A stretch of 59,862 nucleotides of DNA from positions 1 through 59,862 of IMG/VR virus record IMGVR_UViG_3300028862_000314. The stretch is one strand, 5' to 3'. Both the position numbers and the translations under genes were made by a program. Positions 1 through 59,862 of this stretch are shown here, one piece after another; the first letter of the stretch is position 1, and each line of letters begins with the position of its first letter. This DNA comes from a virus. Under the pieces are notes generated by a model. The model made no database searches. It had not been told where the DNA came from and saw only the letters and a program-made list of their open reading frames with translations.

Positions 1-509
1 GCTCTAATCCCAAATGACAGGGCCGCGAAGCTACAAGCGTAATTTACTGCCGGAAGTACGCCAGTTACGGATGCCATAAGACCGCCTCCATCGATAGAGC
101 ACAAATACTTGCCTACGCCATTTTTGTTAAACTTTGAAAATCCAATTAAAGGATATTGTGAAATTTTAATTCTTCTTTTATTGCCAACGCTTTCAAATGA
201 ATAATAATAAGAAGGCAATATACCTATGACCTGTCCATCAACTCCGGTTAAATTAGCGGCACTCCCATCTTCTTTTTTTGTATGATCTGTCTTTAATAGA
301 TAATAGTTAATTGATCTATCATTTTTTATACAAGCATAGCGTATTGAATTATAAATAGGTTGCGTTGTGATTAAACTCGCTAGTCCTATTCTTGTAATTG
401 ATGTCGATGGTACGGTTACGTCCCACTCCACGCCATACCATAGATTTTGGTTCACAAGTGAACAATTAGAAACCAAAGGAGAAAACCGAAATTCTTTAAA
501 TAAACTCAT
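1..509 (-). CDS. Tail/receptor-binding protein, N-terminal half (cut by window end)
   Basis: The ATG is at 509 and the frame stays open to position 1, giving about 169 residues that begin MSLFKEFRFSPLVSN. The sequence is beta-rich and ends ...SFAALSFGIRA. It continues naturally into the frame that is open at the other window end (TGWNPVSEFQDLQLQ at 59862), as in Bacteroidetes phage tail proteins with an R-x-G-W segment before the receptor-binding C-terminus. Joining the ends needs 2 extra nt modulo 3. It is the last gene before the window edge in the minus-strand tail operon. The role in host recognition is inferred from position and composition; no enzymatic motif is visible. Confidence 0.6.
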   Translation of the reverse strand, partial: MSLFKEFRFSPLVSNCSLVNQNLWYGVEWDVTVPSTSITRIGLASLITTQPIYNSIRYACIKNDRSINYYLLKTDHTKKEDGSAANLTGVDGQVIGILPSYYYSFESVGNKRRIKISQYPLIGFSKFNKNGVGKYLCSIDGGGLMASVTGVLPAVNYACSFAALSFGIR

Positions 510-521
510 AATCGTAATTTA

Positions 522-872
522 TTAAACTCCGAAACCGTCTGCTCTGTGGTATAGTCCGGCTCCTGCCGATAGCTTGATTGAAACTGCTACAAATCCAAAA
601 CCTACTGACATCCCTTTTGGGATAGGAATAGTATTTAGTTTTAATAGCGTAGTTACCCTTTCTGTCCCGTCTGCCGTTTTCACCGATTCGATTACCGATA
701 AATCATCCCATGATGTAAACCCGGTACAGTTTACTGTTACTTCTCCGTCTGCTGCCTTTATGTATGGGGTTCCGTTAATACCGGAAATATCTTCCAGTGC
801 CGGTCCTGATACTTCGCCTATGTAATCATGTGTTTTTCTCATGGTGTATGTATTAAAGATTTGAATCGTCAT
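522..872 (-). CDS. Hypothetical tail-operon protein (116 aa)
   Basis: Small beta-rich protein with a TADGE/TADGT repeat-like pattern and a glycine-rich C-terminus. It overlaps the end of the upstream FISUMP gene by 20 nt and sits 12 nt before the split tail gene, so it belongs to the same tail transcript. The start at 872 has AAGG about 15 nt upstream; an internal ATG at 842 is an alternative that removes the overlap. It is probably a small virion or fibre-associated protein. I do not recognise a family. Confidence 0.6.
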   Translation of the reverse strand: MTIQIFNTYTMRKTHDYIGEVSGPALEDISGINGTPYIKAADGEVTVNCTGFTSWDDLSVIESVKTADGTERVTTLLKLNTIPIPKGMSVGFGFVAVSIKLSAGAGLYHRADGFGV

Positions 873-1554
873 TATTGTATGAACACCTTGCTCCGGTGGT
901 AAGTGCTGCCCAGGCTGTATTATCTTCTATTAGTGGAATCAATGAACCATCTGAATAGTGTGTTGTCTTTAGATTTGAAGCCATCCATACCTGTGTGCCT
1001 ATTTTAACGGTTTTGTAATGGTTTAAGTCATAGTCTATGTAATCATTGCAGTATTCGCCATCGGCAAGTAGAAGTTCGGATTCGGTGGCTAAACGGAATA
1101 AGCGAATACCACACCCCATTGTATTATATATAACACCCGCTATACCGATTGAAGGGGTATCGTTCCCAACACTCACATAATATCCATTTCCTAACTCGTC
1201 ATCATCGCTACACCAATTACTGGATGCTGATTTTAGTGCATAAAATACGCCCTTTAATTCTTCTTCTGGGGAACCATTCCTCAGTCCATTACCAAGTAGT
1301 TTAAAATTAACTGAGTTTAATGCGCCCTCATTTGGTTCATCCCAATGTATTAACCCCTGCTCTTTCAATAATCCGCCCGAAGTTTCATCATCTCCTAAAT
1401 AGTCAGATAATGTTTGCCAATCGGTACTTTCTGGCACACTAAAATCACCTTCCGCAATCAACGGATTACTTGCAGCATACCAATTATATAACGCACCGTA
1501 ATTTTTAGGTGTTACCACATTCCGTTTTTTCGGTGTGAATAGTATCATCCCCAT
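853..1554 (-). CDS. FISUMP-domain tail protein
   Basis: A 233-residue protein with features of the Fibrobacter succinogenes major paralogous (FISUMP) domain. It has an early YGALYNWYAA motif, a WQTLSDYLG segment, FxLLGNGLRN, a YYVSVGND core and a C-terminal block (KIGTQVWMASNLKTTHYSDG) typical of the family. The fold is related to C-type lectin/sulfatase-modifying domains and is used for surface binding. Within the tail operon, a receptor-binding or tail-tip adhesin role is likely. Its start overlaps the stop of the upstream gene by one base (1554). No reverse transcriptase or template repeat was seen nearby, so I do not claim diversity generation. Confidence 0.75.
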   Translation of the reverse strand: MGMILFTPKKRNVVTPKNYGALYNWYAASNPLIAEGDFSVPESTDWQTLSDYLGDDETSGGLLKEQGLIHWDEPNEGALNSVNFKLLGNGLRNGSPEEELKGVFYALKSASSNWCSDDDELGNGYYVSVGNDTPSIGIAGVIYNTMGCGIRLFRLATESELLLADGEYCNDYIDYDLNHYKTVKIGTQVWMASNLKTTHYSDGSLIPLIEDNTAWAALTTGARCSYNNDDSNL

Positions 1555-1958
1555 TACGTGCGCTTTATTTGTATGTTTCCCGATAATACGCAGTCGGCAT
1601 CTGTAGGCGGTGTAACAACCTCTAAGGTTAGTACGTCACCTGTTGTTACGTGAATATTGGAAACACCGGTTAAATCTATATTCATTAGGCCCCCACTGTT
1701 GAAATTTTCAACTTCCGAGATTGGTATTCCATTAATTGACATGGTTAGGGTAACTGTGTCAATATCATTTCTAAGAAATACCTTTTCAAGCGTATAGTTG
1801 TACCTTGCGAACACGTCAAGGTAATATAACTGACCAGCAATTGACGTGCCTATATCGGAGAATATAAACGATATAGTATCTGTATTCAAACTCGAATTGA
1901 GAATCTTATTCCCATCGAAGTCCTGATCTCTACCGTATTTCTTTGGTCTTACTGTCAT
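1554..1958 (-). CDS. Hypothetical virion protein (134 aa)
   Basis: Beta-rich 134-residue protein beginning MTVRPKKYGRDQDFDG, with an all-beta core (TLTMSINGIPIS, GDVLTLEVVTPP) resembling small phage decoration or fibre-attachment modules. It overlaps the upstream gene by 4 nt (ATGA-type coupling) and the downstream FISUMP gene by one base. No catalytic motif. Virion function is inferred from operon position. Confidence 0.65.
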   Translation of the reverse strand: MTVRPKKYGRDQDFDGNKILNSSLNTDTISFIFSDIGTSIAGQLYYLDVFARYNYTLEKVFLRNDIDTVTLTMSINGIPISEVENFNSGGLMNIDLTGVSNIHVTTGDVLTLEVVTPPTDADCVLSGNIQIKRT

Positions 1959-2971
1959 GAGAAATAGAGTATTCCTGATTTATTACCTATCCATTGGCAA
2001 ATTGTTATGTTCACATCAATTGGTTCGGTGTCAATGTCAAATTCATCCCCGGCACTATCTATCATTTGTACGGTAGGCATATATTTACCTAACCCGTGTT
2101 CTACGATAACATACGATACGTCATAGAAATTCTGTTCGTATGTGCCTGCCGGGGAAGTGTAAAGCTCATAGGCTGTTCCTGACCAACTGTACATTAACTT
2201 TGCTGTACGGTCAACATAGATTATGTCTGCTACTCCCGTTAGTGGGAATGCGGCAAAGTTTAAGAAGTATAAAACCTCTTGTGTAGGGGTTTGGGTAGGC
2301 GGTACATATCCGCTTTCTCCTGTAGTCGTATCGGTAATTGTTCCAGTTTCTGGATCCACGGTGATAATTTCCTGTTGAAATTCCGGAAGGATATTAAAAT
2401 ACTGAACCATCGGTTTGTACAATTCCGTCAAACTATTGTTATACTGCGTCAACAATCCCGGTATTCTTGCCTGTTCAACGTTAACCAAATCTATTTGCCT
2501 GGTTATGATAAACCATTTTAATATTACCGTTGAAACAAACAGTTCTTCAATGGCAGTATCAATCATTGGTAACAGGTTGGCATTATACCCTAACTTATTG
2601 GCAAGCCTGAACCCGTAAGCAATAATTGTAGTTACTGCCGGTGGTATGCTGTCATTTTCACCTCCTACGGTTCCCCCTGTTGCAGTTTCATCAGCAAGTG
2701 ATAAGGTTATGCTCCTGTTCTTTATAAGTGAATCAGGAATGTTCTTTGAAAGTTTATAGGCTATCTGGAAAATATGTGATATAGCCCTGTCACATTCTGA
2801 ATAGATAAGTTTAAGATCATCGGAGGTCAATAACAGTTCTTCCCTGTTTACCGGGGCCTTGTCTGTTTCAACTATTGAACGTACCGGATAACCGGAATAC
2901 ATTTTCAACCGGTCTATAATATCCTCCGTCTTATAAATGAAAAGAATCTGTGAACCGATTGTTTTGTACAT
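1955..2971 (-). CDS. Putative tail/neck structural protein (338 aa)
   Basis: The N-terminal half is helical (GYPVRSIVETDKAPVN, SDDLKLIYSECDRAISHIF); the C-terminal beta domain includes VIVEHGLGKYMPTVQMIDS, a segment common in phage tail-appendage proteins. A Thr/Pro-rich linker around residues 215-230 joins them. It lies between the helical 168-residue protein and the FISUMP block, so it may be an adaptor connecting the tail to its fibres. The exact role is unknown. Confidence 0.6.
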   Translation of the reverse strand: MYKTIGSQILFIYKTEDIIDRLKMYSGYPVRSIVETDKAPVNREELLLTSDDLKLIYSECDRAISHIFQIAYKLSKNIPDSLIKNRSITLSLADETATGGTVGGENDSIPPAVTTIIAYGFRLANKLGYNANLLPMIDTAIEELFVSTVILKWFIITRQIDLVNVEQARIPGLLTQYNNSLTELYKPMVQYFNILPEFQQEIITVDPETGTITDTTTGESGYVPPTQTPTQEVLYFLNFAAFPLTGVADIIYVDRTAKLMYSWSGTAYELYTSPAGTYEQNFYDVSYVIVEHGLGKYMPTVQMIDSAGDEFDIDTEPIDVNITICQWIGNKSGILYFS

Positions 2972-2972
2972 T

Positions 2973-3479
2973 TTATAGGTAGGTGTAAGGCCTTCTTATT
3001 GGTGTTTTCCGGCTGTTAATAATCTTCCTTAGTTCTAACTCTGCGTTAGAGTATTTCAATTCTTCTACCAGGTAAGCCTGTTGCTGTCCGGTTGTCATAT
3101 ACCAGTCTTTCAAACAGTATGCTATTAGTATCTTCTCCCCGGCAAGGTTTAACGCTGAACTTAAAGCTAGATCCCAGTTTTCATTCATCCACAATTCATA
3201 CGTTATTGTCCTTTTCTGTGTCGTGGTGTTCAGGAAATCATATTGAAATGGTGTTGCTGATTTACGTGTAAGTGATTGAAGTTTCTGGTATAAGTCACTG
3301 GCTGCATCCCTCAAATTAAAAGCTGCCAGATCGAGTTCAGCATCAGTAATAGCAAGGTTACTTTCCTGTGTTGCTCCGGCCTGATTTGCATTATGACTAC
3401 CGGTATATAAACTACGTAACTGCAACTGTTTATTTAACAGTGCAATGTCGTAAGTAAGTATTACCTTGTTATAGATCAT
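2973..3479 (-). CDS. Hypothetical helical tail/neck protein (168 aa)
   Basis: Almost wholly alpha-helical protein (LNKQLQLRSLY, AELDLAAFNLRDAASDLYQKL) with a basic C-terminus (RKTPIRRPYTYL). It overlaps the preceding fibre gene by 4 nt and is one base from the next gene, so it is tightly coupled. Size and position fit a minor head-tail or fibre-linking protein. No family is recognised. Confidence 0.6.
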   Translation of the reverse strand: MIYNKVILTYDIALLNKQLQLRSLYTGSHNANQAGATQESNLAITDAELDLAAFNLRDAASDLYQKLQSLTRKSATPFQYDFLNTTTQKRTITYELWMNENWDLALSSALNLAGEKILIAYCLKDWYMTTGQQQAYLVEELKYSNAELELRKIINSRKTPIRRPYTYL

Positions 3480-4621
3480 AGTGATGTGCTTTCAAATGCT
3501 TCAACAAATGCGGTCCAATAAACTGTTGTATTTGCAAGGCCGGTACAATTAATTGTTAATCCCTTAAAAGCCCCGGGAGGTGGTGGACCTGCTGCATCAT
3601 ACTGACTAATGAATACACTGACGTTTATTGCCGGTGAACCGTAGTCAATAAATGTGTTATCTGTTGCAGGATTGGCTATTATGTTTCCCGATGCCCAAAC
3701 ATACCCGTCAGAATCTACTCCTGTTAGGTATTGGTATTCCCAGCTTTTGGCTTTTTTACCTCCTTTTACAACTGCCAGGACAATAATTTTAAGCAGGTAG
3801 CTCTTATTATCTTCAAACCCGTATTGAAAAGGTAATACCATTAATTGAGTAGTGGAGTTTAGCGTGGTAAGCCTCATTGAGGACCTTGAACGCTGCGAAT
3901 CACCTACATTTGTGAATACTCCCGATGATTCAGCTACATCACCTTTGCGTAATGCTTTTGTTTTAACTCCCAATGCTGTTGATCCCTCGCCTTGTGCTAC
4001 TGTTGCGCTACCCGGGGCAAATGAATTAACTCCATTAGCTGCTGATGCACCACCAATACTTTCAATTCCTGATGTCGCATTCGTTGAAACGTGTTTACGG
4101 AATACAGGAGGTAGAATTGTTGATATTTTACTGAACGGCATTATTAACCAGGCTGCATGATCGGCATAATTAAACCCGGGATTATCTGCTAAAGCAATAA
4201 CCCAATCCCCGTTCTGGAATATTTCATTTACATCGTTTACTTCTGCAACTATAATAAAGTCCATCTTCTTAATACGGTCCGTATTTGGGGCAATATATAA
4301 GTTCTGGAAAGCCTGTGATAATGGATGCGTAATACTTAAAAAGTTCAATGAGTTTTCACCGTGTAATACCCTTGATTTTGGTGTTACAGCTAACTGTCCG
4401 TTTAAAATAAGAGGAACAGAACCACCCATTGCGTTAATAGCTGCTACAATCTCCGGTCCTGTCATGGTAACTACTCCGGTCCCGTCAGGTAATCCCTGAA
4501 TAGCTGTTGCATGTAATCTGTTAGTTCCTGTCAATAACTCCAATGCAGTCACTATCTGCGCCCCTGTCATGGACGATAGTGTTGTAGCAAGTAATTCAAC
4601 TGTTATGTTATACTCAGCCAT
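3476..4621 (-). CDS. Tail fibre with YadA-like head repeats
   Basis: A 381-residue fibre protein. Residues about 1-70 hold two repeated helical units (LLATTLSSMTGAQIVTALEL and TGPEIVAAINAMGG). The middle has the trimeric-adhesin signature of spaced Ala/Gly/Ser (GVNSFAPGSATVAQGEGSTA then LGVKTKA) followed by a neck-like motif. A beta C-terminal domain with a PPPPGAF loop follows. These are features of homotrimeric beta-helical stalks. It overlaps the upstream gene by 8 nt. It is probably a side fibre or spike; the receptor is unknown. Confidence 0.7.
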   Translation of the reverse strand: MAEYNITVELLATTLSSMTGAQIVTALELLTGTNRLHATAIQGLPDGTGVVTMTGPEIVAAINAMGGSVPLILNGQLAVTPKSRVLHGENSLNFLSITHPLSQAFQNLYIAPNTDRIKKMDFIIVAEVNDVNEIFQNGDWVIALADNPGFNYADHAAWLIMPFSKISTILPPVFRKHVSTNATSGIESIGGASAANGVNSFAPGSATVAQGEGSTALGVKTKALRKGDVAESSGVFTNVGDSQRSRSSMRLTTLNSTTQLMVLPFQYGFEDNKSYLLKIIVLAVVKGGKKAKSWEYQYLTGVDSDGYVWASGNIIANPATDNTFIDYGSPAINVSVFISQYDAAGPPPPGAFKGLTINCTGLANTTVYWTAFVEAFESTSL

Positions 4622-4970
4622 TGTCTGCAGGGTTAAGATTTAATAATGCTGCTTTCTCAATTTGCACGTCCCCTCCGGGCATGTTTGCATTTGCTACGAT
4701 AATTTTAACCTCAATGTCATAATTACCGGCATGTTTCTTTTTTAATATGGATTCATTACAGTACAATACGCACTTATCATCCACAATACTCAATGTTTCA
4801 AATCCGGTTTGAGCTACCCGGCTCCATTTAATAGCTACTTCACCACTGATCCTGTTTACTAATCTCATTTCGATATTAGTAATAGTAGAAAGCGAAGGGG
4901 AAACTGCTACCCCCTCGCTATCTTTCAGAGTTACTCTGATCGTGTGGCTTTCGCCTTGGTAACTTCTCAC
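4614..4970 (-). CDS. Ig-like/BppU-N-like structural protein
   Basis: A 118-residue all-beta protein starting MRSYQGESHTIRVTLKDSEG. The pattern GxSxTIRVTLKDxxG...EMRLVNR resembles the N-terminal domain of baseplate upper proteins (BppU) or phage Ig-like modules used to anchor fibres. It lies immediately upstream of the fibre gene with an 8-nt overlap, consistent with a fibre-anchoring partner. The assignment is by pattern only. Confidence 0.55.
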   Translation of the reverse strand: MRSYQGESHTIRVTLKDSEGVAVSPSLSTITNIEMRLVNRISGEVAIKWSRVAQTGFETLSIVDDKCVLYCNESILKKKHAGNYDIEVKIIVANANMPGGDVQIEKAALLNLNPADNG

Positions 4971-4972
4971 TA

Positions 4973-5491
4973 TTACAGTCCGCTTACGTCCTCGTAAGTA
5001 ACATAAACGCTGGCTTTACCTGCCAACAGTGCTGCCCAGTTTCCACCGGTAGGTGCTGCTCCGATATAAACATGCGAAGCTCCGATAACAATAGCAACAG
5101 GTGTATATCCTGCGCCTACTGCGGTCTGACCTATGGCATTTGCAGCTATAAGGTCGGTATCGGCAAAGAACTGTGCGCCTGAACTCGAATTTCCAGCCTC
5201 AACAGTAAAAGCGGTAATGCTTGTTCCTGCCCATGCAACATCTGTTACAAAGACAACATCACGAACACGGCTTTTAGCCGGAACGATTGCACCTAGGTCA
5301 ATAACCTGCTGTGTGGTGTTGGCTGCTGTTACGAAATTAAAGTCACAACCGGCTACGCCTACGGCCCCGATTGTTTTCTTAATGGATTTTATTGATAGGG
5401 CTGCGAAGTTTGCATCTGCCCGTTTGCAGGCTGCATCAAATGATGCTTTGCTTAATCCTGCTGAGTTATTTTCATCGTGTACTTTTTCCAT
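4973..5491 (-). CDS. Putative head fibre or decoration protein (172 aa)
   Basis: Short acidic helical N-terminus (MEKVHDENNSAGLSKASFD) followed by an Ala/Gly/Thr-rich beta domain (VIDLGAIVPAKSRVRDVVFV ... VGAGYTPVAIVIGASHVYIG). The pattern of bulk surface addition plus a jelly-roll-like repeat resembles head decoration proteins of Bacteroidetes phages. Neighbours are the ring-like protein (5495-6082) and the Ig-like protein. Confident as a virion gene, less so for the exact role. Confidence 0.6.
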   Translation of the reverse strand: MEKVHDENNSAGLSKASFDAACKRADANFAALSIKSIKKTIGAVGVAGCDFNFVTAANTTQQVIDLGAIVPAKSRVRDVVFVTDVAWAGTSITAFTVEAGNSSSGAQFFADTDLIAANAIGQTAVGAGYTPVAIVIGASHVYIGAAPTGGNWAALLAGKASVYVTYEDVSGL

Positions 5492-5494
5492 TGC

Positions 5495-6082
5495 TTATTT
5501 GGTTGTTAGAAATTCAGTTACTTTGTTTAATGCTGCCTTACCGGCCTCTACTTCACCCATAATTTGGAGTGTAGTACTTGCTATATACCAGGCTACAGGA
5601 TCTAGTATTTCTACCGTCACATCTTCTGGCGTAGGAATGGCTATATAAAAGCCTTCGGTTACAGTTCCCGGGGCCGATGTATTGAACATCAGTTTAAGTC
5701 CGGTATTCTTAGTTACGCAAGCTCTTATTCTCGAATTTCCACCGCTTACATAACTGTAATACATAAAAATATGATCCCTTCCACCTTCGGTAACAAGGTC
5801 CGATTCAGTAACAGGCCGGGTAAGATTAGTAGTATTGAAGCGTACTAGCCTTAAAAAATCGGTAGGGAGTGTTATTTCACTTAACCCGGCCTGAGTTTCT
5901 GTTATGGTTCCGGTAATAGGTTTGAAGGGAAGAAAACGAACTGGCAAAAACTTAAAAGCATTACTCAACTGCTCGTCAAGTATCTGGTCAATGGTTTGAT
6001 TGCTGACAACTTCGATAGCATTATCGGTGACAACATCGTCAATCCTGACCTGAACTGCTTTTATGAGTTGCGTTCTGTTCAT
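5495..6082 (-). CDS. Head-tail adaptor/ring protein (gp11/gp4-like)
   Basis: A 195-residue protein: N-terminal helix (MNRTQLIKAVQVRIDDVV), a beta hairpin with the signature ITLPTDFLRLVRF, and a C-terminal helical hairpin rich in Ala (ASTTLQIMGEVEAGKAALNK). This arrangement matches podoviral adaptor or tail-tubular A proteins (T7 gp11, P22 gp4, crAss-like ring proteins) that dock on the portal. One base overlaps the upstream gene (6082). Confidence 0.65.
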   Translation of the reverse strand: MNRTQLIKAVQVRIDDVVTDNAIEVVSNQTIDQILDEQLSNAFKFLPVRFLPFKPITGTITETQAGLSEITLPTDFLRLVRFNTTNLTRPVTESDLVTEGGRDHIFMYYSYVSGGNSRIRACVTKNTGLKLMFNTSAPGTVTEGFYIAIPTPEDVTVEILDPVAWYIASTTLQIMGEVEAGKAALNKVTEFLTTK

Positions 6083-6540
6083 TACGGTTTCCAGTTAGGG
6101 AATATGAGGTTAGCTACTTTAGCCTCGTTCATTATCATCTGAGTGTTTTTCAATCTGCTGAACGGCACATCGAAATTATGATTCAGGTAAAGTTTAGCAT
6201 CCTGCCCGGTATTAACATCTTCAACCAATACATCACCGGTATTTGTGAGTACGGTTTTAGGCTTTTCTTCGGTAGGTACTACTACTTTAGGTTCTGCAGG
6301 TTTTTCAGCTTCGGGAAGTTTACCTTCTTCTTCTGCTGTTTTAACCAACTTAAAGGAACTGCCATAATGCTCGTGTGATTCCAATTCAGCCTGAATGAGC
6401 TTATTGGAAGTCCTGTAAGTCCCATTCTCTCTAACAGGATAATGACGGCCTCCTTTAAAGGCGCACTCTACACCCACCCCGTTAACTTCAACGGTGAGTA
6501 TGAGTTTCATGTATTGTATTGACTGATACGTTTTCATCAT
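6082..6540 (-). CDS. Hypothetical head-operon protein (152 aa)
   Basis: The N-terminal beta part (KLILTVEVNGVGVECAFKGG, YRTSNKLIQAELESHEHYGS) resembles the small domain found in proteins encoded between capsid and connector genes of many phages. A Pro/Glu/Lys-rich linker (about residues 75-95) leads to a short C-terminal segment ending FPNWKP. It lies 50 nt after the capsid gene beyond a hairpin terminator, so its expression is probably lower than the capsid's. Alternative starts exist at the internal Met residues near the N-terminus. Confidence 0.6.
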   Translation of the reverse strand: MMKTYQSIQYMKLILTVEVNGVGVECAFKGGRHYPVRENGTYRTSNKLIQAELESHEHYGSSFKLVKTAEEEGKLPEAEKPAEPKVVVPTEEKPKTVLTNTGDVLVEDVNTGQDAKLYLNHNFDVPFSRLKNTQMIMNEAKVANLIFPNWKP

Positions 6541-6552
6541 GGCTTTAAAAAA

Positions 6553-6585
6553 TTAAAGCCCCCTCCCCGAAGGAAAGGGGCTTAA
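6553..6585 (-). terminator. Hairpin terminator/attenuator after the capsid gene
   Basis: GC-rich hairpin: TAAAGCCCCCTCC pairs with GGAAAGGGGCTTA around a short CCGAA-type loop, with T-runs on either side. It lies directly after the major capsid stop codon and before the next minus-strand gene. It could reduce read-through so that the capsid protein is made in excess. Confidence 0.65.
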
Positions 6586-6590
6586 TTTAT

Positions 6591-7934
6591 TTAGGAATTG
6601 GCGGTTATCCATCCGTGTGTTCCCGGGTTACGGAACTCGCAACCGAAACAATCTTCAAGCCTCCATGCGTTTACTTTGCTGATACCTGTTTTGTCAAGTT
6701 CTAATTTAGTCCATGACATAGGCATACGTTCACGTCTGCGAATTTTGGTAGGGTCAATAATATATCCATCATATTCGTGGCCTACCTGGTTCAGTGATTT
6801 ATCGTGAACAATGTAGAACTGGCCGAATACAGTATCAATAACATTGAATTTTACACCAAACTTAATTTCGGTTACTTTGGCATCTACCTGTTTCTGAATG
6901 GTAGGTACTTTCATTAAACCTGCAATAAGTTTACTACCGGCTCCCATCATACGCATTGACGAACCGTTGTTATCGGAGAACATTTGTTCAGCCCAATCAA
7001 TGAATTTGTTACCTGATAACAGGTTTGTTGCTGTACTTGCCTTTGAATAGTCAAGGCCTACTCCTGCAAACTCCTGTAAACCTCCTGAGAAGTATTTGAA
7101 CTTATTGGTTTTAGGGTCAAGCCTATAAGCCCTTGCACCTAACAGCGAAGCAAGGTTAGCTTTCAAACGCATGTCATAGATAGTGTCTGCCTTGAACTCA
7201 ATCATTCCGTAGTCAACTTCCTGTAAGTTCAATGCCTGGTAAATACCTTCTTCTACCTGTGCCATGTGTGCCTGGGTGAAGTTATAGGTTTTATTCGGCA
7301 TCATCTGGTGTGCTTCCGTCTGTGCTGCGGTTTCTTCTTTCGCATTACCTATACAATAAATAGGTGTTTCGTCAGCAATAGAAGGTATGATAGTAAGGTT
7401 CCCGGACTCTACACCGTTAACGGCATATACCTGAATGGTTCCGTTTGAAATGTTCTTATCCGTTACCTGAAGGCGTAGTTTTGATCCACTTACTCCATTT
7501 GCGAAAATGCTAGGCAGGTAAGCTACATCATCAATACTCCAATTAGAAGCGTTACCGACATAAATGTCTTTAAGTCCGGCTGATCCAGTAGTAAACGGCT
7601 GTTTAACTAAGTCCTCAATAGAACGAGTTGTGTTTTCGTAGAACTCAAACTTCCATGCTTCCGCTACATCACCTGCTCCAATTTCACGAAGCATTGTATC
7701 CATAGGTACATCATCAGGTCGGATAAGAGATATTTTCTTACTAATATCCGTTAGGTTCATTCCTGGTGCTGCTGTATTTGCGGCTGCTGTATCTACCGTT
7801 CCGGTAATACCTACACCTGCAGCAATCATAACTCCGGCTCCCAAAAGAGAAACCCCGGCGGTGGCTATCATTGTTCCTAACACGAGCGCAAGCACCAAAA
7901 CGCCAAGTGCGGTTTTTAACATTCGATTTTTCAT
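6591..7934 (-). CDS. Major capsid protein (SU10/DUF5309-like HK97 fold)
   Basis: A 447-residue protein placed right after the scaffold gene. The C-terminal half carries family features: VKFNVIDTVFGQFYIVHDKS, DGYIIDPTKIRRRER and a closing beta strand (EDCFGCEFRNPGTHGWI), as in SU10-type/DUF5309 capsids with an HK97 fold. The first 45 residues are strongly hydrophobic (LGVLVLALVLGTMIATAGV then GAGVMIAAGVGI), like a signal or membrane segment, which is odd for a capsid subunit and may be a removable delta-type region. A hairpin terminator follows the gene, consistent with high expression. Confidence 0.85.
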   Translation of the reverse strand: MKNRMLKTALGVLVLALVLGTMIATAGVSLLGAGVMIAAGVGITGTVDTAAANTAAPGMNLTDISKKISLIRPDDVPMDTMLREIGAGDVAEAWKFEFYENTTRSIEDLVKQPFTTGSAGLKDIYVGNASNWSIDDVAYLPSIFANGVSGSKLRLQVTDKNISNGTIQVYAVNGVESGNLTIIPSIADETPIYCIGNAKEETAAQTEAHQMMPNKTYNFTQAHMAQVEEGIYQALNLQEVDYGMIEFKADTIYDMRLKANLASLLGARAYRLDPKTNKFKYFSGGLQEFAGVGLDYSKASTATNLLSGNKFIDWAEQMFSDNNGSSMRMMGAGSKLIAGLMKVPTIQKQVDAKVTEIKFGVKFNVIDTVFGQFYIVHDKSLNQVGHEYDGYIIDPTKIRRRERMPMSWTKLELDKTGISKVNAWRLEDCFGCEFRNPGTHGWITANS

Positions 7935-7977
7935 TTTATTTATTTGTTTGGTTTATAGTTGGCGCAGTGCGCTTTGA

Positions 7978-8790
7978 TTACATTCTTTGCCTTTTGGTAG
8001 CATAATCCACAATATCATCGAGATCGTGTTTAGGCTTTTCGGGTTCCGGTGCTTTTTGGGTGGTTCCCTGTGAAAGTATCTGAGGTAAACCATCACCGTT
8101 TTGTGTTGACTCCTTTGCTGTAAGCTCCTCAATGTTGGCGTTACGTCCTTTTATTTCGCCTTCTTCGGCTGCTACTGCCAGGTCCTCAGGTTTTGTTTTA
8201 GCTTCATACAGCGCATCAAGTAACCTTTCTGTGATCTTTCCTTTATACACATCGGAAAAAAGGCTGCTTAATTCATTGATGTATTCAGTCATTGCTTCAC
8301 CGTCAAGTCCGCGTTTTTCGCTCCATGCCTGAATTGTATTCTGGCTTTCGGCTGTATTGGCGTTTACTTCTCCGATAAATGCCTCATGTGCTGCCCGGTT
8401 TGCTTCTCTCATGGCTTTCTTTTCAGGCCACTTTGAAGGATCTGATTCAGCTAATGCCTTTTCCAGATCATCAGGGGAAACATGCAGGGCTAATGCTTCT
8501 GCCAGGTCAGCACCTTCTCCAATATCATCCAGTACTTGTGCCATTACAGGTTCAGCATAAAGAGCATCAATAACTTTCTTATTTGCTGTTTCGTTCTGTG
8601 TCCGGTAACCTTCATGCTCCGTCATTTTTTCATCGGCAGCACTCAGAATATCATCATCGGAAGCAAACTCCCTTTCGGGGTGCATCCCTTTGACACGATC
8701 AAGGAAGGGGTGACGTTGTGGTGGTGCTGCTTCGGTATTCTCTACCGGTGTTGCCTGTTCTTCAACGGGCATAATTTCTTGTTCCATCAC
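7978..8790 (-). CDS. Capsid scaffold protein
   Basis: A 270-residue acidic, almost fully helical protein (MMEQEIMPVEEQATP..., many Glu/Asp/Ala) ending in a basic helix (DIVDYATKRQRM). Gene order scaffold then major capsid, the charge pattern and the basic C-terminal capsid-binding tail are classic for scaffolds. It is the first gene of the minus-strand head operon, reading away from the divergent region at 8791-8932. No protease motif is visible. Confidence 0.75.
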   Translation of the reverse strand: MMEQEIMPVEEQATPVENTEAAPPQRHPFLDRVKGMHPEREFASDDDILSAADEKMTEHEGYRTQNETANKKVIDALYAEPVMAQVLDDIGEGADLAEALALHVSPDDLEKALAESDPSKWPEKKAMREANRAAHEAFIGEVNANTAESQNTIQAWSEKRGLDGEAMTEYINELSSLFSDVYKGKITERLLDALYEAKTKPEDLAVAAEEGEIKGRNANIEELTAKESTQNGDGLPQILSQGTTQKAPEPEKPKHDLDDIVDYATKRQRM

Positions 8791-8932
8791 TTTGTGTTTA
8801 AATTTCAGATTGTTATCCGGTCAATAGGAATCACAAAGTAACTTCGTTAATAAAAAATAAATATGTTTTTTTGTCATGTATATGTGATAAACTGTCATTT
8901 TTGCCCTATATTTGCAGTAACGCTATTTTATT
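8791..8932. promoter_or_regulatory. Divergent late promoter region
   Basis: Intergenic region between the scaffold (minus) and the terminase operon (plus). On the plus strand TATATTTG at 8907-8914 matches the Bacteroidetes -7 element TAnnTTTG, 19 nt before the ATG at 8933. Two TGTCAT copies lie upstream (8870-8877 as TTTGTCAT, and 8893-8898). The block TGTCATTTTTG-n-TATATTTGCA is nearly identical to the one before the tRNA at 52208-52233. A minus-strand near-match TTACTTTG lies near 8833-8840. Confidence 0.65.
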
Positions 8933-9268
8933 ATGGGTGAACCTGACGATAAGGAAGTATTTAAAAAGTGTTCCAAGTGCGGTCATACTAAGTCGTTAAC
9001 CTTGTTTGCGAAGGACAAACACGTTAAATCGGGGTATAGGGGTTATTGTAAAGACTGCGGTAATGAAGCCAGAAATCAACTATATATAAAGAATAAGAAA
9101 GTAGATATTGAAAAGGCTAAAGCATACTATCACGAGAATAAAGAAAGGGTTTCAGCTAAGTATAAAGTTCATTACGAAGAAAACAGCGAAATCATACAGG
9201 TAAAGAATAAAGTACACTGGCTTGAAGAAGTATTGCTAGAACCCGAATTTGGTTACCTAAACACATAA
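8933..9268 (+). CDS. Zinc-finger protein (HNH-associated type)
   Basis: A 111-residue protein with an N-terminal treble-clef-like zinc site (CSKCGHTK...LFAKDK...GYRGYCKDCGNE), as found at the start of many phage HNH proteins, followed by a basic/acidic helical region (YYHENKERVSAKYKVHYEEN). No complete HNH catalytic core is visible, so it may be a truncated nuclease or a DNA-binding accessory factor. It is first in the terminase operon. Confidence 0.65.
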   Translation: MGEPDDKEVFKKCSKCGHTKSLTLFAKDKHVKSGYRGYCKDCGNEARNQLYIKNKKVDIEKAKAYYHENKERVSAKYKVHYEENSEIIQVKNKVHWLEEVLLEPEFGYLNT

Positions 9269-9271
9269 TCT

Positions 9272-9568
9272 ATGTTATTGAGAGAAGAAGTTTTCCCCCG
9301 AACCCGATACTCACACAAGCCATCACGGAACGAAAAGTTATTCCGGTATTACATTCAAATCCTGAAATCATACGGTGAAAAGGCTACGGCCTTCTCAAAA
9401 GAATACCTGTACGCTGAATGTGCTGACGTATTCGATATTTCAGCAGTAACAGCCGGAAGGATAATAAGGTCCATGATAACAGATAATAAATACACAAGGT
9501 TCCTTAATAACGATGAGTGTAAGGAGTATCTGGAAACATTGTTAAACTATCAGAAAAGGGGAGTATGA
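9272..9568 (+). CDS. HTH protein, possible small terminase
   Basis: A 98-residue helical protein with a likely winged-helix segment (ECADVFDISAVTAGRIIRSM). It starts 4 nt after the upstream stop and overlaps the next gene by 4 nt, two genes ahead of the large terminase. DNA-binding fold and position fit a small terminase subunit, but 34902-35195 is a competing candidate. The function is inferred. Confidence 0.55.
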   Translation: MLLREEVFPRTRYSHKPSRNEKLFRYYIQILKSYGEKATAFSKEYLYAECADVFDISAVTAGRIIRSMITDNKYTRFLNNDECKEYLETLLNYQKRGV

Positions 9569-9867
9569 AAGACGATATTGTAAAGGTTGCACAATGGGGG
9601 TTGATCTGCGATAATCCAGAATGTGATTGGCGTGACGATACAATAAAATTTAAAGATTACAAGGGATGGGTTAATGCCCAATGTCCTAAATGTGGTCAGA
9701 ATGTTTTAACTGAACATGATCTTAAAAATGCAAAAATGCTCTATGCTGCTATCAGGATTGTAAACCTTAAAAATAGGTTATTTGGCAGGAAGCGTGTAAA
9801 GGGGGATATTGATGTTAATGTTATTGTTAATACTCACAATGATATTTCATTTAGGCTTGAAGAATAA
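9565..9867 (+). CDS. Zinc-ribbon protein (100 aa)
   Basis: Two Cys pairs form a zinc ribbon: CDNPEC near residue 15 and CPKC near residue 40, with a DWRDDTIKFKDYKGWVNA segment between them. The C-terminal part is unrecognised. It is directly adjacent to the terminase start (9868), with translational coupling on both sides. Such ribbons upstream of terL are common in Bacteroidetes phages; the role is unknown. Confidence 0.65.
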   Translation: MKDDIVKVAQWGLICDNPECDWRDDTIKFKDYKGWVNAQCPKCGQNVLTEHDLKNAKMLYAAIRIVNLKNRLFGRKRVKGDIDVNVIVNTHNDISFRLEE

Positions 9868-12800
9868 ATGAACACCAAAGAACTCATACACGAGAACGAT
9901 CTACGCAATGAGGCCTTATACGCCCCATACAATCCCTATACAGGGGTTGGTAGTCTTATTCCCAGGTTTGAGTTCCATATTGACGATGAAACAATAATAC
10001 TCCTTCCTAATTCCATGAAGGAGGTAATAGCAGAATTTCAAAGCCCGGGCAAGTCAATGCGCGATATGACAAAGGCGCAATTTGCCACCATGTACGGAGT
10101 GTTAACCAATTTAAGGATAAACTATGATTTTGAGTTCTGGGCAGCTACTTGCGTATTCATTCAGGATAAGATCACCAAGCAGGACGTAAACTTTATATTA
10201 CGTATTCCTCAAAGGATATTGCTGAAAGTTTTAATTGAATTATTCTGGGCTAAGGTTCCTATCCGTATTATCTTACTTAAAGCCCGTCAGTGGGGAGGAA
10301 GTACGCTAGTGCAGATGTTCATAGCGTGGTTACAGATATTCCACTTTGAGAACTGGCACTCTGCTATTGTCGGTGATGTAGAAGAACAGGCAAGGACCAT
10401 CAGGGGAATGTACCGAAGGATGGCAATATTACACCCTCCCCAGGTTCAGCCTATAACCTTTTCCAGTTTCGAGAGAAGCACAAAGAACCTGATCTTAAAC
10501 GAAAGAGGCTGTATAATTTCAATCGGAAGTATGCAAAGGCCGGAAGGTTTACGTGCTAGTGACGTGATGTGTACCCATAAGAGCGAATGTGCAAGCTGGA
10601 AAGAAACAATGGGAAAGAAGCCGGAGGACCTTATACAATCACTTTCCGGTATGCCCTTAGTACATGGAACTGTTGATGTTGAGGAGTCAACGGCAAAGGG
10701 CATAGGAAACTACTTTCACAAAAGCTGGCTACAAGCAGTAAATAAAGAATCAGACCGTATTCCTGTATTCATTCCCTGGTTTAAAATTGATATGTACCAA
10801 CGTCCTTTCTTTTCCGAAACCGAAAAGATTGAATTTGTTGAACACATGGATAATTATTCCAACTTCTTATGGGAAGAAGGCGCAACACTCGAAGGTATTA
10901 ACTGGTACTATTGGAAACGCAGGCACGAAGGTTGGGATGCAGTTCAGGACCACTGGCGCATGATGGCCGAATATCCTACTACCTGTATTGCTAGAGGAAT
11001 GAAAGTTGGAACCGATATTGGGCTTATCCCTATTGAAGATGCGTATGAATCAAATTACTCGGAATTTGGCAAGGTGTTAGACCATATTTCAAACGGGAAA
11101 CGTCAAGTTTATAAATTAAAAACAGCTATGGGGTACACTTTAAGGTGTACGGAAGATCATAGAATAATGACACTATCGGGTAAATGGAAAGAATTACGCG
11201 ATTTACAAGAGGGTGATAGCATAGCATTATCAGAACCTATGTTAGCGAAGGGTCAATATACGTTCAAATATAAGGATAATGGGTTTGTTGATATTTCGAT
11301 TGCAATTACACCCGACTTTGCAAGGTTTGTAGGGATTTTTATGGGTGATGGGTCCTATCATGCTCAAACGCTTTCAATAGCCTGTGATGCTAAGGATGAT
11401 GATTTTGTAATTGAAGTACAAAGGCTCGTTAAGTCTATATTTGATCTAGATATGATTCCTAGAAAAACCGGACCAAATAAAGGGTGTACGGAATTAAGGG
11501 TATCAAATCAGAGATTATCAAAATATTTTTTACAATTAGGTATTGTTGAACAATACGAAGAACACGGAGTAAAGGGATCAAGGGGTTCGTTTCATAGAAA
11601 GGTTTGTGTTCCTGGATTTATTTTAAGATCACCTAAAAGCGTAATAAAAGAATTTCTTTCTGGAATATTTGAAACAGACGGATTTAATGCTTTCCAAGTA
11701 CCTAAAGTTGAAATATTTTCAAAACACATTGAGTTTTTAAAAGACCTACAGTTATTGCTTCTTGCTTTTGGAATAACATCTAAGATAAGGTCTAGCAATA
11801 AAATTAACGGGGAAGGTAGAACGTATTTGGGTAATAAACTCACATTACAAGGTGAACAGGCTAGTCTTTTCAGAGAAAGAATAGGATTTCTAAGTTCCAG
11901 AAAACAGGGAATGTTTGCAAGTTGGCAGGTAAGAAACTATGTTAAGAGAACTAAAAATATTTTATTCGATTCGGTAATTAGTATTGAAGAAGATGGAATA
12001 GATGATGTTTACGATTTAACAATAAGGGATTCACATAAATTTTCTGCTAATGGAATAGTTGTACACAACTGTAATGAGGCCTTTCAAAGTACAGGCCGGA
12101 GAGCTTTTAGCCCCTTATACGTTAAAAATGCAGGTAGGTATGTATGCAAGCCTGAATTTGTAGGAGAAGTATTTGCAGGATCTACATCAGGAGAAAAAGC
12201 ACTTACACACATAAGGTTTGAACCTACACCTAACGGTAACCTTTATATCTGGGAAATGCCAGATACAGAGAAGATATACAAAAACAGGTATGTTGTAGGC
12301 ATTGACATAGGGGGACGTTCTGTTGGTGCTGACTATTCGGTTATTCGTGTACTTGACAGGCTTCCACTACTCGAAGGAGGTAAACCTATTTTTATACTTA
12401 CCTGGAAAGGTCACCTCGATCAGGACCTAGTAGTCTGGAAAGGGACACAAATAGCAAAAGCATACGGTAACGGTTTACTTGTACCTGAAACAAACTCCCT
12501 CGATAAGATTGAAAGCGAAGGAGATCACTTCTTAACGGTCCTTAATGAGATTGTGGACGTGTACCCTCATATTTACTGCCGTACTTCACCGGAACAAATC
12601 AGCCAGGGTGCGCCTAAACAATATGGTTTTCATGTAGGCCATAACAAAACGGCAATGATTGACTATTACAATGCTCAACTGCGTGACTGTGCATTTATTG
12701 AACTCGATCAACGGGCTGTTAACGAAAATGATTCCTACGAGATTAAAGCAAATGGAAGTTACGGGGCTGTTGACTCGATGCACGATGATATATTAATGCC

Positions 12801-12906
12801 AACGGCTGAAATATTGTACATAAGTAAAGATTTACCATTGCCCACTGAGATTATTCGCGCTAAAAACAAGGTCACTAAAAAGGTTATTAACGAAGCATCA
12901 TTTTAA
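9868..12906 (+). CDS. terL: Large terminase subunit with in-frame intein
   Basis: A 1,012-residue precursor. The ATPase domain has a Walker A-like LLKARQWGGSTLVQ (about residue 139) and the SExAxW-type Walker B region (HKSECASW). An intein (residues 373-734) interrupts it between EYPTT and CNEAFQSTGRRAF. After splicing the extein is 650 residues. The C-terminal RNase H-like nuclease shows GIDIGGRSVGADYS, an acidic ETNSLD block and MHDDIL. It packages DNA into proheads by docking at the portal. It stands among plus-strand genes, away from the minus-strand portal. Confidence 0.93.
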   Translation: MNTKELIHENDLRNEALYAPYNPYTGVGSLIPRFEFHIDDETIILLPNSMKEVIAEFQSPGKSMRDMTKAQFATMYGVLTNLRINYDFEFWAATCVFIQDKITKQDVNFILRIPQRILLKVLIELFWAKVPIRIILLKARQWGGSTLVQMFIAWLQIFHFENWHSAIVGDVEEQARTIRGMYRRMAILHPPQVQPITFSSFERSTKNLILNERGCIISIGSMQRPEGLRASDVMCTHKSECASWKETMGKKPEDLIQSLSGMPLVHGTVDVEESTAKGIGNYFHKSWLQAVNKESDRIPVFIPWFKIDMYQRPFFSETEKIEFVEHMDNYSNFLWEEGATLEGINWYYWKRRHEGWDAVQDHWRMMAEYPTTCIARGMKVGTDIGLIPIEDAYESNYSEFGKVLDHISNGKRQVYKLKTAMGYTLRCTEDHRIMTLSGKWKELRDLQEGDSIALSEPMLAKGQYTFKYKDNGFVDISIAITPDFARFVGIFMGDGSYHAQTLSIACDAKDDDFVIEVQRLVKSIFDLDMIPRKTGPNKGCTELRVSNQRLSKYFLQLGIVEQYEEHGVKGSRGSFHRKVCVPGFILRSPKSVIKEFLSGIFETDGFNAFQVPKVEIFSKHIEFLKDLQLLLLAFGITSKIRSSNKINGEGRTYLGNKLTLQGEQASLFRERIGFLSSRKQGMFASWQVRNYVKRTKNILFDSVISIEEDGIDDVYDLTIRDSHKFSANGIVVHNCNEAFQSTGRRAFSPLYVKNAGRYVCKPEFVGEVFAGSTSGEKALTHIRFEPTPNGNLYIWEMPDTEKIYKNRYVVGIDIGGRSVGADYSVIRVLDRLPLLEGGKPIFILTWKGHLDQDLVVWKGTQIAKAYGNGLLVPETNSLDKIESEGDHFLTVLNEIVDVYPHIYCRTSPEQISQGAPKQYGFHVGHNKTAMIDYYNAQLRDCAFIELDQRAVNENDSYEIKANGSYGAVDSMHDDILMPTAEILYISKDLPLPTEIIRAKNKVTKKVINEASF
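10984..12069 (+). mobile_element. LAGLIDADG intein in the terminase
   Basis: This 362-residue intein lies in frame in the terminase. Splice block A begins at Cys373 (CIARGMKVGTDIGLIPIEDA); block B is YTLRCTEDHRIMT. Two LAGLIDADG-type motifs, FVGIFMGDGSY and LSGIFETDGF, indicate a homing endonuclease. The C-terminus is block F/G (DDVYDLTIRDSHKFSANGIV then VHN) followed by Cys735 as the +1 nucleophile. All residues needed for protein splicing appear present. The insertion is in the conserved EAF motif region of the ATPase, a typical site for inteins. Confidence 0.93.
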
Positions 12907-12907
12907 T

Positions 12908-13264
12908 ATGAACGCAAAGGAGCTAAGAATCGGGAATGTAGTAATCAACAGGCTGTTAAGTACCGTCAGTGGTGAATATCTTGTTACAAGTGATGTATTT
13001 GCTTTCATTGAGAATAATCCAGATCAGGATATTTATCACCCAATATTATTACATGAAGAATATTTGGGAAGATTCGGATTTAAGAAGATTGAAGGATTTG
13101 ATGATGCTATTATTCTAATTAAAGATGATGTTGAGTTGGAGTTTGTTACCAGGTATTCAACTTGCGCATATCTGAATTACCTAAACAATGAATGTAAATA
13201 CGTTCACCAACTTCAAAACCTATATTTCGCATTAACAAACAAAGAACTAATACTAAACAACTAA
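12908..13264 (+). CDS. LRIGN/VHQLQNLY-family hypothetical protein
   Basis: A 118-residue protein starting MNAKELRIGNVV and ending KYVHQLQNLYFALTNKELIL. This N- and C-terminal signature defines a small family common in Bacteroidetes phages and mobile elements. A second member is encoded at 36756-37157 (ELKIGNYL ... FVHQLQNLWYALTGEDL), so the genome has two divergent paralogs. No function is known to me. It starts 2 nt after the terminase stop. Confidence 0.65.
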   Translation: MNAKELRIGNVVINRLLSTVSGEYLVTSDVFAFIENNPDQDIYHPILLHEEYLGRFGFKKIEGFDDAIILIKDDVELEFVTRYSTCAYLNYLNNECKYVHQLQNLYFALTNKELILNN

Positions 13265-13268
13265 ACCC

Positions 13269-13637
13269 ATGAACCCAAAACTCCTATCAATCGTAATCCC
13301 ATTCTTAGTAGTTATCTTTTTCTGGATAACGTACAGACTAAAGAAAGTCCCTATTCTTAAATACATTTCTAAATGGCCTTGGGGTGTTAGGATTGTAAAG
13401 AATGAGTATTTGCGCACTCTGTTTAATCGGGAAAAGAACCGTGTTAAAAGCGTTAAACGTGCCGTTAAAATGGCGAAACTTCGTAATCAGGCTGAGAATC
13501 TTAAGATGTATGTTATTGAGGTTGTTAAAGGTCGGTATTGGATTGGAACCATGCGCGAATGGAACATAGAGCGTAAAAACTACCCGAAGATGAAGCATAT
13601 CTGGCCCCCACGCGACTCGGTATTCCAAACACGATAA
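13269..13637 (+). CDS. Membrane-anchored basic protein (122 aa)
   Basis: One N-terminal transmembrane helix (LLSIVIPFLVVIFFWITYRL) followed by a strongly basic cytoplasmic part (KNRVKSVKRAVKMAKLRNQ) and a C-terminal YWIGTMREWNIERKNYPKM segment. It follows the paralogous hypothetical gene by 4 nt. Unknown function. Confidence 0.6.
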   Translation: MNPKLLSIVIPFLVVIFFWITYRLKKVPILKYISKWPWGVRIVKNEYLRTLFNREKNRVKSVKRAVKMAKLRNQAENLKMYVIEVVKGRYWIGTMREWNIERKNYPKMKHIWPPRDSVFQTR

Positions 13638-13641
13638 CCCC

Positions 13642-13764
13642 ATGCCCTACACTCCCCACCCCAAATCGGTAATCTTTAAAAGGCGCACACAGTTAATGCG
13701 CCTATACTTGAAACTTGAACAAACTGAAAGTAACATTGATGAACTTTTAAAAATGCTTCTTTAA
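13642..13764 (+). CDS. Small basic protein (40 aa)
   Basis: Short frame MPYTPHPKSVIFKRRTQLMR... ending in an amphipathic helix. It starts 4 nt after the upstream stop and its TAA shares one base with the next ATG (TAATG at 13762-13766), indicating translational coupling. It fills the only gap in a contiguous operon, which supports it as real. Confidence 0.5.
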   Translation: MPYTPHPKSVIFKRRTQLMRLYLKLEQTESNIDELLKMLL

Positions 13765-14024
13765 TGGAAAAAGCCTTTACAATAGATTCTCTTTCTTTAC
13801 GGTCATTAAACGATTGGTTGAAAGTTATCTTTGAAGGTAACAAAGGACCTACACCCCGGCAGTTCTGGATATCAAAACCCTACCTTGTCAGCCTGTCAGA
13901 TGAGAACTTTCTAGGTTTAATCAACAGCGAAGTACAGTTAATAGGTGGTAGTGAAGCCTGTGATTATATAGATCAGCGAATGAAGATAATCGAAATGAAG
14001 GAAAAGATTAAGAAATGCAAATAA
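13764..14024 (+). CDS. Hypothetical protein (86 aa)
   Basis: Soluble helical protein (MEKAFTIDSLSLRSLNDWLK ... CDYIDQRMKIIEMKEKIKKCK). It overlaps the upstream small gene by one base and the downstream gene by 10 nt. No motif is recognised. Confidence 0.6.
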   Translation: MEKAFTIDSLSLRSLNDWLKVIFEGNKGPTPRQFWISKPYLVSLSDENFLGLINSEVQLIGGSEACDYIDQRMKIIEMKEKIKKCK

Positions 14025-14215
14025 GTAACAAATACGAGTTAGGTCAATTAGTATTCCTTCTTACCGATAACGAACAACTTGCTCGTATTGTTACCTGTAT
14101 TCAGATTAACGGAAATAATCAGCTATCATACCAGCTAAGTTGTGGAGTAGTTGCAAGCTGGCATTACGACTATGAAATTGTAAGTAATAAAGATTTAGTA
14201 AAAGCACTTCAATAA
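14015..14215 (+). CDS. Small SH3-like hypothetical protein (66 aa)
   Basis: Beta-rich 66-residue protein with the pattern YELGQLVFLLTDNEQLARIV...WHYDYEIVSNKDL, resembling small SH3/tudor-like proteins frequent in Bacteroidetes phages and plasmids. Coupled on both sides (10-nt overlap upstream, one-base overlap downstream at 14215). Function unknown. Confidence 0.6.
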   Translation: MQISNKYELGQLVFLLTDNEQLARIVTCIQINGNNQLSYQLSCGVVASWHYDYEIVSNKDLVKALQ

Positions 14216-14355
14216 TGAATACACTCTGGGCCATATCCTTACTTGCTTTCCTGGTCGAAATATTTCTACACCCTCGATTAGACTGTAAAGATGTTGACGG
14301 TTGGTATTTGTGGTATGGTAAGGATTATAATAGGCGGTATTTAAAAATAAAATAA
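14215..14355 (+). CDS. Small single-pass membrane protein (46 aa)
   Basis: Frame MNTLWAISLLAFLVEIFLHP..., with an N-terminal transmembrane helix and a Tyr/Trp/Lys-rich tail (GWYLWYGKDYNRRYLKIK). The ATG overlaps the upstream TAA by one base and the next gene begins 2 nt after the stop, so it fits exactly into the operon. Unknown role. Confidence 0.55.
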   Translation: MNTLWAISLLAFLVEIFLHPRLDCKDVDGWYLWYGKDYNRRYLKIK

Positions 14356-14356
14356 G

Positions 14357-15259
14357 ATGAAAAAGATAAATTTATTTTTTGACATGGAGTTTACTTCCTT
14401 GTCACCCGATGCTCAGATTGTTTCGATTGGGATTGTGAGTGAAGATTTTTTGCCAATCAATTTAAAATTAACGCATTATACGGACGAAAACGGTGTTGTT
14501 GGAGAAATTTCAAAAATAGAAGACTCTCCCATGTATGATGGTAAATACCACAAAATATTTAAAGATGAATTTTCAAAATCAAATAGCTTTTACGCTGAGT
14601 TCACCGACTTTGACATTAACCGTTGTGATGGTTGGGTTAAGGAGAATGTGGTGGGTAAATTGAAATACAAGGACTACGATAAATTCTTGCCTGAATACGG
14701 TGTTAATGTTATGTCGGGTAAAGGCAATACAAGTCTTATCAAATTATGGCTGTACAGGTATTTGGAACAATTCTACAACTACCAAATTCAATTCGTTTGT
14801 GATTGTGGTACATTTGATTGGTATCATTTATTACAGTTGTTGGCTGAATGGGATGAAGTGCCCATGCAATTAATGATTGATACTTCAATTATTCCTATTG
14901 ATGTTACCATTGAGGAGTTTATTGATGAGTGGAAGCGTAGTGGACCTATTGTGGTAAGTAAAATGCCTGATCCTAAGGTTTTTAATATTGGGGGGAGAAT
15001 AGGACTCCCAAAACTTCCCTCAAACATTTCACCCGTTCCGCAGGATTTGAATGACCTTATCGCTATTAAACGTGGAATTTCGGTATGGGAAGCGTTTGAT
15101 TTGAATCGGGAAACCCTTTCTGTTGGTAATGATTCAGTGTTAATGGTTAACAACAAAAATGCTGAAACGCTTGATAGTTTAAACCCAAATGCAGAATTAA
15201 AGCATAATTCACTTTGGGATGCTAAAGTAATCAAAGCTATTTACGAAAAACTACAATAA
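14357..15259 (+). CDS. DEDDh-family 3'-5' exonuclease
   Basis: A 300-residue protein with Exo I FFDMEFTSL (Asp and Glu two apart), an Exo II-type Asp in CDCGTFDWYHLL and Exo III HNSLWDAKVIKAIYEKL, where the His and Asp five apart define the DEDDh class. The middle (residues about 185-270) is a low-similarity insertion. It could degrade nucleic acid or proofread; substrate (RNA or DNA) cannot be told from sequence. Last gene of the plus operon, followed by a convergent terminator. Confidence 0.8.
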   Translation: MKKINLFFDMEFTSLSPDAQIVSIGIVSEDFLPINLKLTHYTDENGVVGEISKIEDSPMYDGKYHKIFKDEFSKSNSFYAEFTDFDINRCDGWVKENVVGKLKYKDYDKFLPEYGVNVMSGKGNTSLIKLWLYRYLEQFYNYQIQFVCDCGTFDWYHLLQLLAEWDEVPMQLMIDTSIIPIDVTIEEFIDEWKRSGPIVVSKMPDPKVFNIGGRIGLPKLPSNISPVPQDLNDLIAIKRGISVWEAFDLNRETLSVGNDSVLMVNNKNAETLDSLNPNAELKHNSLWDAKVIKAIYEKLQ

Positions 15260-15263
15260 ACAA

Positions 15264-15294
15264 AAAGACCGGTTAACTCCCGGCCTTTCTTTTA
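15264..15294. terminator. Bidirectional terminator
   Basis: Stem AAAGACCGG / CCGGCCTTT with a 7-nt loop and one A-C mismatch, flanked by A- and T-runs. It lies between convergent genes (exonuclease ending 15259, portal ending 15292) and can serve both strands. Confidence 0.75.
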
Positions 15295-17244
15295 CGCTGT
15301 AATTCCTTCCGGCTGCACCGGCTGTTGTCCTGCCATCTGTTGCTGCTGCGCCATCATCTGTTCGGCCTCTTTCCTCTTACTTTGAATATCCGCTAAAAGG
15401 TTATCCGCAAACGGAATACTACAATGAGCAAGTGCAATTTCAATATCAATTTTATTGGTATCAACCCATTTGAACAACTGATCGTCAATCATACTCCTGA
15501 ATACCGGTGAATCAGCACCCTGAACGATATTAATATCAATATCCTTCATTGCCTTAGCTTCTGATGCTTTGTACATCTGTGCATCTTTAGAATACGCTTT
15601 ACCGGCAATAGTTATAATCCTGTCCTCGTAATACTGACGGATAATACTTAATGCCTTTTTATCCCTGCGTTTCTTATAAGCCCCGAATGATTCAATAATA
15701 TCAATGTTGTTCATTGCTGAATTTTGGGCTTCCTGTGCGTATAGGCTTGAAGGTGTACCCGATTTGGCGGTAATACCTTGTATGGCGTTACCTACTCCTC
15801 CTGTGCGCATCATAAAGTCCATTTGCATCTGTATAGCCCCGTTGCTGTCAGGATCAATGGCACGTGCTGAAATCTGTTGAGGAATAGTAGCCCCTGGCTT
15901 GATCTTAATTTTGATAACTCCGTTGTACTTGGTCCATTCTTCCGCGAAGTCCTCAATGGTCATATCGTCAGGAATAGAATCTTCGGGAACCAAAAGAACC
16001 CCTTTAGCTGCTGCGCTCCTTTGGAACTCCTGTGCGATAATCAACCTGTTAATAAACCTCTGTTGGTCTATCAAATCCTCGGATAATCCCCAGACCTCTC
16101 CGTTAACCAAAGGATAAAGGCTAATAGCGTAAGGGTGTTCCTCGTGCTGATACGGGGTTTCTGCTTCATACAAACAGGCTCCTTGTGGAGTTAAGTACTT
16201 CACATACCAGTATTGTTCAAACTTCTCGGTAGCTACCATCAAAGGTACTTCTTCCTCCGGCACTCCGTTTTGAGCATAGTAGGCTATACGTTTACTGTTT
16301 ATCTCGTCAATCTGTGCTTTTGTAGCTTTAAGTACCTGGCGTGTTCCGTCATAGTAATCATGCACATAAAGCCTCCATTCTGCCCTAAACTCCCATATCT
16401 CGAATAACCGGCATAACGACATATCGTTAGGAATAAGGAAGTCACTAACTTGTGTGTCCTGATGTGTTAACGTCTGACCCGTTCCCGGGTAATCGGTTTT
16501 GTGATTTTTGAATAACTCACGTATTATCTTTTCATCTTCTTTATTGCTTCCGGCAAATGCAGCAACCATATATTCAATAGGTGCATCAATAATATCACCT
16601 ACAAAGTTTAACTCGTTAAGCCTTGTATCTTTTATCCCTGAGTTGAAGAATATCCTGTCATAAGGTATATTGTCAATAAATAATGACTCTCTGTTAAGGG
16701 TAGGCATGTATTTATATCCTACTTTCCCGATAACTCCACCATACAAAAGGAAGTTTTCAAGGTTACGTGCATCCAGGTCGTGAGCTTCGTTAACGTCAAG
16801 TTCAGCCTGCAGCATAGTTGTAAGCATTTCGCTTTTCGATGAGTTCTCCTTTGATCTGGCAATAGCCATACTCTTACTAGGATTACTTCTGTACTGCGAA
16901 ACAATACTGCGTATAACAGGCCTTATAAGGTTTTGTTTGAATGGTATCTTGCCCTGTGTCTTTATGTATTCTTCCTCCGTCATGGTGATACCCTTTCCGT
17001 CACGGTCCGAAACAATAACTTTTTCATGCCACTGTTTACCCCTGTAGTACATAAATGAACGGAAGCTTCTTTCTCTCCAATCTGTCAGGTCCTCCCAATA
17101 TTTACGTGCTATGTTAAGCACTCGCATATTATCCTCCCTGTTTTCATAGAAACGTTCAGTACTCGCACTTGCTTTGCCAGTGGTTTTCTTCTTACCAGGA
17201 AGTACTCTCCTGCGTATTTTTAGTTGTTCGGTGTCGAGTATCAT
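15292..17244 (-). CDS. Portal protein
   Basis: A 650-residue protein in the size range of P22/crAss-like portals. N-terminal wing (NMRVLNIARKYWEDLTDWRE, FMYYRGKQWHEK), conserved FKQNLIRPVIRSIVSQYRSN, and later GGVIGKVGYKYMPTL, WGLSEDLIDQQRFINRLI and MRTGGVGNAIQGITAKSG are typical portal segments. The C-terminus is Gln/Met-rich (EQMMAQQQQMAGQQP), a barrel or crown-type tail. It forms the dodecameric ring through which DNA is packaged and ejected. It is immediately downstream of the giant virion gene (1-nt gap). Confidence 0.85.
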   Translation of the reverse strand: MILDTEQLKIRRRVLPGKKKTTGKASASTERFYENREDNMRVLNIARKYWEDLTDWRERSFRSFMYYRGKQWHEKVIVSDRDGKGITMTEEEYIKTQGKIPFKQNLIRPVIRSIVSQYRSNPSKSMAIARSKENSSKSEMLTTMLQAELDVNEAHDLDARNLENFLLYGGVIGKVGYKYMPTLNRESLFIDNIPYDRIFFNSGIKDTRLNELNFVGDIIDAPIEYMVAAFAGSNKEDEKIIRELFKNHKTDYPGTGQTLTHQDTQVSDFLIPNDMSLCRLFEIWEFRAEWRLYVHDYYDGTRQVLKATKAQIDEINSKRIAYYAQNGVPEEEVPLMVATEKFEQYWYVKYLTPQGACLYEAETPYQHEEHPYAISLYPLVNGEVWGLSEDLIDQQRFINRLIIAQEFQRSAAAKGVLLVPEDSIPDDMTIEDFAEEWTKYNGVIKIKIKPGATIPQQISARAIDPDSNGAIQMQMDFMMRTGGVGNAIQGITAKSGTPSSLYAQEAQNSAMNNIDIIESFGAYKKRRDKKALSIIRQYYEDRIITIAGKAYSKDAQMYKASEAKAMKDIDINIVQGADSPVFRSMIDDQLFKWVDTNKIDIEIALAHCSIPFADNLLADIQSKRKEAEQMMAQQQQMAGQQPVQPEGITA

Positions 17245-17245
17245 G

Positions 17246-20200
17246 TTATTTCAGATTTATTTTGTACTTCTTTTCAAGGGTTCCAACCTGAGTTTTAAAT
17301 ATTTTTGCTGCATTCTCCGCATCTGTCTTGTATTTTAACATTGCTTCTGAACTTGTGGCGTTTTCTGCGTTATTTTCGATGTTTTTAATATTCTTATCAG
17401 CTAATTTGGTGATGTATGTAAGCTCGTTCATGAACTGGTATTTGTTCATCATCTGTAAAGCCTCTTTAGGATCATCCTTTTTCAAATTATTAATCTGATA
17501 TTTATATTCATCAACTGCTTTTAGTGCGTTGTAGTAGGTTGACATCGGGTTGCTGTCCTGTGAACGTCCTAAATAACGGTAGAATAACGGAACGTCCCAT
17601 TCATTCATTTTACCATCAGGGGTAACAGCGTTATAGGCTGTATTGAATACCTGTCTGAAGAACTTAACCCTTCCACCTCCAACAGTTTCAGATACATGCT
17701 GAATATCGGCAGGGTTCCAGTCAAATAACATAGTTTTTAACGTGTTATCCTCTTTTAATCCTGTTTCTGGATCTAGTCCCTGCCCGGCTTTAGTATACTC
17801 ATTACCACCACCAAACTCATTAAGCCATTGTGTAGCCTGTACTAAAGGCTCAAAGGTTGAATTTAATCCTTCCTGTGATCCCGGAATACGATCTTCTAAC
17901 TTTGTAGTAAATTGCTCTTTGTGTACCTTCTTCCCGGCAAAGTTTTGATTTACGGCTATATCATAGGCAGGAGTTAAAGCGGTAGGAACCAGGGTGCGTC
18001 CCAGATCATCACCACTTACATTAAATGGAGTTAATGCACCGGTTAAATTTTTCAAGTTACTAGCTGCAAACTCTCCGGCAGAAAGTTTACCCATTGCAGC
18101 CATTGTAGAAGTAACTCCTAATGCGTAAATAGCCCTAAAGAATTGTGGTAAAGGAATCTTAACATATTTGCCATCACCCCTATTTATGATAAGGTTATTA
18201 AGTTTATCGTAATCGGGAATGTTATCATACGTATTCTCTCCTCCCTCATCATCCGGCATAGTCATGTATGCTAATATAGCTTGAAGAACTCCCAATGCAA
18301 AGAATGAACCTAAAGCATATCCGAATTTAGCCTTGTTTTCTTTCCCCATTTTATAAATTCCGTATGTAGCCGATACGGTAGGCTTGAAGAACGCAAACAA
18401 CTGATTAAATACAGTGCTGGCCTGGCCTGTCCTGTCAAAGTCAACAGTAGCCTCTTTACTTGCTAAAGCTGCTTGTTCTGAACTCTGCCCTGCCATTTTA
18501 CGGCTTACGAATACGGCAAAACGGGAACTTTGTTCTGACATATCCATAACATAGGTCATTAACTCTGCCCCCTTGCGAAGTGGATAGTTATAAAATACCT
18601 TGTCTTTACCCGACAACTTACCGGTTCCTTTCCCGAAATCTGCTTCTTTTGCCCTTATCCTGTTAATTTCCTTCTCAATCTTCTCTGCTGACTTCTCAAA
18701 ACTTTCAAGCTGCATCCATCCGGTTGGTCCTCCCGAATCTTTCCACATCTTATAAAGGGTATCAAGTACTCTTTGCTCTCCGTACTGTTGTATTGCCGAT
18801 ACAATAGATTGTTTATTGTGTAGCCCTGCAGTTATTGTTTCTGCCTGTGATAACGGGTTTAGTTGTTTCCTAATATCCCGGTGAATAGTACCGAATGATT
18901 TACCCGTTACAATCTGCCTGATGAACTGTCCGGCCTCTCCTTCTTTCCTGATACCCTCCGTAATTGCTGCATACGGTAAGTCAATAAACATAAAGTTATT
19001 CAGGAAGAAGTTAGGGTTTTTACCGGTGAAATTAGCCTTCATAAACTGAGTAAGTTTACCCATCCATGAATTACCTAGCCACTTTGAAGTTTCTTTAAGT
19101 AACACATTCTCTCCCTTTATGCTTTGCGCTACATGAGGATCGCCTAAAACGAGTGTAAACCTATCCCCGTTATCGTAGCCCATAATCTCATGTTTCTCTG
19201 CTGTTGCCCTTGTCCTCTTTGCTTCGTGTGCGTTACCCTTGAAAGGTGCTTTAATATACATATACTGCCCCATTGCAGGATTATCTTTATTCATCCTGAA
19301 TAACTGAAGGGCTGTACGTGCTATCTTATTTTTAACACTTGTCATGATAGCTGAATGTGCCATCTGTCGAATGTAGGGTAATGGATCACCAGGCTCAGAA
19401 GTACGGCCTTTAGCTTTTATTGTGGCCTTAACATAAGTTTGTGAAGTAATACCCTGTCCTTCGTTGTTTACATAATCGTAAAAGTCCTCCGGGTTAGGGT
19501 TCATTTCGTCATATTCCCATCCGCGCAAAGGAATGTAATATTTCCGATCATTAAACTTGTCGTGATCTTCTTTTGTGATAACACTATGTAAATACAGATT
19601 ATCAATAGTAAAATCAGTTGAAGCCTTTACCTTGCTCCAAAGTGAATCAATAAGATTAGGGCTTATTTTCTGTTCAAATTCCTTAACAATCTGTTCAACC
19701 GTTTGCCTGTTCCATGAATCTTCCGGATCTTCACTTATTGCCCTTATACCCTCGTTGTCGTTTCTCTCAATAGCTGATTTAGCTTTAAGATAACGCTGAA
19801 TTTCTTTTGATGAAACGTGCTGTTGGTCGATAAGGTGAGCTATCTCCGTTTGCAGGTCCGTGAATACTCCTTCGTCAAATGTATCAACCAGGCCTTTTAT
19901 TAAGCCCTTCCTTCGCCTGAGCAAACTGTAAACGTCAAATAGTTTCAATCCCTTTATTCCGTCCTTTGCCATTTCCTGCTGCCAAAGGTCAACACTGTGT
20001 ACGTTTTCAGCAATCCAGTCTGCAAACCTATCTCCATAATCTTTCTTCCCGATGATGCGTTTCATTTGCATTCCTGCAAATTGTGGTCTTTCTGCATCTA
20101 CCGTAGGATTAACCGAAGGAGGGATATTGTTGTTGGAGGAATGTTTGAGTAAATTAACGCTTCCTTCCCCTAAGAGTTCTCCTGCGAATCTTGGTCTGTT

Positions 20201-23200
20201 TTGCGAACTGCTAAGTACAGTTCCCATGCTGTCATTTCCGGATTCTCCTTGTGAAGTCTGGCTTTCTCCGCTATCTGTTCCTGTGTTAGATAGGTTGCTA
20301 TGTGAATCCCCGATGGGCTTGTTATATAAAACCTTTCTGTTTGTTCCATAATATAGGGTGCTTATAAATCGTCTTTCAAAGTTATCAATTATTTCTTTAC
20401 CCTCGACAACATCCATAATCTGTTTGTATGTCAATGGTTCTTCGGTAGGGATAACACCGTTTACTATCATTCCCTGTATGGTATATGCTAATGCTTCGTC
20501 TGCCCTGTCGTATTCGGTGTAATCGTCATAACTTTTATTAAGCATACCGTCAATGCTCTCATATCCTTTAAGGTCATGGAAGTATTGTAGTATCTGGCTT
20601 CTTCGTGCTGATAGAAACGCTCTGTTATGTGCATGTACTGTTTCGTGTATGATGGTAGGACGTATAGATTCCATTGAAGGAACACGGCTGGCGATAACTA
20701 CAATATGTCTGTATGTGCCATCAAAGAAAGCATCTGCCGATTTATCAAGGAGTGCATCTTCAATCTCTTTCATGTGTCCTGAACTGGCTTTATTGTCAAA
20801 GTACCAGTTTCTTACGTCCTTTTCGCTTTGAACTACGAGTAAAGGTGTTTTGTTTTGGAGTTCTGAAAGTATTGATTTGGCCTCGGTATTGATTAAGGAA
20901 TGACGTTCTGGTAATGGGAGGTTGGTGAAATCGGTTTGCTCAATAGAAAAAGATGAATTTATCTGTCCCTGTAAATAAACCTTCTGCCTTTCGCTTACGT
21001 CTTGCGTTTCTGAAATCCTTTTCAGATGATCCCCCGCAAACTCACTGTTAGAGTGTTTCATTATCGAATTTTCATCCGGGAACGCAAAAGCCTTATCAAC
21101 AAACTTCTGCCTGCTTTCCAGGTCGGGAAACCTAAACCCTTTACTCCATTTATCCCAGAATCCCCCAAATGATTTAGCGTGATCTTTGATAATAGCGTAT
21201 TCATCCGAAGCTATACGGTCACCCAATTTCACCATATACAGGTCTGCGCCCGTCTGTGTGTGCTTAACTGTTTCAAGTGTATAAGGAGCATCTATTTTAA
21301 TTACGTTGTCATTGGAGGGAGTTATGCTAGGCTGCTGTGGCTGTGATTCCCCTACATTAAGCCTTTCGTTTACCGTTACATCTTCCAGCGCATCAAATAA
21401 ATCCTCAATCTTTTCGATATGGGAGTAATCAAGGTTTTCCGGATAGCTGTATTTGCTGTTTTGTTCGTTGAATCTCCTGCTAGCCTCGGCCTGTATTTCA
21501 TCCGTTGAAAGAATGGGTTTACCGGCTAAATAATTACGTCCGTTCTCTGCCCCTAATTCGTTTGCAAACTGCCTTTCCGACTTATGCTCATATTTATCAA
21601 TAACAACAATACGTGTCGAAACACTTGTTCCTGCTTGTTTGAATGTTACTGATGGTAGTTTAATGCTTGCTACTAAATGAGCATCCGGATTAATCTGTTT
21701 CCCGTTCTCGTCAGTACCATAAAGGAAAGTATCAAGCCTGTCCGACATTTTACCTTCGGGGATTAAAGCAACAATACGTCCACCGTTTTTAAGGTGCGTA
21801 AATGCTTTTGCCACATGGTCCATTGCGGTTTTACCACCACTACCAAAAGGGGGATTCATTGCAATACCGTGAAACTTATTAACGATATTCAGGTTTTCAA
21901 ATGTATCGTTAATGATTTTACGTGTTCCCCCACCGGAACGTGCATTCAGTTTTGAGAATAAAGCATGTGAAGGCTCAACGGCTGTTACTGTTGCGTATTC
22001 AGGAAACCACATAGCTATTGCCCCGTGTCCTGCGCTTGGTTCCAGTGCTGATTCTTCAAACTGCAATCCTAACCATTCCACCATCTTCTGACCTACTGGC
22101 TCCGGAGTAGCGTAATAGTCTGTCCCCTCCCTTTGATCTCTGAGCCCTGTGGTCTTTTGCAGGGTGTTATATACCAATACTGCCCTGCGGAACTCTGAAA
22201 GCTGCTGTTGTGCTTTTTTATCGTATTCCTTGCCTCCTTTTCCTTGTTCAAGGTTTGGATCATCGGTTTTAGAGTTCCACAATACACCTTCTGCGAATGA
22301 ACGGAGTAAATCACGTGCCTGATCGCCTACTGCTAAGTTTTCGGTAGTACTTAATTTCTTGTTTACGTTACGTCCGAAGTTTTCAATCTCCATATCAAGC
22401 CCTAACAAAGGGTTTTCAAATATGGCGTTTGATTCCTGACCTATACGGAATATCCTACCTTCAATCTGCAATGCTGTTGTAGATGAAATAGGCATTGACA
22501 AGCTCATAAGGACTCTCTGGTTCTTGCCGGATGTGTCGTGTAATGAAATACCTTCTTTCCCGGCTTCTTCCTGTACAACGATTATATCGACTCCGGAACC
22601 GTCTTTATTGAACTTGGCAATATTTGCAGGTTTGTTGGCTTTTGATACGTCACCGTTAATTAATGCTACCCTGTCAGTACCGAATGCTGCTTGTATTTGT
22701 TCAATGGCAGGATTATAATTAAGGGTTTGCTCGTATGCTAAAAGATCAGCGTACTTATCCTCAAAGTTATTAGCCTGTGATAGTGCTAAACGTGCTTTTT
22801 CTTTATTTTCTGCTGATGAATTGGTATCATTCAATACCTCATTAGCCATACTTACCGTCCTGTCAATAATAGTTTTGAATGGGGGTGATACATTGGCTTG
22901 TTTCCTTCTGTGGAATACAACGACTTTACGACCTAATGCAAGGTGTTTTTCAATACGTGGTATTACCATAGAAGCCTTTAAGGATTCAAAAAGCTGTGTT
23001 GTATAGTTATAATCATAAAATACGTCACGTGCTGCGCTCTGCAGTCCTTCAAACTCTTTGGTTTCGTAATTGAAAATATCATTCAGTCCGTTATTGAATA
23101 ACTCTGCGTTATCGAGTGCTACTAACGGGAACTCACGGGAGTAATCCATATCACTTTCAATAGCACGTCCCGACATTACACCCTGGCTCATTAGCTTCTG

Positions 23201-26200
23201 AGCAAATTCAACCTCCTGCATTGCTATTGCTTCGGGGTTTGAATGCTCTTTAGTTTCCAGTTGGTGATGTTTCCACTGATACGCACTACCGAAGTTTTCA
23301 AGGAAGAAACGACTTTCAGCATCTACCCTGCTTCCTCTTGCATTGGTTATTTCTTCGCCTGTATAGTCAAATAATACCCTGTTAGCATAGCGTAAATTGA
23401 AATGCCCTTTAAATGGTGTTGCTGAAAGGAATACTACTTTGGTATTTTCGTATGCTCTCTTTGCACGTTCAAGTAATGCAGGTTCGAGTTCTTTCTTTTT
23501 GGCTTCCAGATCATCAATAACCTTTGATAATACCTTTACTGCTGCTTCTGATGCTGCCGGATTAGCTGCATTGTCATTATTCAGGGATGCGTTAAGTTCC
23601 CTGTATTGGGTCATAGCTTCCCTGTGCTTAATCCAAACAGGGTGAACGTCAGTTATTCTCTGAAATGCTGTTGATACCGATACGTTGCTTAATCCGAAGT
23701 GTGCATAGGTAGTTGCTGATGCTGTACCTTTCTTTTCTTCCATTAACCGGTGTGATTCATCGTAAACGATTAAATCAAGGTCACGGTTTTTTAAAGCATC
23801 ATTTGAACGGAAATTTGCATAAGTACAAATGTTTATTCCTTTCCCGGCTGTCTTGGTATCTTCAAGGTTAGTAATATCAAGTCCTAAGTTAATGCCGTCT
23901 TTTATCCAGTCTTTAATCTTAGGTTCTGAGGGAACAACAATAAGTATCTGCCCCTTACCTTGCTTGGCAAAACGTTTAATAATTCCTAATCCCGTGAATG
24001 TTTTACCTGTGCCGGTCCCGTTGGTAAACAGAATACCCTTACCGTTGGCAAGGTCTTTTGTTTTGTGCGCTTCTGAGAAGAATCGGGTTTCTGCTTTCAG
24101 AACATCATCCTGTTGTTCGTCTAACAGATATGGGAGGGTTTGGCGAATGTTCGCCTCATCCATTAACTTAACTGGTATGGATTCGTTTTGCTGCTGTTGT
24201 ATCAGCCTTTTGGCTGTGCGCTGCTGAAACGTTTCTGGTAATCCTTCATTATTTGTGCCGTCTGGCTTACCTGTAACGATGTCATTGACATTATGTCCTT
24301 CTGGGCTATCAATGCTGCTTCCTCTGCCGTCAAAATCTCCGGCATCATTGTTCGTAACGATTGGTTTCGGGTCCGCTTGATATACTTCGTTATCGCCTTG
24401 TTCTCCAGGTAAATTGGCAAAAAGGCCACCACCGCCCTCGCTACGGTTTCGTCTGACTGCTTTTCCACTTCCTGCCGGAGTTTCATTTCGTACCGGTTCG
24501 CTGCTTCCTCGTCCACTGAGAACAGGAGTTCCATTTTCGGGTACTTCATTGGCACTGTTTCCGCTATCTGGTTGGCTACTTCCTGGTCTATCTGGTACAT
24601 CGTTGTTATTTTTGTCAAAGTTACGACCTAAATCGCTGTTTTTGTCCTCTTTAGGTGAATTTATTTTGTATGTGTACGCTCGTACTGCTGTGAAATCATC
24701 AAGTCTTGCATCTTCATTTTCAAGTAAGAAAGAAGCATATCCCTTTTTACAGGCTGAAAGCAATTCGGGAGAAATAGGAACGCCCTTAGATTCAATACCT
24801 GAAATAATATCAGCGAATTTATAAACGCCTTGTTTGGTGAAAGCATCTACAAGTTTAAATCCTGCTGCGTTTATCTTTGAAAGCTGCTCAGGGGTTTTAT
24901 CTGATGGCCCGTTGGAGTGTTTTAATATCGTGTTATCTTCTTCACCCAATAAACCTAGAAGATCGTTAAGAGCATTGTCAATATCATCATTCTGTTTGAT
25001 AACTTGTTTAATGGCATCTCCGGCAAACTTTGGCTTTTCAGCTTTTACTTTTGGTTCAGCAACTTTCTTTTGTTTGCTTCCTGCACTGCCCGTGTTAACC
25101 TTTGGAGCCTCGTTAACTGTTCCTCCGTCTGACAACTGAGCATTAAAAGTTCTGGCTTTGTTAAGGGTTGATTTTCGTTGACCGACTGCGTTGTTTTCGA
25201 TTTCATCTAATATTTCCTCCTTAGTTTGAACTTTATCGTTAAATAATCCTAACTGTCCGTTTTTATTTGCTGTTGCAATCTCGTTATACGAGTTGAAGAA
25301 TGATTTTGTATCTGTCTGATTGCCGGTTAATACGTCTGCAAGTAGTACCTCTGTTAAATTGTAAGGTGTAGTATCGAACATATCAGGCAAAGAAACCATA
25401 TCATAAACGCTTCCAAATTCACCTGAACGCATTTTGCCTAAAAGAACTACAGCCCCATTCATTTCGGGAAGTATTGAATATTCCCCTAGTGCCTGGTTCT
25501 CTAACAAAGGTAAGATACTTTTCGTTATTCTCAACCTGTATTGTTTCATTCCCTCTATATTCATCATACGAATAGAGGATTCGTCCATTACGCTACCGAT
25601 AAGGACTGTTTCAATCATATCCTTTCCTATGGCTGAAAAGGTTTTACCGTCAAGTATTTCGGCAATATCCATTGTGGTTATAATACCACTATCAACCATT
25701 AAGTCAATAAGTTCATTAGTTGCTGACGTACTGGCGTAGGCATCTGACATAGTATCAAACCTATCCAATACCCTTGCAATCTTCCGTACCTGTTCCGGCT
25801 TAATTGTTTTACTGATCTTGATAGCACGTTCTACCTTGTTTTGTGTCTTTTGGTCAGAAGCGTTGAACTTAGCAAATGTTTCAGTAGTATATTCCGGTGT
25901 TTCGTTCATTTGGAATATTACCCTGGGATTTTTAAAAGAAGATACTTGTTCGGGAGTGAACCCGTACATATCCGCATCCTGCATAAGCTGTTCTACATAA
26001 CTTGCATCTGTTCCATTTCCGGCTGCAAGTTCTCCACTCATGGTACGGTTATTACCTGATACTACAATTCCATCAGGAGAAACAATAACAGGATTATCAA
26101 GTGCTTTACCGTTGTATTGGTTAGCAATATCAATTACCTGTGCTTGCGCTGCCTTATCAGATCCATAATCACGATCATTAACTGTCTTTCCGTCTGGTGT

Positions 26201-29200
26201 TGTCGGGAATCCTTCGTTTTGTGAAAAGTTTAATGGGTTATGTGAAGGCGTAACCGTACCCGACTCTACAAGCATATATTTACCTGCAATTCGTTCATTG
26301 TTAGGTAGGGTAATTATCTTTTCCCGTCCCTCAATTTTAGGCGAATTGTTATATTTGCTTACAGCTACTTCTCCGGCTTTCCCCGGGAGTAGTTTATTAA
26401 TAACCGGCTTAATTACTCTAGGCGCAAGTGTAGGCACTTCCCCCTGTACCTTATCGGGTACAGATTGTACCCCTGTTGGCTCGTTTGTACCCGTTGGGGT
26501 ATTGCCTAATGATTCTTGTAGGTGCTGATCTCTTTCTTGGTCGCGTCTTTTCTTTTCTTCCCTATTTACCTTATCAATATCGTTTAATTCTTGTTCGGTA
26601 TAGTTTTTTGATGGATCATTGCTACCAACAATTACTTTTGCCGGATAAGTGACTATTCCCGTGTCGGTATCAATAGTTCCTCCATCTATTAGGCTAATAA
26701 TATAATCTCCGTCAGATGGATTCCTTGAAATGTTTAGCGATACGGCTACCTTATTAAAATCATATTTACTTCCTACCTCTAATTCGTAATACTCAACACC
26801 AATTTGTTTTAGCGATTCAACATATTCTTGCTTTTTATTGTTTATTCTATTTTCTATTTCGGGGGTTATAGTGCCTTTTTTGTTTAGATTCTCACGTATT
26901 GTTTCTAGGGACGATATAGCACTAAGCACTGATTCTGAATACTTTTTCTTAGCATCAAATACTGCATATTCATCACTATTAGGATCGTTTTTTATCTGAT
27001 CTAAATTGGGCTGATCTATAATATGCTTTGTAGTCCGTTCTATCCTTTCATCAACTTTCTTTTCAAACTCACTTGTTGCATTTTCTGCAACAGCTGGTTC
27101 AACCGTAGCCGTATTGTCTATGGTTGGCGCATTACCAGAAATGGCGATGCCTCCTTCGTTGCCCTTACTATCTTTACTTTCGTTATCATTCGGGGTCGAG
27201 TGGGAGGCATCGGACCGCACATCGCTAATATTACTATTAGCAGTAGAAGTCACTGGTACAAAGTTAGTAATTAATCCTTCGAGTTTTGCCTTTTGCTCGG
27301 TTAGTTTCTTTATTTCGTGTTCAATTTTTATAGCCTCGTCTAAATCGGAAATATTTTCCTGTTTCTTTTCTGCTTTAGCTATTTTATCGGTAACGGTTTT
27401 AATTATATTATTCAGATAGGTTGTAGCTTTTTCTTCACCAAAAGTATCTTTAAGATAGTTTAGCTTTTGGGTATCATCCATTTGCTTAGTATCTACATTA
27501 CCATCTTTATCGAGTGGGTAATTATTCAACTGTACGTTATTATCGGACGGTTGAACTGTCAACTGTTCTGGATTACTTGACGGTTGCTGTGCTTCAACTA
27601 TACTTTGCTGTTGTGCTAAAATTATATTTTGCTGCTCAATCTGCTGTGCTTGTTCGGCAAGTAGTTGTTCTGCTGGCTGTGCTTCCCAGGTAGTAGGATC
27701 GAAGTCTGTAAAGGGTACGGTAGATACCTTCCCGTTTTCATCTAAGATAATCGGAGGTTGTGAAGGATCTATATTGTCAAGGTCCGGTTTACCTTCTGCG
27801 TTAAGAGTTACACCTGATTTAATGAAATAAGGCTTACCATCAGCATGAAGGTTTGTTATTAAATGCGTTCCGTTATCGTTGAGGACTGGTGTAATCTTAT
27901 CGGAAAGGGCTTGTATGGGGTCCTGCTGTGGCGTAACGGGTGCTTGTGGTTCTGCTCCTGTTAACTGTCCTTGTATTGGCTGTTGTGGTGCTTGTGCTGC
28001 CTGTTCTGCCTGTGCAGTGATTGATTCGCCAGCCTCATAAGCTGATTTTAATATGCTTGCTTCTTTAGGATCGAGTGAAACAACCTTTTCAAAGTCACTT
28101 GCAGGTTCATTCCCAAAATCACCGTCAGATTTAACTACTGTATAATTATCCCCGTTACGTCCAATTACTTCAAAAACAGTTCCGTCCTTCTTGATACCAT
28201 AATTCAAAGTCTGGTTTGACTCTCTGGCCTTATCAATTCGATATGATGTTAATGCACGTCCGTAACCGGTAAGCAATCCCCCCATAACAAAACCACCTAG
28301 TGCAGCCTGCCATGTTTGAGTGCCTAATTCCTTCCAGCTTGCATCTTTATCATACAATCCGGCCTGTAATCCGTATTCAGATACCTGAGCGACAACTTCC
28401 TCAAATGCTTCTTCACCTGGTTGTAACAGGTATTTGTTATAAACAGTCTTTGCAATAGTGGGGTGTTGTGATAGAAACTTCTGGAATATCTCTTTGGCTC
28501 CCTTTTCCCCTGTTGTTTCAAGTATTTCTTTAGCAGCAAGTGTCTGCGCTGCCTTAGTCATATACTTACCCTTAACGAAACGTGAAACGGAACCTAATTG
28601 CTCTGTCCCTGTTTCAATAGCTGCAAACAATACGGCTAGCCCTAACTCTACTTCGGGATCGTAACCGGTTGAAGGTTTACCCTGCTTTATACTTTCATCA
28701 AGGTATTGATGGTATTGCTGTATTCCACTACCTGAACCCATTAAACCGAACACGGGCATAATTGCGCCTTGTGCGCCAGGAACTACCATTGCTGCTGCAA
28801 TAGGTAACATCTGTGGTAACATAGCAAAAGACTGCGCCACATTGGGGTTGGGTGCTTGCTGTATATCTTCTGCGCCTGATTTATTTAATGAGTTAGCCCA
28901 ATCACCTAGAATAGTTGTAGGTTTTGTAGCTAGTTCATTCCACATCTTTCGTTCTTCTTCCGGCTTGGTCTGATCTTCCGATAAAGAAGCAAATACTTCT
29001 CTCGTTGCTCGTTCTGCTGCCCCATAACCAGGTATTGCCGGATTTGATTCAGTCGCCATCCTTGCGACATAATCAGCACCCTGTAAAATAGCTGAACCCG
29101 TTTGTTTGAATCCTGCTTTTAATCCTTGTGTAACGTCACCGGGGGTTTGTCCTGCGTAGTTATCTTCCATGTTGTAACCAATACCTCCCGGCATAGTTAC

Positions 29201-29548
29201 TTCAAGGGGTTTAGGTTCTGCCTGTTTCTTTGCCTGTTCCTCGGTACTTATCTGCGCTCCTTGTTTTGCAAGGTCCATCAAACCACCATAAGTAGAACGG
29301 GCATTATTCCCTATGATATTTGCGTAATAAGGTGTATCAACATCATAAAACGGCTTAACGGTAGGGTTTTCACCTATGAATTTAGGTAACTGGCTGAAAG
29401 GAATAACGGCTGGATCTGCACCACCGATATTAAATAACCCTACTTCCTGTGCATCTGGATAGTCTTTAAGGAACTTATCAGCACTGCTTATTGGTATAGT
29501 AATATCCTGACCGTTGTAATTGAAATATCTGTTACCTTCTACTGGCAT
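17246..29548 (-). CDS. Giant polyvalent ejected virion protein (4,100 aa)
   Basis: Domains in order (residues approximate): beta N-terminus 1-75; hydrophobic segments 240-270 and 415-428; Gln/Pro linkers 510-680; DdrB/ParB-like (NPVIVSPDGIVVSGNNRTM, about 1150); SNF2-type helicase with Walker A TNGTGTGKT (1840), DESH (1928), SATPF (2045), QIEGRIFRIGQ (2365); N6-type methyltransferase with EPSAGHGAIAM (2505) and NPPF (2565); HExxH zincin HETVHAH (2970); LPD38-like C-terminal region from 3157 with a membrane stretch near 3750. Such polyvalent proteins are packaged in the virion and ejected to protect or modify incoming DNA. It lies between internal-protein and portal genes. No frameshift is seen over 12.3 kb. 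Confidence 0.88.
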   Translation of the reverse strand: MPVEGNRYFNYNGQDITIPISSADKFLKDYPDAQEVGLFNIGGADPAVIPFSQLPKFIGENPTVKPFYDVDTPYYANIIGNNARSTYGGLMDLAKQGAQISTEEQAKKQAEPKPLEVTMPGGIGYNMEDNYAGQTPGDVTQGLKAGFKQTGSAILQGADYVARMATESNPAIPGYGAAERATREVFASLSEDQTKPEEERKMWNELATKPTTILGDWANSLNKSGAEDIQQAPNPNVAQSFAMLPQMLPIAAAMVVPGAQGAIMPVFGLMGSGSGIQQYHQYLDESIKQGKPSTGYDPEVELGLAVLFAAIETGTEQLGSVSRFVKGKYMTKAAQTLAAKEILETTGEKGAKEIFQKFLSQHPTIAKTVYNKYLLQPGEEAFEEVVAQVSEYGLQAGLYDKDASWKELGTQTWQAALGGFVMGGLLTGYGRALTSYRIDKARESNQTLNYGIKKDGTVFEVIGRNGDNYTVVKSDGDFGNEPASDFEKVVSLDPKEASILKSAYEAGESITAQAEQAAQAPQQPIQGQLTGAEPQAPVTPQQDPIQALSDKITPVLNDNGTHLITNLHADGKPYFIKSGVTLNAEGKPDLDNIDPSQPPIILDENGKVSTVPFTDFDPTTWEAQPAEQLLAEQAQQIEQQNIILAQQQSIVEAQQPSSNPEQLTVQPSDNNVQLNNYPLDKDGNVDTKQMDDTQKLNYLKDTFGEEKATTYLNNIIKTVTDKIAKAEKKQENISDLDEAIKIEHEIKKLTEQKAKLEGLITNFVPVTSTANSNISDVRSDASHSTPNDNESKDSKGNEGGIAISGNAPTIDNTATVEPAVAENATSEFEKKVDERIERTTKHIIDQPNLDQIKNDPNSDEYAVFDAKKKYSESVLSAISSLETIRENLNKKGTITPEIENRINNKKQEYVESLKQIGVEYYELEVGSKYDFNKVAVSLNISRNPSDGDYIISLIDGGTIDTDTGIVTYPAKVIVGSNDPSKNYTEQELNDIDKVNREEKKRRDQERDQHLQESLGNTPTGTNEPTGVQSVPDKVQGEVPTLAPRVIKPVINKLLPGKAGEVAVSKYNNSPKIEGREKIITLPNNERIAGKYMLVESGTVTPSHNPLNFSQNEGFPTTPDGKTVNDRDYGSDKAAQAQVIDIANQYNGKALDNPVIVSPDGIVVSGNNRTMSGELAAGNGTDASYVEQLMQDADMYGFTPEQVSSFKNPRVIFQMNETPEYTTETFAKFNASDQKTQNKVERAIKISKTIKPEQVRKIARVLDRFDTMSDAYASTSATNELIDLMVDSGIITTMDIAEILDGKTFSAIGKDMIETVLIGSVMDESSIRMMNIEGMKQYRLRITKSILPLLENQALGEYSILPEMNGAVVLLGKMRSGEFGSVYDMVSLPDMFDTTPYNLTEVLLADVLTGNQTDTKSFFNSYNEIATANKNGQLGLFNDKVQTKEEILDEIENNAVGQRKSTLNKARTFNAQLSDGGTVNEAPKVNTGSAGSKQKKVAEPKVKAEKPKFAGDAIKQVIKQNDDIDNALNDLLGLLGEEDNTILKHSNGPSDKTPEQLSKINAAGFKLVDAFTKQGVYKFADIISGIESKGVPISPELLSACKKGYASFLLENEDARLDDFTAVRAYTYKINSPKEDKNSDLGRNFDKNNNDVPDRPGSSQPDSGNSANEVPENGTPVLSGRGSSEPVRNETPAGSGKAVRRNRSEGGGGLFANLPGEQGDNEVYQADPKPIVTNNDAGDFDGRGSSIDSPEGHNVNDIVTGKPDGTNNEGLPETFQQRTAKRLIQQQQNESIPVKLMDEANIRQTLPYLLDEQQDDVLKAETRFFSEAHKTKDLANGKGILFTNGTGTGKTFTGLGIIKRFAKQGKGQILIVVPSEPKIKDWIKDGINLGLDITNLEDTKTAGKGINICTYANFRSNDALKNRDLDLIVYDESHRLMEEKKGTASATTYAHFGLSNVSVSTAFQRITDVHPVWIKHREAMTQYRELNASLNNDNAANPAASEAAVKVLSKVIDDLEAKKKELEPALLERAKRAYENTKVVFLSATPFKGHFNLRYANRVLFDYTGEEITNARGSRVDAESRFFLENFGSAYQWKHHQLETKEHSNPEAIAMQEVEFAQKLMSQGVMSGRAIESDMDYSREFPLVALDNAELFNNGLNDIFNYETKEFEGLQSAARDVFYDYNYTTQLFESLKASMVIPRIEKHLALGRKVVVFHRRKQANVSPPFKTIIDRTVSMANEVLNDTNSSAENKEKARLALSQANNFEDKYADLLAYEQTLNYNPAIEQIQAAFGTDRVALINGDVSKANKPANIAKFNKDGSGVDIIVVQEEAGKEGISLHDTSGKNQRVLMSLSMPISSTTALQIEGRIFRIGQESNAIFENPLLGLDMEIENFGRNVNKKLSTTENLAVGDQARDLLRSFAEGVLWNSKTDDPNLEQGKGGKEYDKKAQQQLSEFRRAVLVYNTLQKTTGLRDQREGTDYYATPEPVGQKMVEWLGLQFEESALEPSAGHGAIAMWFPEYATVTAVEPSHALFSKLNARSGGGTRKIINDTFENLNIVNKFHGIAMNPPFGSGGKTAMDHVAKAFTHLKNGGRIVALIPEGKMSDRLDTFLYGTDENGKQINPDAHLVASIKLPSVTFKQAGTSVSTRIVVIDKYEHKSERQFANELGAENGRNYLAGKPILSTDEIQAEASRRFNEQNSKYSYPENLDYSHIEKIEDLFDALEDVTVNERLNVGESQPQQPSITPSNDNVIKIDAPYTLETVKHTQTGADLYMVKLGDRIASDEYAIIKDHAKSFGGFWDKWSKGFRFPDLESRQKFVDKAFAFPDENSIMKHSNSEFAGDHLKRISETQDVSERQKVYLQGQINSSFSIEQTDFTNLPLPERHSLINTEAKSILSELQNKTPLLVVQSEKDVRNWYFDNKASSGHMKEIEDALLDKSADAFFDGTYRHIVVIASRVPSMESIRPTIIHETVHAHNRAFLSARRSQILQYFHDLKGYESIDGMLNKSYDDYTEYDRADEALAYTIQGMIVNGVIPTEEPLTYKQIMDVVEGKEIIDNFERRFISTLYYGTNRKVLYNKPIGDSHSNLSNTGTDSGESQTSQGESGNDSMGTVLSSSQNRPRFAGELLGEGSVNLLKHSSNNNIPPSVNPTVDAERPQFAGMQMKRIIGKKDYGDRFADWIAENVHSVDLWQQEMAKDGIKGLKLFDVYSLLRRRKGLIKGLVDTFDEGVFTDLQTEIAHLIDQQHVSSKEIQRYLKAKSAIERNDNEGIRAISEDPEDSWNRQTVEQIVKEFEQKISPNLIDSLWSKVKASTDFTIDNLYLHSVITKEDHDKFNDRKYYIPLRGWEYDEMNPNPEDFYDYVNNEGQGITSQTYVKATIKAKGRTSEPGDPLPYIRQMAHSAIMTSVKNKIARTALQLFRMNKDNPAMGQYMYIKAPFKGNAHEAKRTRATAEKHEIMGYDNGDRFTLVLGDPHVAQSIKGENVLLKETSKWLGNSWMGKLTQFMKANFTGKNPNFFLNNFMFIDLPYAAITEGIRKEGEAGQFIRQIVTGKSFGTIHRDIRKQLNPLSQAETITAGLHNKQSIVSAIQQYGEQRVLDTLYKMWKDSGGPTGWMQLESFEKSAEKIEKEINRIRAKEADFGKGTGKLSGKDKVFYNYPLRKGAELMTYVMDMSEQSSRFAVFVSRKMAGQSSEQAALASKEATVDFDRTGQASTVFNQLFAFFKPTVSATYGIYKMGKENKAKFGYALGSFFALGVLQAILAYMTMPDDEGGENTYDNIPDYDKLNNLIINRGDGKYVKIPLPQFFRAIYALGVTSTMAAMGKLSAGEFAASNLKNLTGALTPFNVSGDDLGRTLVPTALTPAYDIAVNQNFAGKKVHKEQFTTKLEDRIPGSQEGLNSTFEPLVQATQWLNEFGGGNEYTKAGQGLDPETGLKEDNTLKTMLFDWNPADIQHVSETVGGGRVKFFRQVFNTAYNAVTPDGKMNEWDVPLFYRYLGRSQDSNPMSTYYNALKAVDEYKYQINNLKKDDPKEALQMMNKYQFMNELTYITKLADKNIKNIENNAENATSSEAMLKYKTDAENAAKIFKTQVGTLEKKYKINLK

Positions 29549-29553
29549 GTCGT

Positions 29554-30786
29554 TTATTTTTTAGGTGCAGTTGCTCCAAATCCCTTTTTTGCCCCCGGGT
29601 ATCTGCTTAAATCAATATCACCCGTTGATTGTTTCCCGGGCTGAGCTACTACCGGCTGTGCCATCGGTGCAGGTGTGTTGAAATCTCCAATTCCTAACGG
29701 ATCAACGGACTTTGCAGGCTGAACTCCTAGTAAATCCATTCCGTAGGTGCTTATAAGTGCGCTGGCTTCTCCTGTGGTGAAATCATTATTACCCATCCTG
29801 GTAATGAGTGGGTTTTTAACGTCTGTTGCGTTTCCGTATTTGTCCTTTGACGTTCTGTCTGCTACCTTACCCAATATTTCCCATGCTTTTACTCCGTCAA
29901 TGTAAATAATTGAACCGTCTGGCATTTGAACTGGTACTGTTGAACTCGGTGAGAACTTATCAGCAAGGTTAGAACCCTTGTCCCCTCCCTTTAATCCATC
30001 CCTGTACAGCTTATCATTAAGGTTTGCAGCATAATACTGATACCCTAATGTAGCTTTGCGCCCACTTATCTGTTCGGCTAGTTGCGCTTGGCTCATTGCA
30101 AGGGCTTCTTTGTGCTGATCTTTGTTAAGTTGTAGCGTAGCATCAAAATGATCGTTATCCTGTTTCATCTTCTTGTCCTCACGTGCTGCCATGTATTCAT
30201 TCTGTGCTTTCTGTGCCAATGCCCTCTCCTTCTGCAGTTCTTCCATTTCCAACTGACGTGATGTTTGCTGGAATACGTCTTTACCTATTGCAGCTTTCGA
30301 CATTGCGTTACGATACTTGGCTTCGTTGTCAGCATTTATTCTGTCGTTATACTCTTTGAGTGCTAAGGGTGTAAAGGTGTTCTCCTGTGCCAATATAGGA
30401 CCTCCCTTACTTCCGATATAACCACCGTATGCCGTACTTAATCCTTGTCCTAGCGCATTCAGTCCGGCTGCAAACTTCAATCTTTGTTGGCGTTTCTCAT
30501 CAACTGGTGGTGTTCCGCTATCAATCAATGCAGAAAGAGGGTTAAAGCCTAACCTCATGTTTTCTTCCATCCTGGCTTTAAACTTTTCTTCCCGGGTAGG
30601 TTCTGGTTGAACAACTGCCATCGGTGCTATGGGAGCATTAGCATTTAACTGTGGTGCTTCTCCAAAAGCGTTACTTACCTGCGCATCAATATTCGGTGTG
30701 TCCGTATATTCAGAAAATGGAGCAGGGGGAACTACTAACGGCTTCCTCCATTGTGCGTTCTCCTCAAACATATTCATTACATTCAT
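29554..30786 (-). CDS. Internal virion/cargo protein with coiled coil (410 aa)
   Basis: Pro/Ala-rich N-terminus, a glycine-rich patch (GLNALGQGLSTAYGGYIGSK), a long charged coiled coil at about residues 155-245 (MEELQKERALAQKAQNEYMA), and a Pro-rich C-terminal tail. It sits between the gp14-like gene and the giant protein, as T7 gp15 sits between gp14 and gp16. Probably ejected with the DNA to build a trans-envelope conduit. Confidence 0.65.
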   Translation of the reverse strand: MNVMNMFEENAQWRKPLVVPPAPFSEYTDTPNIDAQVSNAFGEAPQLNANAPIAPMAVVQPEPTREEKFKARMEENMRLGFNPLSALIDSGTPPVDEKRQQRLKFAAGLNALGQGLSTAYGGYIGSKGGPILAQENTFTPLALKEYNDRINADNEAKYRNAMSKAAIGKDVFQQTSRQLEMEELQKERALAQKAQNEYMAAREDKKMKQDNDHFDATLQLNKDQHKEALAMSQAQLAEQISGRKATLGYQYYAANLNDKLYRDGLKGGDKGSNLADKFSPSSTVPVQMPDGSIIYIDGVKAWEILGKVADRTSKDKYGNATDVKNPLITRMGNNDFTTGEASALISTYGMDLLGVQPAKSVDPLGIGDFNTPAPMAQPVVAQPGKQSTGDIDLSRYPGAKKGFGATAPKK

Positions 30787-30797
30787 GCCGGTATGTA

Positions 30798-31313
30798 TTA
30801 ACGTGGTTTCTGGCTCGAAGCCTGCATTTCCTTTTGAATGTCTGCTTCTGTTTTGCCTGTGGTGTTCTCAGCTACCTGGAAAGTGTCAGCATAAGGATTA
30901 TATGTTGCATCTGCTTTCCCGTCTGCTTCTGCCCTGGTATAGCTTGGTATGTAGTAATTCCTTGTGTAACTGCCAATCCTTCCGTCAACAGGGCTTAATT
31001 CAGGTTTAGGGTAGTTCTTCTTTAATCCTGATGAATACATTGGATTCGGGGAGTTGTAAGTTGCGTTGAAATAGTCCTGCATCTTCTTAGTCTGCGAATC
31101 GTAATCGTAATTCTTCCCCTGTATCATGTGGTATTGCTCAAACTGATCTTTAGCATACTTCCCGTCACCTGCATCTAACTGTTCATCGGTAACTCCCTCG
31201 CTTCGTACTTTCTGATTAAAGTATTTCAGGTATGCGTTCCAATCGTCAACCTCTTGTTTTGTAGGGGCTGTGCGTTGTTCTGTCGGAGGAGTTGATACAG
31301 GTACTTCTTTCAT
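30798..31313 (-). CDS. Putative internal virion protein (171 aa)
   Basis: A 171-residue hydrophilic protein (MKEVPVSTPPTEQRTAPTKQ) with Tyr/Asn-rich segments (YDSQTKKMQDYFNATYNSPN) and a Gln-rich C-terminus. It overlaps the upstream gene stop by one base (TAATG at 31311-31315). The operon position suggests a minor ejected or internal protein. No motif is recognised. Confidence 0.55.
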   Translation of the reverse strand: MKEVPVSTPPTEQRTAPTKQEVDDWNAYLKYFNQKVRSEGVTDEQLDAGDGKYAKDQFEQYHMIQGKNYDYDSQTKKMQDYFNATYNSPNPMYSSGLKKNYPKPELSPVDGRIGSYTRNYYIPSYTRAEADGKADATYNPYADTFQVAENTTGKTEADIQKEMQASSQKPR

Positions 31314-31918
31314 TATACAGGCTTTTTGTCAAAGGCTCCGTTAGCCCATGAGTTGAGTATATTGCTTGTTGCTCCGTTTACATTTGCTCCAAACTGGTTC
31401 CATTGGTTTGCTTTTCCTGCAAGTATGTTAGCCTGGTTTGCTTCTAAAGGCTGCATCAGTCCTTTGTACTGGTACATTGTCTGGTCCTTGCGTATATCGC
31501 CAGCACCTACAAGGCCGGTAACTGCATCAGCGTAACTCTTTTGGTTCTGTCCTGATTGCGCTATTACTGCTTCTGGTGTGCTTCCACCGGCAACAGCCAT
31601 ATTAGCCTGTGACTTGTTTGCATCTTTGAATTGTGTCTGTAAACGTGAAAGTCCGGCACGTGCAGCATCAGAATCAAGGTAATTCCTGTAATACTCTTTA
31701 TTGAACCATGAACCTAGTTGATCCATGCGCTGCTTATTATAAGCCTCTGACTTCCTGGCTGCCTTTTCGGCTTGTGATTGTCCCCAAATATTAGCTGCTG
31801 CTCCTACTCCTGCGCCTATAACTGCGCCCCAAGGTCCGAATGTAGCCCCGGAAGCTGCGCCTGAACCAATTGAGCTTAACATCTCATTACCGTTTGCATC
31901 GAATCCTGGTGATGACAT
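31313..31918 (-). CDS. Internal virion protein A (T7 gp14-like)
   Basis: The first 50 residues are Gly/Ala-rich with membrane-active character (IGSGAASGATFGPWGAVIGA then GVGAAANIWG), followed by helices (SQAEKAARKSEAYNKQRMDQ) and Ala/Gln-rich repeats. This is the classic layout of T7 gp14-type internal proteins that form a pore in the outer membrane during DNA ejection. First gene of the minus-strand internal-protein operon, behind a TAAGTTTG promoter. Confidence 0.7.
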   Translation of the reverse strand: MSSPGFDANGNEMLSSIGSGAASGATFGPWGAVIGAGVGAAANIWGQSQAEKAARKSEAYNKQRMDQLGSWFNKEYYRNYLDSDAARAGLSRLQTQFKDANKSQANMAVAGGSTPEAVIAQSGQNQKSYADAVTGLVGAGDIRKDQTMYQYKGLMQPLEANQANILAGKANQWNQFGANVNGATSNILNSWANGAFDKKPV

Positions 31919-32048
31919 AATCCTAGTATTTTCTGCAAACTTATAACACCTTACTATTCCAAATGTGTTTATTTGTCATAAATTAATGACAAAAACACCA
32001 TGTTAGTACTGATAATCAGAATAGTTTTGCAGGTTTAATAATTATGTT
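31919..32048. promoter_or_regulatory. Divergent promoters around a 22-bp dyad
   Basis: On the minus strand TAAGTTTG (31943-31936) with an upstream TTTG (31963-31960) precedes the internal-protein operon. On the plus strand TAGTTTTG (32022-32029) precedes the gene at 32049. Between them lies a perfect dyad, TTTGTCAT-N6-ATGACAAA at 31972-31993, placed to act on both promoters. The TGTCAT half-site recurs at other late or early promoters of this genome. Confidence 0.7.
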
Positions 32049-34886
32049 ATGGGTCAGATCGCAAACATATCACCGAAAGGAATCATAAGGAACACCCCGG
32101 ATTCGTCATGTGTAGATGGTTCTTTGTTGGAAGCTATCAATATCCGCTTTCGTGATGGGGCCTGGCGTGGTATCGGTGAGAAGAAAGCAACAGGATATTA
32201 TGCTGAATCTGTTTTTATTCTTGATGGCATAGCGTATCACCCGGCACTTCCTGTTAATACCTATGTGGTCCATAACTCGGCAGACAATAAGATTTATACC
32301 GTTCTTTTCACAAATGGTAGTGCTGTTCAGGTTTCAACTGCTGTTCTTACGCTGGAATCGGGAGAGGTATTCAGTAGGTTTTCGCATCTTGGGAATGTAT
32401 TATTTGTTTTCACGGACAGGAGAAAGTATTTATTGTATTGGGATGTTAAGACACTCGCTTATATCAATCTGACTAAACTACCACAACCTAACATGCAGGT
32501 TGTTTCAATTCCCACAACTGACGATTTAGATTATTTTATTGCGGAGTTTAACATACCGGAACCTGTTGGATTAGTCGAAACAGGCGTTGGATCAGTTGTT
32601 GAGGAATACATTAAGAACCAGGTAATGAGTTCATATTACTTGAAGATGGATTCATACAAAACTCTGAATTATATCACCGGAGTTTTCCTTTTGCGTATAG
32701 CTTACAAGCTATTCGATGGTACTTATATCAATCACAGTATTCCAATATCTGTTTCAATAAGCCCAACAACAGGAACATATTTTATACCCGTAATAGCATA
32801 TTGGACCGTAACTGGTGGCTATCATGCTACAATGAGGGGGATAGCCGTATCAAAAAATATATTCAAGTATGATTTCTTTAATGCTGTCGATTTTAATTTT
32901 AAAGATTATTACGATGCCGGTATTATTGAATCAATGGATATTTTTTGCACTGAACCATTCGTTACACGTGACTACAATCCTAATTCAATGGTTTGGGGTC
33001 ACACGACATTGCCGTCTGGAGCAATTGCCCTTACCCCTAATTTAAGGCCTGAGTTTAATACAATTATCGAAGATGCCGTATTCTATAAAATGCACTCTAT
33101 ACCGGTTTCTGATCTCGTTAAAACTACAAATAACGTAGGTAAATACGGAAGGATAGAGCTTGACTTCAGTAAGATTGTTTCAACTAACGAGTTAATGCCT
33201 GCTGATGATTTTTCACATCACGGAATTAATGCGCTGGCAGATTATCAATACAATAGCAGGATGCACCTGGGTAATGTTTCGATTCTTCCTACATTACCAT
33301 TAGACAACAGTGTTAACCCTCCGGTGATAGGAATAAAAGCTGACCTTTCCGGGTTAGAGTTACCCGTAGAAGGTACTGATAGCTCGCTGATTGTTTCTTA
33401 TGATCCATACACCGGGTTAGATATTCGCTGCCGTGTGTACATTAAAACAGCAAACGGAGTTGTTATTGTTGATGGACCTGTACCTAAGAACAGGCCGGAA
33501 ACAGAAGCAGATGGTGTTACCATAACAGGTATATTCACCCCGGCAAATTACTCTTATGCTTTCTTCACCGATTCAACCAATAACTATATAGCATTAAGGA
33601 ACCTTATTTCATATCCAGATTACCGGGCTTATAAAATGAGATTCTATTATACTTACCTCGGAATAAAGTATGTGTTGGCGGATTTTGATTTAAAACCTGC
33701 AACAAATATGAACATTGCTTACTTCGGTACTATCCCGGAATCAACTACTTCAAATGTCATTAACCTGACAATGCCACTTACTTTAACTGCTGGCACTGTT
33801 TATACTGATACGGATTGGAACATTACAAACATCATCCGCGACACAAACCGTATGCAGGTATCAGAAATATTCAATCCTTTTATCTGGCCTGCTAAGAACT
33901 CATATAGATTCGGATTGATACACAATGAACTCATAGACATTTCAACGGTACAATCGCAAATGAGTGATTCCGCTTTTGGTATGTACCCTATTTATGTTTT
34001 CACCAGGTCAGGAGTTTACGCTATCCAACACGGGACCGGGGAAGTACTATATCAAAGTATTCAGCCCTTGAATAATGAAATACTTATTTCTCGTGGCTCG
34101 TTGTGTGCTATCAGCGGAAGTATTGTGTTTGCCTGCAAAGAAGGAATAAGGGTTATAACAGGATCTAACAGGCCGGAGGAGATAAGTATTCCTGTTGAGG
34201 GTTCAATTAATAACCCATTAGCCCTACTGCCGTATTATTATGATGCTCTCACGGGGTTCAGGCTCCCACAAATCAATAATTACCGTACAGGAGTAACCTT
34301 TTTAACCTACATTCAGGCTGCTAAGATTTTTTACGATGTTGAGAACAAAGAAATAATTGTATCAAATCCGGCATATCTGTACTCATACGCATACTCTCTG
34401 TTCACTGAAAGCTGGGCCACAAGGACTGATGTATTCACCGATGTACTTGTTATCGCTGGCAGGCAGATAGCTGTTAAGCGTAGCTCTGCAATGGATGGCG
34501 ACACGTTGGTATATACTTCTTCCCTTCATTACCTAGACACGGAAGATACTACAACAGGCCTATGTGATTACATGCTGATGCAGACAAGGCCCCTCAATTT
34601 CTCAAACTCGGCAAATAAGCATATCAATAAGCTAATAAGCAGGTGTAGAGTTATCACAAAGAATCAGGAGAACGCTATACAAATAGTTGTTGGTAGTAAT
34701 GACTTGATTACTTGGCAGATAATATCATACGTTCAGTATAGCGGAGATCAAGCAAATATGATAAATACTAATCCGTCAGGCAATTTTAAATACTTTGTAA
34801 TAGCTATTGCCGGAGAAAGAAAAGGATTCTACCTTAACCAGATTGATATTGACTGGAAGGAAAGATTTAATGATAAACTACGATAA
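32049..34886 (+). CDS. Tail nozzle/DNA-stabilisation-like protein (945 aa)
   Basis: A 945-residue beta-rich protein. The N-terminus (ISPKGIIRNTPDSSCVDGSL then EAINIRFRDGAWR) matches the start of podoviral nozzle or packaged-DNA stabilisation proteins (P22 gp10, T7 gp12, crAss-like muzzle). Repeated beta-propeller-like strands follow (FSRFSHLGNVLFVFTDRRKY), with YPIYVFTRSGVYAIQHGTGE near residue 650 and GSIVFACKEGIRVITGSNRP near 700. It would close the tail tube distal to the ring protein. It is transcribed alone with the small gene after it. Confidence 0.7.
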   Translation: MGQIANISPKGIIRNTPDSSCVDGSLLEAINIRFRDGAWRGIGEKKATGYYAESVFILDGIAYHPALPVNTYVVHNSADNKIYTVLFTNGSAVQVSTAVLTLESGEVFSRFSHLGNVLFVFTDRRKYLLYWDVKTLAYINLTKLPQPNMQVVSIPTTDDLDYFIAEFNIPEPVGLVETGVGSVVEEYIKNQVMSSYYLKMDSYKTLNYITGVFLLRIAYKLFDGTYINHSIPISVSISPTTGTYFIPVIAYWTVTGGYHATMRGIAVSKNIFKYDFFNAVDFNFKDYYDAGIIESMDIFCTEPFVTRDYNPNSMVWGHTTLPSGAIALTPNLRPEFNTIIEDAVFYKMHSIPVSDLVKTTNNVGKYGRIELDFSKIVSTNELMPADDFSHHGINALADYQYNSRMHLGNVSILPTLPLDNSVNPPVIGIKADLSGLELPVEGTDSSLIVSYDPYTGLDIRCRVYIKTANGVVIVDGPVPKNRPETEADGVTITGIFTPANYSYAFFTDSTNNYIALRNLISYPDYRAYKMRFYYTYLGIKYVLADFDLKPATNMNIAYFGTIPESTTSNVINLTMPLTLTAGTVYTDTDWNITNIIRDTNRMQVSEIFNPFIWPAKNSYRFGLIHNELIDISTVQSQMSDSAFGMYPIYVFTRSGVYAIQHGTGEVLYQSIQPLNNEILISRGSLCAISGSIVFACKEGIRVITGSNRPEEISIPVEGSINNPLALLPYYYDALTGFRLPQINNYRTGVTFLTYIQAAKIFYDVENKEIIVSNPAYLYSYAYSLFTESWATRTDVFTDVLVIAGRQIAVKRSSAMDGDTLVYTSSLHYLDTEDTTTGLCDYMLMQTRPLNFSNSANKHINKLISRCRVITKNQENAIQIVVGSNDLITWQIISYVQYSGDQANMINTNPSGNFKYFVIAIAGERKGFYLNQIDIDWKERFNDKLR

Positions 34887-34901
34887 TAAACTAAAATAGT
34901 A

Positions 34902-35195
34902 ATGGCAGCACCACTTGGACATAAGAAAGCAGGAGGCAGACAGAAAGGCACGACAAATAAGTCTATTAGTGATTTGCGCTCTATATTCAGCACTCTGCTT
35001 ATCAATAATGAGGGTAATATGCAGACATGGATAGACAAACTAGCTCAACGTAATCCAGGCAAGGCACTAGAGATTATAACAAAAATGGCTGATTATCTTA
35101 TTCCTAAACCAATTCAGGAAGGTGAGAAGTCACCGGAACTTGATTGGTATGCTGAACAAGCCCGGAAGATGATGGAAAAGAGTAAGACTGGCTAA
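34902..35195 (+). CDS. Small terminase-like protein
   Basis: A 97-residue protein with the N-terminal signature HKKAGGRQKGTTNKSISDLR, shared by DUF5681-type and small-terminase-like proteins, then helices (IFSTLLINNEGNMQTWIDKL, GKALEIITKMADYLIPKP). The basic GGRxKGTxN motif suggests DNA binding. It is separated from terL by 22 kb. Its 3' end overlaps the convergent gene ending at 35104 by 92 nt. A small terminase is the best guess; confidence is moderate. Confidence 0.6.
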   Translation: MAAPLGHKKAGGRQKGTTNKSISDLRSIFSTLLINNEGNMQTWIDKLAQRNPGKALEIITKMADYLIPKPIQEGEKSPELDWYAEQARKMMEKSKTG

Positions 35196-35481
35196 GGATA
35201 TTCAAATTCCCTGTTATGTATTCTTCAATAGCTAAATACTGATTATAAAAGTCACTATCAATATTACAATCCCTAAATTTGTTCATCGAATGATATACTC
35301 TCTGTATGTCGCATCCTAATATTTCAACTACTTGGTGATCGCTTAACTTTGTGGTCCGCTTCAACGCTATTATAATAATCTGATGGCAGCGCATAACTCG
35401 CCTGGCGCGACTACTCCTGAACTCTTTTGGAGTAACAGAATAAGTTTTACATACGAGTTCTATTATTTGCGCAGGTGTCAT
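35104..35481 (-). CDS. DnaA domain IV-like DNA-binding protein
   Basis: Residues 1-75 follow the helix-turn-helix pattern of the DnaA C-terminal domain (IIELVCKTYSVTPKEFRSSR, then RQIxxxxL-like helices, LSDHQVVEILGCDIQRVYHS). It lacks AAA+ domains. Such isolated domains occur in Bacteroidetes phages; binding near an origin is plausible. The last 30 residues lie antisense inside 34902-35195, so the C-terminus may be non-essential. It overlaps the recombinase gene by 4 nt. Confidence 0.65.
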   Translation of the reverse strand: MTPAQIIELVCKTYSVTPKEFRSSRARRVMRCHQIIIIALKRTTKLSDHQVVEILGCDIQRVYHSMNKFRDCNIDSDFYNQYLAIEEYITGNLNILSQSYSFPSSSGLVQHTNQVPVTSHLPELV

Positions 35482-36149
35482 ATATGAATCTGATTAATCG
35501 GTGATTGAATCCTGCTAATTAGTTTATCAGAAATATGAGTGTAGATAAGAGTAGTCTTTACGTTATTATGACCGGCAAGCTTCTGGATCAGATTAATGTC
35601 AGTACCGGCCTCTACCATGTGAGTGAATGCACAATGTCTGATTAAGTGTGTGTAAACTCTTTTACTTATTCCGGCCTTTTCTGCCAGTTGTTTCATAACT
35701 TCATTCACCGATCTATCTGAATACTGAATACCAAACTGTCCATTAAGGACATATTCCTTTGAATGATATTCTTTGTAGTACTTTTCGAGCAGTGGAATAA
35801 TGACATCAGGAAGCATCACTTGACGGTCTTTATTTCCTTTGCCCGCAACAATGTTTATAATCATTCTGGACCTGTCAATATGGGACCATTTAAGATTGAT
35901 TAATTCACTTACTCTTAATCCTGTTGAATAGAGAAGTGTTAGTATTACTTTATGCTTCGTATTTTCGCATACACTGAACATTCTTTGAATTTCATCCTGG
36001 GATAAAACTATTGGCAGTTTATTATTTTTCTTAGCGTAAGGAATCCACTTGAATTTATCTTTTTGATTCAGGCATATATCATAGAATTTCTTAATTGCAC
36101 TGTGATAACATTTTTGAGTGTTGGCAGCAATACAATAGCTACCTGACAA
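35478..36149 (-). CDS. XerC/D-like tyrosine recombinase, N-terminally truncated
   Basis: A 223-residue protein with a complete catalytic domain: Arg in GLRVSELINLKW, Lys in GKGNKDRQVMLP, HLIRH box, AGHNN and the nucleophile in TTLIYTHIS. The usual N-terminal SAM-like domain is mostly missing: the frame opens with TTG at 36149 and only CYHSAIKKFYDI of that domain remains. It lacks the extra segment before the HxxR box that marks integron integrases (IntI). The break coincides with the left end of the cassette array (GTTGGCAGCAATAC, 36120-36133), so the array probably inserted into it. Possibly inactive, or the array's own recombinase. Confidence 0.75.
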   Translation of the reverse strand: MSGSYCIAANTQKCYHSAIKKFYDICLNQKDKFKWIPYAKKNNKLPIVLSQDEIQRMFSVCENTKHKVILTLLYSTGLRVSELINLKWSHIDRSRMIINIVAGKGNKDRQVMLPDVIIPLLEKYYKEYHSKEYVLNGQFGIQYSDRSVNEVMKQLAEKAGISKRVYTHLIRHCAFTHMVEAGTDINLIQKLAGHNNVKTTLIYTHISDKLISRIQSPINQIHI

Positions 36150-36564
36150 TTTTGTTTATAAGTTGAATTGGGGTACAGTTAAATTTTTCAGAAAGATTAA
36201 AAATTGTCATTGCTTGGTTTCTTGTTGCTGTCAAATCTAACTTCCATCTTATTTCTGCAAATATTCCGTTTTTACGCATTCCGGATAAAGTAAATTTTGA
36301 TACGTCCATTTGTCCGGGTACGCATTCTCTACACCAAAAATCATCTTGTTCATCTTCGGGTAGTTGATTATAGTATTGTTCTACTTTGTCAAAATCTAAA
36401 ATAGCAACATAGTTATCATCATCATCGTTCTCGAACCCACTTTTAAAAGGTTTCGAGTGTTTGCATCCTGAAAAGGCTTGTATTACCTTTTCACCACAAA
36501 TGAAAAATGTACTGCTGCCAACAACAGGTATATTCAATTGCGGGGTTTGTGGTAATTCGTTCAT
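36139..36564 (-). CDS. Hypothetical cassette protein (141 aa)
   Basis: The first 14 residues (MNELPQTPQLNIPV) resemble the leader of the methyltransferase at 40234-41028. From IPVVGSST the coding DNA is identical over 24 nt (36509-36532 versus 40949-40972). The rest has CKHSKPFKSGFENDDDD, two Cys in FWCRECVPGQ and a C-terminal helix. Function unknown. The segment from 36120 to 36524 is bounded by inverted GTTGGCAGCARTAC sequences, so the leader may be fused to a captured cassette. Its stop lies within the truncated recombinase start. Confidence 0.6.
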   Translation of the reverse strand: MNELPQTPQLNIPVVGSSTFFICGEKVIQAFSGCKHSKPFKSGFENDDDDNYVAILDFDKVEQYYNQLPEDEQDDFWCRECVPGQMDVSKFTLSGMRKNGIFAEIRWKLDLTATRNQAMTIFNLSEKFNCTPIQLINKIVR

Positions 36565-36639
36565 TTATTATCGTATTTAAGTTATTACTGTTTGATAATT
36601 TTGCGCTTCGTAGTCCGCAACTGAAATATACCCGCGGAC

Positions 36640-36740
36640 GTTAGCCAATAAGTTGCGCTGTAATCGTGTCTTAAAAATCTAATCCAATTCAAGACGGTTT
36701 CGCAGCAATTCAATGAGCATTAGCGCAACCTATTGCTAAC
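36640..36740. repeat. Spacer palindrome 1 (GTTAGCC...GCTAAC)
   Basis: Arms 36640-36659 (GTTAGCCAATAAGTTGCGCT) and 36722-36740 (AGCGCAACCTATTGCTAAC) pair over about 19 bp with one unpaired C and one mismatch. The 62-nt loop holds no gene. A near-identical palindrome is at 39371-39471. Confidence 0.75.
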
Positions 36741-36755
36741 AGAGTATATAAAAAA

Positions 36756-37157
36756 TTAAATGGTTTGAGCAATCTGTGCGGGTTCGGCTGTCAAATCTTC
36801 GCCAGTTAAAGCATACCACAAGTTTTGCAATTGGTGTACAAAGTTTATTTCAGCAATCCACACTTCTGATTCTCCAAAATAAACCTGTCCTTCAACAGTA
36901 ATTACCAATTCACCTTTGTTATAGTATCCAGGGTGTCCGATCTCAAATCCAAGTTTCATTAACCAATATTCTGATATTGTCTTACCTTCTAATTCAGAAA
37001 ATGAAATAAGGTCAGTTTTTAATTTATCCTCAAATAAATATTCAACTCTTGCGAAATCGTATTTAATTTCAACAACGGTCAACAATGCCGGCTTGCCTAC
37101 TATCGGGTCCCATTTATACGATAAATAATTCCCAATTTTTAATTCACTTTTTTTCAT
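36756..37157 (-). CDS. LKIGN/VHQLQNLW-family protein (cassette paralog)
   Basis: A 133-residue protein starting MKKSELKIGNYLSYKW, with GELVITVEGQVYFGESEVWI and a C-terminal FVHQLQNLWYALTGEDL. It is the second member of the family also encoded at 12908-13264. The gene sits in the loop of an attC-like palindrome. Its ATG is 7 nt downstream of the shared leader CTCTACCTAAATATTG (minus strand, 37178-37165 region), suggesting its own promoter. Function unknown. Confidence 0.7.
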   Translation of the reverse strand: MKKSELKIGNYLSYKWDPIVGKPALLTVVEIKYDFARVEYLFEDKLKTDLISFSELEGKTISEYWLMKLGFEIGHPGYYNKGELVITVEGQVYFGESEVWIAEINFVHQLQNLWYALTGEDLTAEPAQIAQTI

Positions 37158-37178
37158 GTTTTTACAATATTTAGGTAG
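37158..37178 (-). promoter_or_regulatory. Conserved cassette leader 1
   Basis: Minus-strand ACTCTACCTAAATATTG followed by exactly 7 nt and the ATG at 37157. It matches 16 of 18 positions of the leaders before 38939 and 39818. A fixed 7-nt distance fits a -7 type promoter with a nearly leaderless mRNA. Confidence 0.6.
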
Positions 37179-37224
37179 AGTTAGTATTTTAGGTAACCAT
37201 TTAACTTTTCATATACTCCATACG

Positions 37225-37512
37225 TTATAAGCCATTTTTGCCACCGCACCCATACTTCATGCTTTTCGGTAAGCAATCCATCATTTCTTTATCCAACCAC
37301 AGCACTTTATCACAATTCTTACATTTCCAACCATAAGCAGTCCATTTACTGATTTGTGTTTTACCACTTAATGAATGCTTGTGCTGTGATTCTATCTCGT
37401 CAATGTATGGGTTTTCCATATCAAATTCGTGTTTTACCCCAAATAAAAAACGGCTTATAACAACAAGTATAGGTAATTTGCCGTTCTTCAATTTAACTTT
37501 TTCTATATTCAT
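37225..37512 (-). CDS. Hypothetical protein with CxxC pair (95 aa)
   Basis: A 95-residue protein: basic N-terminus (MNIEKVKLKNGKLPILVVIS), HKHSLSGKTQ segment, then CKNCDKVLWLDKE and a C-terminal CGGKNGL, giving a possible single zinc site. Its stop TAA is part of the TATAACG end of the next palindrome, as cassette stop codons often abut attC sites. Function unknown. Confidence 0.55.
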   Translation of the reverse strand: MNIEKVKLKNGKLPILVVISRFLFGVKHEFDMENPYIDEIESQHKHSLSGKTQISKWTAYGWKCKNCDKVLWLDKEMMDCLPKSMKYGCGGKNGL

Positions 37513-37576
37513 AATATTTATCTTTTAATTTAAGTTTCTACTAATTTTGATGGGCAAACTACCCATACTTGCAGCC

Positions 37577-37620
37577 GTTAGCAGCTATTAAAACAGTACG
37601 CTCGTTCCTCGCCTGCTAAC
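37577..37620. repeat. Spacer palindrome 2 (GTTAGCAG...CTGCTAAC)
   Basis: Short 8-bp arms GTTAGCAG (37577-37584) and CTGCTAAC (37613-37620) around a 28-nt loop without a gene. It links the unit of gene 37225-37512 to the arms around 37682-38062. Confidence 0.65.
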
Positions 37621-38149
37621 ATGGCATAAGAACAAGTGCTGGCGGTGCTTCGATTTAGCATTTCAACTAATTTTACCATAATTATTTTTTTGCCAACGCT
37701 AAAACTTCTTTATTGTATTTTTTCTGATAACCTTGAAATATATGTGGAAAATTTTTTCCAGTACATACCATATAAATTGCAGTCTGTGAAACATTATATC
37801 TTAAAGCAAGTTCCTTTTTGGATGTTCCATTTTTTAAAACTTCAATAATTATTCTTATTGCTTTAAAATCATTTAATTTTCTGTGTGGATTTCTGAATGA
37901 CCGAACATTCATTCCTTTTGGAGTTTTTGATTTGCATATTCTTTGTATGTGATTAAAATTAACTGGATATAATTCTGCAATTTCTTTTGAAGATTTATTT
38001 TCCACAAACCATAAATTTTGTATTTCCAGTTTTTGTTTTTCTGTAAGTTTTATATTACTCATATTTCCCCTCCTTAAAAAAATAATTATTACTGTAGTGT
38101 TTCAATCATACTGTACGTTTGCACCTGTTCCTATGCCGATACCGTTAGC
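37615..38149. repeat. attC-like arms around gene 37682-38062
   Basis: Left arm 37615-37640 (GCTAACATGGCATAAGAACA then AGTGCT) pairs with right arm 38121-38149 (GCACCTGTTCCTATGCCGAT then ACCGTTAGC). About 20 bp pair, with a few extra bases next to the right GTTAGC. The HTH gene lies in the loop. Confidence 0.75.
37682..38062 (-). CDS. Double helix-turn-helix protein (126 aa)
   Basis: Two resolvase-type HTH segments: residues 8-45 (LTEKQKLEIQNLWFVENKSS then KEIAELYPVNFNHIQRIC) and about 70-105 (EVLKNGTSKKELALRYNVSQ then TAIYMVC). Basic and soluble, without a catalytic domain. Probably a regulator or a DNA-binding accessory. GGAGG lies about 8 nt before the ATG (minus strand near 38068-38075), unlike its neighbours, so it uses a different translation signal. 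Confidence 0.65.
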   Translation of the reverse strand: MSNIKLTEKQKLEIQNLWFVENKSSKEIAELYPVNFNHIQRICKSKTPKGMNVRSFRNPHRKLNDFKAIRIIIEVLKNGTSKKELALRYNVSQTAIYMVCTGKNFPHIFQGYQKKYNKEVLALAKK

Positions 38150-38241
38150 AACTATATGCGCATAACAGCAACTATAAAAACGATTCCAACACTTAACACT
38201 TTCGCAGCAAGTCCGGGCAGATAGCGCATACAGTTGCTAAC
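38144..38241. repeat. Spacer palindrome 3 (GTTAGCAAC...GTTGCTAAC)
   Basis: Arms 38144-38161 (GTTAGCAACTATATGCGC) and 38224-38241 (GCGCATACAGTTGCTAAC) pair over 18 bp with one mismatch. The loop is 62 nt, the same size as spacer palindrome 1 and close to that at 39371-39471. Confidence 0.75.
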
Positions 38242-38337
38242 ACAGTATATAACAAACGCGAACGGCACAGCAACTATTAAAGGGTAATCGTTTATCATCA
38301 CAAATAATAACATGGTTGTACAAGTGGTTTTTACCAT
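38152..38337 (-). CDS. Possible small hydrophobic protein (61 aa)
   Basis: An open frame with two hydrophobic stretches (YPLIVAVPFAFVIYCVSN and AAKVLSVGIVFIVAVM). It overlaps the methyltransferase stop by 7 nt and crosses the boundary between an attC-like arm and spacer palindrome 3. It could be a real membrane peptide or a chance frame through the repeats. An internal Met at 38313 is an alternative start. Confidence 0.3.
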   Translation of the reverse strand: MVKTTCTTMLLFVMINDYPLIVAVPFAFVIYCVSNCMRYLPGLAAKVLSVGIVFIVAVMRI

Positions 38338-38939
38338 AATTCAGGCTGTAATTTATAATTTTGAAATCTTTTCTCTTGTGCGTCGTAATAATCTTTGTCA
38401 TTCTCAAATCCTACAAAATCAATGTTGCCAGTTCTGTATGCTGCAATTCTGTTTGATCCTGATCCTAAATGCGTATCAATTACTTTTCCGCCTTCAGGTA
38501 AATAGTTTCTGTAAATCCAACTGTAAAGCTGAACCGGCTTTTGTGTTGGATGTATTTTGTTTTTCTCGAGCAGTACGGAATATCTAAATATCTTATTTGA
38601 TCCATCAAATGAAGTCCAAGCGTAATCAAACATTCCAAAGCTAAGTTTTTCGGGTTGTCGCTTATCCCAGATAATACAATGTTTTGTTGCTGGAAGTGGA
38701 TAATAGTTGCCACCCCAAATAATCTGATTTTTGGAAATTCTGAAAAGTTCATCAAAGTATTCCATTGATATTGGCTTATTATCCCATTTCTTTGCGGTCA
38801 ACCCTTTGTCTGTTACTAATCGAGGGCTATTACCTATACCAATTCCAAATTCAGGATCAACCACAGCCAAATCAAAACAGTTGTCGGGATAGTTACGCAT
38901 GTTCACAAGGCAATCATCGAAAAAAACTATATTATTCAT
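38331..38939 (-). CDS. DNA methyltransferase, beta-class, DPEF variant
   Basis: A 202-residue methyltransferase. Motif IV appears as VVDPEFGIG, an unusual form of (D/N)PP(Y/F) in which the second Pro is replaced by Glu. Motif I lies near the C-terminus as VIDTHLGSGSNRIAA, giving the beta-class order (IV before I). HPTQKPVQLYSWIYRN is the motif before it. Related in layout to 40234-41028. It lies in an attC-like loop behind the conserved leader. It could modify phage DNA against host restriction; activity with the altered motif is uncertain. Confidence 0.82.
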   Translation of the reverse strand: MNNIVFFDDCLVNMRNYPDNCFDLAVVDPEFGIGIGNSPRLVTDKGLTAKKWDNKPISMEYFDELFRISKNQIIWGGNYYPLPATKHCIIWDKRQPEKLSFGMFDYAWTSFDGSNKIFRYSVLLEKNKIHPTQKPVQLYSWIYRNYLPEGGKVIDTHLGSGSNRIAAYRTGNIDFVGFENDKDYYDAQEKRFQNYKLQPELW

Positions 38940-38964
38940 GTTGGTTCAATATTTAGGTAAAGTG
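38940..38964 (-). promoter_or_regulatory. Conserved cassette leader 2
   Basis: Minus-strand CACTTTACCTAAATATTG (38964-38947), then 7 nt, then the ATG at 38939. It is identical over 18 nt to the leader at 39843-39826. Confidence 0.65.
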
Positions 38965-39031
38965 AGCGTTATTATTTGTTTACTTTTCGTTTGCAATCAG
39001 GCAGTGGGTTGCGCTTGTCATATACTAATAC

Positions 39032-39288
39032 GTTATGGGCAACCGTAAGACCGCTCCGAAAGGCAGCCTTACGACGCCACAATTTCACTACTTTAGTTTT
39101 GCAACCAATTCAAGTAGTTTTTCTACTACGGTCGTAACCGCTTCTTTTTTCTCTGCCCTCATTAATGGGTCAATGCTTGCCGATAAAGTGGCAATTGCGT
39201 TTAATAAATCCTGTTGATTTTCCATATAAATTGTGGGTTTTACAATGCCCTCCCAAGGCGTATTATTTAAAAAACGGCAGCCCATAAC
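39032..39288. repeat. Inverted repeat around gene 39088-39225
   Basis: GTTATGGGCAACCGT (39032-39046) and ACGGCAGCCCATAAC (39274-39288) are inverted copies with three differences. They bracket a 45-residue gene and complete the chain between two longer palindromes. Confidence 0.7.
39088..39225 (-). CDS. Small helical protein (45 aa)
   Basis: Short amphipathic helical protein (MENQQDLLNAIATLSASIDP ... VVEKLLELVAKLK). I choose the ATG at 39225 rather than 39285, because the upstream start would lie inside the palindrome end. Below the size usually called, but the composition is coherent and it occupies a complete repeat-bounded unit. Function unknown. Confidence 0.5.
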   Translation of the reverse strand: MENQQDLLNAIATLSASIDPLMRAEKKEAVTTVVEKLLELVAKLK

Positions 39289-39377
39289 ACGTTGTATACG
39301 TCAGTTTTGCCGTGTAATTTCGTATAAATTGATAGCTGTGTGCAGGCAAAACCGCACGCATACAACCACCGTTAGCC
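39284..39377. repeat. Compact attC-like site (no gene in loop)
   Basis: Starts CATAAC and ends GTTAGCC. Arms 39291-39311 (GTTGTATACGTCAGTTTTGC then C) and 39345-39366 (GGCAAAACCGCACGCATACA then AC) pair over about 20 bp with one extra base; the loop is 33 nt. At 94 nt, with outer AAC/GTT boxes, inner arms and an unpaired base, this is the most classical attC-like site of the array. Confidence 0.75.
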
Positions 39378-39471
39378 AATAAGCTACGCATACAGCGTGT
39401 AATAAAACGTTAATCTTAATTTTCAATCTTCGCATCGGTTCAGAAAGTTTGGTGCGTAGCCTATTGCTAAC
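39371..39471. repeat. Spacer palindrome 4 (GTTAGCC...GCTAAC)
   Basis: Arms 39371-39389 (GTTAGCCAATAAGCTACGC) and 39454-39471 (GCGTAGCCTATTGCTAAC). A near copy of spacer palindrome 1 with the same unpaired C. The loop of 64 nt has no gene. Confidence 0.75.
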
Positions 39472-39491
39472 AGCGTATATAACAAAATAAA

Positions 39492-39818
39492 TTATTTGGG
39501 CTGTACGTGTGGCTCGGTAGGCGCATTCATCGCTTCATAATCAATGTACACATCATACAGTTGTTCTGTTGTACGCCAAACATTTATGTCGTAAAAAGAC
39601 CAATAAGATTTAACCCAAACCTTTTGATTTGCATCTGTTGGATGTTGTCTGCATATCCAATTATACTTAGTAGTCCATTCAACAAAATCAATTGCCATTA
39701 TTTTTGAATAGTTAGACATGGCATCAAGTACTTCTGGAACATCAAATGTTATTTTAACACCTGGTCTCCTTCTTTCTCTTGCCTGTTTAAGTATTTCTAA
39801 TCTTGTTATGCTTTCCAT
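39492..39818 (-). CDS. Hypothetical cassette protein (108 aa)
   Basis: A 108-residue soluble protein (MESITRLEILKQARERRRPG ... VEWTTKYNWICRQHPTDANQ), rich in aromatic residues in its second half, with a Pro-rich tail. Not recognised. It lies in an attC-like loop with the conserved leader 7 nt before its ATG, like two other cassette genes. Confidence 0.6.
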   Translation of the reverse strand: MESITRLEILKQARERRRPGVKITFDVPEVLDAMSNYSKIMAIDFVEWTTKYNWICRQHPTDANQKVWVKSYWSFYDINVWRTTEQLYDVYIDYEAMNAPTEPHVQPK

Positions 39819-39843
39819 AATTGTACAATATTTAGGTAAAGTG
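39819..39843 (-). promoter_or_regulatory. Conserved cassette leader 3
   Basis: Minus-strand CACTTTACCTAAATATTG (39843-39826), then 7 nt, then the ATG at 39818. Identical to leader 2 over 18 nt although the coding sequences are unrelated. Confidence 0.65.
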
Positions 39844-39884
39844 TGTAATTGAGGTAATAATTTCTCTTGTCATATACGCCATCC

Positions 39885-40105
39885 GTTAGTTGCAATTACA
39901 GAAAAACTCAACAACTGCTGAAATAATAACTACATATACAGAAACATACAATAAAGTATATAAGATATAAAGTGATTGGTCTCCGTTGTAGGTTTTATAA
40001 TGAAAATCAGCCGTTTTAATAGATAACCAAATTGTTAACCCGAAAGTCACAAAAAATCCTAATAATATTAAAGTATTCATAATTAATTTAATAACTGCAA
40101 CTAAC
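39885..40105. repeat. Inverted repeat around gene 39886-40080
   Basis: GTTAGTTGCA (39885-39894) and TGCAACTAAC (40096-40105) are perfect inverted copies that bracket a small membrane-protein gene. The gene's stop codon is within the left copy. Confidence 0.65.
39886..40080 (-). CDS. Small two-helix membrane protein (64 aa)
   Basis: Two predicted transmembrane helices (TLILLGFFVTFGLTIWLSI and YILYTLLYVSVYVVIISAVV) joined by a short charged loop with FHYKTYNGDQ. The ATG at 40080 is preferred over an upstream GTG at 40107, which lies in the palindrome. Its TAA overlaps the TAACGG repeat end. Possible superinfection or phage-defence accessory; function unknown. Confidence 0.6.
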   Translation of the reverse strand: MNTLILLGFFVTFGLTIWLSIKTADFHYKTYNGDQSLYILYTLLYVSVYVVIISAVVEFFCNCN

Positions 40106-40223
40106 ACTAAATATAAAATATACGGGTGTCAGTGCATATTTGAACGGTATTACCTTTAATTTGCTTTCGTGTATCGGGATAGGATACCGCTTTTAATCCC
40201 GTACATTTCATATTTTTAACGTT
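40101..40223. repeat. attC-like site after methyltransferase 40234-41028
   Basis: Arms 40101-40126 (CTAACACTAAATATAAAATA then TACGGG) and 40198-40223 (CCCGTACATTTCATATTTTT then AACGTT) pair over most of 25 bp. The 71-nt loop is non-coding. It follows the methyltransferase stop by 10 nt in coding orientation, the normal place of an attC in a cassette. Confidence 0.7.
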
Positions 40224-40964
40224 GGCAGCAATACTACCAAAGTGCCAGTTTCAAGTTTCGTTTATAATTGAACCATCTTTTTTCTTCGTCCTGAAAATAT
40301 TCCGAATCAATTTCAGTGCCGACAAATTCGCATTCAAATTTATCTGCAGTAATTCGGCTACTTCCTGAGCCTAAATGTGTATCAATTACTTTCATTTTGT
40401 ATATGCCAAATTCTTTAAAAATAGCATCGTAGAGCATCACTGGCTTATGGCAAGGGTGTATTCTTTTTTCATTTAGTTTTTTGTTTCCTTGCTGTACCAT
40501 TGGTTCACTAAGGCTTTTCGCTTGCATCATTCCAGCCCATAAAAGCGGTATTTCAATTTCGTAATTAATAGAGCTGCAGTAAGCATATTCAAATTGGTTA
40601 AAACTTACACCTTCCGCAAATCCTTTATTCCATTTAATTCGTCCTTTGCCTAATCCTGTCCATTCGGTATAGTCAGCTCCGAAAATTATTTGGTTTTTGC
40701 TTATTCGTTTTAGTTCATCAAAATATGCTTGAGGTGGTGTGGCATTATCCCAATCCTTAAAAGTATGTTTATGTTTATTTCTGTTTGGGTTTATTCGAGT
40801 TCCATTTTTTTGTTTTACAGTCGTTTTGGTTTCTTTCAAATAAGCCATTTTAGCAACTCCAATCCCATAAGGTATGTCACAAACCGCCCAATCGAAATAT
40901 TTATTAGGAAACAAACCCATAACAGACGAATAATGAGCATTAAACACCGTACTGCTGCCAACAA
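40221..40964. repeat. Inverted GTTGGCAGCARTAC copies in and after methyltransferase
   Basis: GTTGGCAGCAATAC starts at 40221 and its inverted near-copy GTACTGCTGCCAAC lies at 40951-40964 minus a base offset, inside the N-terminal codons of the methyltransferase. The same pair occurs at 36120 and 36511-36524. The body of each gene is thus bracketed, leaving its leader codons outside. Confidence 0.55.
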
Positions 40965-41028
40965 CAGGTATAGCAAATAAAGGCTGCTGTGGTTTGCGGT
41001 CGGTAGTGCTTTCTATATTATTCATCAT
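40234..41028 (-). CDS. DNA methyltransferase, beta-class, DIPY variant
   Basis: A 264-residue methyltransferase with motif IV as VCDIPYGIGV (the first Pro of DPPY replaced by Ile) and motif I as VIDTHLGSGSSRITA near the C-terminus, the beta-class order. HPCHKPVMLYDAIFKEFG precedes it. The N-terminal 20 residues, ending AIPVVGSST, form a leader shared at DNA level with 36139-36564. A paralog is at 38331-38939. Likely modifies phage DNA; target base and site unknown. Confidence 0.82.
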   Translation of the reverse strand: MMNNIESTTDRKPQQPLFAIPVVGSSTVFNAHYSSVMGLFPNKYFDWAVCDIPYGIGVAKMAYLKETKTTVKQKNGTRINPNRNKHKHTFKDWDNATPPQAYFDELKRISKNQIIFGADYTEWTGLGKGRIKWNKGFAEGVSFNQFEYAYCSSINYEIEIPLLWAGMMQAKSLSEPMVQQGNKKLNEKRIHPCHKPVMLYDAIFKEFGIYKMKVIDTHLGSGSSRITADKFECEFVGTEIDSEYFQDEEKRWFNYKRNLKLALW

Positions 41029-41106
41029 CGGTTGATAGTTTACTGGTTTCTAATCCTTTACTTGCCATACCTGCGACCGTTAAGTGCAATACCTACGCAC
41101 GAAACA

Positions 41107-41592
41107 CTATTTAATTTTAATTCCTAATCCTATTCCACTATAAACAGCAAGCCCTATACCTCCTACAATCAACCCTCCGTCTATTGTAGCGTTAAATATT
41201 CCTACGCTAATCATAGTGTAACCTATTCCGGCCTCTGCCTGAAACTTCTTTGCTATATCCCAACTATCATCACTGCAGTGGTGTTCAAGTTTGGCCTGTC
41301 CTATTCCTGCATTGATCGTTACACGGTTAAATGATCGTGATGCACCTACAACAAATGATTGGTTTGTGTCGAAGCAATCCTCCGTATTTTTACCTTCCTG
41401 CCAGCTTACGGCAGCATAAGAGGCTATATATCCTCCCCATGTCGGAGAAGTATAAAATAACTTACCGCTTGCCTGCCCGTCTGAGTTATAGTGAATAGCT
41501 GCGCCTATCACTTGTGAGTTAGCCTTTATTGGGATCTGCGCCAATAAGAATATCATAATTGCAATAGCTGATAATTTTAATGCTGTTTTCAT
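41107..41592 (-). CDS. Secreted beta-barrel-like protein (161 aa)
   Basis: N-terminal signal peptide (MKTALKLSAIAIMIFLLAQI then PIKANS) followed by an all-beta, Gly/Ser/Tyr-rich domain with two Cys (TEDCFDTN, EHHCSDDS) and glycine-alternating C-terminal strands. It looks like a small outer-membrane or periplasmic lipocalin/porin-like protein. As an isolated phage early gene it may alter the lysogen's surface. It overlaps NinG by 4 nt. Confidence 0.6.
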   Translation of the reverse strand: MKTALKLSAIAIMIFLLAQIPIKANSQVIGAAIHYNSDGQASGKLFYTSPTWGGYIASYAAVSWQEGKNTEDCFDTNQSFVVGASRSFNRVTINAGIGQAKLEHHCSDDSWDIAKKFQAEAGIGYTMISVGIFNATIDGGLIVGGIGLAVYSGIGLGIKIK

Positions 41593-41990
41593 AGCTTTGA
41601 GTATTTGATTATTACTTGAATAAGATTGAATCTGTCATGTTTATATGCTTTTTTGTAACTTGCCTGGGCAAAAAAATCTAACTGATCTACTCTTTCGTTT
41701 CCAATTTTTTTAACCAGATTCTTCCGATACTCTAACAGGTTCCCGTGTTTATGGTAGTTACATTGTAGGCACTGTCTATGTACATTGTCCTCGTTGAACT
41801 CCATTGAAGCATAATGTCCTGCCGAATAAAAGTGTCCGGCTTGTGGGTCATTACGTGTTCCGCAACTTATACAGCCCTGTTCTTCATCCCTTTTTCTTAT
41901 CCATGCCCTAAATAGTTTACCGGCCTTGGTTCGTAGTTGTGGAACTGAGTATTTTTTGTAATGCTGTATTTGAGTTGCTGTGAGTTCCAT
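41589..41990 (-). CDS. ninG: NinG/Rap-like recombination nuclease
   Basis: A 133-residue protein with the NinG pattern: LFRAWIRKRDEEQGCISCGT, QAGHFYSAGHYASMEFNEDN, HRQCLQCNYHKHGNLLEYRK. Cys pairs plus the GHY and CN..GN motifs define the zinc/HNH-like fold of lambda NinG (Rap), which resolves recombination intermediates. It fits with RecT and the SbcC-like ATPase in the same transcript. Confidence 0.85.
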   Translation of the reverse strand: MELTATQIQHYKKYSVPQLRTKAGKLFRAWIRKRDEEQGCISCGTRNDPQAGHFYSAGHYASMEFNEDNVHRQCLQCNYHKHGNLLEYRKNLVKKIGNERVDQLDFFAQASYKKAYKHDRFNLIQVIIKYSKL

Positions 41991-42039
41991 TACAGTTGTA
42001 AGTGTTAAATATTAAATTCAAATTGCTTTTCTTTTGCTG

Positions 42040-42306
42040 TTAAAAATCATAATCCCTAGAGAGTAGTATTGATTCTGCCGTAATTGGATCACAATTATTT
42101 TCTTTGGTGATGGAATCTATCATGTAATCGTGCCACAACTCATAAGGGGTTAGTTTTATTTCACTATGATTAACCACCCATATACTGAACTTTTTAGATT
42201 CTTTGTTTGAATAAATCTGCATAGCATCCAGTATATTTGATAAACTTTCATCGGGGATGCTCTTAATCTCTATTGCTTCACTGAGTATTTCTAATGCTTC
42301 TGTCAT
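42040..42306 (-). CDS. Hypothetical protein (88 aa)
   Basis: Acidic helical protein (MTEALEILSEAIEIKSIPDE ... YELWHDYMIDSITKENNCD). Not recognised. It lies 3 nt after the DnaA-like gene in the early operon. Confidence 0.55.
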   Translation of the reverse strand: MTEALEILSEAIEIKSIPDESLSNILDAMQIYSNKESKKFSIWVVNHSEIKLTPYELWHDYMIDSITKENNCDPITAESILLSRDYDF

Positions 42307-42309
42307 GTG

Positions 42310-42531
42310 TTAAATTATTGATTCAATTTTCTTTATCGCGCTATAAACTCCGCTTGTTGTTGTGTTAAATAATTCAGCTATTCTGCTTGAAACTAAATAT
42401 GATTGTTTGTTGAGAGCGAAATAACAAGCGTGTCTACACATAAAGTTTTTTTTAAAGTCCTTTGGTTTAATCCCGTAGTAGCTACAAATCTTTTCTATAA
42501 CTACATGAGGTGGTGTATCGTGGGTGTTCAT
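42310..42531 (-). CDS. DnaA domain IV-like protein (73 aa)
   Basis: Short protein matching the DnaA C-terminal helix-turn-helix layout: IEKICSYYGIKPKDFKK, a CRHACYFALNKQ helix, ...RIAELFNTTTSGVYSAIKKI. Only the DNA-binding domain is present. It is adjacent to the replication initiator genes, so a replication or regulatory role is plausible. Related in layout to 35104-35481. Confidence 0.65.
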   Translation of the reverse strand: MNTHDTPPHVVIEKICSYYGIKPKDFKKNFMCRHACYFALNKQSYLVSSRIAELFNTTTSGVYSAIKKIESII

Positions 42532-43166
42532 TCATCTGTTTTGATATTCATTAATTCTTCATCAACAAGCCATTCTTTATTAACTAGCCAATCAGATCCC
42601 ACTTTTTTCATTATCTCCTTCCCTGATGTTTCTCCACAAGTTCTCTGATCTCCGTATAATTTTGCCAGTTCGTGTTTTTGATTCTCATGCTCTCTATCGG
42701 AAACAAATTCAGCAGCATTTAACCGTTCATCAAATACCTGCCTGAACCATGATAATATTTTTGCTCCATCTAATCCCTCGTATATGGCCCCAAACTTTCC
42801 CATTTTAGCCTGTTTGAATATGTAAATCATATCGGCTATCTTAATCATTGGAAATTCATCCAGTATCATTTCTGCGGTAATATCAATTTGTGCGCCCGTC
42901 ATGCTTCGGGTTAAATTCAGGTAGTCAGACAATTCAAGTAAATGCGCTTTTATTAAACTGACTGCCAATAGTTCATTTACTTTGTTTTTCAAATAACCCA
43001 GTGACGGAGTATTGTATTCTGGCTTTATTAAATCCGAAACCGATTTTAATTTAACCTGCAGTTCCCTGCTCGATTGCGGATTGTATATCTCTAGCAAGTT
43101 TTTGACGGTAATCGTCGCTAACTCTGTTATTTGATTTGACCCTGTTTTTATTAGTGCCGTTGACAT
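42528..43166 (-). CDS. Replication-module protein (212 aa, helper-like)
   Basis: Helical protein (LLEIYNPQSSRELQVKLKSV, LNLTRSMTGAQIDITAEMIL, EFPMIKIADMIYIFKQAKMG, YEGLDGAKILSWFRQVFDER). The middle segment matches a family frequent next to initiators in Bacteroides phages, with the FPxxKIAD...YEGLDGxKIL signature. It overlaps the upstream initiator gene by 116 nt in another frame. A role in helicase loading or replication is inferred from neighbourhood only. Confidence 0.6.
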   Translation of the reverse strand: MSTALIKTGSNQITELATITVKNLLEIYNPQSSRELQVKLKSVSDLIKPEYNTPSLGYLKNKVNELLAVSLIKAHLLELSDYLNLTRSMTGAQIDITAEMILDEFPMIKIADMIYIFKQAKMGKFGAIYEGLDGAKILSWFRQVFDERLNAAEFVSDREHENQKHELAKLYGDQRTCGETSGKEIMKKVGSDWLVNKEWLVDEELMNIKTDE

Positions 43167-43986
43167 GATCTTTAAGTTTTAATTTGAACCAGTTACCAAA
43201 ATATTTTTTTGCCTCCTTATCTGTTAAGGGAAAACTTGATAAGTCTTTTAAGTGTCTTGTAAATGCCGGGATATGTTTTGTTACGTCCTCGGTTGATATT
43301 GTTAATTTGTAGGTATCAAAAGCTGTTGTTACAAGTGATTCGTGCTGAGAATAATTATTTTCTAATTCGTGTTCGAGTTCAGATATTTTTTCTTCCGTAT
43401 AAACAATCCCATGTTTACCGAATAATGATTCAAATTTTTCCGGCCCCGGGAAATCTTCTTCTTTTTTTTCTTTGTTTTTTAAATCACTAATAAATTTTTC
43501 AAATTCAGATTCATATTTGTTTAATAGTGTATAGTTATTAGTTAATAGTATTATATTATTACCAGTTAGAGTACCAGTTAGAGTACCAGGTAGTGTATCA
43601 GGTAGTGTATCAGGTACAGTACCATGTATAGTATCAGATAGAGGCACAGCTACAGTACCAGTTAGAGTATCATTTTTTGATACACTAAGAATTGTTAATT
43701 TTATCCTTGGTGACTTATTTAGGTTGATTCCCTTCTCCCATTGCAGTAAACCAAATTTGCATAATTCATCAAGTATTGCGTAATAAGTTGTTTTACTTTG
43801 AATAGCTGCGCCCTGCATTGCAAGGTCCCAGGGACACTTAAACCATACAGCCCAGTTATTCCTATTGTTTTGATTTAAAAGGAACATATACAGGCTTATG
43901 TGTGTTGGCCTAATGTCATGTACTCCATTGAAAACAATAGAATAGAATGCTTTTAACTGAGTATGTAGTTCAATCCTGTTAGCCAT
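43051..43986 (-). CDS. Replication initiator-like protein with internal iterons
   Basis: A 311-residue protein. The N-terminal winged-helix segment (HTQLKAFYSIVFNGVHDIRP, NWAVWFKCPWDLAMQGAAIQ, KTTYYAILDELCKFGLLQWE) matches DnaD/RepA-like initiators of Gram-negative phages. Residues about 105-142 are a low-complexity (L/V)x(D/G)T repeat encoded by 12-bp tandem repeats. The C-terminal region has a charged helix and a basic tail. It is the first gene of this block, behind a TATATTTG promoter. By analogy with lambda O the repeats could be the origin. Confidence 0.7.
   Translation of the reverse strand: MANRIELHTQLKAFYSIVFNGVHDIRPTHISLYMFLLNQNNRNNWAVWFKCPWDLAMQGAAIQSKTTYYAILDELCKFGLLQWEKGINLNKSPRIKLTILSVSKNDTLTGTVAVPLSDTIHGTVPDTLPDTLPGTLTGTLTGNNIILLTNNYTLLNKYESEFEKFISDLKNKEKKEEDFPGPEKFESLFGKHGIVYTEEKISELEHELENNYSQHESLVTTAFDTYKLTISTEDVTKHIPAFTRHLKDLSSFPLTDKEAKKYFGNWFKLKLKDHVNGTNKNRVKSNNRVSDDYRQKLARDIQSAIEQGTAG
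43560..43672. repeat. 12-bp tandem repeats (candidate origin iterons)
   Basis: About nine degenerate copies of GTACCAGTTAGA / GTATCAGGTAGT inside the initiator gene. In frame they encode a 4-residue repeat such as DTLPDTLPGTLTGTLTG. Iterons inside the initiator coding sequence are the arrangement of the lambda origin. Confidence 0.7.
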
Positions 43987-44171
43987 TTCTATGTTTCAAT
44001 TATAATAAACCCCAATAGCAAAACCCGACCCGAACGGTGTCCAGTCGCAGAGGGTACGGGTAATGCTAATAAGGGTAAGTGAAAGTTATTTTTCATTTTT
44101 TGGACACCGTTAGGAATGACAAATATACAACTTAACGTGACAAAATCGCACATTTATCAAAAATAAATATT
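43987..44171 (-). promoter_or_regulatory. Promoter region of the initiator operon
   Basis: The minus-strand TATATTTG (44127-44120) matches the -7 consensus. ATGACAAA at 44116-44123 overlaps it and a second TTTTGTCAC lies at 44145-44137. Overlap of a TGTCAT motif with the -7 box suggests repression. The DNA here is AT-rich, with no other feature seen apart from a partial GGACACCGTT repeat (44035-44044 and 44101-44111). Confidence 0.6.
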
Positions 44172-44297
44172 TTATTTCTTTGTCTGCATATACCGGTCCT
44201 TATAAACAAAGGGTTTATCGTCCGGCTTAAAGTAGTTCCTGATGGCTACAACTGCTATGGTAAGGAGTATTAAGCCCCAAAATATCAGGTATATCAT
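44172..44297 (-). CDS. Small single-pass membrane protein (41 aa)
   Basis: Frame MIYLIFWGLILLTIAVVAIR then a charged tail (DDKPFVYKDRYMQTKK). Its ATG overlaps the upstream TGA (ATGA at 44294-44297) and GGAGG lies about 9 nt upstream, which supports translation. One of several tiny membrane proteins in this operon; function unknown. Confidence 0.55.
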   Translation of the reverse strand: MIYLIFWGLILLTIAVVAIRNYFKPDDKPFVYKDRYMQTKK

Positions 44298-44695
44298 ACC
44301 ATTTCCTCCATCATTATATCCTGTTCTTCTTCAACAGCATGTTTTCTGTTCTTACGTGATACCCTGGCCCTGTCGCTGTAATTTGTTGACCCTGTATGTG
44401 CTACTCCTGCGTTATCAATAAAGTGAATCAATGCAGCTTCCATATCTCTACCAGGTCTTATTTGCAATGCACACCTTTTGATGTGTCTGAAATTTGGCCT
44501 ACTCTCCATGTGCTTGTATTTCAATGGAAGGTTACCCGTATCAATCCATTGTTCAGGTGATTCTTCCCGGGACCTGGCTATTAAGGCCTTTTGTTTTAAC
44601 TCAATCTGAGGATTAAGCATGTTAACCCGGTCCTGTTGTACTTTCGATGCCTGAACTTCTGAAAGTTCTTCGGCAGGTTTGTTGTGTCTGGGCAT
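44294..44695 (-). CDS. Hypothetical protein (133 aa)
   Basis: Basic helical protein starting MPRHNKPAEELSEVQASKVQ; I prefer the ATG at 44695 because a longer form from 44743 would overlap the upstream gene. It contains IKRCALQIRPGRDMEAALIH and ends in an acidic EEEQDIMMEEMV tail. Not recognised; early operon. Confidence 0.55.
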   Translation of the reverse strand: MPRHNKPAEELSEVQASKVQQDRVNMLNPQIELKQKALIARSREESPEQWIDTGNLPLKYKHMESRPNFRHIKRCALQIRPGRDMEAALIHFIDNAGVAHTGSTNYSDRARVSRKNRKHAVEEEQDIMMEEMV

Positions 44696-44699
44696 AGTT

Positions 44700-45098
44700 T
44701 TAGGTGTTAAATTGTCTGGTTGAAAATATTTCTTGTTTAGCATAGCTTATTTGCGTTCTGAACCACTCTAATCGGTGTGTAGCTGATTTATTTATTCTTT
44801 CGGACCAATCATATACAAATCGTTCATCACGGCATAGGCTGTCTATAATTGCGTTTACTGTCCTGGCAGAAACATAAGTAGTTTCAGTTGCTAGCTTTCG
44901 TATAGAATCAAATATTTCACTCTGCATTTTGGCGTTGAGTTTCTTTTTTGATTGGGCCATTATATACCCGGATCGGCTTATTATTACGGAAAGCTCATTA
45001 CCCTTTTTAAAAAGCACGTTCACATCCTCAGAAATATCTTCTTCAATTATCTGTTGATACTGTTCTAATTCGTCTTTAAGTTTGTCGAGTTCCGTCAT
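44700..45098 (-). CDS. Hypothetical coiled-coil protein (132 aa)
   Basis: An acidic coiled coil at the N-terminus (MTELDKLKDELEQYQQIIEE) and helices after it (RSGYIMAQSKKKLNAKMQSE). Soluble, no motif. Its ATG overlaps the stop of the small membrane gene 45095-45235 by 4 nt. Confidence 0.55.
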   Translation of the reverse strand: MTELDKLKDELEQYQQIIEEDISEDVNVLFKKGNELSVIISRSGYIMAQSKKKLNAKMQSEIFDSIRKLATETTYVSARTVNAIIDSLCRDERFVYDWSERINKSATHRLEWFRTQISYAKQEIFSTRQFNT

Positions 45099-45235
45099 TT
45101 TACCTGTATTAAGTGTGGTTTAATTGGTTGTTGTCCTGCTGCCCTTATTCCTCCGGCCCATTTCGACATGAATATTATAAAGGCTATCAGGATGAAGAAA
45201 AGAAGTACATAATTCCAGTTCCAGCGAGTTTTCAT
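45095..45235 (-). CDS. Small single-pass membrane protein (46 aa)
   Basis: Frame MKTRWNWNYVLLFFILIAFI then IFMSKWAGG and a short soluble tail. The start overlaps the upstream TGA (TGATG at 45237-45233) and the stop overlaps the next ATG. Exact fit between two genes supports it as real. Confidence 0.55.
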   Translation of the reverse strand: MKTRWNWNYVLLFFILIAFIIFMSKWAGGIRAAGQQPIKPHLIQVK

Positions 45236-45975
45236 CAGAAGGGGGTTTTATCAAGTGGTATCGTCATTTTCTTGTCAGCTATCCAAACCTGCTTCCCGGG
45301 AACTACAAAATCTATTGCTGATTTAAAGTTCTTTGCGTGTGAATTGCCATCAGAAAGGTGAAGGAGTACAATGTTATTGAGTACGGTAGTATCATTCTCC
45401 TGGAGAAACTCTTTTACTGATTGTAAGCTCATGTGACTGAACATTACCCTATCCCTTACTGATTTGTTTGCTCCATTTGCAACACGTTCATCAATAATAT
45501 CATTATCGTAATTAGCCTCAATAAGCAGATTGTTAAGTCCTTTGATCTTGTATTCTATGTACATTGAATCGGTACAGAATAAAGTATCTCCACATTCAGG
45601 GTGACGAATCAGAAACATCAAAGGTTCTGCAGCATCATGCACTGCCTTTATCGGGAGTATGGTAAACTGTCCTAGTTTAAATTTAAACCCATGCTCAACA
45701 CAAATAATTAACCTCGTATGGTTGGGTTGAATCTTTGTCTTGGTTCCGTATGAGGTATAAACATCAATACCGGCCTGTAACAATTCCTTTACGTGTCCAG
45801 CATGGTCCCCGTGTTCGTGGGTAACCAGGCAGCCAATTATACTACTCAAATCAAAATCAAGCGACTGCTTTACTTCCGATATTTTAACTCCTGCTTCCAG
45901 TATAAGGGTTTGTGTTCTCCCTTTTAAAAGATAACAGTTGCCTTTTGATGAAGATCCCAAACATATTAGTTCCAT
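45235..45975 (-). CDS. Metallo-beta-lactamase-fold nuclease/hydrolase
   Basis: A 246-residue protein with the metal motif THEHGDHAGH and later single His/Asp ligands (AVHDAAEP, FCTDSMY, FSHMSLQSV, LLHLSDGNS). The start MELICLGSSSKGN at 45975 is typical of YycJ/phage MBL exonucleases; a longer frame from 46026 seems unlikely. It lies just after RecT in the transcript. It probably processes DNA ends or a nucleotide substrate. Confidence 0.8.
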   Translation of the reverse strand: MELICLGSSSKGNCYLLKGRTQTLILEAGVKISEVKQSLDFDLSSIIGCLVTHEHGDHAGHVKELLQAGIDVYTSYGTKTKIQPNHTRLIICVEHGFKFKLGQFTILPIKAVHDAAEPLMFLIRHPECGDTLFCTDSMYIEYKIKGLNNLLIEANYDNDIIDERVANGANKSVRDRVMFSHMSLQSVKEFLQENDTTVLNNIVLLHLSDGNSHAKNFKSAIDFVVPGKQVWIADKKMTIPLDKTPF

Positions 45976-46051
45976 TGTAATTAATTTTTGCAGCCTGCCG
46001 GGGGAACGGTCCCCGACAAGTACCATACAGGCTGATTTACTTTTAAGTGAA

Positions 46052-47098
46052 TTAAAACCCCGGCCCCTTTATTTTCCCGGCACTGGTATCTACTGGGTCG
46101 GGTTCCGGCTGTGGTTCCGGCTGTGGTGTAGTTGTTATGGATATAACTTCTGCTTCCTCCATGTTCAACTCTTTCTTGTTGGCGTTGGCCGATATGGTCT
46201 GCTTTGATTCCGTTGCAGTCTTATCAGTATCTATCAGGTTATTAGCCTGTGATTCGTTTTCTGAAAGCCTGATGTAATCATCATCAATCTTTTGGCTGTC
46301 AATGGTGATAGCTCCATAAGCTGCCCGGCACAAAGTTTTGTATGCCATTTCATTGTACCACCCTTCAATAACTTCGGTTCCGTCTTTCTTCCTTCTGCCC
46401 TGTTCGTCTGTAATCCATTTATCTTTAGTTCCTCCCCAAAATTCGGCACTTGCATAAGCAGGTTTGCGCTTGTCAATTTCCGACTTAGGCCAGAAAACAA
46501 GTTTGTTCTTTGTGTTATCATCGAATACGTGATAATAAAAGCCTCCGATAACATCACCACGTTCAAACGGGTTTGCAGCAACTTCAAAAACATAGGATTC
46601 AACGCTGTTGTGAATATCCTTTTTGATGGGCTTGAACGTATCATTCCCGAATACCAGTTCGATAACTACGTCCTTTGGAATATCAAGGCCGTACTTGGTA
46701 GCCATCAGTTCCTTACCGCGATACCCGGGAACAAAACCAACATCATACTTTTGAGTAGTGTTGTTTTTGTATGGAACCATATTGATATGGTTGGGGAGTG
46801 CCGGATCATAACCGATACGTGCGCAACTAACAACATGAACAGCGAGTGATTCCATGTTGATATTACTCCAAATGATAGGAACTGTATCACGGTATTGTTC
46901 TGCTTTCTTCATCCGCTTTTCTTCTGCCATCTTCAACGACTGGTCAATGCTGATAAAGTAATTTTGTACAAGTCTTTTCTGAAAGTTAGTCAGGGCTATA
47001 CTTCCATTGGTTCCGGCAAATTCTGCCATTACCTTTGATGTGAATCGTTCTGATTGGGTCAACTCCTGCTTAATGACCTGAGTGTTTTGTGTTTCCAT
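46052..47098 (-). CDS. recT: RecT-family single-strand annealing protein
   Basis: A 348-residue protein with RecT hallmarks: VVSCARIGYDPALPNHINMV, YDVGFVPGYRGKELMATKYG, and EMAYKTLCRAAYGAITIDSQ. The C-terminus is an acidic/proline-rich tail (TPQPEPQPEPDPVDTSAG) suited to protein interaction. It anneals ssDNA during phage recombination, with the SbcC-like ATPase upstream. The start at 47098 is fixed by an in-frame stop just upstream. Confidence 0.88.
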   Translation of the reverse strand: METQNTQVIKQELTQSERFTSKVMAEFAGTNGSIALTNFQKRLVQNYFISIDQSLKMAEEKRMKKAEQYRDTVPIIWSNINMESLAVHVVSCARIGYDPALPNHINMVPYKNNTTQKYDVGFVPGYRGKELMATKYGLDIPKDVVIELVFGNDTFKPIKKDIHNSVESYVFEVAANPFERGDVIGGFYYHVFDDNTKNKLVFWPKSEIDKRKPAYASAEFWGGTKDKWITDEQGRRKKDGTEVIEGWYNEMAYKTLCRAAYGAITIDSQKIDDDYIRLSENESQANNLIDTDKTATESKQTISANANKKELNMEEAEVISITTTPQPEPQPEPDPVDTSAGKIKGPGF

Positions 47099-47245
47099 TG
47101 TTTTTGTTTTTACAAATTAGTTTTAAAGTAATTCGGTCTAGTTCCCGAAAGTCAAACTTCCAATGATTACCGGTGACAAAAACATTACCGGGGCCGGTGA
47201 GCATCAAAGGAGCAGGTATAGTTCAGTACCTTGCTATGCCCCCTG

Positions 47246-49180
47246 CTATTTCCTTACGGTTAGTTGTTTTTCTGTTGATACTATAAGCCTGATAAGCTGG
47301 CTTTGTGTCGGTATGATCTGGTTCACACTTTCAGCGTTATCGACAAAAATCGGTGCAGTGATGTTGTGTACCTGGCTGAATACATTGATAATCTCAACAC
47401 CCGTGTTTATTCTGGCTGCGTTATTTGCATCCGGAAAAGGAACACCGTTAACCAGGCAAATACAATCAGGTTCTTCTCCACCGTTGATAAGTGTCTTGAA
47501 CATTTTGAATCGTACCGATGGGAACATTTCGTTAACCCTGCGCTCAACCTCGTTTATCTTACGTTTGGTAAACTGGTCAATCTGAAATTCTAACTTCTCC
47601 ATGCTTGCAATCTGCTGCGCCAGGTCTTTTTCTTCTTTGTTCAGATCGGCCTTACGTTGCGCCATTGCATCAATGGTATCTTTAGTTGACAACTGAGCTT
47701 TCAGAAGATCAAGTTCAGAAATAAGTTCTGACTTGTAGGCTTTCAGTTCCGTTGTATCTTCCTGTACTACTTCCGGAATAACAATCTGTGATACTTCCAA
47801 CTGAACACCAACATATTCAGCATTATCACTTAGCATAGCTTCTACTGATTTCACATTTACCGGAGTAGAACGGAGTACTTTAATGTCATTCTCCAATGCC
47901 GTTAACCTTTCAGCTAATCCTAAAGAGTGACCTACAATAGTTTTGTTCCTTTCCTGTAATTGGGTTATGCGTTCTTTGTTCTCGAATCCCGTCTTTGTGA
48001 TGGCTGCTATTTCGGCAGTCTTGGCATTGTTGAAGTTGAGTGTAGCTTCGTCAACCTTTGCGCCTAGCATATCTTCCGGTAGGGGCTGGCTGCAATACGG
48101 GCAGTTTGTGTCTGTGAACTTTAATTCTTCTGCTTGTTTTGCCGTCCACTTGCTGCGAAGGTCCTCATTAACCTTGGTAAGGGTTTCGATTGTGGCATTG
48201 TTATGCTCAATCTCTTTATTATACCCTGCTGCCTGAAAGCCTATTTGCTCAATCTCCTGCTCTTTGGTCCTGATCTGATGATCTTTGGTTGTACCCAGGT
48301 TAGCAAACTCCTGACGGGTTTTAAATTCAATATTCTGCAACTTGGTTTTAAGGTTGTTTTCCTTAATCAGAAGTTCTGAACGCTTGCGCACTTGTTCCTC
48401 AACACCTTTGCTTGCATCTGCAATCTTCTTTTCAACTTCTTTAAGGCTTTCGCCTGTTAGCTTAATATTTTCAGCTATTGCCTTGAAGTCTTTTGCTTCC
48501 GGTGTGTTGTGGGTAACTTCGTCAATCCTTGAAGGGATATGCTCAATAGCTTTTTTCAGGTTAAGCCTTTTAGCCGTGTATTCTTTTTTCAGATCCTCAA
48601 CGGTTTTCTTTTCGTTGCGCATTGTTTCCAGAAGTGAAACAAGGTCTTTACCTGCAATTTCCTCGTCTGTGGGAACACCTGCTATTGAAGTGAGCATTTC
48701 CCTTGCTTCGTTCCATTTAAGGCTGTTGAAGTACGTGGGGCTTGTTAGCAGCTTAAATGTAGCCTCCGGGATGATGGAGTTAATATAAGCCTGATATTCC
48801 TGCAACTGTTTTGGTACATCGTTTACAAAGAATATTGTTTTATTCCCTGCAAACTCTGTAATTTCTTCGCCCCGTCTTTTAACCCAATCTTCACGAAGGG
48901 TACGGGTTAACTTTACTTCTACACCGTCAACACTGAGTATGCCGGTTACTTCGTGGTCAATCTTCTGGATGATAACACCGTGTTCATCGTAGGTTTTTAC
49001 CCCGAAGTCTTTACGGTCCTGTGCATCTTTACCGAATAACAGCCAGGTAAAGCTGTCGAAGATGGTAGATTTACCTGTTGCGTTGGCTCCTGAAATATCT
49101 GTTATATCTGAAAAGTCAATGTCCAGGCTTTTTATCCCTTTGAAATTGGTTAGGATTAATTTTTTGATTTCGATTTTCAT
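47246..49180 (-). CDS. SbcC/Rad50-like ATPase
   Basis: A 644-residue SMC-like ATPase: N-terminal LILTNFKGIKSLDIDFSD and Walker A SGANATGKSTIFDSF, then a long coiled coil (residues about 190-500) with a CPYC zinc-hook near residue 360, and a C-terminal Walker B-like IFVDNAESVN. It probably works with a nuclease in end processing, next to RecT and the MBL protein. No separate SbcD-type gene was recognised; the phosphoesterase at 54775-55581 lies far away. Confidence 0.87.
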   Translation of the reverse strand: MKIEIKKLILTNFKGIKSLDIDFSDITDISGANATGKSTIFDSFTWLLFGKDAQDRKDFGVKTYDEHGVIIQKIDHEVTGILSVDGVEVKLTRTLREDWVKRRGEEITEFAGNKTIFFVNDVPKQLQEYQAYINSIIPEATFKLLTSPTYFNSLKWNEAREMLTSIAGVPTDEEIAGKDLVSLLETMRNEKKTVEDLKKEYTAKRLNLKKAIEHIPSRIDEVTHNTPEAKDFKAIAENIKLTGESLKEVEKKIADASKGVEEQVRKRSELLIKENNLKTKLQNIEFKTRQEFANLGTTKDHQIRTKEQEIEQIGFQAAGYNKEIEHNNATIETLTKVNEDLRSKWTAKQAEELKFTDTNCPYCSQPLPEDMLGAKVDEATLNFNNAKTAEIAAITKTGFENKERITQLQERNKTIVGHSLGLAERLTALENDIKVLRSTPVNVKSVEAMLSDNAEYVGVQLEVSQIVIPEVVQEDTTELKAYKSELISELDLLKAQLSTKDTIDAMAQRKADLNKEEKDLAQQIASMEKLEFQIDQFTKRKINEVERRVNEMFPSVRFKMFKTLINGGEEPDCICLVNGVPFPDANNAARINTGVEIINVFSQVHNITAPIFVDNAESVNQIIPTQSQLIRLIVSTEKQLTVRK

Positions 49181-49184
49181 AGCT

Positions 49185-49280
49185 TTAATTATTATTTTCG
49201 TAACTGTTCTCTGATTTTCTGATGTAGCAGTAAGCTACTACCGACACAACTATTGCCAGTATTATCATAAATGTTATCAT
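49185..49280 (-). CDS. Tiny membrane protein (31 aa)
   Basis: Frame MITFMIILAIVVSVVAYCYI then a short polar tail. The ATG overlaps the TGA of the upstream HTH gene (49277-49280) and the stop is 4 nt before the ATPase gene start. The same pattern of coupled tiny membrane proteins occurs at 44172 and 45095. Confidence 0.45.
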   Translation of the reverse strand: MITFMIILAIVVSVVAYCYIRKSENSYENNN

Positions 49281-49528
49281 TTTTTTAAAAGGTATTTATC
49301 AAGTGCATAATTCCGTTGATTTTCTTCTTCCAGGGCTATCCGGCTGTATCGCTTGCGTGATGTTTCGGTATCGCGTACTGCTTTTATCCTTCCATCCCGT
49401 TTCCATCTTGTAACCTTGGTCCTCCCGTAAAGCCTGAATGCTTCTGCCTGCCCGATGTATGGATCTAATTTTATTCCGAGTTCATTTAGAATAGCAATAG
49501 CGAATATTTTAGCCTCATCCTGTGTCAT
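49277..49528 (-). CDS. MerR/excisionase-like HTH protein (83 aa)
   Basis: Small protein with a winged-helix-type segment (AFRLYGRTKVTRWKRDGRIK then AVRDTETSRKRYSR). The pattern WxxxGxIxxxRDxxxxRxxY is typical of excisionase/MerR-type DNA-binding domains. It overlaps the antirepressor gene by 4 nt. It may direct excision or early transcription. Confidence 0.7.
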   Translation of the reverse strand: MTQDEAKIFAIAILNELGIKLDPYIGQAEAFRLYGRTKVTRWKRDGRIKAVRDTETSRKRYSRIALEEENQRNYALDKYLLKK

Positions 49529-50304
49529 GCTGTTTTCTGTTTTAGGCTTTCAACAAACTTGTGTATGGCGTTCCGGCCTGATTCGGTCCACTTGGTAAGG
49601 ATATGTGTACTTACTACTCCGAAACTGTTGGTGTAGGTCTGCGTTACGGTTCCGGTATATCCTTTATCCTGATACTTTGAATACAATACCCATGTTCCAC
49701 CGGAGAGGTAAACAATACCATGCTTGTGAAGCAGTTTGTTTAATCCTATGGCACTCATGCCTAGTTCCTTTGCAATTACGTTGGTATTGATAAGTTTGTC
49801 GCTCTGCAGCACTTCGTCAAAGTACATTACCTTGGGTGCTGATAACTTTAGTTGCTCCTGCTGTGCTTCTGATCGGGCCAGATACAATTCTTTCTCTGCA
49901 CGTTCAGTCTTTAATTCTGTTGCCAGCCTGATGATAAAGTCAGGGTTAAGCAAATCGTTAGGGTTAATTGCTGTGGCTCCGTACTTCAATAACTCTTTCA
50001 TACGATCATTGCACCATATTGCGAAGGATGGGGACAACCATCTTGCAAACTCCATTGCTACATCTTCGTGCATCCAGGTTCCGGGATTATTACCACCATT
50101 CATAACCAACACTAAATCAGTCAGTGTGCATTTATGAGAAGTGACAAGTGCCTGTATAAATAATTGATACTGTGATGTACGCATCCAGTTAGCTGGCTTC
50201 GTATTGAATGGTTTAGCCATATCAACCGCATTTACCATTACATTTCCGTTATCACGTTGAAAAGTGATGTCGTTTCCCATGTATTCAAATTTCTTCGTTT
50301 CCAT
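49525..50304 (-). CDS. KilA-N/ANT antirepressor-like protein
   Basis: A 259-residue protein. The N-terminal KilA-N domain includes VNAVDMAKPFNTKPANWMRT, MHEDVAMEFARWLSPSFAIW and NDRMKELLKYG. The C-terminal ANT-type domain includes NTNVIAKELGMSAIGLNKLL and THILTKWTESGRNAIHKFVE. It would switch the phage from lysogeny by binding repressor or DNA. The start at 50304 (METKKFEYMGND) is favoured over 50394. It overlaps none of the preceding gene with this start. Confidence 0.85.
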   Translation of the reverse strand: METKKFEYMGNDITFQRDNGNVMVNAVDMAKPFNTKPANWMRTSQYQLFIQALVTSHKCTLTDLVLVMNGGNNPGTWMHEDVAMEFARWLSPSFAIWCNDRMKELLKYGATAINPNDLLNPDFIIRLATELKTERAEKELYLARSEAQQEQLKLSAPKVMYFDEVLQSDKLINTNVIAKELGMSAIGLNKLLHKHGIVYLSGGTWVLYSKYQDKGYTGTVTQTYTNSFGVVSTHILTKWTESGRNAIHKFVESLKQKTA

Positions 50305-50315
50305 GTTGTTCTTGT

Positions 50316-50510
50316 TTACTTGTTTCTGTTTCTTAAATAGTTTGCTACCGTGTACTCTGATATTTCGTACTGCAATGCAATTTGCTTTTTCCACTCAGTA
50401 GCGGAGTTCTTGGGGTTCTTTTTCATCTGGTAGTACGATGAAATGATTTCTTCCCGTTGTTTTGCCTTCCTGATTCTGAAAGGACTTTCATAGGGTGCAA
50501 CTTTCGCCAT
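50316..50510 (-). CDS. Early regulator-like protein (64 aa)
   Basis: Small basic protein (MAKVAPYESPFRIRKAKQRE) with a C-terminal HTH-like part (IALQYEISEYTVANYLRNRN). I place the start at 50510; a longer frame begins at 50567. It is the first gene of the leftward early operon, immediately behind the TACATTTG promoter and operators. A Cro-like function is possible. Confidence 0.55.
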   Translation of the reverse strand: MAKVAPYESPFRIRKAKQREEIISSYYQMKKNPKNSATEWKKQIALQYEISEYTVANYLRNRNK

Positions 50511-50608
50511 GTGATTTTTTTTAGTTGTAAGTATTGTTTTTGTAATTTTGTGTTGTAACTTTGTCATGTTTTTAAATAAAACAACACAATACCGTTTATT
50601 TGATTGAG

Positions 50609-50695
50609 CAAATGTAGTACATATATTGCGAATTGGTACAAAAAATGCGAATTGTTTTTAATATATTTTTTATATGACTGATATAGAGCGAATTG
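50609..50695. promoter_or_regulatory. Lysogeny switch: promoter and GCGAATTG operators
   Basis: A minus-strand -7 TACATTTG (50616-50609) has TTTG at 50642-50639 upstream. GCGAATTG occurs at 50628-50635 (between the two elements), 50647-50654 and 50688-50695 (within the start of the repressor gene). Three copies of an 8-mer at the divergent switch make a good operator candidate for the adjacent repressor. Confidence 0.6.
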
Positions 50696-51108
50696 AAGCT
50701 GTAATTAATTGGTCTGGTTTGTCGGAAAATGCCTTTGCAAAGAAAATAGGGTATTCTTCTGGTGGATCTATTTATAATAAAATAAATGGTAATAGAGATA
50801 TTAATATAAAATTTATCACAAAAATTGCGAATACTTTTCCAGAAATAAATAAAACTTGGATATTAACCGGAATTGGGAATATGCTTACAAATTCAAATAC
50901 GGTTATCCAAAGAGATAAGCAACCACAAAATCAACCTAATAATAACTCTAAAGACGAACTTATGACACCAGAACGTTTTGACAGACTACTCGACTTAATG
51001 GAAGATCAACAAAAAGCTATCAACAGCTTAATCGAAAATCAAAGTGTATTAGCTAGTAAAATACCAGATCACCAGAAATTGGAAAAACTAAGCGGGCGGG
51101 GTGCTTAA
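50674..51108 (+). CDS. CI-like repressor (144 aa)
   Basis: N-terminal HTH (IEAVINWSGLSENAFAKKIG, GSIYNKINGNRDINIKFITK, FPEINKTWILTGIGNML) is the classic Bacteroidetes phage repressor type, with a long polar C-terminal helix (DRLLDLMEDQQKAINSLIEN). It is divergent from the early operon and near operator copies. It should maintain lysogeny. No autoproteolysis domain is visible. Confidence 0.8.
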   Translation: MTDIERIEAVINWSGLSENAFAKKIGYSSGGSIYNKINGNRDINIKFITKIANTFPEINKTWILTGIGNMLTNSNTVIQRDKQPQNQPNNNSKDELMTPERFDRLLDLMEDQQKAINSLIENQSVLASKIPDHQKLEKLSGRGA

Positions 51109-51130
51109 CATTAATTTATAGCAACCCATT

Positions 51131-51274
51131 GAAGCCCGCAGCCCAGGAAAGCTGCGAGAATAAAATAGTGGAAGATATTGAAAACTACAGCACACAAAAT
51201 AAACACTTACTCAGACTACTTAAAACAGTTTATTCATTCTTAATATTAATACCTAATATACTCGCATCGTAAAT
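51131..51274 (+). CDS. Possible short frame after repressor (47 aa)
   Basis: An open frame from TTG (51131) with a polar N-terminus (LKPAAQESCENKIVEDIEN) and hydrophobic C-terminus (LLKTVYSFLILIPNILAS). It fits between genes but lacks an ATG and a clear ribosome site. It could be a real small protein or a decayed extension of the repressor. Low confidence. Confidence 0.25.
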
Positions 51275-51275
51275 A

Positions 51276-51533
51276 ATGACATTAAGTATAATCCTTATTA
51301 CGGGAGGAGTGTTGGGATACATTCTAAATGTGTTTCTGATTCGTTATTTTATCAGAAAAAATGATCCGGTTACTTGGAGATATAAGCACATTAAAACAGG
51401 AAATAAATACGCATGGGAAAATACAGCAAACAAAGGCGTGGTTCCTAAATGGGTTTCTCGCATAGGGATAATAAGCATGAATTGTTTTTTAATAGGGATA
51501 TTTATAGAAATAATTTCTCTATTTAAAAATTAA
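51276..51533 (+). CDS. Membrane protein in lysogeny region (85 aa)
   Basis: Two transmembrane helices (MTLSIILITGGVLGYILNVF and ISMNCFLIGIFIEIISLF) with a soluble middle (KNDPVTWRYKHIKTGNKYAW). Lysogenically expressed position near the repressor suggests a superinfection-exclusion or defence role. Inference only. Confidence 0.5.
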   Translation: MTLSIILITGGVLGYILNVFLIRYFIRKNDPVTWRYKHIKTGNKYAWENTANKGVVPKWVSRIGIISMNCFLIGIFIEIISLFKN

Positions 51534-51541
51534 TAAATAGT

Positions 51542-51844
51542 ATGTTAATGGCAGCACAAATTAAAAATAGAACATTTCATTATATTATATTAGTAATATA
51601 TATTGGTAATTGGTTTTTGCCACTTTATATACCCGGTGTGAAAACATTATTTTTAAACGAGATTATACTTTTTATTGTTACTACAGCATTTCCGATAGGG
51701 CTTTCTTATTTTGTGTTCAATGTATTAAATAAAGATGACATATTCGAGAATAATGAAGACATGCTTATTTCGAGCTTTTTCTCCGTTTACCAAATTACGC
51801 TAGCCATTGTTTCAGCACTTTATTTAATTGTAACTAACCCCTAA
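51542..51844 (+). CDS. Multi-pass membrane protein in lysogeny region (100 aa)
   Basis: Three predicted hydrophobic helices (FHYIILVIYIGNWFLPLYIP, EIILFIVTTAFPIGLSYFVF, FFSVYQITLAIVSALYLIVT). It follows the previous membrane gene by 8 nt and precedes the second repressor-like gene. Same functional guess; no family recognised. Confidence 0.5.
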   Translation: MLMAAQIKNRTFHYIILVIYIGNWFLPLYIPGVKTLFLNEIILFIVTTAFPIGLSYFVFNVLNKDDIFENNEDMLISSFFSVYQITLAIVSALYLIVTNP

Positions 51845-51848
51845 CCCC

Positions 51849-52169
51849 ATGAGCACCGAAGAAGATAAGATCAATGCACGAATAGAAGAAGTAAGGCTAA
51901 CAACAGGCCTTAATGCTACCGATTTTGCAAAGAAGATCGGGGTAAAGCCTAACACATACCTGGTAACTGTTAATTATTCGCGCAGGAAGCCCGGAGTAGA
52001 GTTAATACAGGCCATACTTAGCACGTTTCAGGTTTCTGCCCGATGGCTGATGCTTGGCGAAGGCTTTATGTGGGATATTGATAAAATAAAAGATTCCGGG
52101 GACGAACAAACATTGATAGATACTGCCCGTGCTATCCTTACCCGAATATCGCAGAAGGGGACCGGGTGA
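51849..52169 (+). CDS. Second XRE-family HTH regulator (106 aa)
   Basis: Helix-turn-helix pattern (ARIEEVRLTTGLNATDFAKK, NYSRRKPGVELIQAILSTFQ, VSARWLMLGEGFMW) like the 50674 repressor but divergent in sequence, followed by a short acidic tail. It may regulate the neighbouring lysogenic genes or the tRNA/integrase region. Confidence 0.75.
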   Translation: MSTEEDKINARIEEVRLTTGLNATDFAKKIGVKPNTYLVTVNYSRRKPGVELIQAILSTFQVSARWLMLGEGFMWDIDKIKDSGDEQTLIDTARAILTRISQKGTG

Positions 52170-52202
52170 CTGTATCGGTTAAATTAATTTTTTAGTAACG
52201 TG

Positions 52203-52231
52203 TTGAATTGTCATTTTTGGTTGTATATTTG
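52203..52231 (+). promoter_or_regulatory. Promoter of the initiator-like tRNA
   Basis: TTGA (52203) and TATATTTG (52224-52231) with 17 nt between, and a TTGTCATTTTTG block at 52208-52219. The -7 box is 11 nt before the tRNA 5' end. The block closely matches the late promoter at 8893-8914. Confidence 0.7.
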
Positions 52232-52242
52232 CATTTCAATAC

Positions 52243-52316
52243 TGCGAGTTGGAGAAGCCCGGTATCTCGTCTGGCTCATAACCAGAAGTTCATCAGTTCA
52301 AATCTGATACTCGCCA
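52243..52316 (+). tRNA. tRNA-fMet-like initiator tRNA (CAT)
   Basis: Folds as a 74-nt cloverleaf: acceptor TGCGAGT/ACTCGCC, D stem GAGA/TCTC, anticodon stem TCTGG/CCAGA with loop CTCATAA (CAT at 52277-52279), T stem ATCAG/CTGAT with loop TTCAAAT. Position 1-72 is a U-C mismatch and 11-24 is A-T, both hallmarks of bacterial initiator tRNAs. Only two of the usual three G-C pairs close the anticodon stem. CCA is not encoded. A TATATTTG promoter lies just upstream. Confidence 0.88.
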
Positions 52317-52457
52317 CTAACCCACCCGAAAGGGGCCATAAAAACGTTCTTTAACCCGAATGGTATTGCGGACACGAATAGGTCAACTTTATTCGTATTG
52401 TCAATTTAACGCAAGGTTGATATAGGTTCCTGTAATGTGCGCCCCGTATGAACGAAG

Positions 52458-52493
52458 AAAGCCCGGACAAAGTTAGCCGGGCTTTCGCTTTTT
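52458..52493 (+). terminator. Intrinsic terminator after tRNA region
   Basis: Perfect 9-bp stem AAAGCCCGG / CCGGGCTTT with a 10-nt loop (52458-52485) followed by CGCTTTTTAT. It ends the rightward tRNA transcript. Between tRNA and hairpin (52317-52457) I see only non-coding DNA. Confidence 0.8.
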
Positions 52494-52502
52494 ATGGTAA
52501 GT

Positions 52503-52534
52503 ATGGTTTTTATGGTTTTTATGGTTTTTATGAA
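52503..52534. repeat. 9-10 bp tandem repeat ATGGTTTTT
   Basis: Three direct copies of ATGGTTTTT in a row (52503-52531) just beyond the integrase stop at 52563. It may be a site bound by integrase arms or simple slippage. Confidence 0.5.
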
Positions 52535-52562
52535 AAACAGGTATTCCCTGTGAAAAGTAGGT

Positions 52563-53786
52563 TTAATTAGCCATCTTCACAACTTTCATTCCGCCTTTAG
52601 TTTCATACACATAGTCTAAAACAGCCCTTACGGCCCTGTCAACTTTAGTATAATCCACCTTAGTATATTTGTCAGTCATATCATAGTTATCCTTGTGTAC
52701 AAGTGCCAGGTCCACTTCATCAACAGGTATGTTACATTCGTTACGTGCAAAGGACCCGAAGGAGTGACGGGCATGATACGTTGTAATAGCGGGTATTTTT
52801 AACCGTTCACATATCAATTCAAGCCCTCTGTTAACACGTTTGTTAAACTGGCCCGTAGAAGTAAAAAGTTTATAGAAGTTAAATTGTCGTTTATCGTCAG
52901 CATATTTGGCAATAAGGCCGGTTATTTCCGGCTGCACCATCAGGCTTGTAAATGCTTTGTCGTTTCTCCGTTTAGTTTTCTGCCTGTTATACTCAATTCT
53001 TTTGTTCACGGAACGTGAACACGTGTACATATCTGCAGTATTCATTCCGGCCAGCGCAAAACTGATCTTAAAAACATCAAGGCCGAAAACTTCCCGGGGA
53101 TCTTCCGGGGTATCGTTCAATACTTTTCGTAGTGTTTCAACATCAAGTGAACGCTTGTCAGGAATATTGGCTTTTGGTTTAATGTAACCCTTCCGGTATG
53201 GGTTCCTTAAAAGTATATCTTCCCGTTCTGCTATTCCTGCCAGGGTACAAAGATAAGTTTGGTATAATCGTATAGTTGTTGATGATGTTACCTTCTTCAT
53301 CTTCCCTGGGATTGTGCGAAGGTTAATCTCAAAGTCATTTAGAAGCCTTACAGTAAACTTTGAGGCAGGAAGTATATCTGTTCCGATATATTCCTGCAAT
53401 CGGTCCAGTGCCGTGTAATATCCCTGTACGGTCTGTTTTGCCTTAGTATGTTTGAAGGAGTTAACCTTTGATCTGAAATAAGGGATAAGGTTAACGTCCT
53501 TGTCGGGTTCTGGATTGGATAAATAGTGAGCTAGATCCTGAACCGTCATAGTATCAATTAATGAACTTAATGATAATATTCTTTTTTCGTAATCTCTTAT
53601 CCGGTCCTTTATCTCATCCCTCAAAGTAATATCCAATAGTTCCCGTTTTACATTCAAGTCGGAAGATTCAACATAATAAGGTGTTTTCATATAGGCCGTT
53701 TTTGAATTGTGTATCATCCTGATGCGGACCTGATACTTATTATCAGAACGCTTGTGATCTGAAACCGATATTTTAAACGTTGGCAT
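52563..53786 (-). CDS. int: Tyrosine integrase (Bacteroidetes Arm-domain type)
   Basis: A 407-residue integrase: N-terminal Arm DNA-binding domain (KYQVRIRMIHNSKTAYMKTP), SAM-like core (TKAKQTVQGYYTALDRLQEY), catalytic domain with YHARHSF (HxxR), ALVHKDN and the nucleophile in TDKYTKV. The usual first catalytic Arg region reads FALAGMNTADMYTC, with Asn where Arg is expected, as in a subgroup of Bacteroidetes integrases. It integrates the prophage; the tRNA-Lys 5' half at 54609-54651 is the likely target. Confidence 0.88.
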   Translation of the reverse strand: MPTFKISVSDHKRSDNKYQVRIRMIHNSKTAYMKTPYYVESSDLNVKRELLDITLRDEIKDRIRDYEKRILSLSSLIDTMTVQDLAHYLSNPEPDKDVNLIPYFRSKVNSFKHTKAKQTVQGYYTALDRLQEYIGTDILPASKFTVRLLNDFEINLRTIPGKMKKVTSSTTIRLYQTYLCTLAGIAEREDILLRNPYRKGYIKPKANIPDKRSLDVETLRKVLNDTPEDPREVFGLDVFKISFALAGMNTADMYTCSRSVNKRIEYNRQKTKRRNDKAFTSLMVQPEITGLIAKYADDKRQFNFYKLFTSTGQFNKRVNRGLELICERLKIPAITTYHARHSFGSFARNECNIPVDEVDLALVHKDNYDMTDKYTKVDYTKVDRAVRAVLDYVYETKGGMKVVKMAN

Positions 53787-54393
53787 GGTTAAGGATTATT
53801 GTTTTTTGTTTAATATACGCAACATCCATTATTTTCTGCTTAACTATTTCAAACGGCTCATCGGCATTAATCTCAATAACCGCCTTTCTGATTGGGTCTA
53901 ACAAATTATCTATAACCTTAATTATATCCTTATCTATAATTTTGTTTTTTTTAACACTTTCGTATGGAACCCTATAATTAGTCGGGATATAAAATATATT
54001 GCGCCTACAAATAACCCTGAATCGTAAAGTATAAGTTCTATCTGATCTCAAATAAGTAACAACTGGAGTTAAGGAAATACTAATATTCAATCTACCATAC
54101 TTAATTGTAGTTTCTGCTGTATGGATTGTATTCATAGGGGGATTTAGTTCCTTTATAAAATTGCCTTCTTCCGATATTAATTCATCAATCGGAACGATTT
54201 TATACTTTACCCGGTTAAATAGACCAGGGTTATTACTTAGATGCTTTAGAACTCTAGAAACTATGTTGGTCGATCTTCCAATATAAAGCAAGTTATTGTC
54301 ATTATATAAAAAATAGATACCCATCAATGTTGTTAACTGACCTAAATTTATTTCCCCATCAAAACTAGGATTCAATAATTCACCTGTATTCAT
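53773..54393 (-). CDS. GIY-YIG nuclease fused to an Arm-like domain
   Basis: Residues 23-75 form a GIY-YIG domain (GIYFLYNDNNLLYIGRSTNI then VSRVLKH and an EGNFIKELNPPMN helix with the conserved Glu and Asn). The C-terminal half (residues about 110-190: YTLRFRVICRRNIFYIPTNY then RVPYESV and LLDPIRKAVIEINADEP) resembles the Arm-type domain at the start of the next gene's integrase (YQVRIRMIHNSKTAYMKTPY). It overlaps the integrase gene by 14 nt. Possibly a site-specific nuclease acting at or near the att site. Confidence 0.75.
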   Translation of the reverse strand: MNTGELLNPSFDGEINLGQLTTLMGIYFLYNDNNLLYIGRSTNIVSRVLKHLSNNPGLFNRVKYKIVPIDELISEEGNFIKELNPPMNTIHTAETTIKYGRLNISISLTPVVTYLRSDRTYTLRFRVICRRNIFYIPTNYRVPYESVKKNKIIDKDIIKVIDNLLDPIRKAVIEINADEPFEIVKQKIMDVAYIKQKTIILNHANV

Positions 54394-54531
54394 ATATATA
54401 TTTTTATCAAAGATAGTGTATTATATCCACCTGTTTACAAATTATCCATTTGTTTATAAATAATTATTAGAGTATTCTTAAAGTTTCGGTTATAAAGAAT
54501 CATATTAACGTGTTTTTATGAACGCAAACAA

Positions 54532-54560
54532 AAAGGCTCCCGTGTCTGGAAGCCTTTATT
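54532..54560. terminator. Hairpin terminator upstream of the GIY-YIG gene
   Basis: AAAGGCT-CC pairs with GGAAGCCTTT around CGTGTCT, with one bulged base, followed by A/T-rich DNA. It lies between the tRNA fragment and the promoterless 5' region of the GIY-YIG gene (54394-54531), which holds only AT-rich DNA. Confidence 0.6.
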
Positions 54561-54608
54561 TATGTAGTGTTCAAATTAAGTTTCAGTAAGTTGCAAAAAA
54601 TAAGCAGT

Positions 54609-54651
54609 ATTGATTAAGAGTCAATTGCTCTACCAGCTGAGCTACGGAGAG
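54609..54651 (-). tRNA. 5' half of tRNA-Lys (CTT), probable attP
   Basis: The minus strand reads positions 1-43 of a tRNA: acceptor 5' strand CTCTCCG, TAGCTCAGCTGGTAGAGC D arm, and anticodon stem ATTGA/TCAAT with loop CTCTTAA (anticodon CTT, Lys). The 3' part (variable loop, T arm, acceptor 3' strand) is missing; after TCAAT the sequence becomes unrelated. A half tRNA next to an integrase gene is a classic attachment-site signature. Here the phage holds the 5' half. Confidence 0.8.
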
Positions 54652-54730
54652 GATAAGGGTTTCAGGAATTTAAGCATCAAATTATTAAACAATTTGTAAA
54701 TCGGCTTATTTTTACCCCTGTTTCCCGGTG

Positions 54731-54738
54731 CAAATATA
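54731..54738 (-). promoter_or_regulatory. Promoter-like element before the tRNA-Lys half
   Basis: The minus strand reads TATATTTG at 54738-54731, matching the -7 consensus, 80 nt upstream of the tRNA 5' end. No strong -33 TTTG is seen. It could drive the tRNA after integration. Confidence 0.5.
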
Positions 54739-54774
54739 TAATAAAATTTTAACGGGTAATGCCTGATGGTAATT

Positions 54775-55581
54775 TTATAGCTCCATGTATTCAAGTATTG
54801 GCAAACGCCCCCCCTCTAGAACTACTCCACAATTAATATGAGGCTTTGAAAAGTGCCTGCCGTATGCTGCAGCGTAACTGTCTTTGTCAAATCCCGCCCC
54901 TATCTGCATACAGAATAACAGATACCTGGAACCTGCAATGTAATCTATATAGCCTTCTGCGTGATAATGCCCCTGAACTATACTAATAAGATCCTGTTTC
55001 ATTCTTTGCCGGGCTTTCCTTGCGGTTCCATGAACATACTCAACGTTATCAATAGTATGCTTTTCTGCATAATCCCAATTAGGAGTTTCAAGGACCTCAC
55101 TAATTGACTTTAACCACATAGAAGAATTACCGGCATTAAAATTCTTCCTTTCCGGTATAAGGTCATGGTTCCCGATACATACCCTGGCATAAGGGAAAGC
55201 ATTATACCATAACTTTATTTGTTCTTTTGCCAGTTGAAGCTCCCGGCCTGCGCTGTGTCCGTCAGGGTTTGTTTCATGGAAGCTGCTGTAATGGTTATCT
55301 ATTACGTCACCAATGAATACAACCTTATCACACTTATATTTTTTGTAAATCCGTAAACAAAATTCCAGATACCCGGGAAGTGTAAAGGGTTCGTGTAGGT
55401 CCCCAATGGCTAAAACGTTTGATAAATATTTTTTCTGCTTATATCTAGGACCCCTACCTTTGGAGCTTTTTTCAAAATAAATATTTCTTTTTACAGAAAC
55501 TACCTTTATATTAAAATATACGGAAGCTGCTTCAATTCCATTTAATTGTGCATATTCGTAAATATCACTACTTCTAGACAT
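54775..55581 (-). CDS. Calcineurin-like phosphoesterase with N-terminal HTH
   Basis: A 268-residue protein. Residues 1-35 form a small HTH (DIYEYAQLNGIEAASVYFNI). The metallophosphatase domain has GDLHEPF, GDVIDNH, GNHDLIPER, and later GHYHAEG metal-ligand motifs. It may hydrolyse nucleic-acid or nucleotide phosphates; the exact substrate is unknown. It ends the late minus-strand transcript, next to the attachment region. Confidence 0.82.
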   Translation of the reverse strand: MSRSSDIYEYAQLNGIEAASVYFNIKVVSVKRNIYFEKSSKGRGPRYKQKKYLSNVLAIGDLHEPFTLPGYLEFCLRIYKKYKCDKVVFIGDVIDNHYSSFHETNPDGHSAGRELQLAKEQIKLWYNAFPYARVCIGNHDLIPERKNFNAGNSSMWLKSISEVLETPNWDYAEKHTIDNVEYVHGTARKARQRMKQDLISIVQGHYHAEGYIDYIAGSRYLLFCMQIGAGFDKDSYAAAYGRHFSKPHINCGVVLEGGRLPILEYMEL

Positions 55582-55610
55582 TTGGCAGTCTTAATTCAAC
55601 AATCCGTGAA

Positions 55611-56201
55611 TTATCTTCTGAGCTTAAACTTCCAGTATAAATTAATCCATGCCGTTTTATTGATAACGTCATAGGAAACAGTGTACAAGTTATCTTTCTT
55701 CGTGTTAAGGGCTAGTGTAGGCGCAAGTCCAATCTTATCGGTCCAGCCTCCTATACCAAAACCGGCATATACTTTGTTTCTGGCCTTGGGGCAATCTGTT
55801 GTATAGTAAATTGAATCTATTGTGTGAATAGTCTGTACAACCATTTTAACGGTAGCTACTGCGGTACGTTTCTGAATCCTGTTTCTGGAAATTACGTCAC
55901 GGATGGCTATCATGTAATTTTCACCCCTTAAAGTATCGTTTGAAATAATTACTTTGAAGTAGTCGGTTATCAGATCCAATGTATCAAATGGAACATCTGA
56001 GTAAATTGTATCGTGTACTTCCTGCCCGGGTATGTGTTCGGTGATGGTATCGGTGTGAGTTATGGTAACTGTAACAGTATCGGTATGCGTTGTGTTATTC
56101 GTTGGCTGTTCAGGCTTCGGGGTACATTGCCTCAAAAATATAATTACTATCAACAGGAACAGGCAAACGAATTGCCAGAAGTATTTTATAACTGTTTTCA
56201 T
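55611..56201 (-). CDS. Membrane-anchored periplasmic protein (spanin-like position)
   Basis: A 196-residue protein: one N-terminal transmembrane helix (YFWQFVCLFLLIVIIFL), a Thr-rich linker (TVTVTITHTDTITEHIPG), and a beta periplasmic domain ending GGWTDKIGLAPTLALNTK. It overlaps the endolysin gene by 4 nt. The lysis position suggests a spanin or membrane-wall linker; no lipobox pair was seen. Confidence 0.6.
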   Translation of the reverse strand: MKTVIKYFWQFVCLFLLIVIIFLRQCTPKPEQPTNNTTHTDTVTVTITHTDTITEHIPGQEVHDTIYSDVPFDTLDLITDYFKVIISNDTLRGENYMIAIRDVISRNRIQKRTAVATVKMVVQTIHTIDSIYYTTDCPKARNKVYAGFGIGGWTDKIGLAPTLALNTKKDNLYTVSYDVINKTAWINLYWKFKLRR

Positions 56202-56734
56202 GGATTGAATTTGAATGAATGAATCCTGTTAACCCAACCTTTAAAGAATCGCATCTGAGAAGGTTTATTTTTTACTATGCGCGAAACAAAAGCTATGCGT
56301 TCAAAAACTATCTTTTTAAATAGTTCCTCCTGGTCGCATCTGTTAAGAGCGTTAATAGTATGTTCTCCAACTATACCATCGGTGACAACATCAAGTATCT
56401 GTTGAGGAAAGATAATACCCCATTTGCCGGAAGCCCACACCCAATCTACGAGTATAAACCTTATTGATTCATTCTCAATTTCGTCAGCTTTCCATCTATT
56501 CCAGTAATATTTCTTTAGAATTATCTTAAACTGATCTATTGTAAGGTTTTTCATGTCCTCTGGGCTTGGGATCTTACCAAATGCCTGCTTATAGGTTGCA
56601 GGAGTTATACCCATATTGGTTCCAATCAATATTCCGTCAATATAATTACCGGAATCTTCTACCATGCACTGGTATTTCCCTTCCCATTGTAATATTATTT
56701 TGCAAAGTTTATCTATGCTGTCCATAAAGTTCAA
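56198..56734 (-). CDS. Endolysin, GH108-like muramidase
   Basis: N-terminal glycoside hydrolase family 108-type domain: ILQWEGKYQCMVEDSGNY and GTNMGITPATYKQAFG, with the Glu of WEGK as candidate acid and a modified DxGG motif. The C-terminal peptidoglycan-binding type-3 domain includes VTDGIVGEHTINALN. It cleaves peptidoglycan for lysis. It is adjacent to holin-like genes with a homing endonuclease inserted between. Confidence 0.8.
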   Translation of the reverse strand: MNFMDSIDKLCKIILQWEGKYQCMVEDSGNYIDGILIGTNMGITPATYKQAFGKIPSPEDMKNLTIDQFKIILKKYYWNRWKADEIENESIRFILVDWVWASGKWGIIFPQQILDVVTDGIVGEHTINALNRCDQEELFKKIVFERIAFVSRIVKNKPSQMRFFKGWVNRIHSFKFNP

Positions 56735-57476
56735 ATTTTAATCCATTTATTACTCTATTTTCTAAGCAACTTCGAGATACGCTTTCATGTGAGATATTGT
56801 TGTCTTTAGATGCAGCGTTAAACGATGGGTATGTTTTTAGTATTATTCCAGTAATATCAATCAAGCTGCACCCGCTCCCCTTGGATCTGCTTATTGCTAA
56901 TCCCCTAGCTATTCTTTGTTCTTCCGGCATTTTTGAATATGCCTTTTTAATTTCCCTTCCTGCATTTATGTATTTATTCCTTTTTATATCCTCTGGAATT
57001 TGAGAATTAGTTAATTTTGCTTTTTCATATCTAGCATTAAATTCAACCTTGTTTTCTAGTTCATATTTCCTCCTAGAATCACTCATCTTTTTCCTACTCT
57101 GTAAAGAATATTTTTTACCTGTCTGTTTTATTGATAGTTTTAGTTTTGTTTCTTCGGAATGAACATATCCATTAAGACTATCGCCCCCAACCGTATAATT
57201 AACCAAGTCAAATCCCCAGCATTTTAGCTGTGAAATCCAATATATCTCCATAATTTCCCAACCGGCAGCATCTACTATGTCAATAATTTCAATTTTGGGT
57301 AACAACCCCTTGTTAATAATAGATTTAATCCAGCACGTTCTATGGTTTATTCTGGGGTCGCTTAAATGTTTACTATATCTTTTTAATAATGGCTGTATTG
57401 TTTTCCCAACATACCGTACCTGGTCCGTTTCGGGATCTGATAATGTATATATGGTTACATATTTAACATTAGCCAT
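56709..57476 (-). CDS. GIY-YIG homing endonuclease
   Basis: A 255-residue homing endonuclease: GIY-YIG core TIYTLSDPETDQVRYVGKT with HRTCWIKSI and EIYWISQLK catalytic region; NUMOD3-type repeats (GYVHSEETKLKLSIKQTGKK); a C-terminal NUMOD1-like HTH (YPSFNAASKDNNISHESVSR). I use the ATG at 57476 rather than 57521. It is free-standing, inserted between the holin-like and endolysin genes. It overlaps endolysin by 26 nt. Confidence 0.85.
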   Translation of the reverse strand: MANVKYVTIYTLSDPETDQVRYVGKTIQPLLKRYSKHLSDPRINHRTCWIKSIINKGLLPKIEIIDIVDAAGWEIMEIYWISQLKCWGFDLVNYTVGGDSLNGYVHSEETKLKLSIKQTGKKYSLQSRKKMSDSRRKYELENKVEFNARYEKAKLTNSQIPEDIKRNKYINAGREIKKAYSKMPEEQRIARGLAISRSKGSGCSLIDITGIILKTYPSFNAASKDNNISHESVSRSCLENRVINGLKFELYGQHR

Positions 57477-57486
57477 GACGTATAAA

Positions 57487-57867
57487 TTAAAATGTTGGAT
57501 TGTATTTAAGAATGAACTCAAATACAGCGAATACGGTAGCTATCACGCTGAACATTGAAACGGCAATAGCTAGTGCTGCAACCTTCCAGCCTGTTATTCC
57601 TTTTCTTACAATTCTATCCTCCCACATCTTACTTATAAATTCCCTCTGAGGACAATCCGTTATAGTATGAGGAAGGTTCCTTTCGATAGTTGCTATTTGT
57701 TCAGTATGTTTCTTTTGTGTTCCGTTTGCATACTCCTGCAGTTTCTTAATGTCTGAAAGCTCTTTAAGTATAGCGTTATTCTCTAATGTTCTTATCTCTC
57801 CCAAATGCTCTTTGAGTTCATTTAGCATACGCTGAAATTCGTTTTTATCGGCTGCTGTCATTGTCAT
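57487..57867 (-). CDS. Holin-like/XhlA-type membrane protein (126 aa)
   Basis: A coiled-coil N-terminus (MLNELKEHLGEIRTLENNAI) and a C-terminal transmembrane helix (VAALAIAVSMFSVIATVFAV). Coil-plus-one-helix layout matches XhlA-type haemolysin/holin accessory proteins. Lysis operon position agrees. Confidence 0.65.
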   Translation of the reverse strand: MTMTAADKNEFQRMLNELKEHLGEIRTLENNAILKELSDIKKLQEYANGTQKKHTEQIATIERNLPHTITDCPQREFISKMWEDRIVRKGITGWKVAALAIAVSMFSVIATVFAVFEFILKYNPTF

Positions 57868-57882
57868 ACGAGTATTGAGTGG

Positions 57883-58080
57883 TTATTTGGGTAATCCTGT
57901 TTTGTCTGCATCCTTTTGAAGTAATCCCCACAATGGTAAGACTATTGATAGCAGGGCAGCTAAGGCCACCGAGAAATCAGAAGCATTGTACTTACCCAAC
58001 AAAAAACCAACCAACACAGAAGCAAAAGCCAATCCTGCGACTATACCAAATACTGTTGTTTTCCAGCTTACGTTTTTCAT
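57883..58080 (-). CDS. Small two-helix holin-like protein (65 aa)
   Basis: Two transmembrane helices (TTVFGIVAGLAFASVLVGFL and FSVALAALLSIVLPLWGLLQ) with a charged tail (KDADKTGLPK). Size and topology fit a holin. It is 15 nt upstream of the XhlA-like gene. Confidence 0.7.
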   Translation of the reverse strand: MKNVSWKTTVFGIVAGLAFASVLVGFLLGKYNASDFSVALAALLSIVLPLWGLLQKDADKTGLPK

Positions 58081-58084
58081 TTTA

Positions 58085-58411
58085 CTAGGTATTACAAAGT
58101 GATCTTATCCGTTTTGATGATTTTGTCCTTAAATAACCATCCCTATTTATTGATGTTTGTGTTTTAGGTATGAACTCTATTCCCGTGTATCTCATCCCAG
58201 AATAAGCATTTGTCAATGCTAAGCTCTTATCCTGCTCCATTGGTAGATTTGGCGAAACGGACCCGTCTTTTAATACCCGGCCCCACCAATCACCCATACT
58301 CAAAACCGCTTCTTCTTCTACCCACCCTATCAATTTCCACCCGTTGCGTTGTTCCAATTCGATACGCTTCTGTTGTGTTTCTGGAATATGCAACGGTTCA
58401 TCTGCTTTCAT
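58085..58411 (-). CDS. Hypothetical lysis-operon protein (108 aa)
   Basis: Soluble protein (MKADEPLHIPETQQKRIELE ... GMRYTGIEFIPKTQTSINRD). No motif is recognised. It overlaps the upstream membrane gene by 4 nt and ends 4 nt before the two-helix holin start. Confidence 0.55.
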   Translation of the reverse strand: MKADEPLHIPETQQKRIELEQRNGWKLIGWVEEEAVLSMGDWWGRVLKDGSVSPNLPMEQDKSLALTNAYSGMRYTGIEFIPKTQTSINRDGYLRTKSSKRIRSLCNT

Positions 58412-58731
58412 TTGTCAAATTTGATAAAAGGCAGTAGCTTACGAATCTGAATGTCAAACCAGGCAGTTTTACCTACATAGTACCAACGCTGACCGATAAC
58501 CAGGGCAATAATTACATTGTAAGGAATCCAGCAAACAAAACCGGCAACCAAAGCGAAATACCAATCAGAAGCAATAAATACAACTGCGACAAGTGGCAAC
58601 TTTACCAAAAACGCAACTATATGCCAGTATCTACTATATTTCTGATCGCCCGACAATTTCCATTTAATTACTAATCCGTTCCAAAGAGCGAAGAGAAGTA
58701 AGGAAATGAGTATTAAAATTGTCGTTGTCAT
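58408..58731 (-). CDS. Multi-pass membrane protein (107 aa)
   Basis: Three hydrophobic helices (TTTILILISLLLFALWNGLV, WHIVAFLVKLPLVAVVFIAS, WYFALVAGFVCWIPYNVIIA). It belongs to the late or lysis transcript. Another candidate holin or antiholin; unproven. Confidence 0.55.
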   Translation of the reverse strand: MTTTILILISLLLFALWNGLVIKWKLSGDQKYSRYWHIVAFLVKLPLVAVVFIASDWYFALVAGFVCWIPYNVIIALVIGQRWYYVGKTAWFDIQIRKLLPFIKFDK

Positions 58732-58768
58732 TGGTATGGTTTTTAGTTCTTAAAGTTGCAAATGTGAA

Positions 58769-58990
58769 CTATTTAACATCAAACAAATATTTATCTTCAT
58801 TCATTTCTATAATTTTGTTTAAAGCATTTTCCTTATCACAACGATCTACTTCTATGCAGTTAAATTTATTGATAGAGTTATTATCTTCTGTTATAGTTTC
58901 ACGATTATAACAGAAAAGATATTTACCGTTTCTTAAATCGTAAAATTCTGGCATTATAAAATCGCTTGATTGTTTCATTGCCTTATTCAT
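58769..58990 (-). CDS. Hypothetical protein (73 aa)
   Basis: Acidic soluble protein (EFYDLRNGKYLFCYNRETIT, IEVDRCDKENALNKIIEMNE). Unrecognised. It lies between the split tail gene and the membrane gene with small gaps. Confidence 0.5.
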   Translation of the reverse strand: MNKAMKQSSDFIMPEFYDLRNGKYLFCYNRETITEDNNSINKFNCIEVDRCDKENALNKIIEMNEDKYLFDVK

Positions 58991-59026
58991 TTTTTTCGTG
59001 CGTGTTGCGTGTTGTTTCGTGTTGCG

Positions 59027-59862
59027 TTAATCGGCAAAGGTCAAGCCCAGCCTGGCGGAGACATAGCTACTCGCGAAGCCCGGAGCGCTATACCCGCTCA
59101 CGAGGCGCGGACCGGCATACGCCCCGTTAATCAAAAACCCACGGGACAGAACGATACGGACACCTGCGCTGCCTGAATGGTAGTAATAATCAGCCATATA
59201 AGTGACAGAGGAACCGCCAACAGTAAGCGGTAACATTGTGCCAGGAATAAGGCTTGTAACGTATCCGTCTACCATTGGCATTTCACCGACTTTTACAAAA
59301 TACGCGTCTTTGCACCTGTAAGCCTCAGCAATAGCAGAATAGTTAACAAGCAATCCCGGCAGCCATTGGTATAAGTGCCCGAAATAATCTTCAAACCCGG
59401 CAAATATCGCGCTCTGAGTTGCAAATGTTGACGCTAAAATTGTAAACGTTTGACCTATTGCAGTGAATATATCTGCGGAAATAGTGATCTGATCATTACT
59501 ATCTTTTGAAATTATTGTGGCGGTTGCGTTCGTAACCGTATTTTTTATTGTCATTCCGATAAACGCGGCATTCCATGCCGTTGCAAATCGCCCGGTATGG
59601 ATACATTTATTAGCTGACAGCGCCGAAACGGTTCCTTTGAACCAGTCTGTTACAATGAAAGGAATTGACCCGGTATAATCACCGTAGCTATTTGAAAGGC
59701 CATTGTTTTTTATGCCACCGTAACCCCGAAAGCTCCAGCCACCGTCATCATTTGTTGCTCCGGTTGAAATTGCCGTTTGAGCATTAAAATTAGCAGTATA
59801 CACCAGCTCCAATATTTGAAGCTGCAAGTCCTGAAATTCAGATACTGGGTTCCAGCCGGTAC
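59027..59862 (-). CDS. Tail/receptor-binding protein, C-terminal half (cut by window end)
   Basis: The frame is open to 59862 and ends at a stop near 59027; about 277 residues. It begins TGWNPVSEFQDLQLQILELV and ends with a lectin-like C-terminal domain (GSAGVRIVLSRGFLINGAYA, GPRLVSGYSAPGFASSYVSA then RLGLTF), a pattern of phage receptor-binding domains with a variable surface. It joins the N-terminal half at 1-509 across the window ends. A TTG at 59827 is not a real start, since the frame continues. Confidence 0.7.
   Translation of the reverse strand, partial: TGWNPVSEFQDLQLQILELVYTANFNAQTAISTGATNDDGGWSFRGYGGIKNNGLSNSYGDYTGSIPFIVTDWFKGTVSALSANKCIHTGRFATAWNAAFIGMTIKNTVTNATATIISKDSNDQITISADIFTAIGQTFTILASTFATQSAIFAGFEDYFGHLYQWLPGLLVNYSAIAEAYRCKDAYFVKVGEMPMVDGYVTSLIPGTMLPLTVGGSSVTYMADYYYHSGSAGVRIVLSRGFLINGAYAGPRLVSGYSAPGFASSYVSARLGLTFAD

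Follow-up and report, generated by a model that had tools for sequence, protein, structure and literature searches.

The stretch of DNA analysed here (the window) is the whole of the 59,862-nucleotide viral record IMGVR_UViG_3300028862_000314 of IMG/VR. An open reading frame runs along its minus strand from position 29548 to position 17246, with an ATG start and without internal stop, and encodes 4,100 amino acids. In two further metagenome contigs, residues 1445-4100 and 2973-4100 are encoded in one frame and with 100% identity, which rules out that the frame is an artefact of assembly; in a scan of viral contigs with the whole protein, near-identical contigs were the sole matches. The product, referred to below as the giant, is thus a real and well-formed protein. 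Its gene and the other features of the locus are listed in Table 1.

Table 1. Features of the giant gene, of its operon and of the rest of the window.
Feature	Position	Strand	Basis
Giant polyvalent protein gene	17246..29548	minus	uninterrupted ORF; two further contigs confirm frame
N-terminal hydrophobic region, residues 249-465	28154..28804	minus	motif ...GEEAFEEVVAQ...AALGGFVMGG
DdrB-like ParB, residues 1083-1240	25829..26302	minus	Pfam PF18763; family HMM
SNF2-family dsDNA translocase, residues 1794-2423	22280..24169	minus	motifs and PDB fold matches
Gamma-class (N6-adenine-type) DNA methyltransferase, residues 2450-2655	21584..22201	minus	motifs and PDB fold match
Zincin-like metallopeptidase region, residues ~2945-3070	20339..20716	minus	HETVH 2968-2972
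C-terminal helical block, residues 3182-4044, including LPD38 3771-3974	17417..20005	minus	Pfam PF18857; AlphaFold2
P22-like portal, 650 aa	15292..17244	minus	Pfam P22_portal E 8e-26; PHROG portal E 7e-43
410-aa gene adjoining the giant on its upstream side, candidate second ejection protein (position of gp15/gp51)	29554..30786	minus
171-aa gene, same operon	30798..31313	minus	position; weak match to a PHROG of unknown function
gp14-like internal virion protein, 201 aa	31313..31918	minus	PHROG internal virion protein E 2e-7
Large terminase subunit with intein	9868-12906	plus	Pfam Intein_splicing 403-734, E 5e-19
Fib_succ_major protein	856-1554	minus	E 2e-22
C-type-lectin-looking protein	59027-59827	minus
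tRNA-Met gene	52243-52317
Bacteroidota-type integrase	52563-53786		Phage_int_SAM_5
Second integrase, XerD-like	35478-36149
Small DNA methyltransferase	38331-38939	minus	N6_N4_Mtase, E 5e-9
DNA methyltransferase similar-looking to that at 38331-38939	40234-41028

The structural operon and the phage

The giant gene belongs to one run of minus-strand genes, in the order gp14-like, 171-aa, 410-aa, giant and portal, in which neighbouring genes are separated by 11, 5 and 1 nt (the last between the giant and the portal) and in one case overlap. This has the appearance of a late-type structural operon, and its arrangement is repeated in related loci, where a homologue of the gp14-like gene lies ~1.05-2.1 kb upstream of the giant. 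The initial annotation had placed the giant between an internal-protein gene and a portal gene, and the PHROG match of the upstream product (E 2e-7) and the Pfam match of the downstream one (E 8e-26) bear this out, with the Pfam T7_gp14 match of the former being below cut-off. Comparison of the gp14-like protein with N4 gp52 gave 22%. The 410-aa protein is weakly homologous (E 2e-4) to the product of the gene that immediately precedes the giant in Bacteroides phage BKO1-TP3; as a homologue of N4 gp51 it gave no match.

The only relatives of the portal among phage records are in three Bacteroides phages, the capsid protein is phage SU10-like and the integrase is of Bacteroidota type, so that the phage is most likely temperate, short-tailed and Bacteroidota-infecting. 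An intein carrying a LAGLIDADG homing endonuclease interrupts its large terminase subunit, and the tRNA-Met gene, which lies beside the Bacteroidota-type integrase, could mark an attachment site. The Fib_succ_major protein and the C-type-lectin-looking protein at the contig end belong to types that are often targets of diversity-generating retroelements; the related Bacteroides phage BKO1-TP3 has a reverse transcriptase gene in the corresponding region of its genome.

Domain content and recurrence of the architecture

From the N- to the C-terminus the giant consists of a hydrophobic N-terminal region, a DdrB-type ParB domain, an SNF2 translocase, a gamma-class methyltransferase, an HExxH zincin region and an LPD38 block. 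The five domains named in the initial annotation, which gave no strand, are all present in the uninterrupted minus-strand frame according to Pfam, motifs and fold matches; its list was correct as far as it went, but it had missed that the N-terminal region is conserved and that there is a relation to the N4 virion RNA polymerase (vRNAP). With several unrelated enzymatic domains (ParB, SNF2, methyltransferase, zincin motif, LPD38) in a single chain, the giant is a large polyvalent protein of the class of Iyer et al. (2017; PMC5512222) and not a novel kind. The combination is not an uncommon one, and its novelty had been overstated: polyvalent proteins were described in that study and the module order recurs in many phages.

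The ddrB-ParB match of Pfam (residues 1083-1208) narrowly cleared its cut-off of 27.6 bits, at 27.7 bits, and a family HMM that includes the giant itself matched the domain with E 6e-35. ParB was located N-terminal of the helicase in all 28 ORFs, of any completeness, in which both were present. In the segment that follows, Pfam detected ResIII/DEAD at residues 1825-1943, Helicase_C-type matches up to residue 2410 and a weak MTS match. The helicase motifs are intact (GTGTGKT, the Walker A motif, at 1844; DESH at 1930; LSATP at 2041; QIEGRIFRIG, motif VI, at 2361), as are those of the methyltransferase (ATPEP, EPSAGHG at 2503 and NPPF at 2565). The Walker A motif reads GTGTGKT in 42 of 46 giants compared, and 44 of them retain NPP[FY]. 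Residues 1735-2880 were modelled with AlphaFold2 (pLDDT 84), and the model matched in the PDB the SNF2 translocases RapA, Rad54 and Chd1, with E down to 7e-11, and the type I modification subunit 3ufb, with an HsdM-like fold (E 8e-8). Matches of this cassette in PADLOC (e.g. mad2, E 6.5e-14) were partial and corresponded to general methyltransferase and helicase domains, and the score against NCBIfam dnd_restrict_1 was far under the cut-off.

Blocks ~35-40% identical to the cassette were found in Klebsiella phage ZX1, Serratia phage Parlo, Pseudomonas phage Skulduggery, Vibrio phage 1.232.O and Ruegeria phage 45A6, all with the helicase before the methyltransferase, as in the window. The opposite order is that of DarB (methyltransferase at 90-275, helicase from 832), JC1 and BS-TP4, and according to Iyer et al. 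(PMC5512222), who take DarB as the archetype, the methyltransferase almost always lies on the N-terminal side of the helicase. The giant lacks this order feature of DarB and its helicase is only faintly similar to that of DarB (E 1e-3), which makes any transfer of function from DarB indirect, although the giant may still work in a DarB-like way. Stand-alone helicase-methyltransferase proteins of ~840-870 aa occur in Flavobacteria (Aquimarina, Allomuricauda, Chryseobacterium) and in viral contigs (loci L100, L105, L110, L143, L062, L063 and L082), so that the block can function on its own.

The HETVH sequence at residue 2968 is followed by a Glu in an ADEALAY-type context, in line with the aligned consensus HExxH...EExxA. 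Over 76 ORFs, HExxH occurred 50 times in the 61,291 residues between the methyltransferase and LPD38 and 5 times in 250,848 residues elsewhere, and this ~41-fold positional enrichment rules out a chance motif. In the giant, as in N4 vRNAP, it precedes a large helical C-terminal domain. LPD38 itself scored 86 bits, with the cut-off at 27. AlphaFold2 modelled residues 2890-4070 with pLDDT 75 and pTM 0.71, the helical block being mostly above 80, and the C-terminal model gave 69 matches at E <= 0.001 to viral structures, many of them named polyvalent. The PDB search with this model returned no fold match, N4 vRNAP included (best E 0.33, meaningless), from a library that may not hold N4 entries.

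Relatives of the helicase-methyltransferase block numbered 248 in the viral contig scan and 69 loci in the bacterial genome scan, the nearest ones with 52-66% identity. Architectures were counted over the 96 closed ORFs of >2,000 aa that carry the block, the window included. LPD38 was present in 61 of them, invariably at the C-terminus, and ParB in 22; ParB, the cassette and LPD38 coincided in 14, nine of which also had HExxH, and the order ParB, helicase-methyltransferase, HExxH, LPD38 recurs across giants. Outside the shared blocks BLAST shows the giant to be a mosaic: apart from residues ~190-480, ParB and the stretch just before the cassette, no relatives of the N-terminal part were found by this method, even in phages that are ~60% identical in the cassette. 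In three loci (L066, L071 and L146) the giant is split at module borders into two adjacent ORFs, of 1,428 and 3,156 aa in L071.

Relation to the N4 virion RNA polymerase

An HMM of the N-terminal region (residues 249-465 of the window protein) was grown on giants only, by iteration from a permissive start. It matched 71 giants, always within the first 1,000 residues, and the vRNAPs of four out of four schitoviruses at ~240-490 (N4, E 3e-15). There were no matches in reversed sequences nor, with default settings, in shuffled or locally shuffled ones, and the HMM matched neither T7 gp14-16, which leaves gp16 aside as a sequence relative, nor P1 DarA, DarB or DdrB. The reciprocal HMM, built from the four vRNAPs, matched 15 giants, all N-terminally, and no reversed sequence, and hhalign of the giant N-terminal family against vRNAP gave 96.5%, with shuffles at <=0.3%. 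The homology holds at the level of the family, for which a shared N-terminal ancestry with N4 vRNAP is likely. The ten closest sequences (the Bacteroidota group) taken alone gave 0.7% against the vRNAP N-terminal domain; the tie of the window clade is transitive, via intermediates, and could reflect profile drift.

At the other end of the protein, the LPD38 block (mixed set) reached 47-60% in hhalign against the final 150 residues of vRNAP, with controls at <=0.2%. By groups the value was 54% for non-Bacteroidota sequences and 13.6% for Bacteroidota alone, controls staying at <=0.3% overall, and Pfam detected no LPD38 in N4 vRNAP at E up to 10. The C-terminal similarity is weak, and these alignments are suggestive of a link.

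In N4 vRNAP, an N-terminal domain that is probably membrane-spanning precedes the polymerase, which is followed by C1, an HExxH domain, and C2, a large helical domain for which no structural relatives are known; the protein takes the place of gp16 as third ejection protein, and its transcription after ejection has been proposed to draw the N4 genome in (PMC12633501). With N4 vRNAP (gp50) the giant family has in common the N-terminal hydrophobic region, and the giant itself a central enzyme, the HExxH domain, a large helical C-terminus and, presumably, the third-ejection-protein slot. The place of the RNA polymerase is taken in the giant by ParB-SNF2-methyltransferase, and no single-subunit RNA polymerase domain was found in it with Pfam or PHROGs. 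The N-terminal lytic transglycosylase (SLT) of T7 gp16, JC1 and ZX1 is present in 11 of the giants and was not found in that of the window in domain and HMM searches.

Possible role on DNA entry and comparison with known systems

With a probability that we put at about 0.62, the giant would be packaged in the virion and ejected as a polyvalent protein in the third-ejection-protein slot (that of T7 gp16 and N4 vRNAP), and would protect the incoming DNA by methylation. The presumably membrane-active N-terminal region, the zincin and the helical LPD38 block would form a delivery chassis, and its payload would be the DdrB-type ParB and the SNF2 translocase joined to the N6-adenine-type methyltransferase. 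The phage head would contain a small number of copies, which would exit through the portal together with the gp14-like and 410-aa proteins. The N-terminal region would remain at the inner membrane, and the translocase would run along the entering DNA while the methyltransferase modifies it, a methylation that would shield the DNA from host restriction ahead of any phage gene expression. The zincin may then cleave the chain, releasing domains.

The large JC1 protein gp69 has been detected in CsCl-purified virions by mass spectrometry, with 51 unique peptides (PMC9144972). Since gp69 is a distant relative encoded at a comparable position, we infer on good grounds that the giant is located in the virion, and the homology between the N-terminal region of the giant family and that of N4 vRNAP, which is itself packaged and ejected, points the same way. 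P1 DarB is likewise packaged, with an N-terminal signal (PMC9024508), and protects against type I restriction (PMC5512222); an anti-restriction role of the giant, the customary extrapolation from DarB, is plausible. The term takeover machine used in the initial annotation goes beyond the evidence, as the giant is without an evident host-target domain (no ART, kinase or RNase), save for the possible protease.

A bolder version, in which LPD38 giants and N4-type vRNAPs share one homologous ejected chassis with interchangeable payload, and the SNF2-methyltransferase pair here both pulls in and methylates the genome, is rather unlikely. It is unlikely, too, that the zincin cuts a 4,100-aa precursor during assembly, with only fragments being packaged: P1 DdrB is processed to ~76 kDa before packaging (PMC5512222) and the position of HExxH is conserved, which would suit such a cleavage, while N4 vRNAP, in which HExxH is arranged in the same way, enters the virion uncut (PMC5512222) and the giant contains no known cleavage site. 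The SNF2 motor, anchored at the inner membrane, might instead serve mainly to pull the genome in, with methylation as a by-product or second task. The payload occupies the polymerase slot of N4 vRNAP, SNF2 enzymes, to which the model is matched in fold, translocate on dsDNA, and transcription pulls DNA in both N4 and T7, in N4 by vRNAP according to the proposal mentioned (PMC12633501). Still, several LPD38 giants (VibK249, MetMV) were found without the helicase-methyltransferase cassette, which is thus not generally required for DNA entry, and this reading seems quite improbable. SNF2 motors are, besides, rarely strong continuous pullers. That the giant is made late and acts in the producing cell, for instance in methylation of progeny DNA or as a packaging aid, would agree with the late-type operon next to the portal and with the further DNA methyltransferases of the phage, but is very unlikely given that JC1 gp69, P1 DarB and N4 vRNAP are all virion components and that the N-terminal region is common to the giant family and an ejected protein.

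If the proposed explanation is correct, N4 vRNAP, the best-studied of the ejected phage enzymes, would have its delivery chassis in common with a large group of phage giants, most of them unannotated. It could then be predicted from the chassis which of these giants are injected, and from the payload what each one does on entry. DNA entry in short-tailed Bacteroidota phages, and the protection of incoming DNA against restriction, would become directly testable in isolated relatives.

Several known systems resemble the giant in part. P1, a myovirus, carries in its virion DarB, with a methyltransferase and an SF2 helicase, and DdrB, with ParB and a predicted metallopeptidase; unlike in the giant, these are two separate proteins, without the LPD38 block and with the methyltransferase first. 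In Bacteroides phages BS-TP4 and BKO1-TP3 a giant of 5,391 or 5,553 aa with ParB, methyltransferase and LPD38 lies directly before a homologous portal gene and is preceded by a small homologous gene, that of BS-TP4 differing in having the methyltransferase before a Strawberry-notch-type helicase and an extra inorganic pyrophosphatase domain. Among isolates, the closest protein to combine the cassette (36% identity) with LPD38, likewise in this order, is the 3,912-aa protein of Ruegeria phage 45A6 (ANH49087), in which no ParB was found and which, unlike the giant, has a GNAT domain after the methyltransferase and a largely unrelated N-terminal third. An archaeal virus, Methanosarcina virus MetMV (L011), encodes a 3,002-aa LPD38-type giant (10615-19623), in which the cassette was not found. 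Burkholderia phage JC1 gp69 (4,515 aa), of the Bcep22 DarB-like giants, shares methyltransferase, SNF2 and LPD38 with the giant and is encoded directly after two virion-protein genes, but has an N-terminal transglycosylase, LPD3 and the methyltransferase before the helicase (PMC9144972); ParB was not found in it by HMM. The polyvalent proteins of Iyer et al. (PMC5512222) also join DdrB-ParB, SNF2 ATPase, adenine methyltransferase, zincin and LPD38 in a late-gene context beside the portal, with the methyltransferase nearly always N-terminal where the giant has the translocase first, and the accessible text of that study does not describe an N-terminal region shared with N4 vRNAP. With respect to published descriptions, the new elements are the reversed order of the helicase-methyltransferase dyad and the family-level homology that links the N-terminal region with N4 vRNAP.
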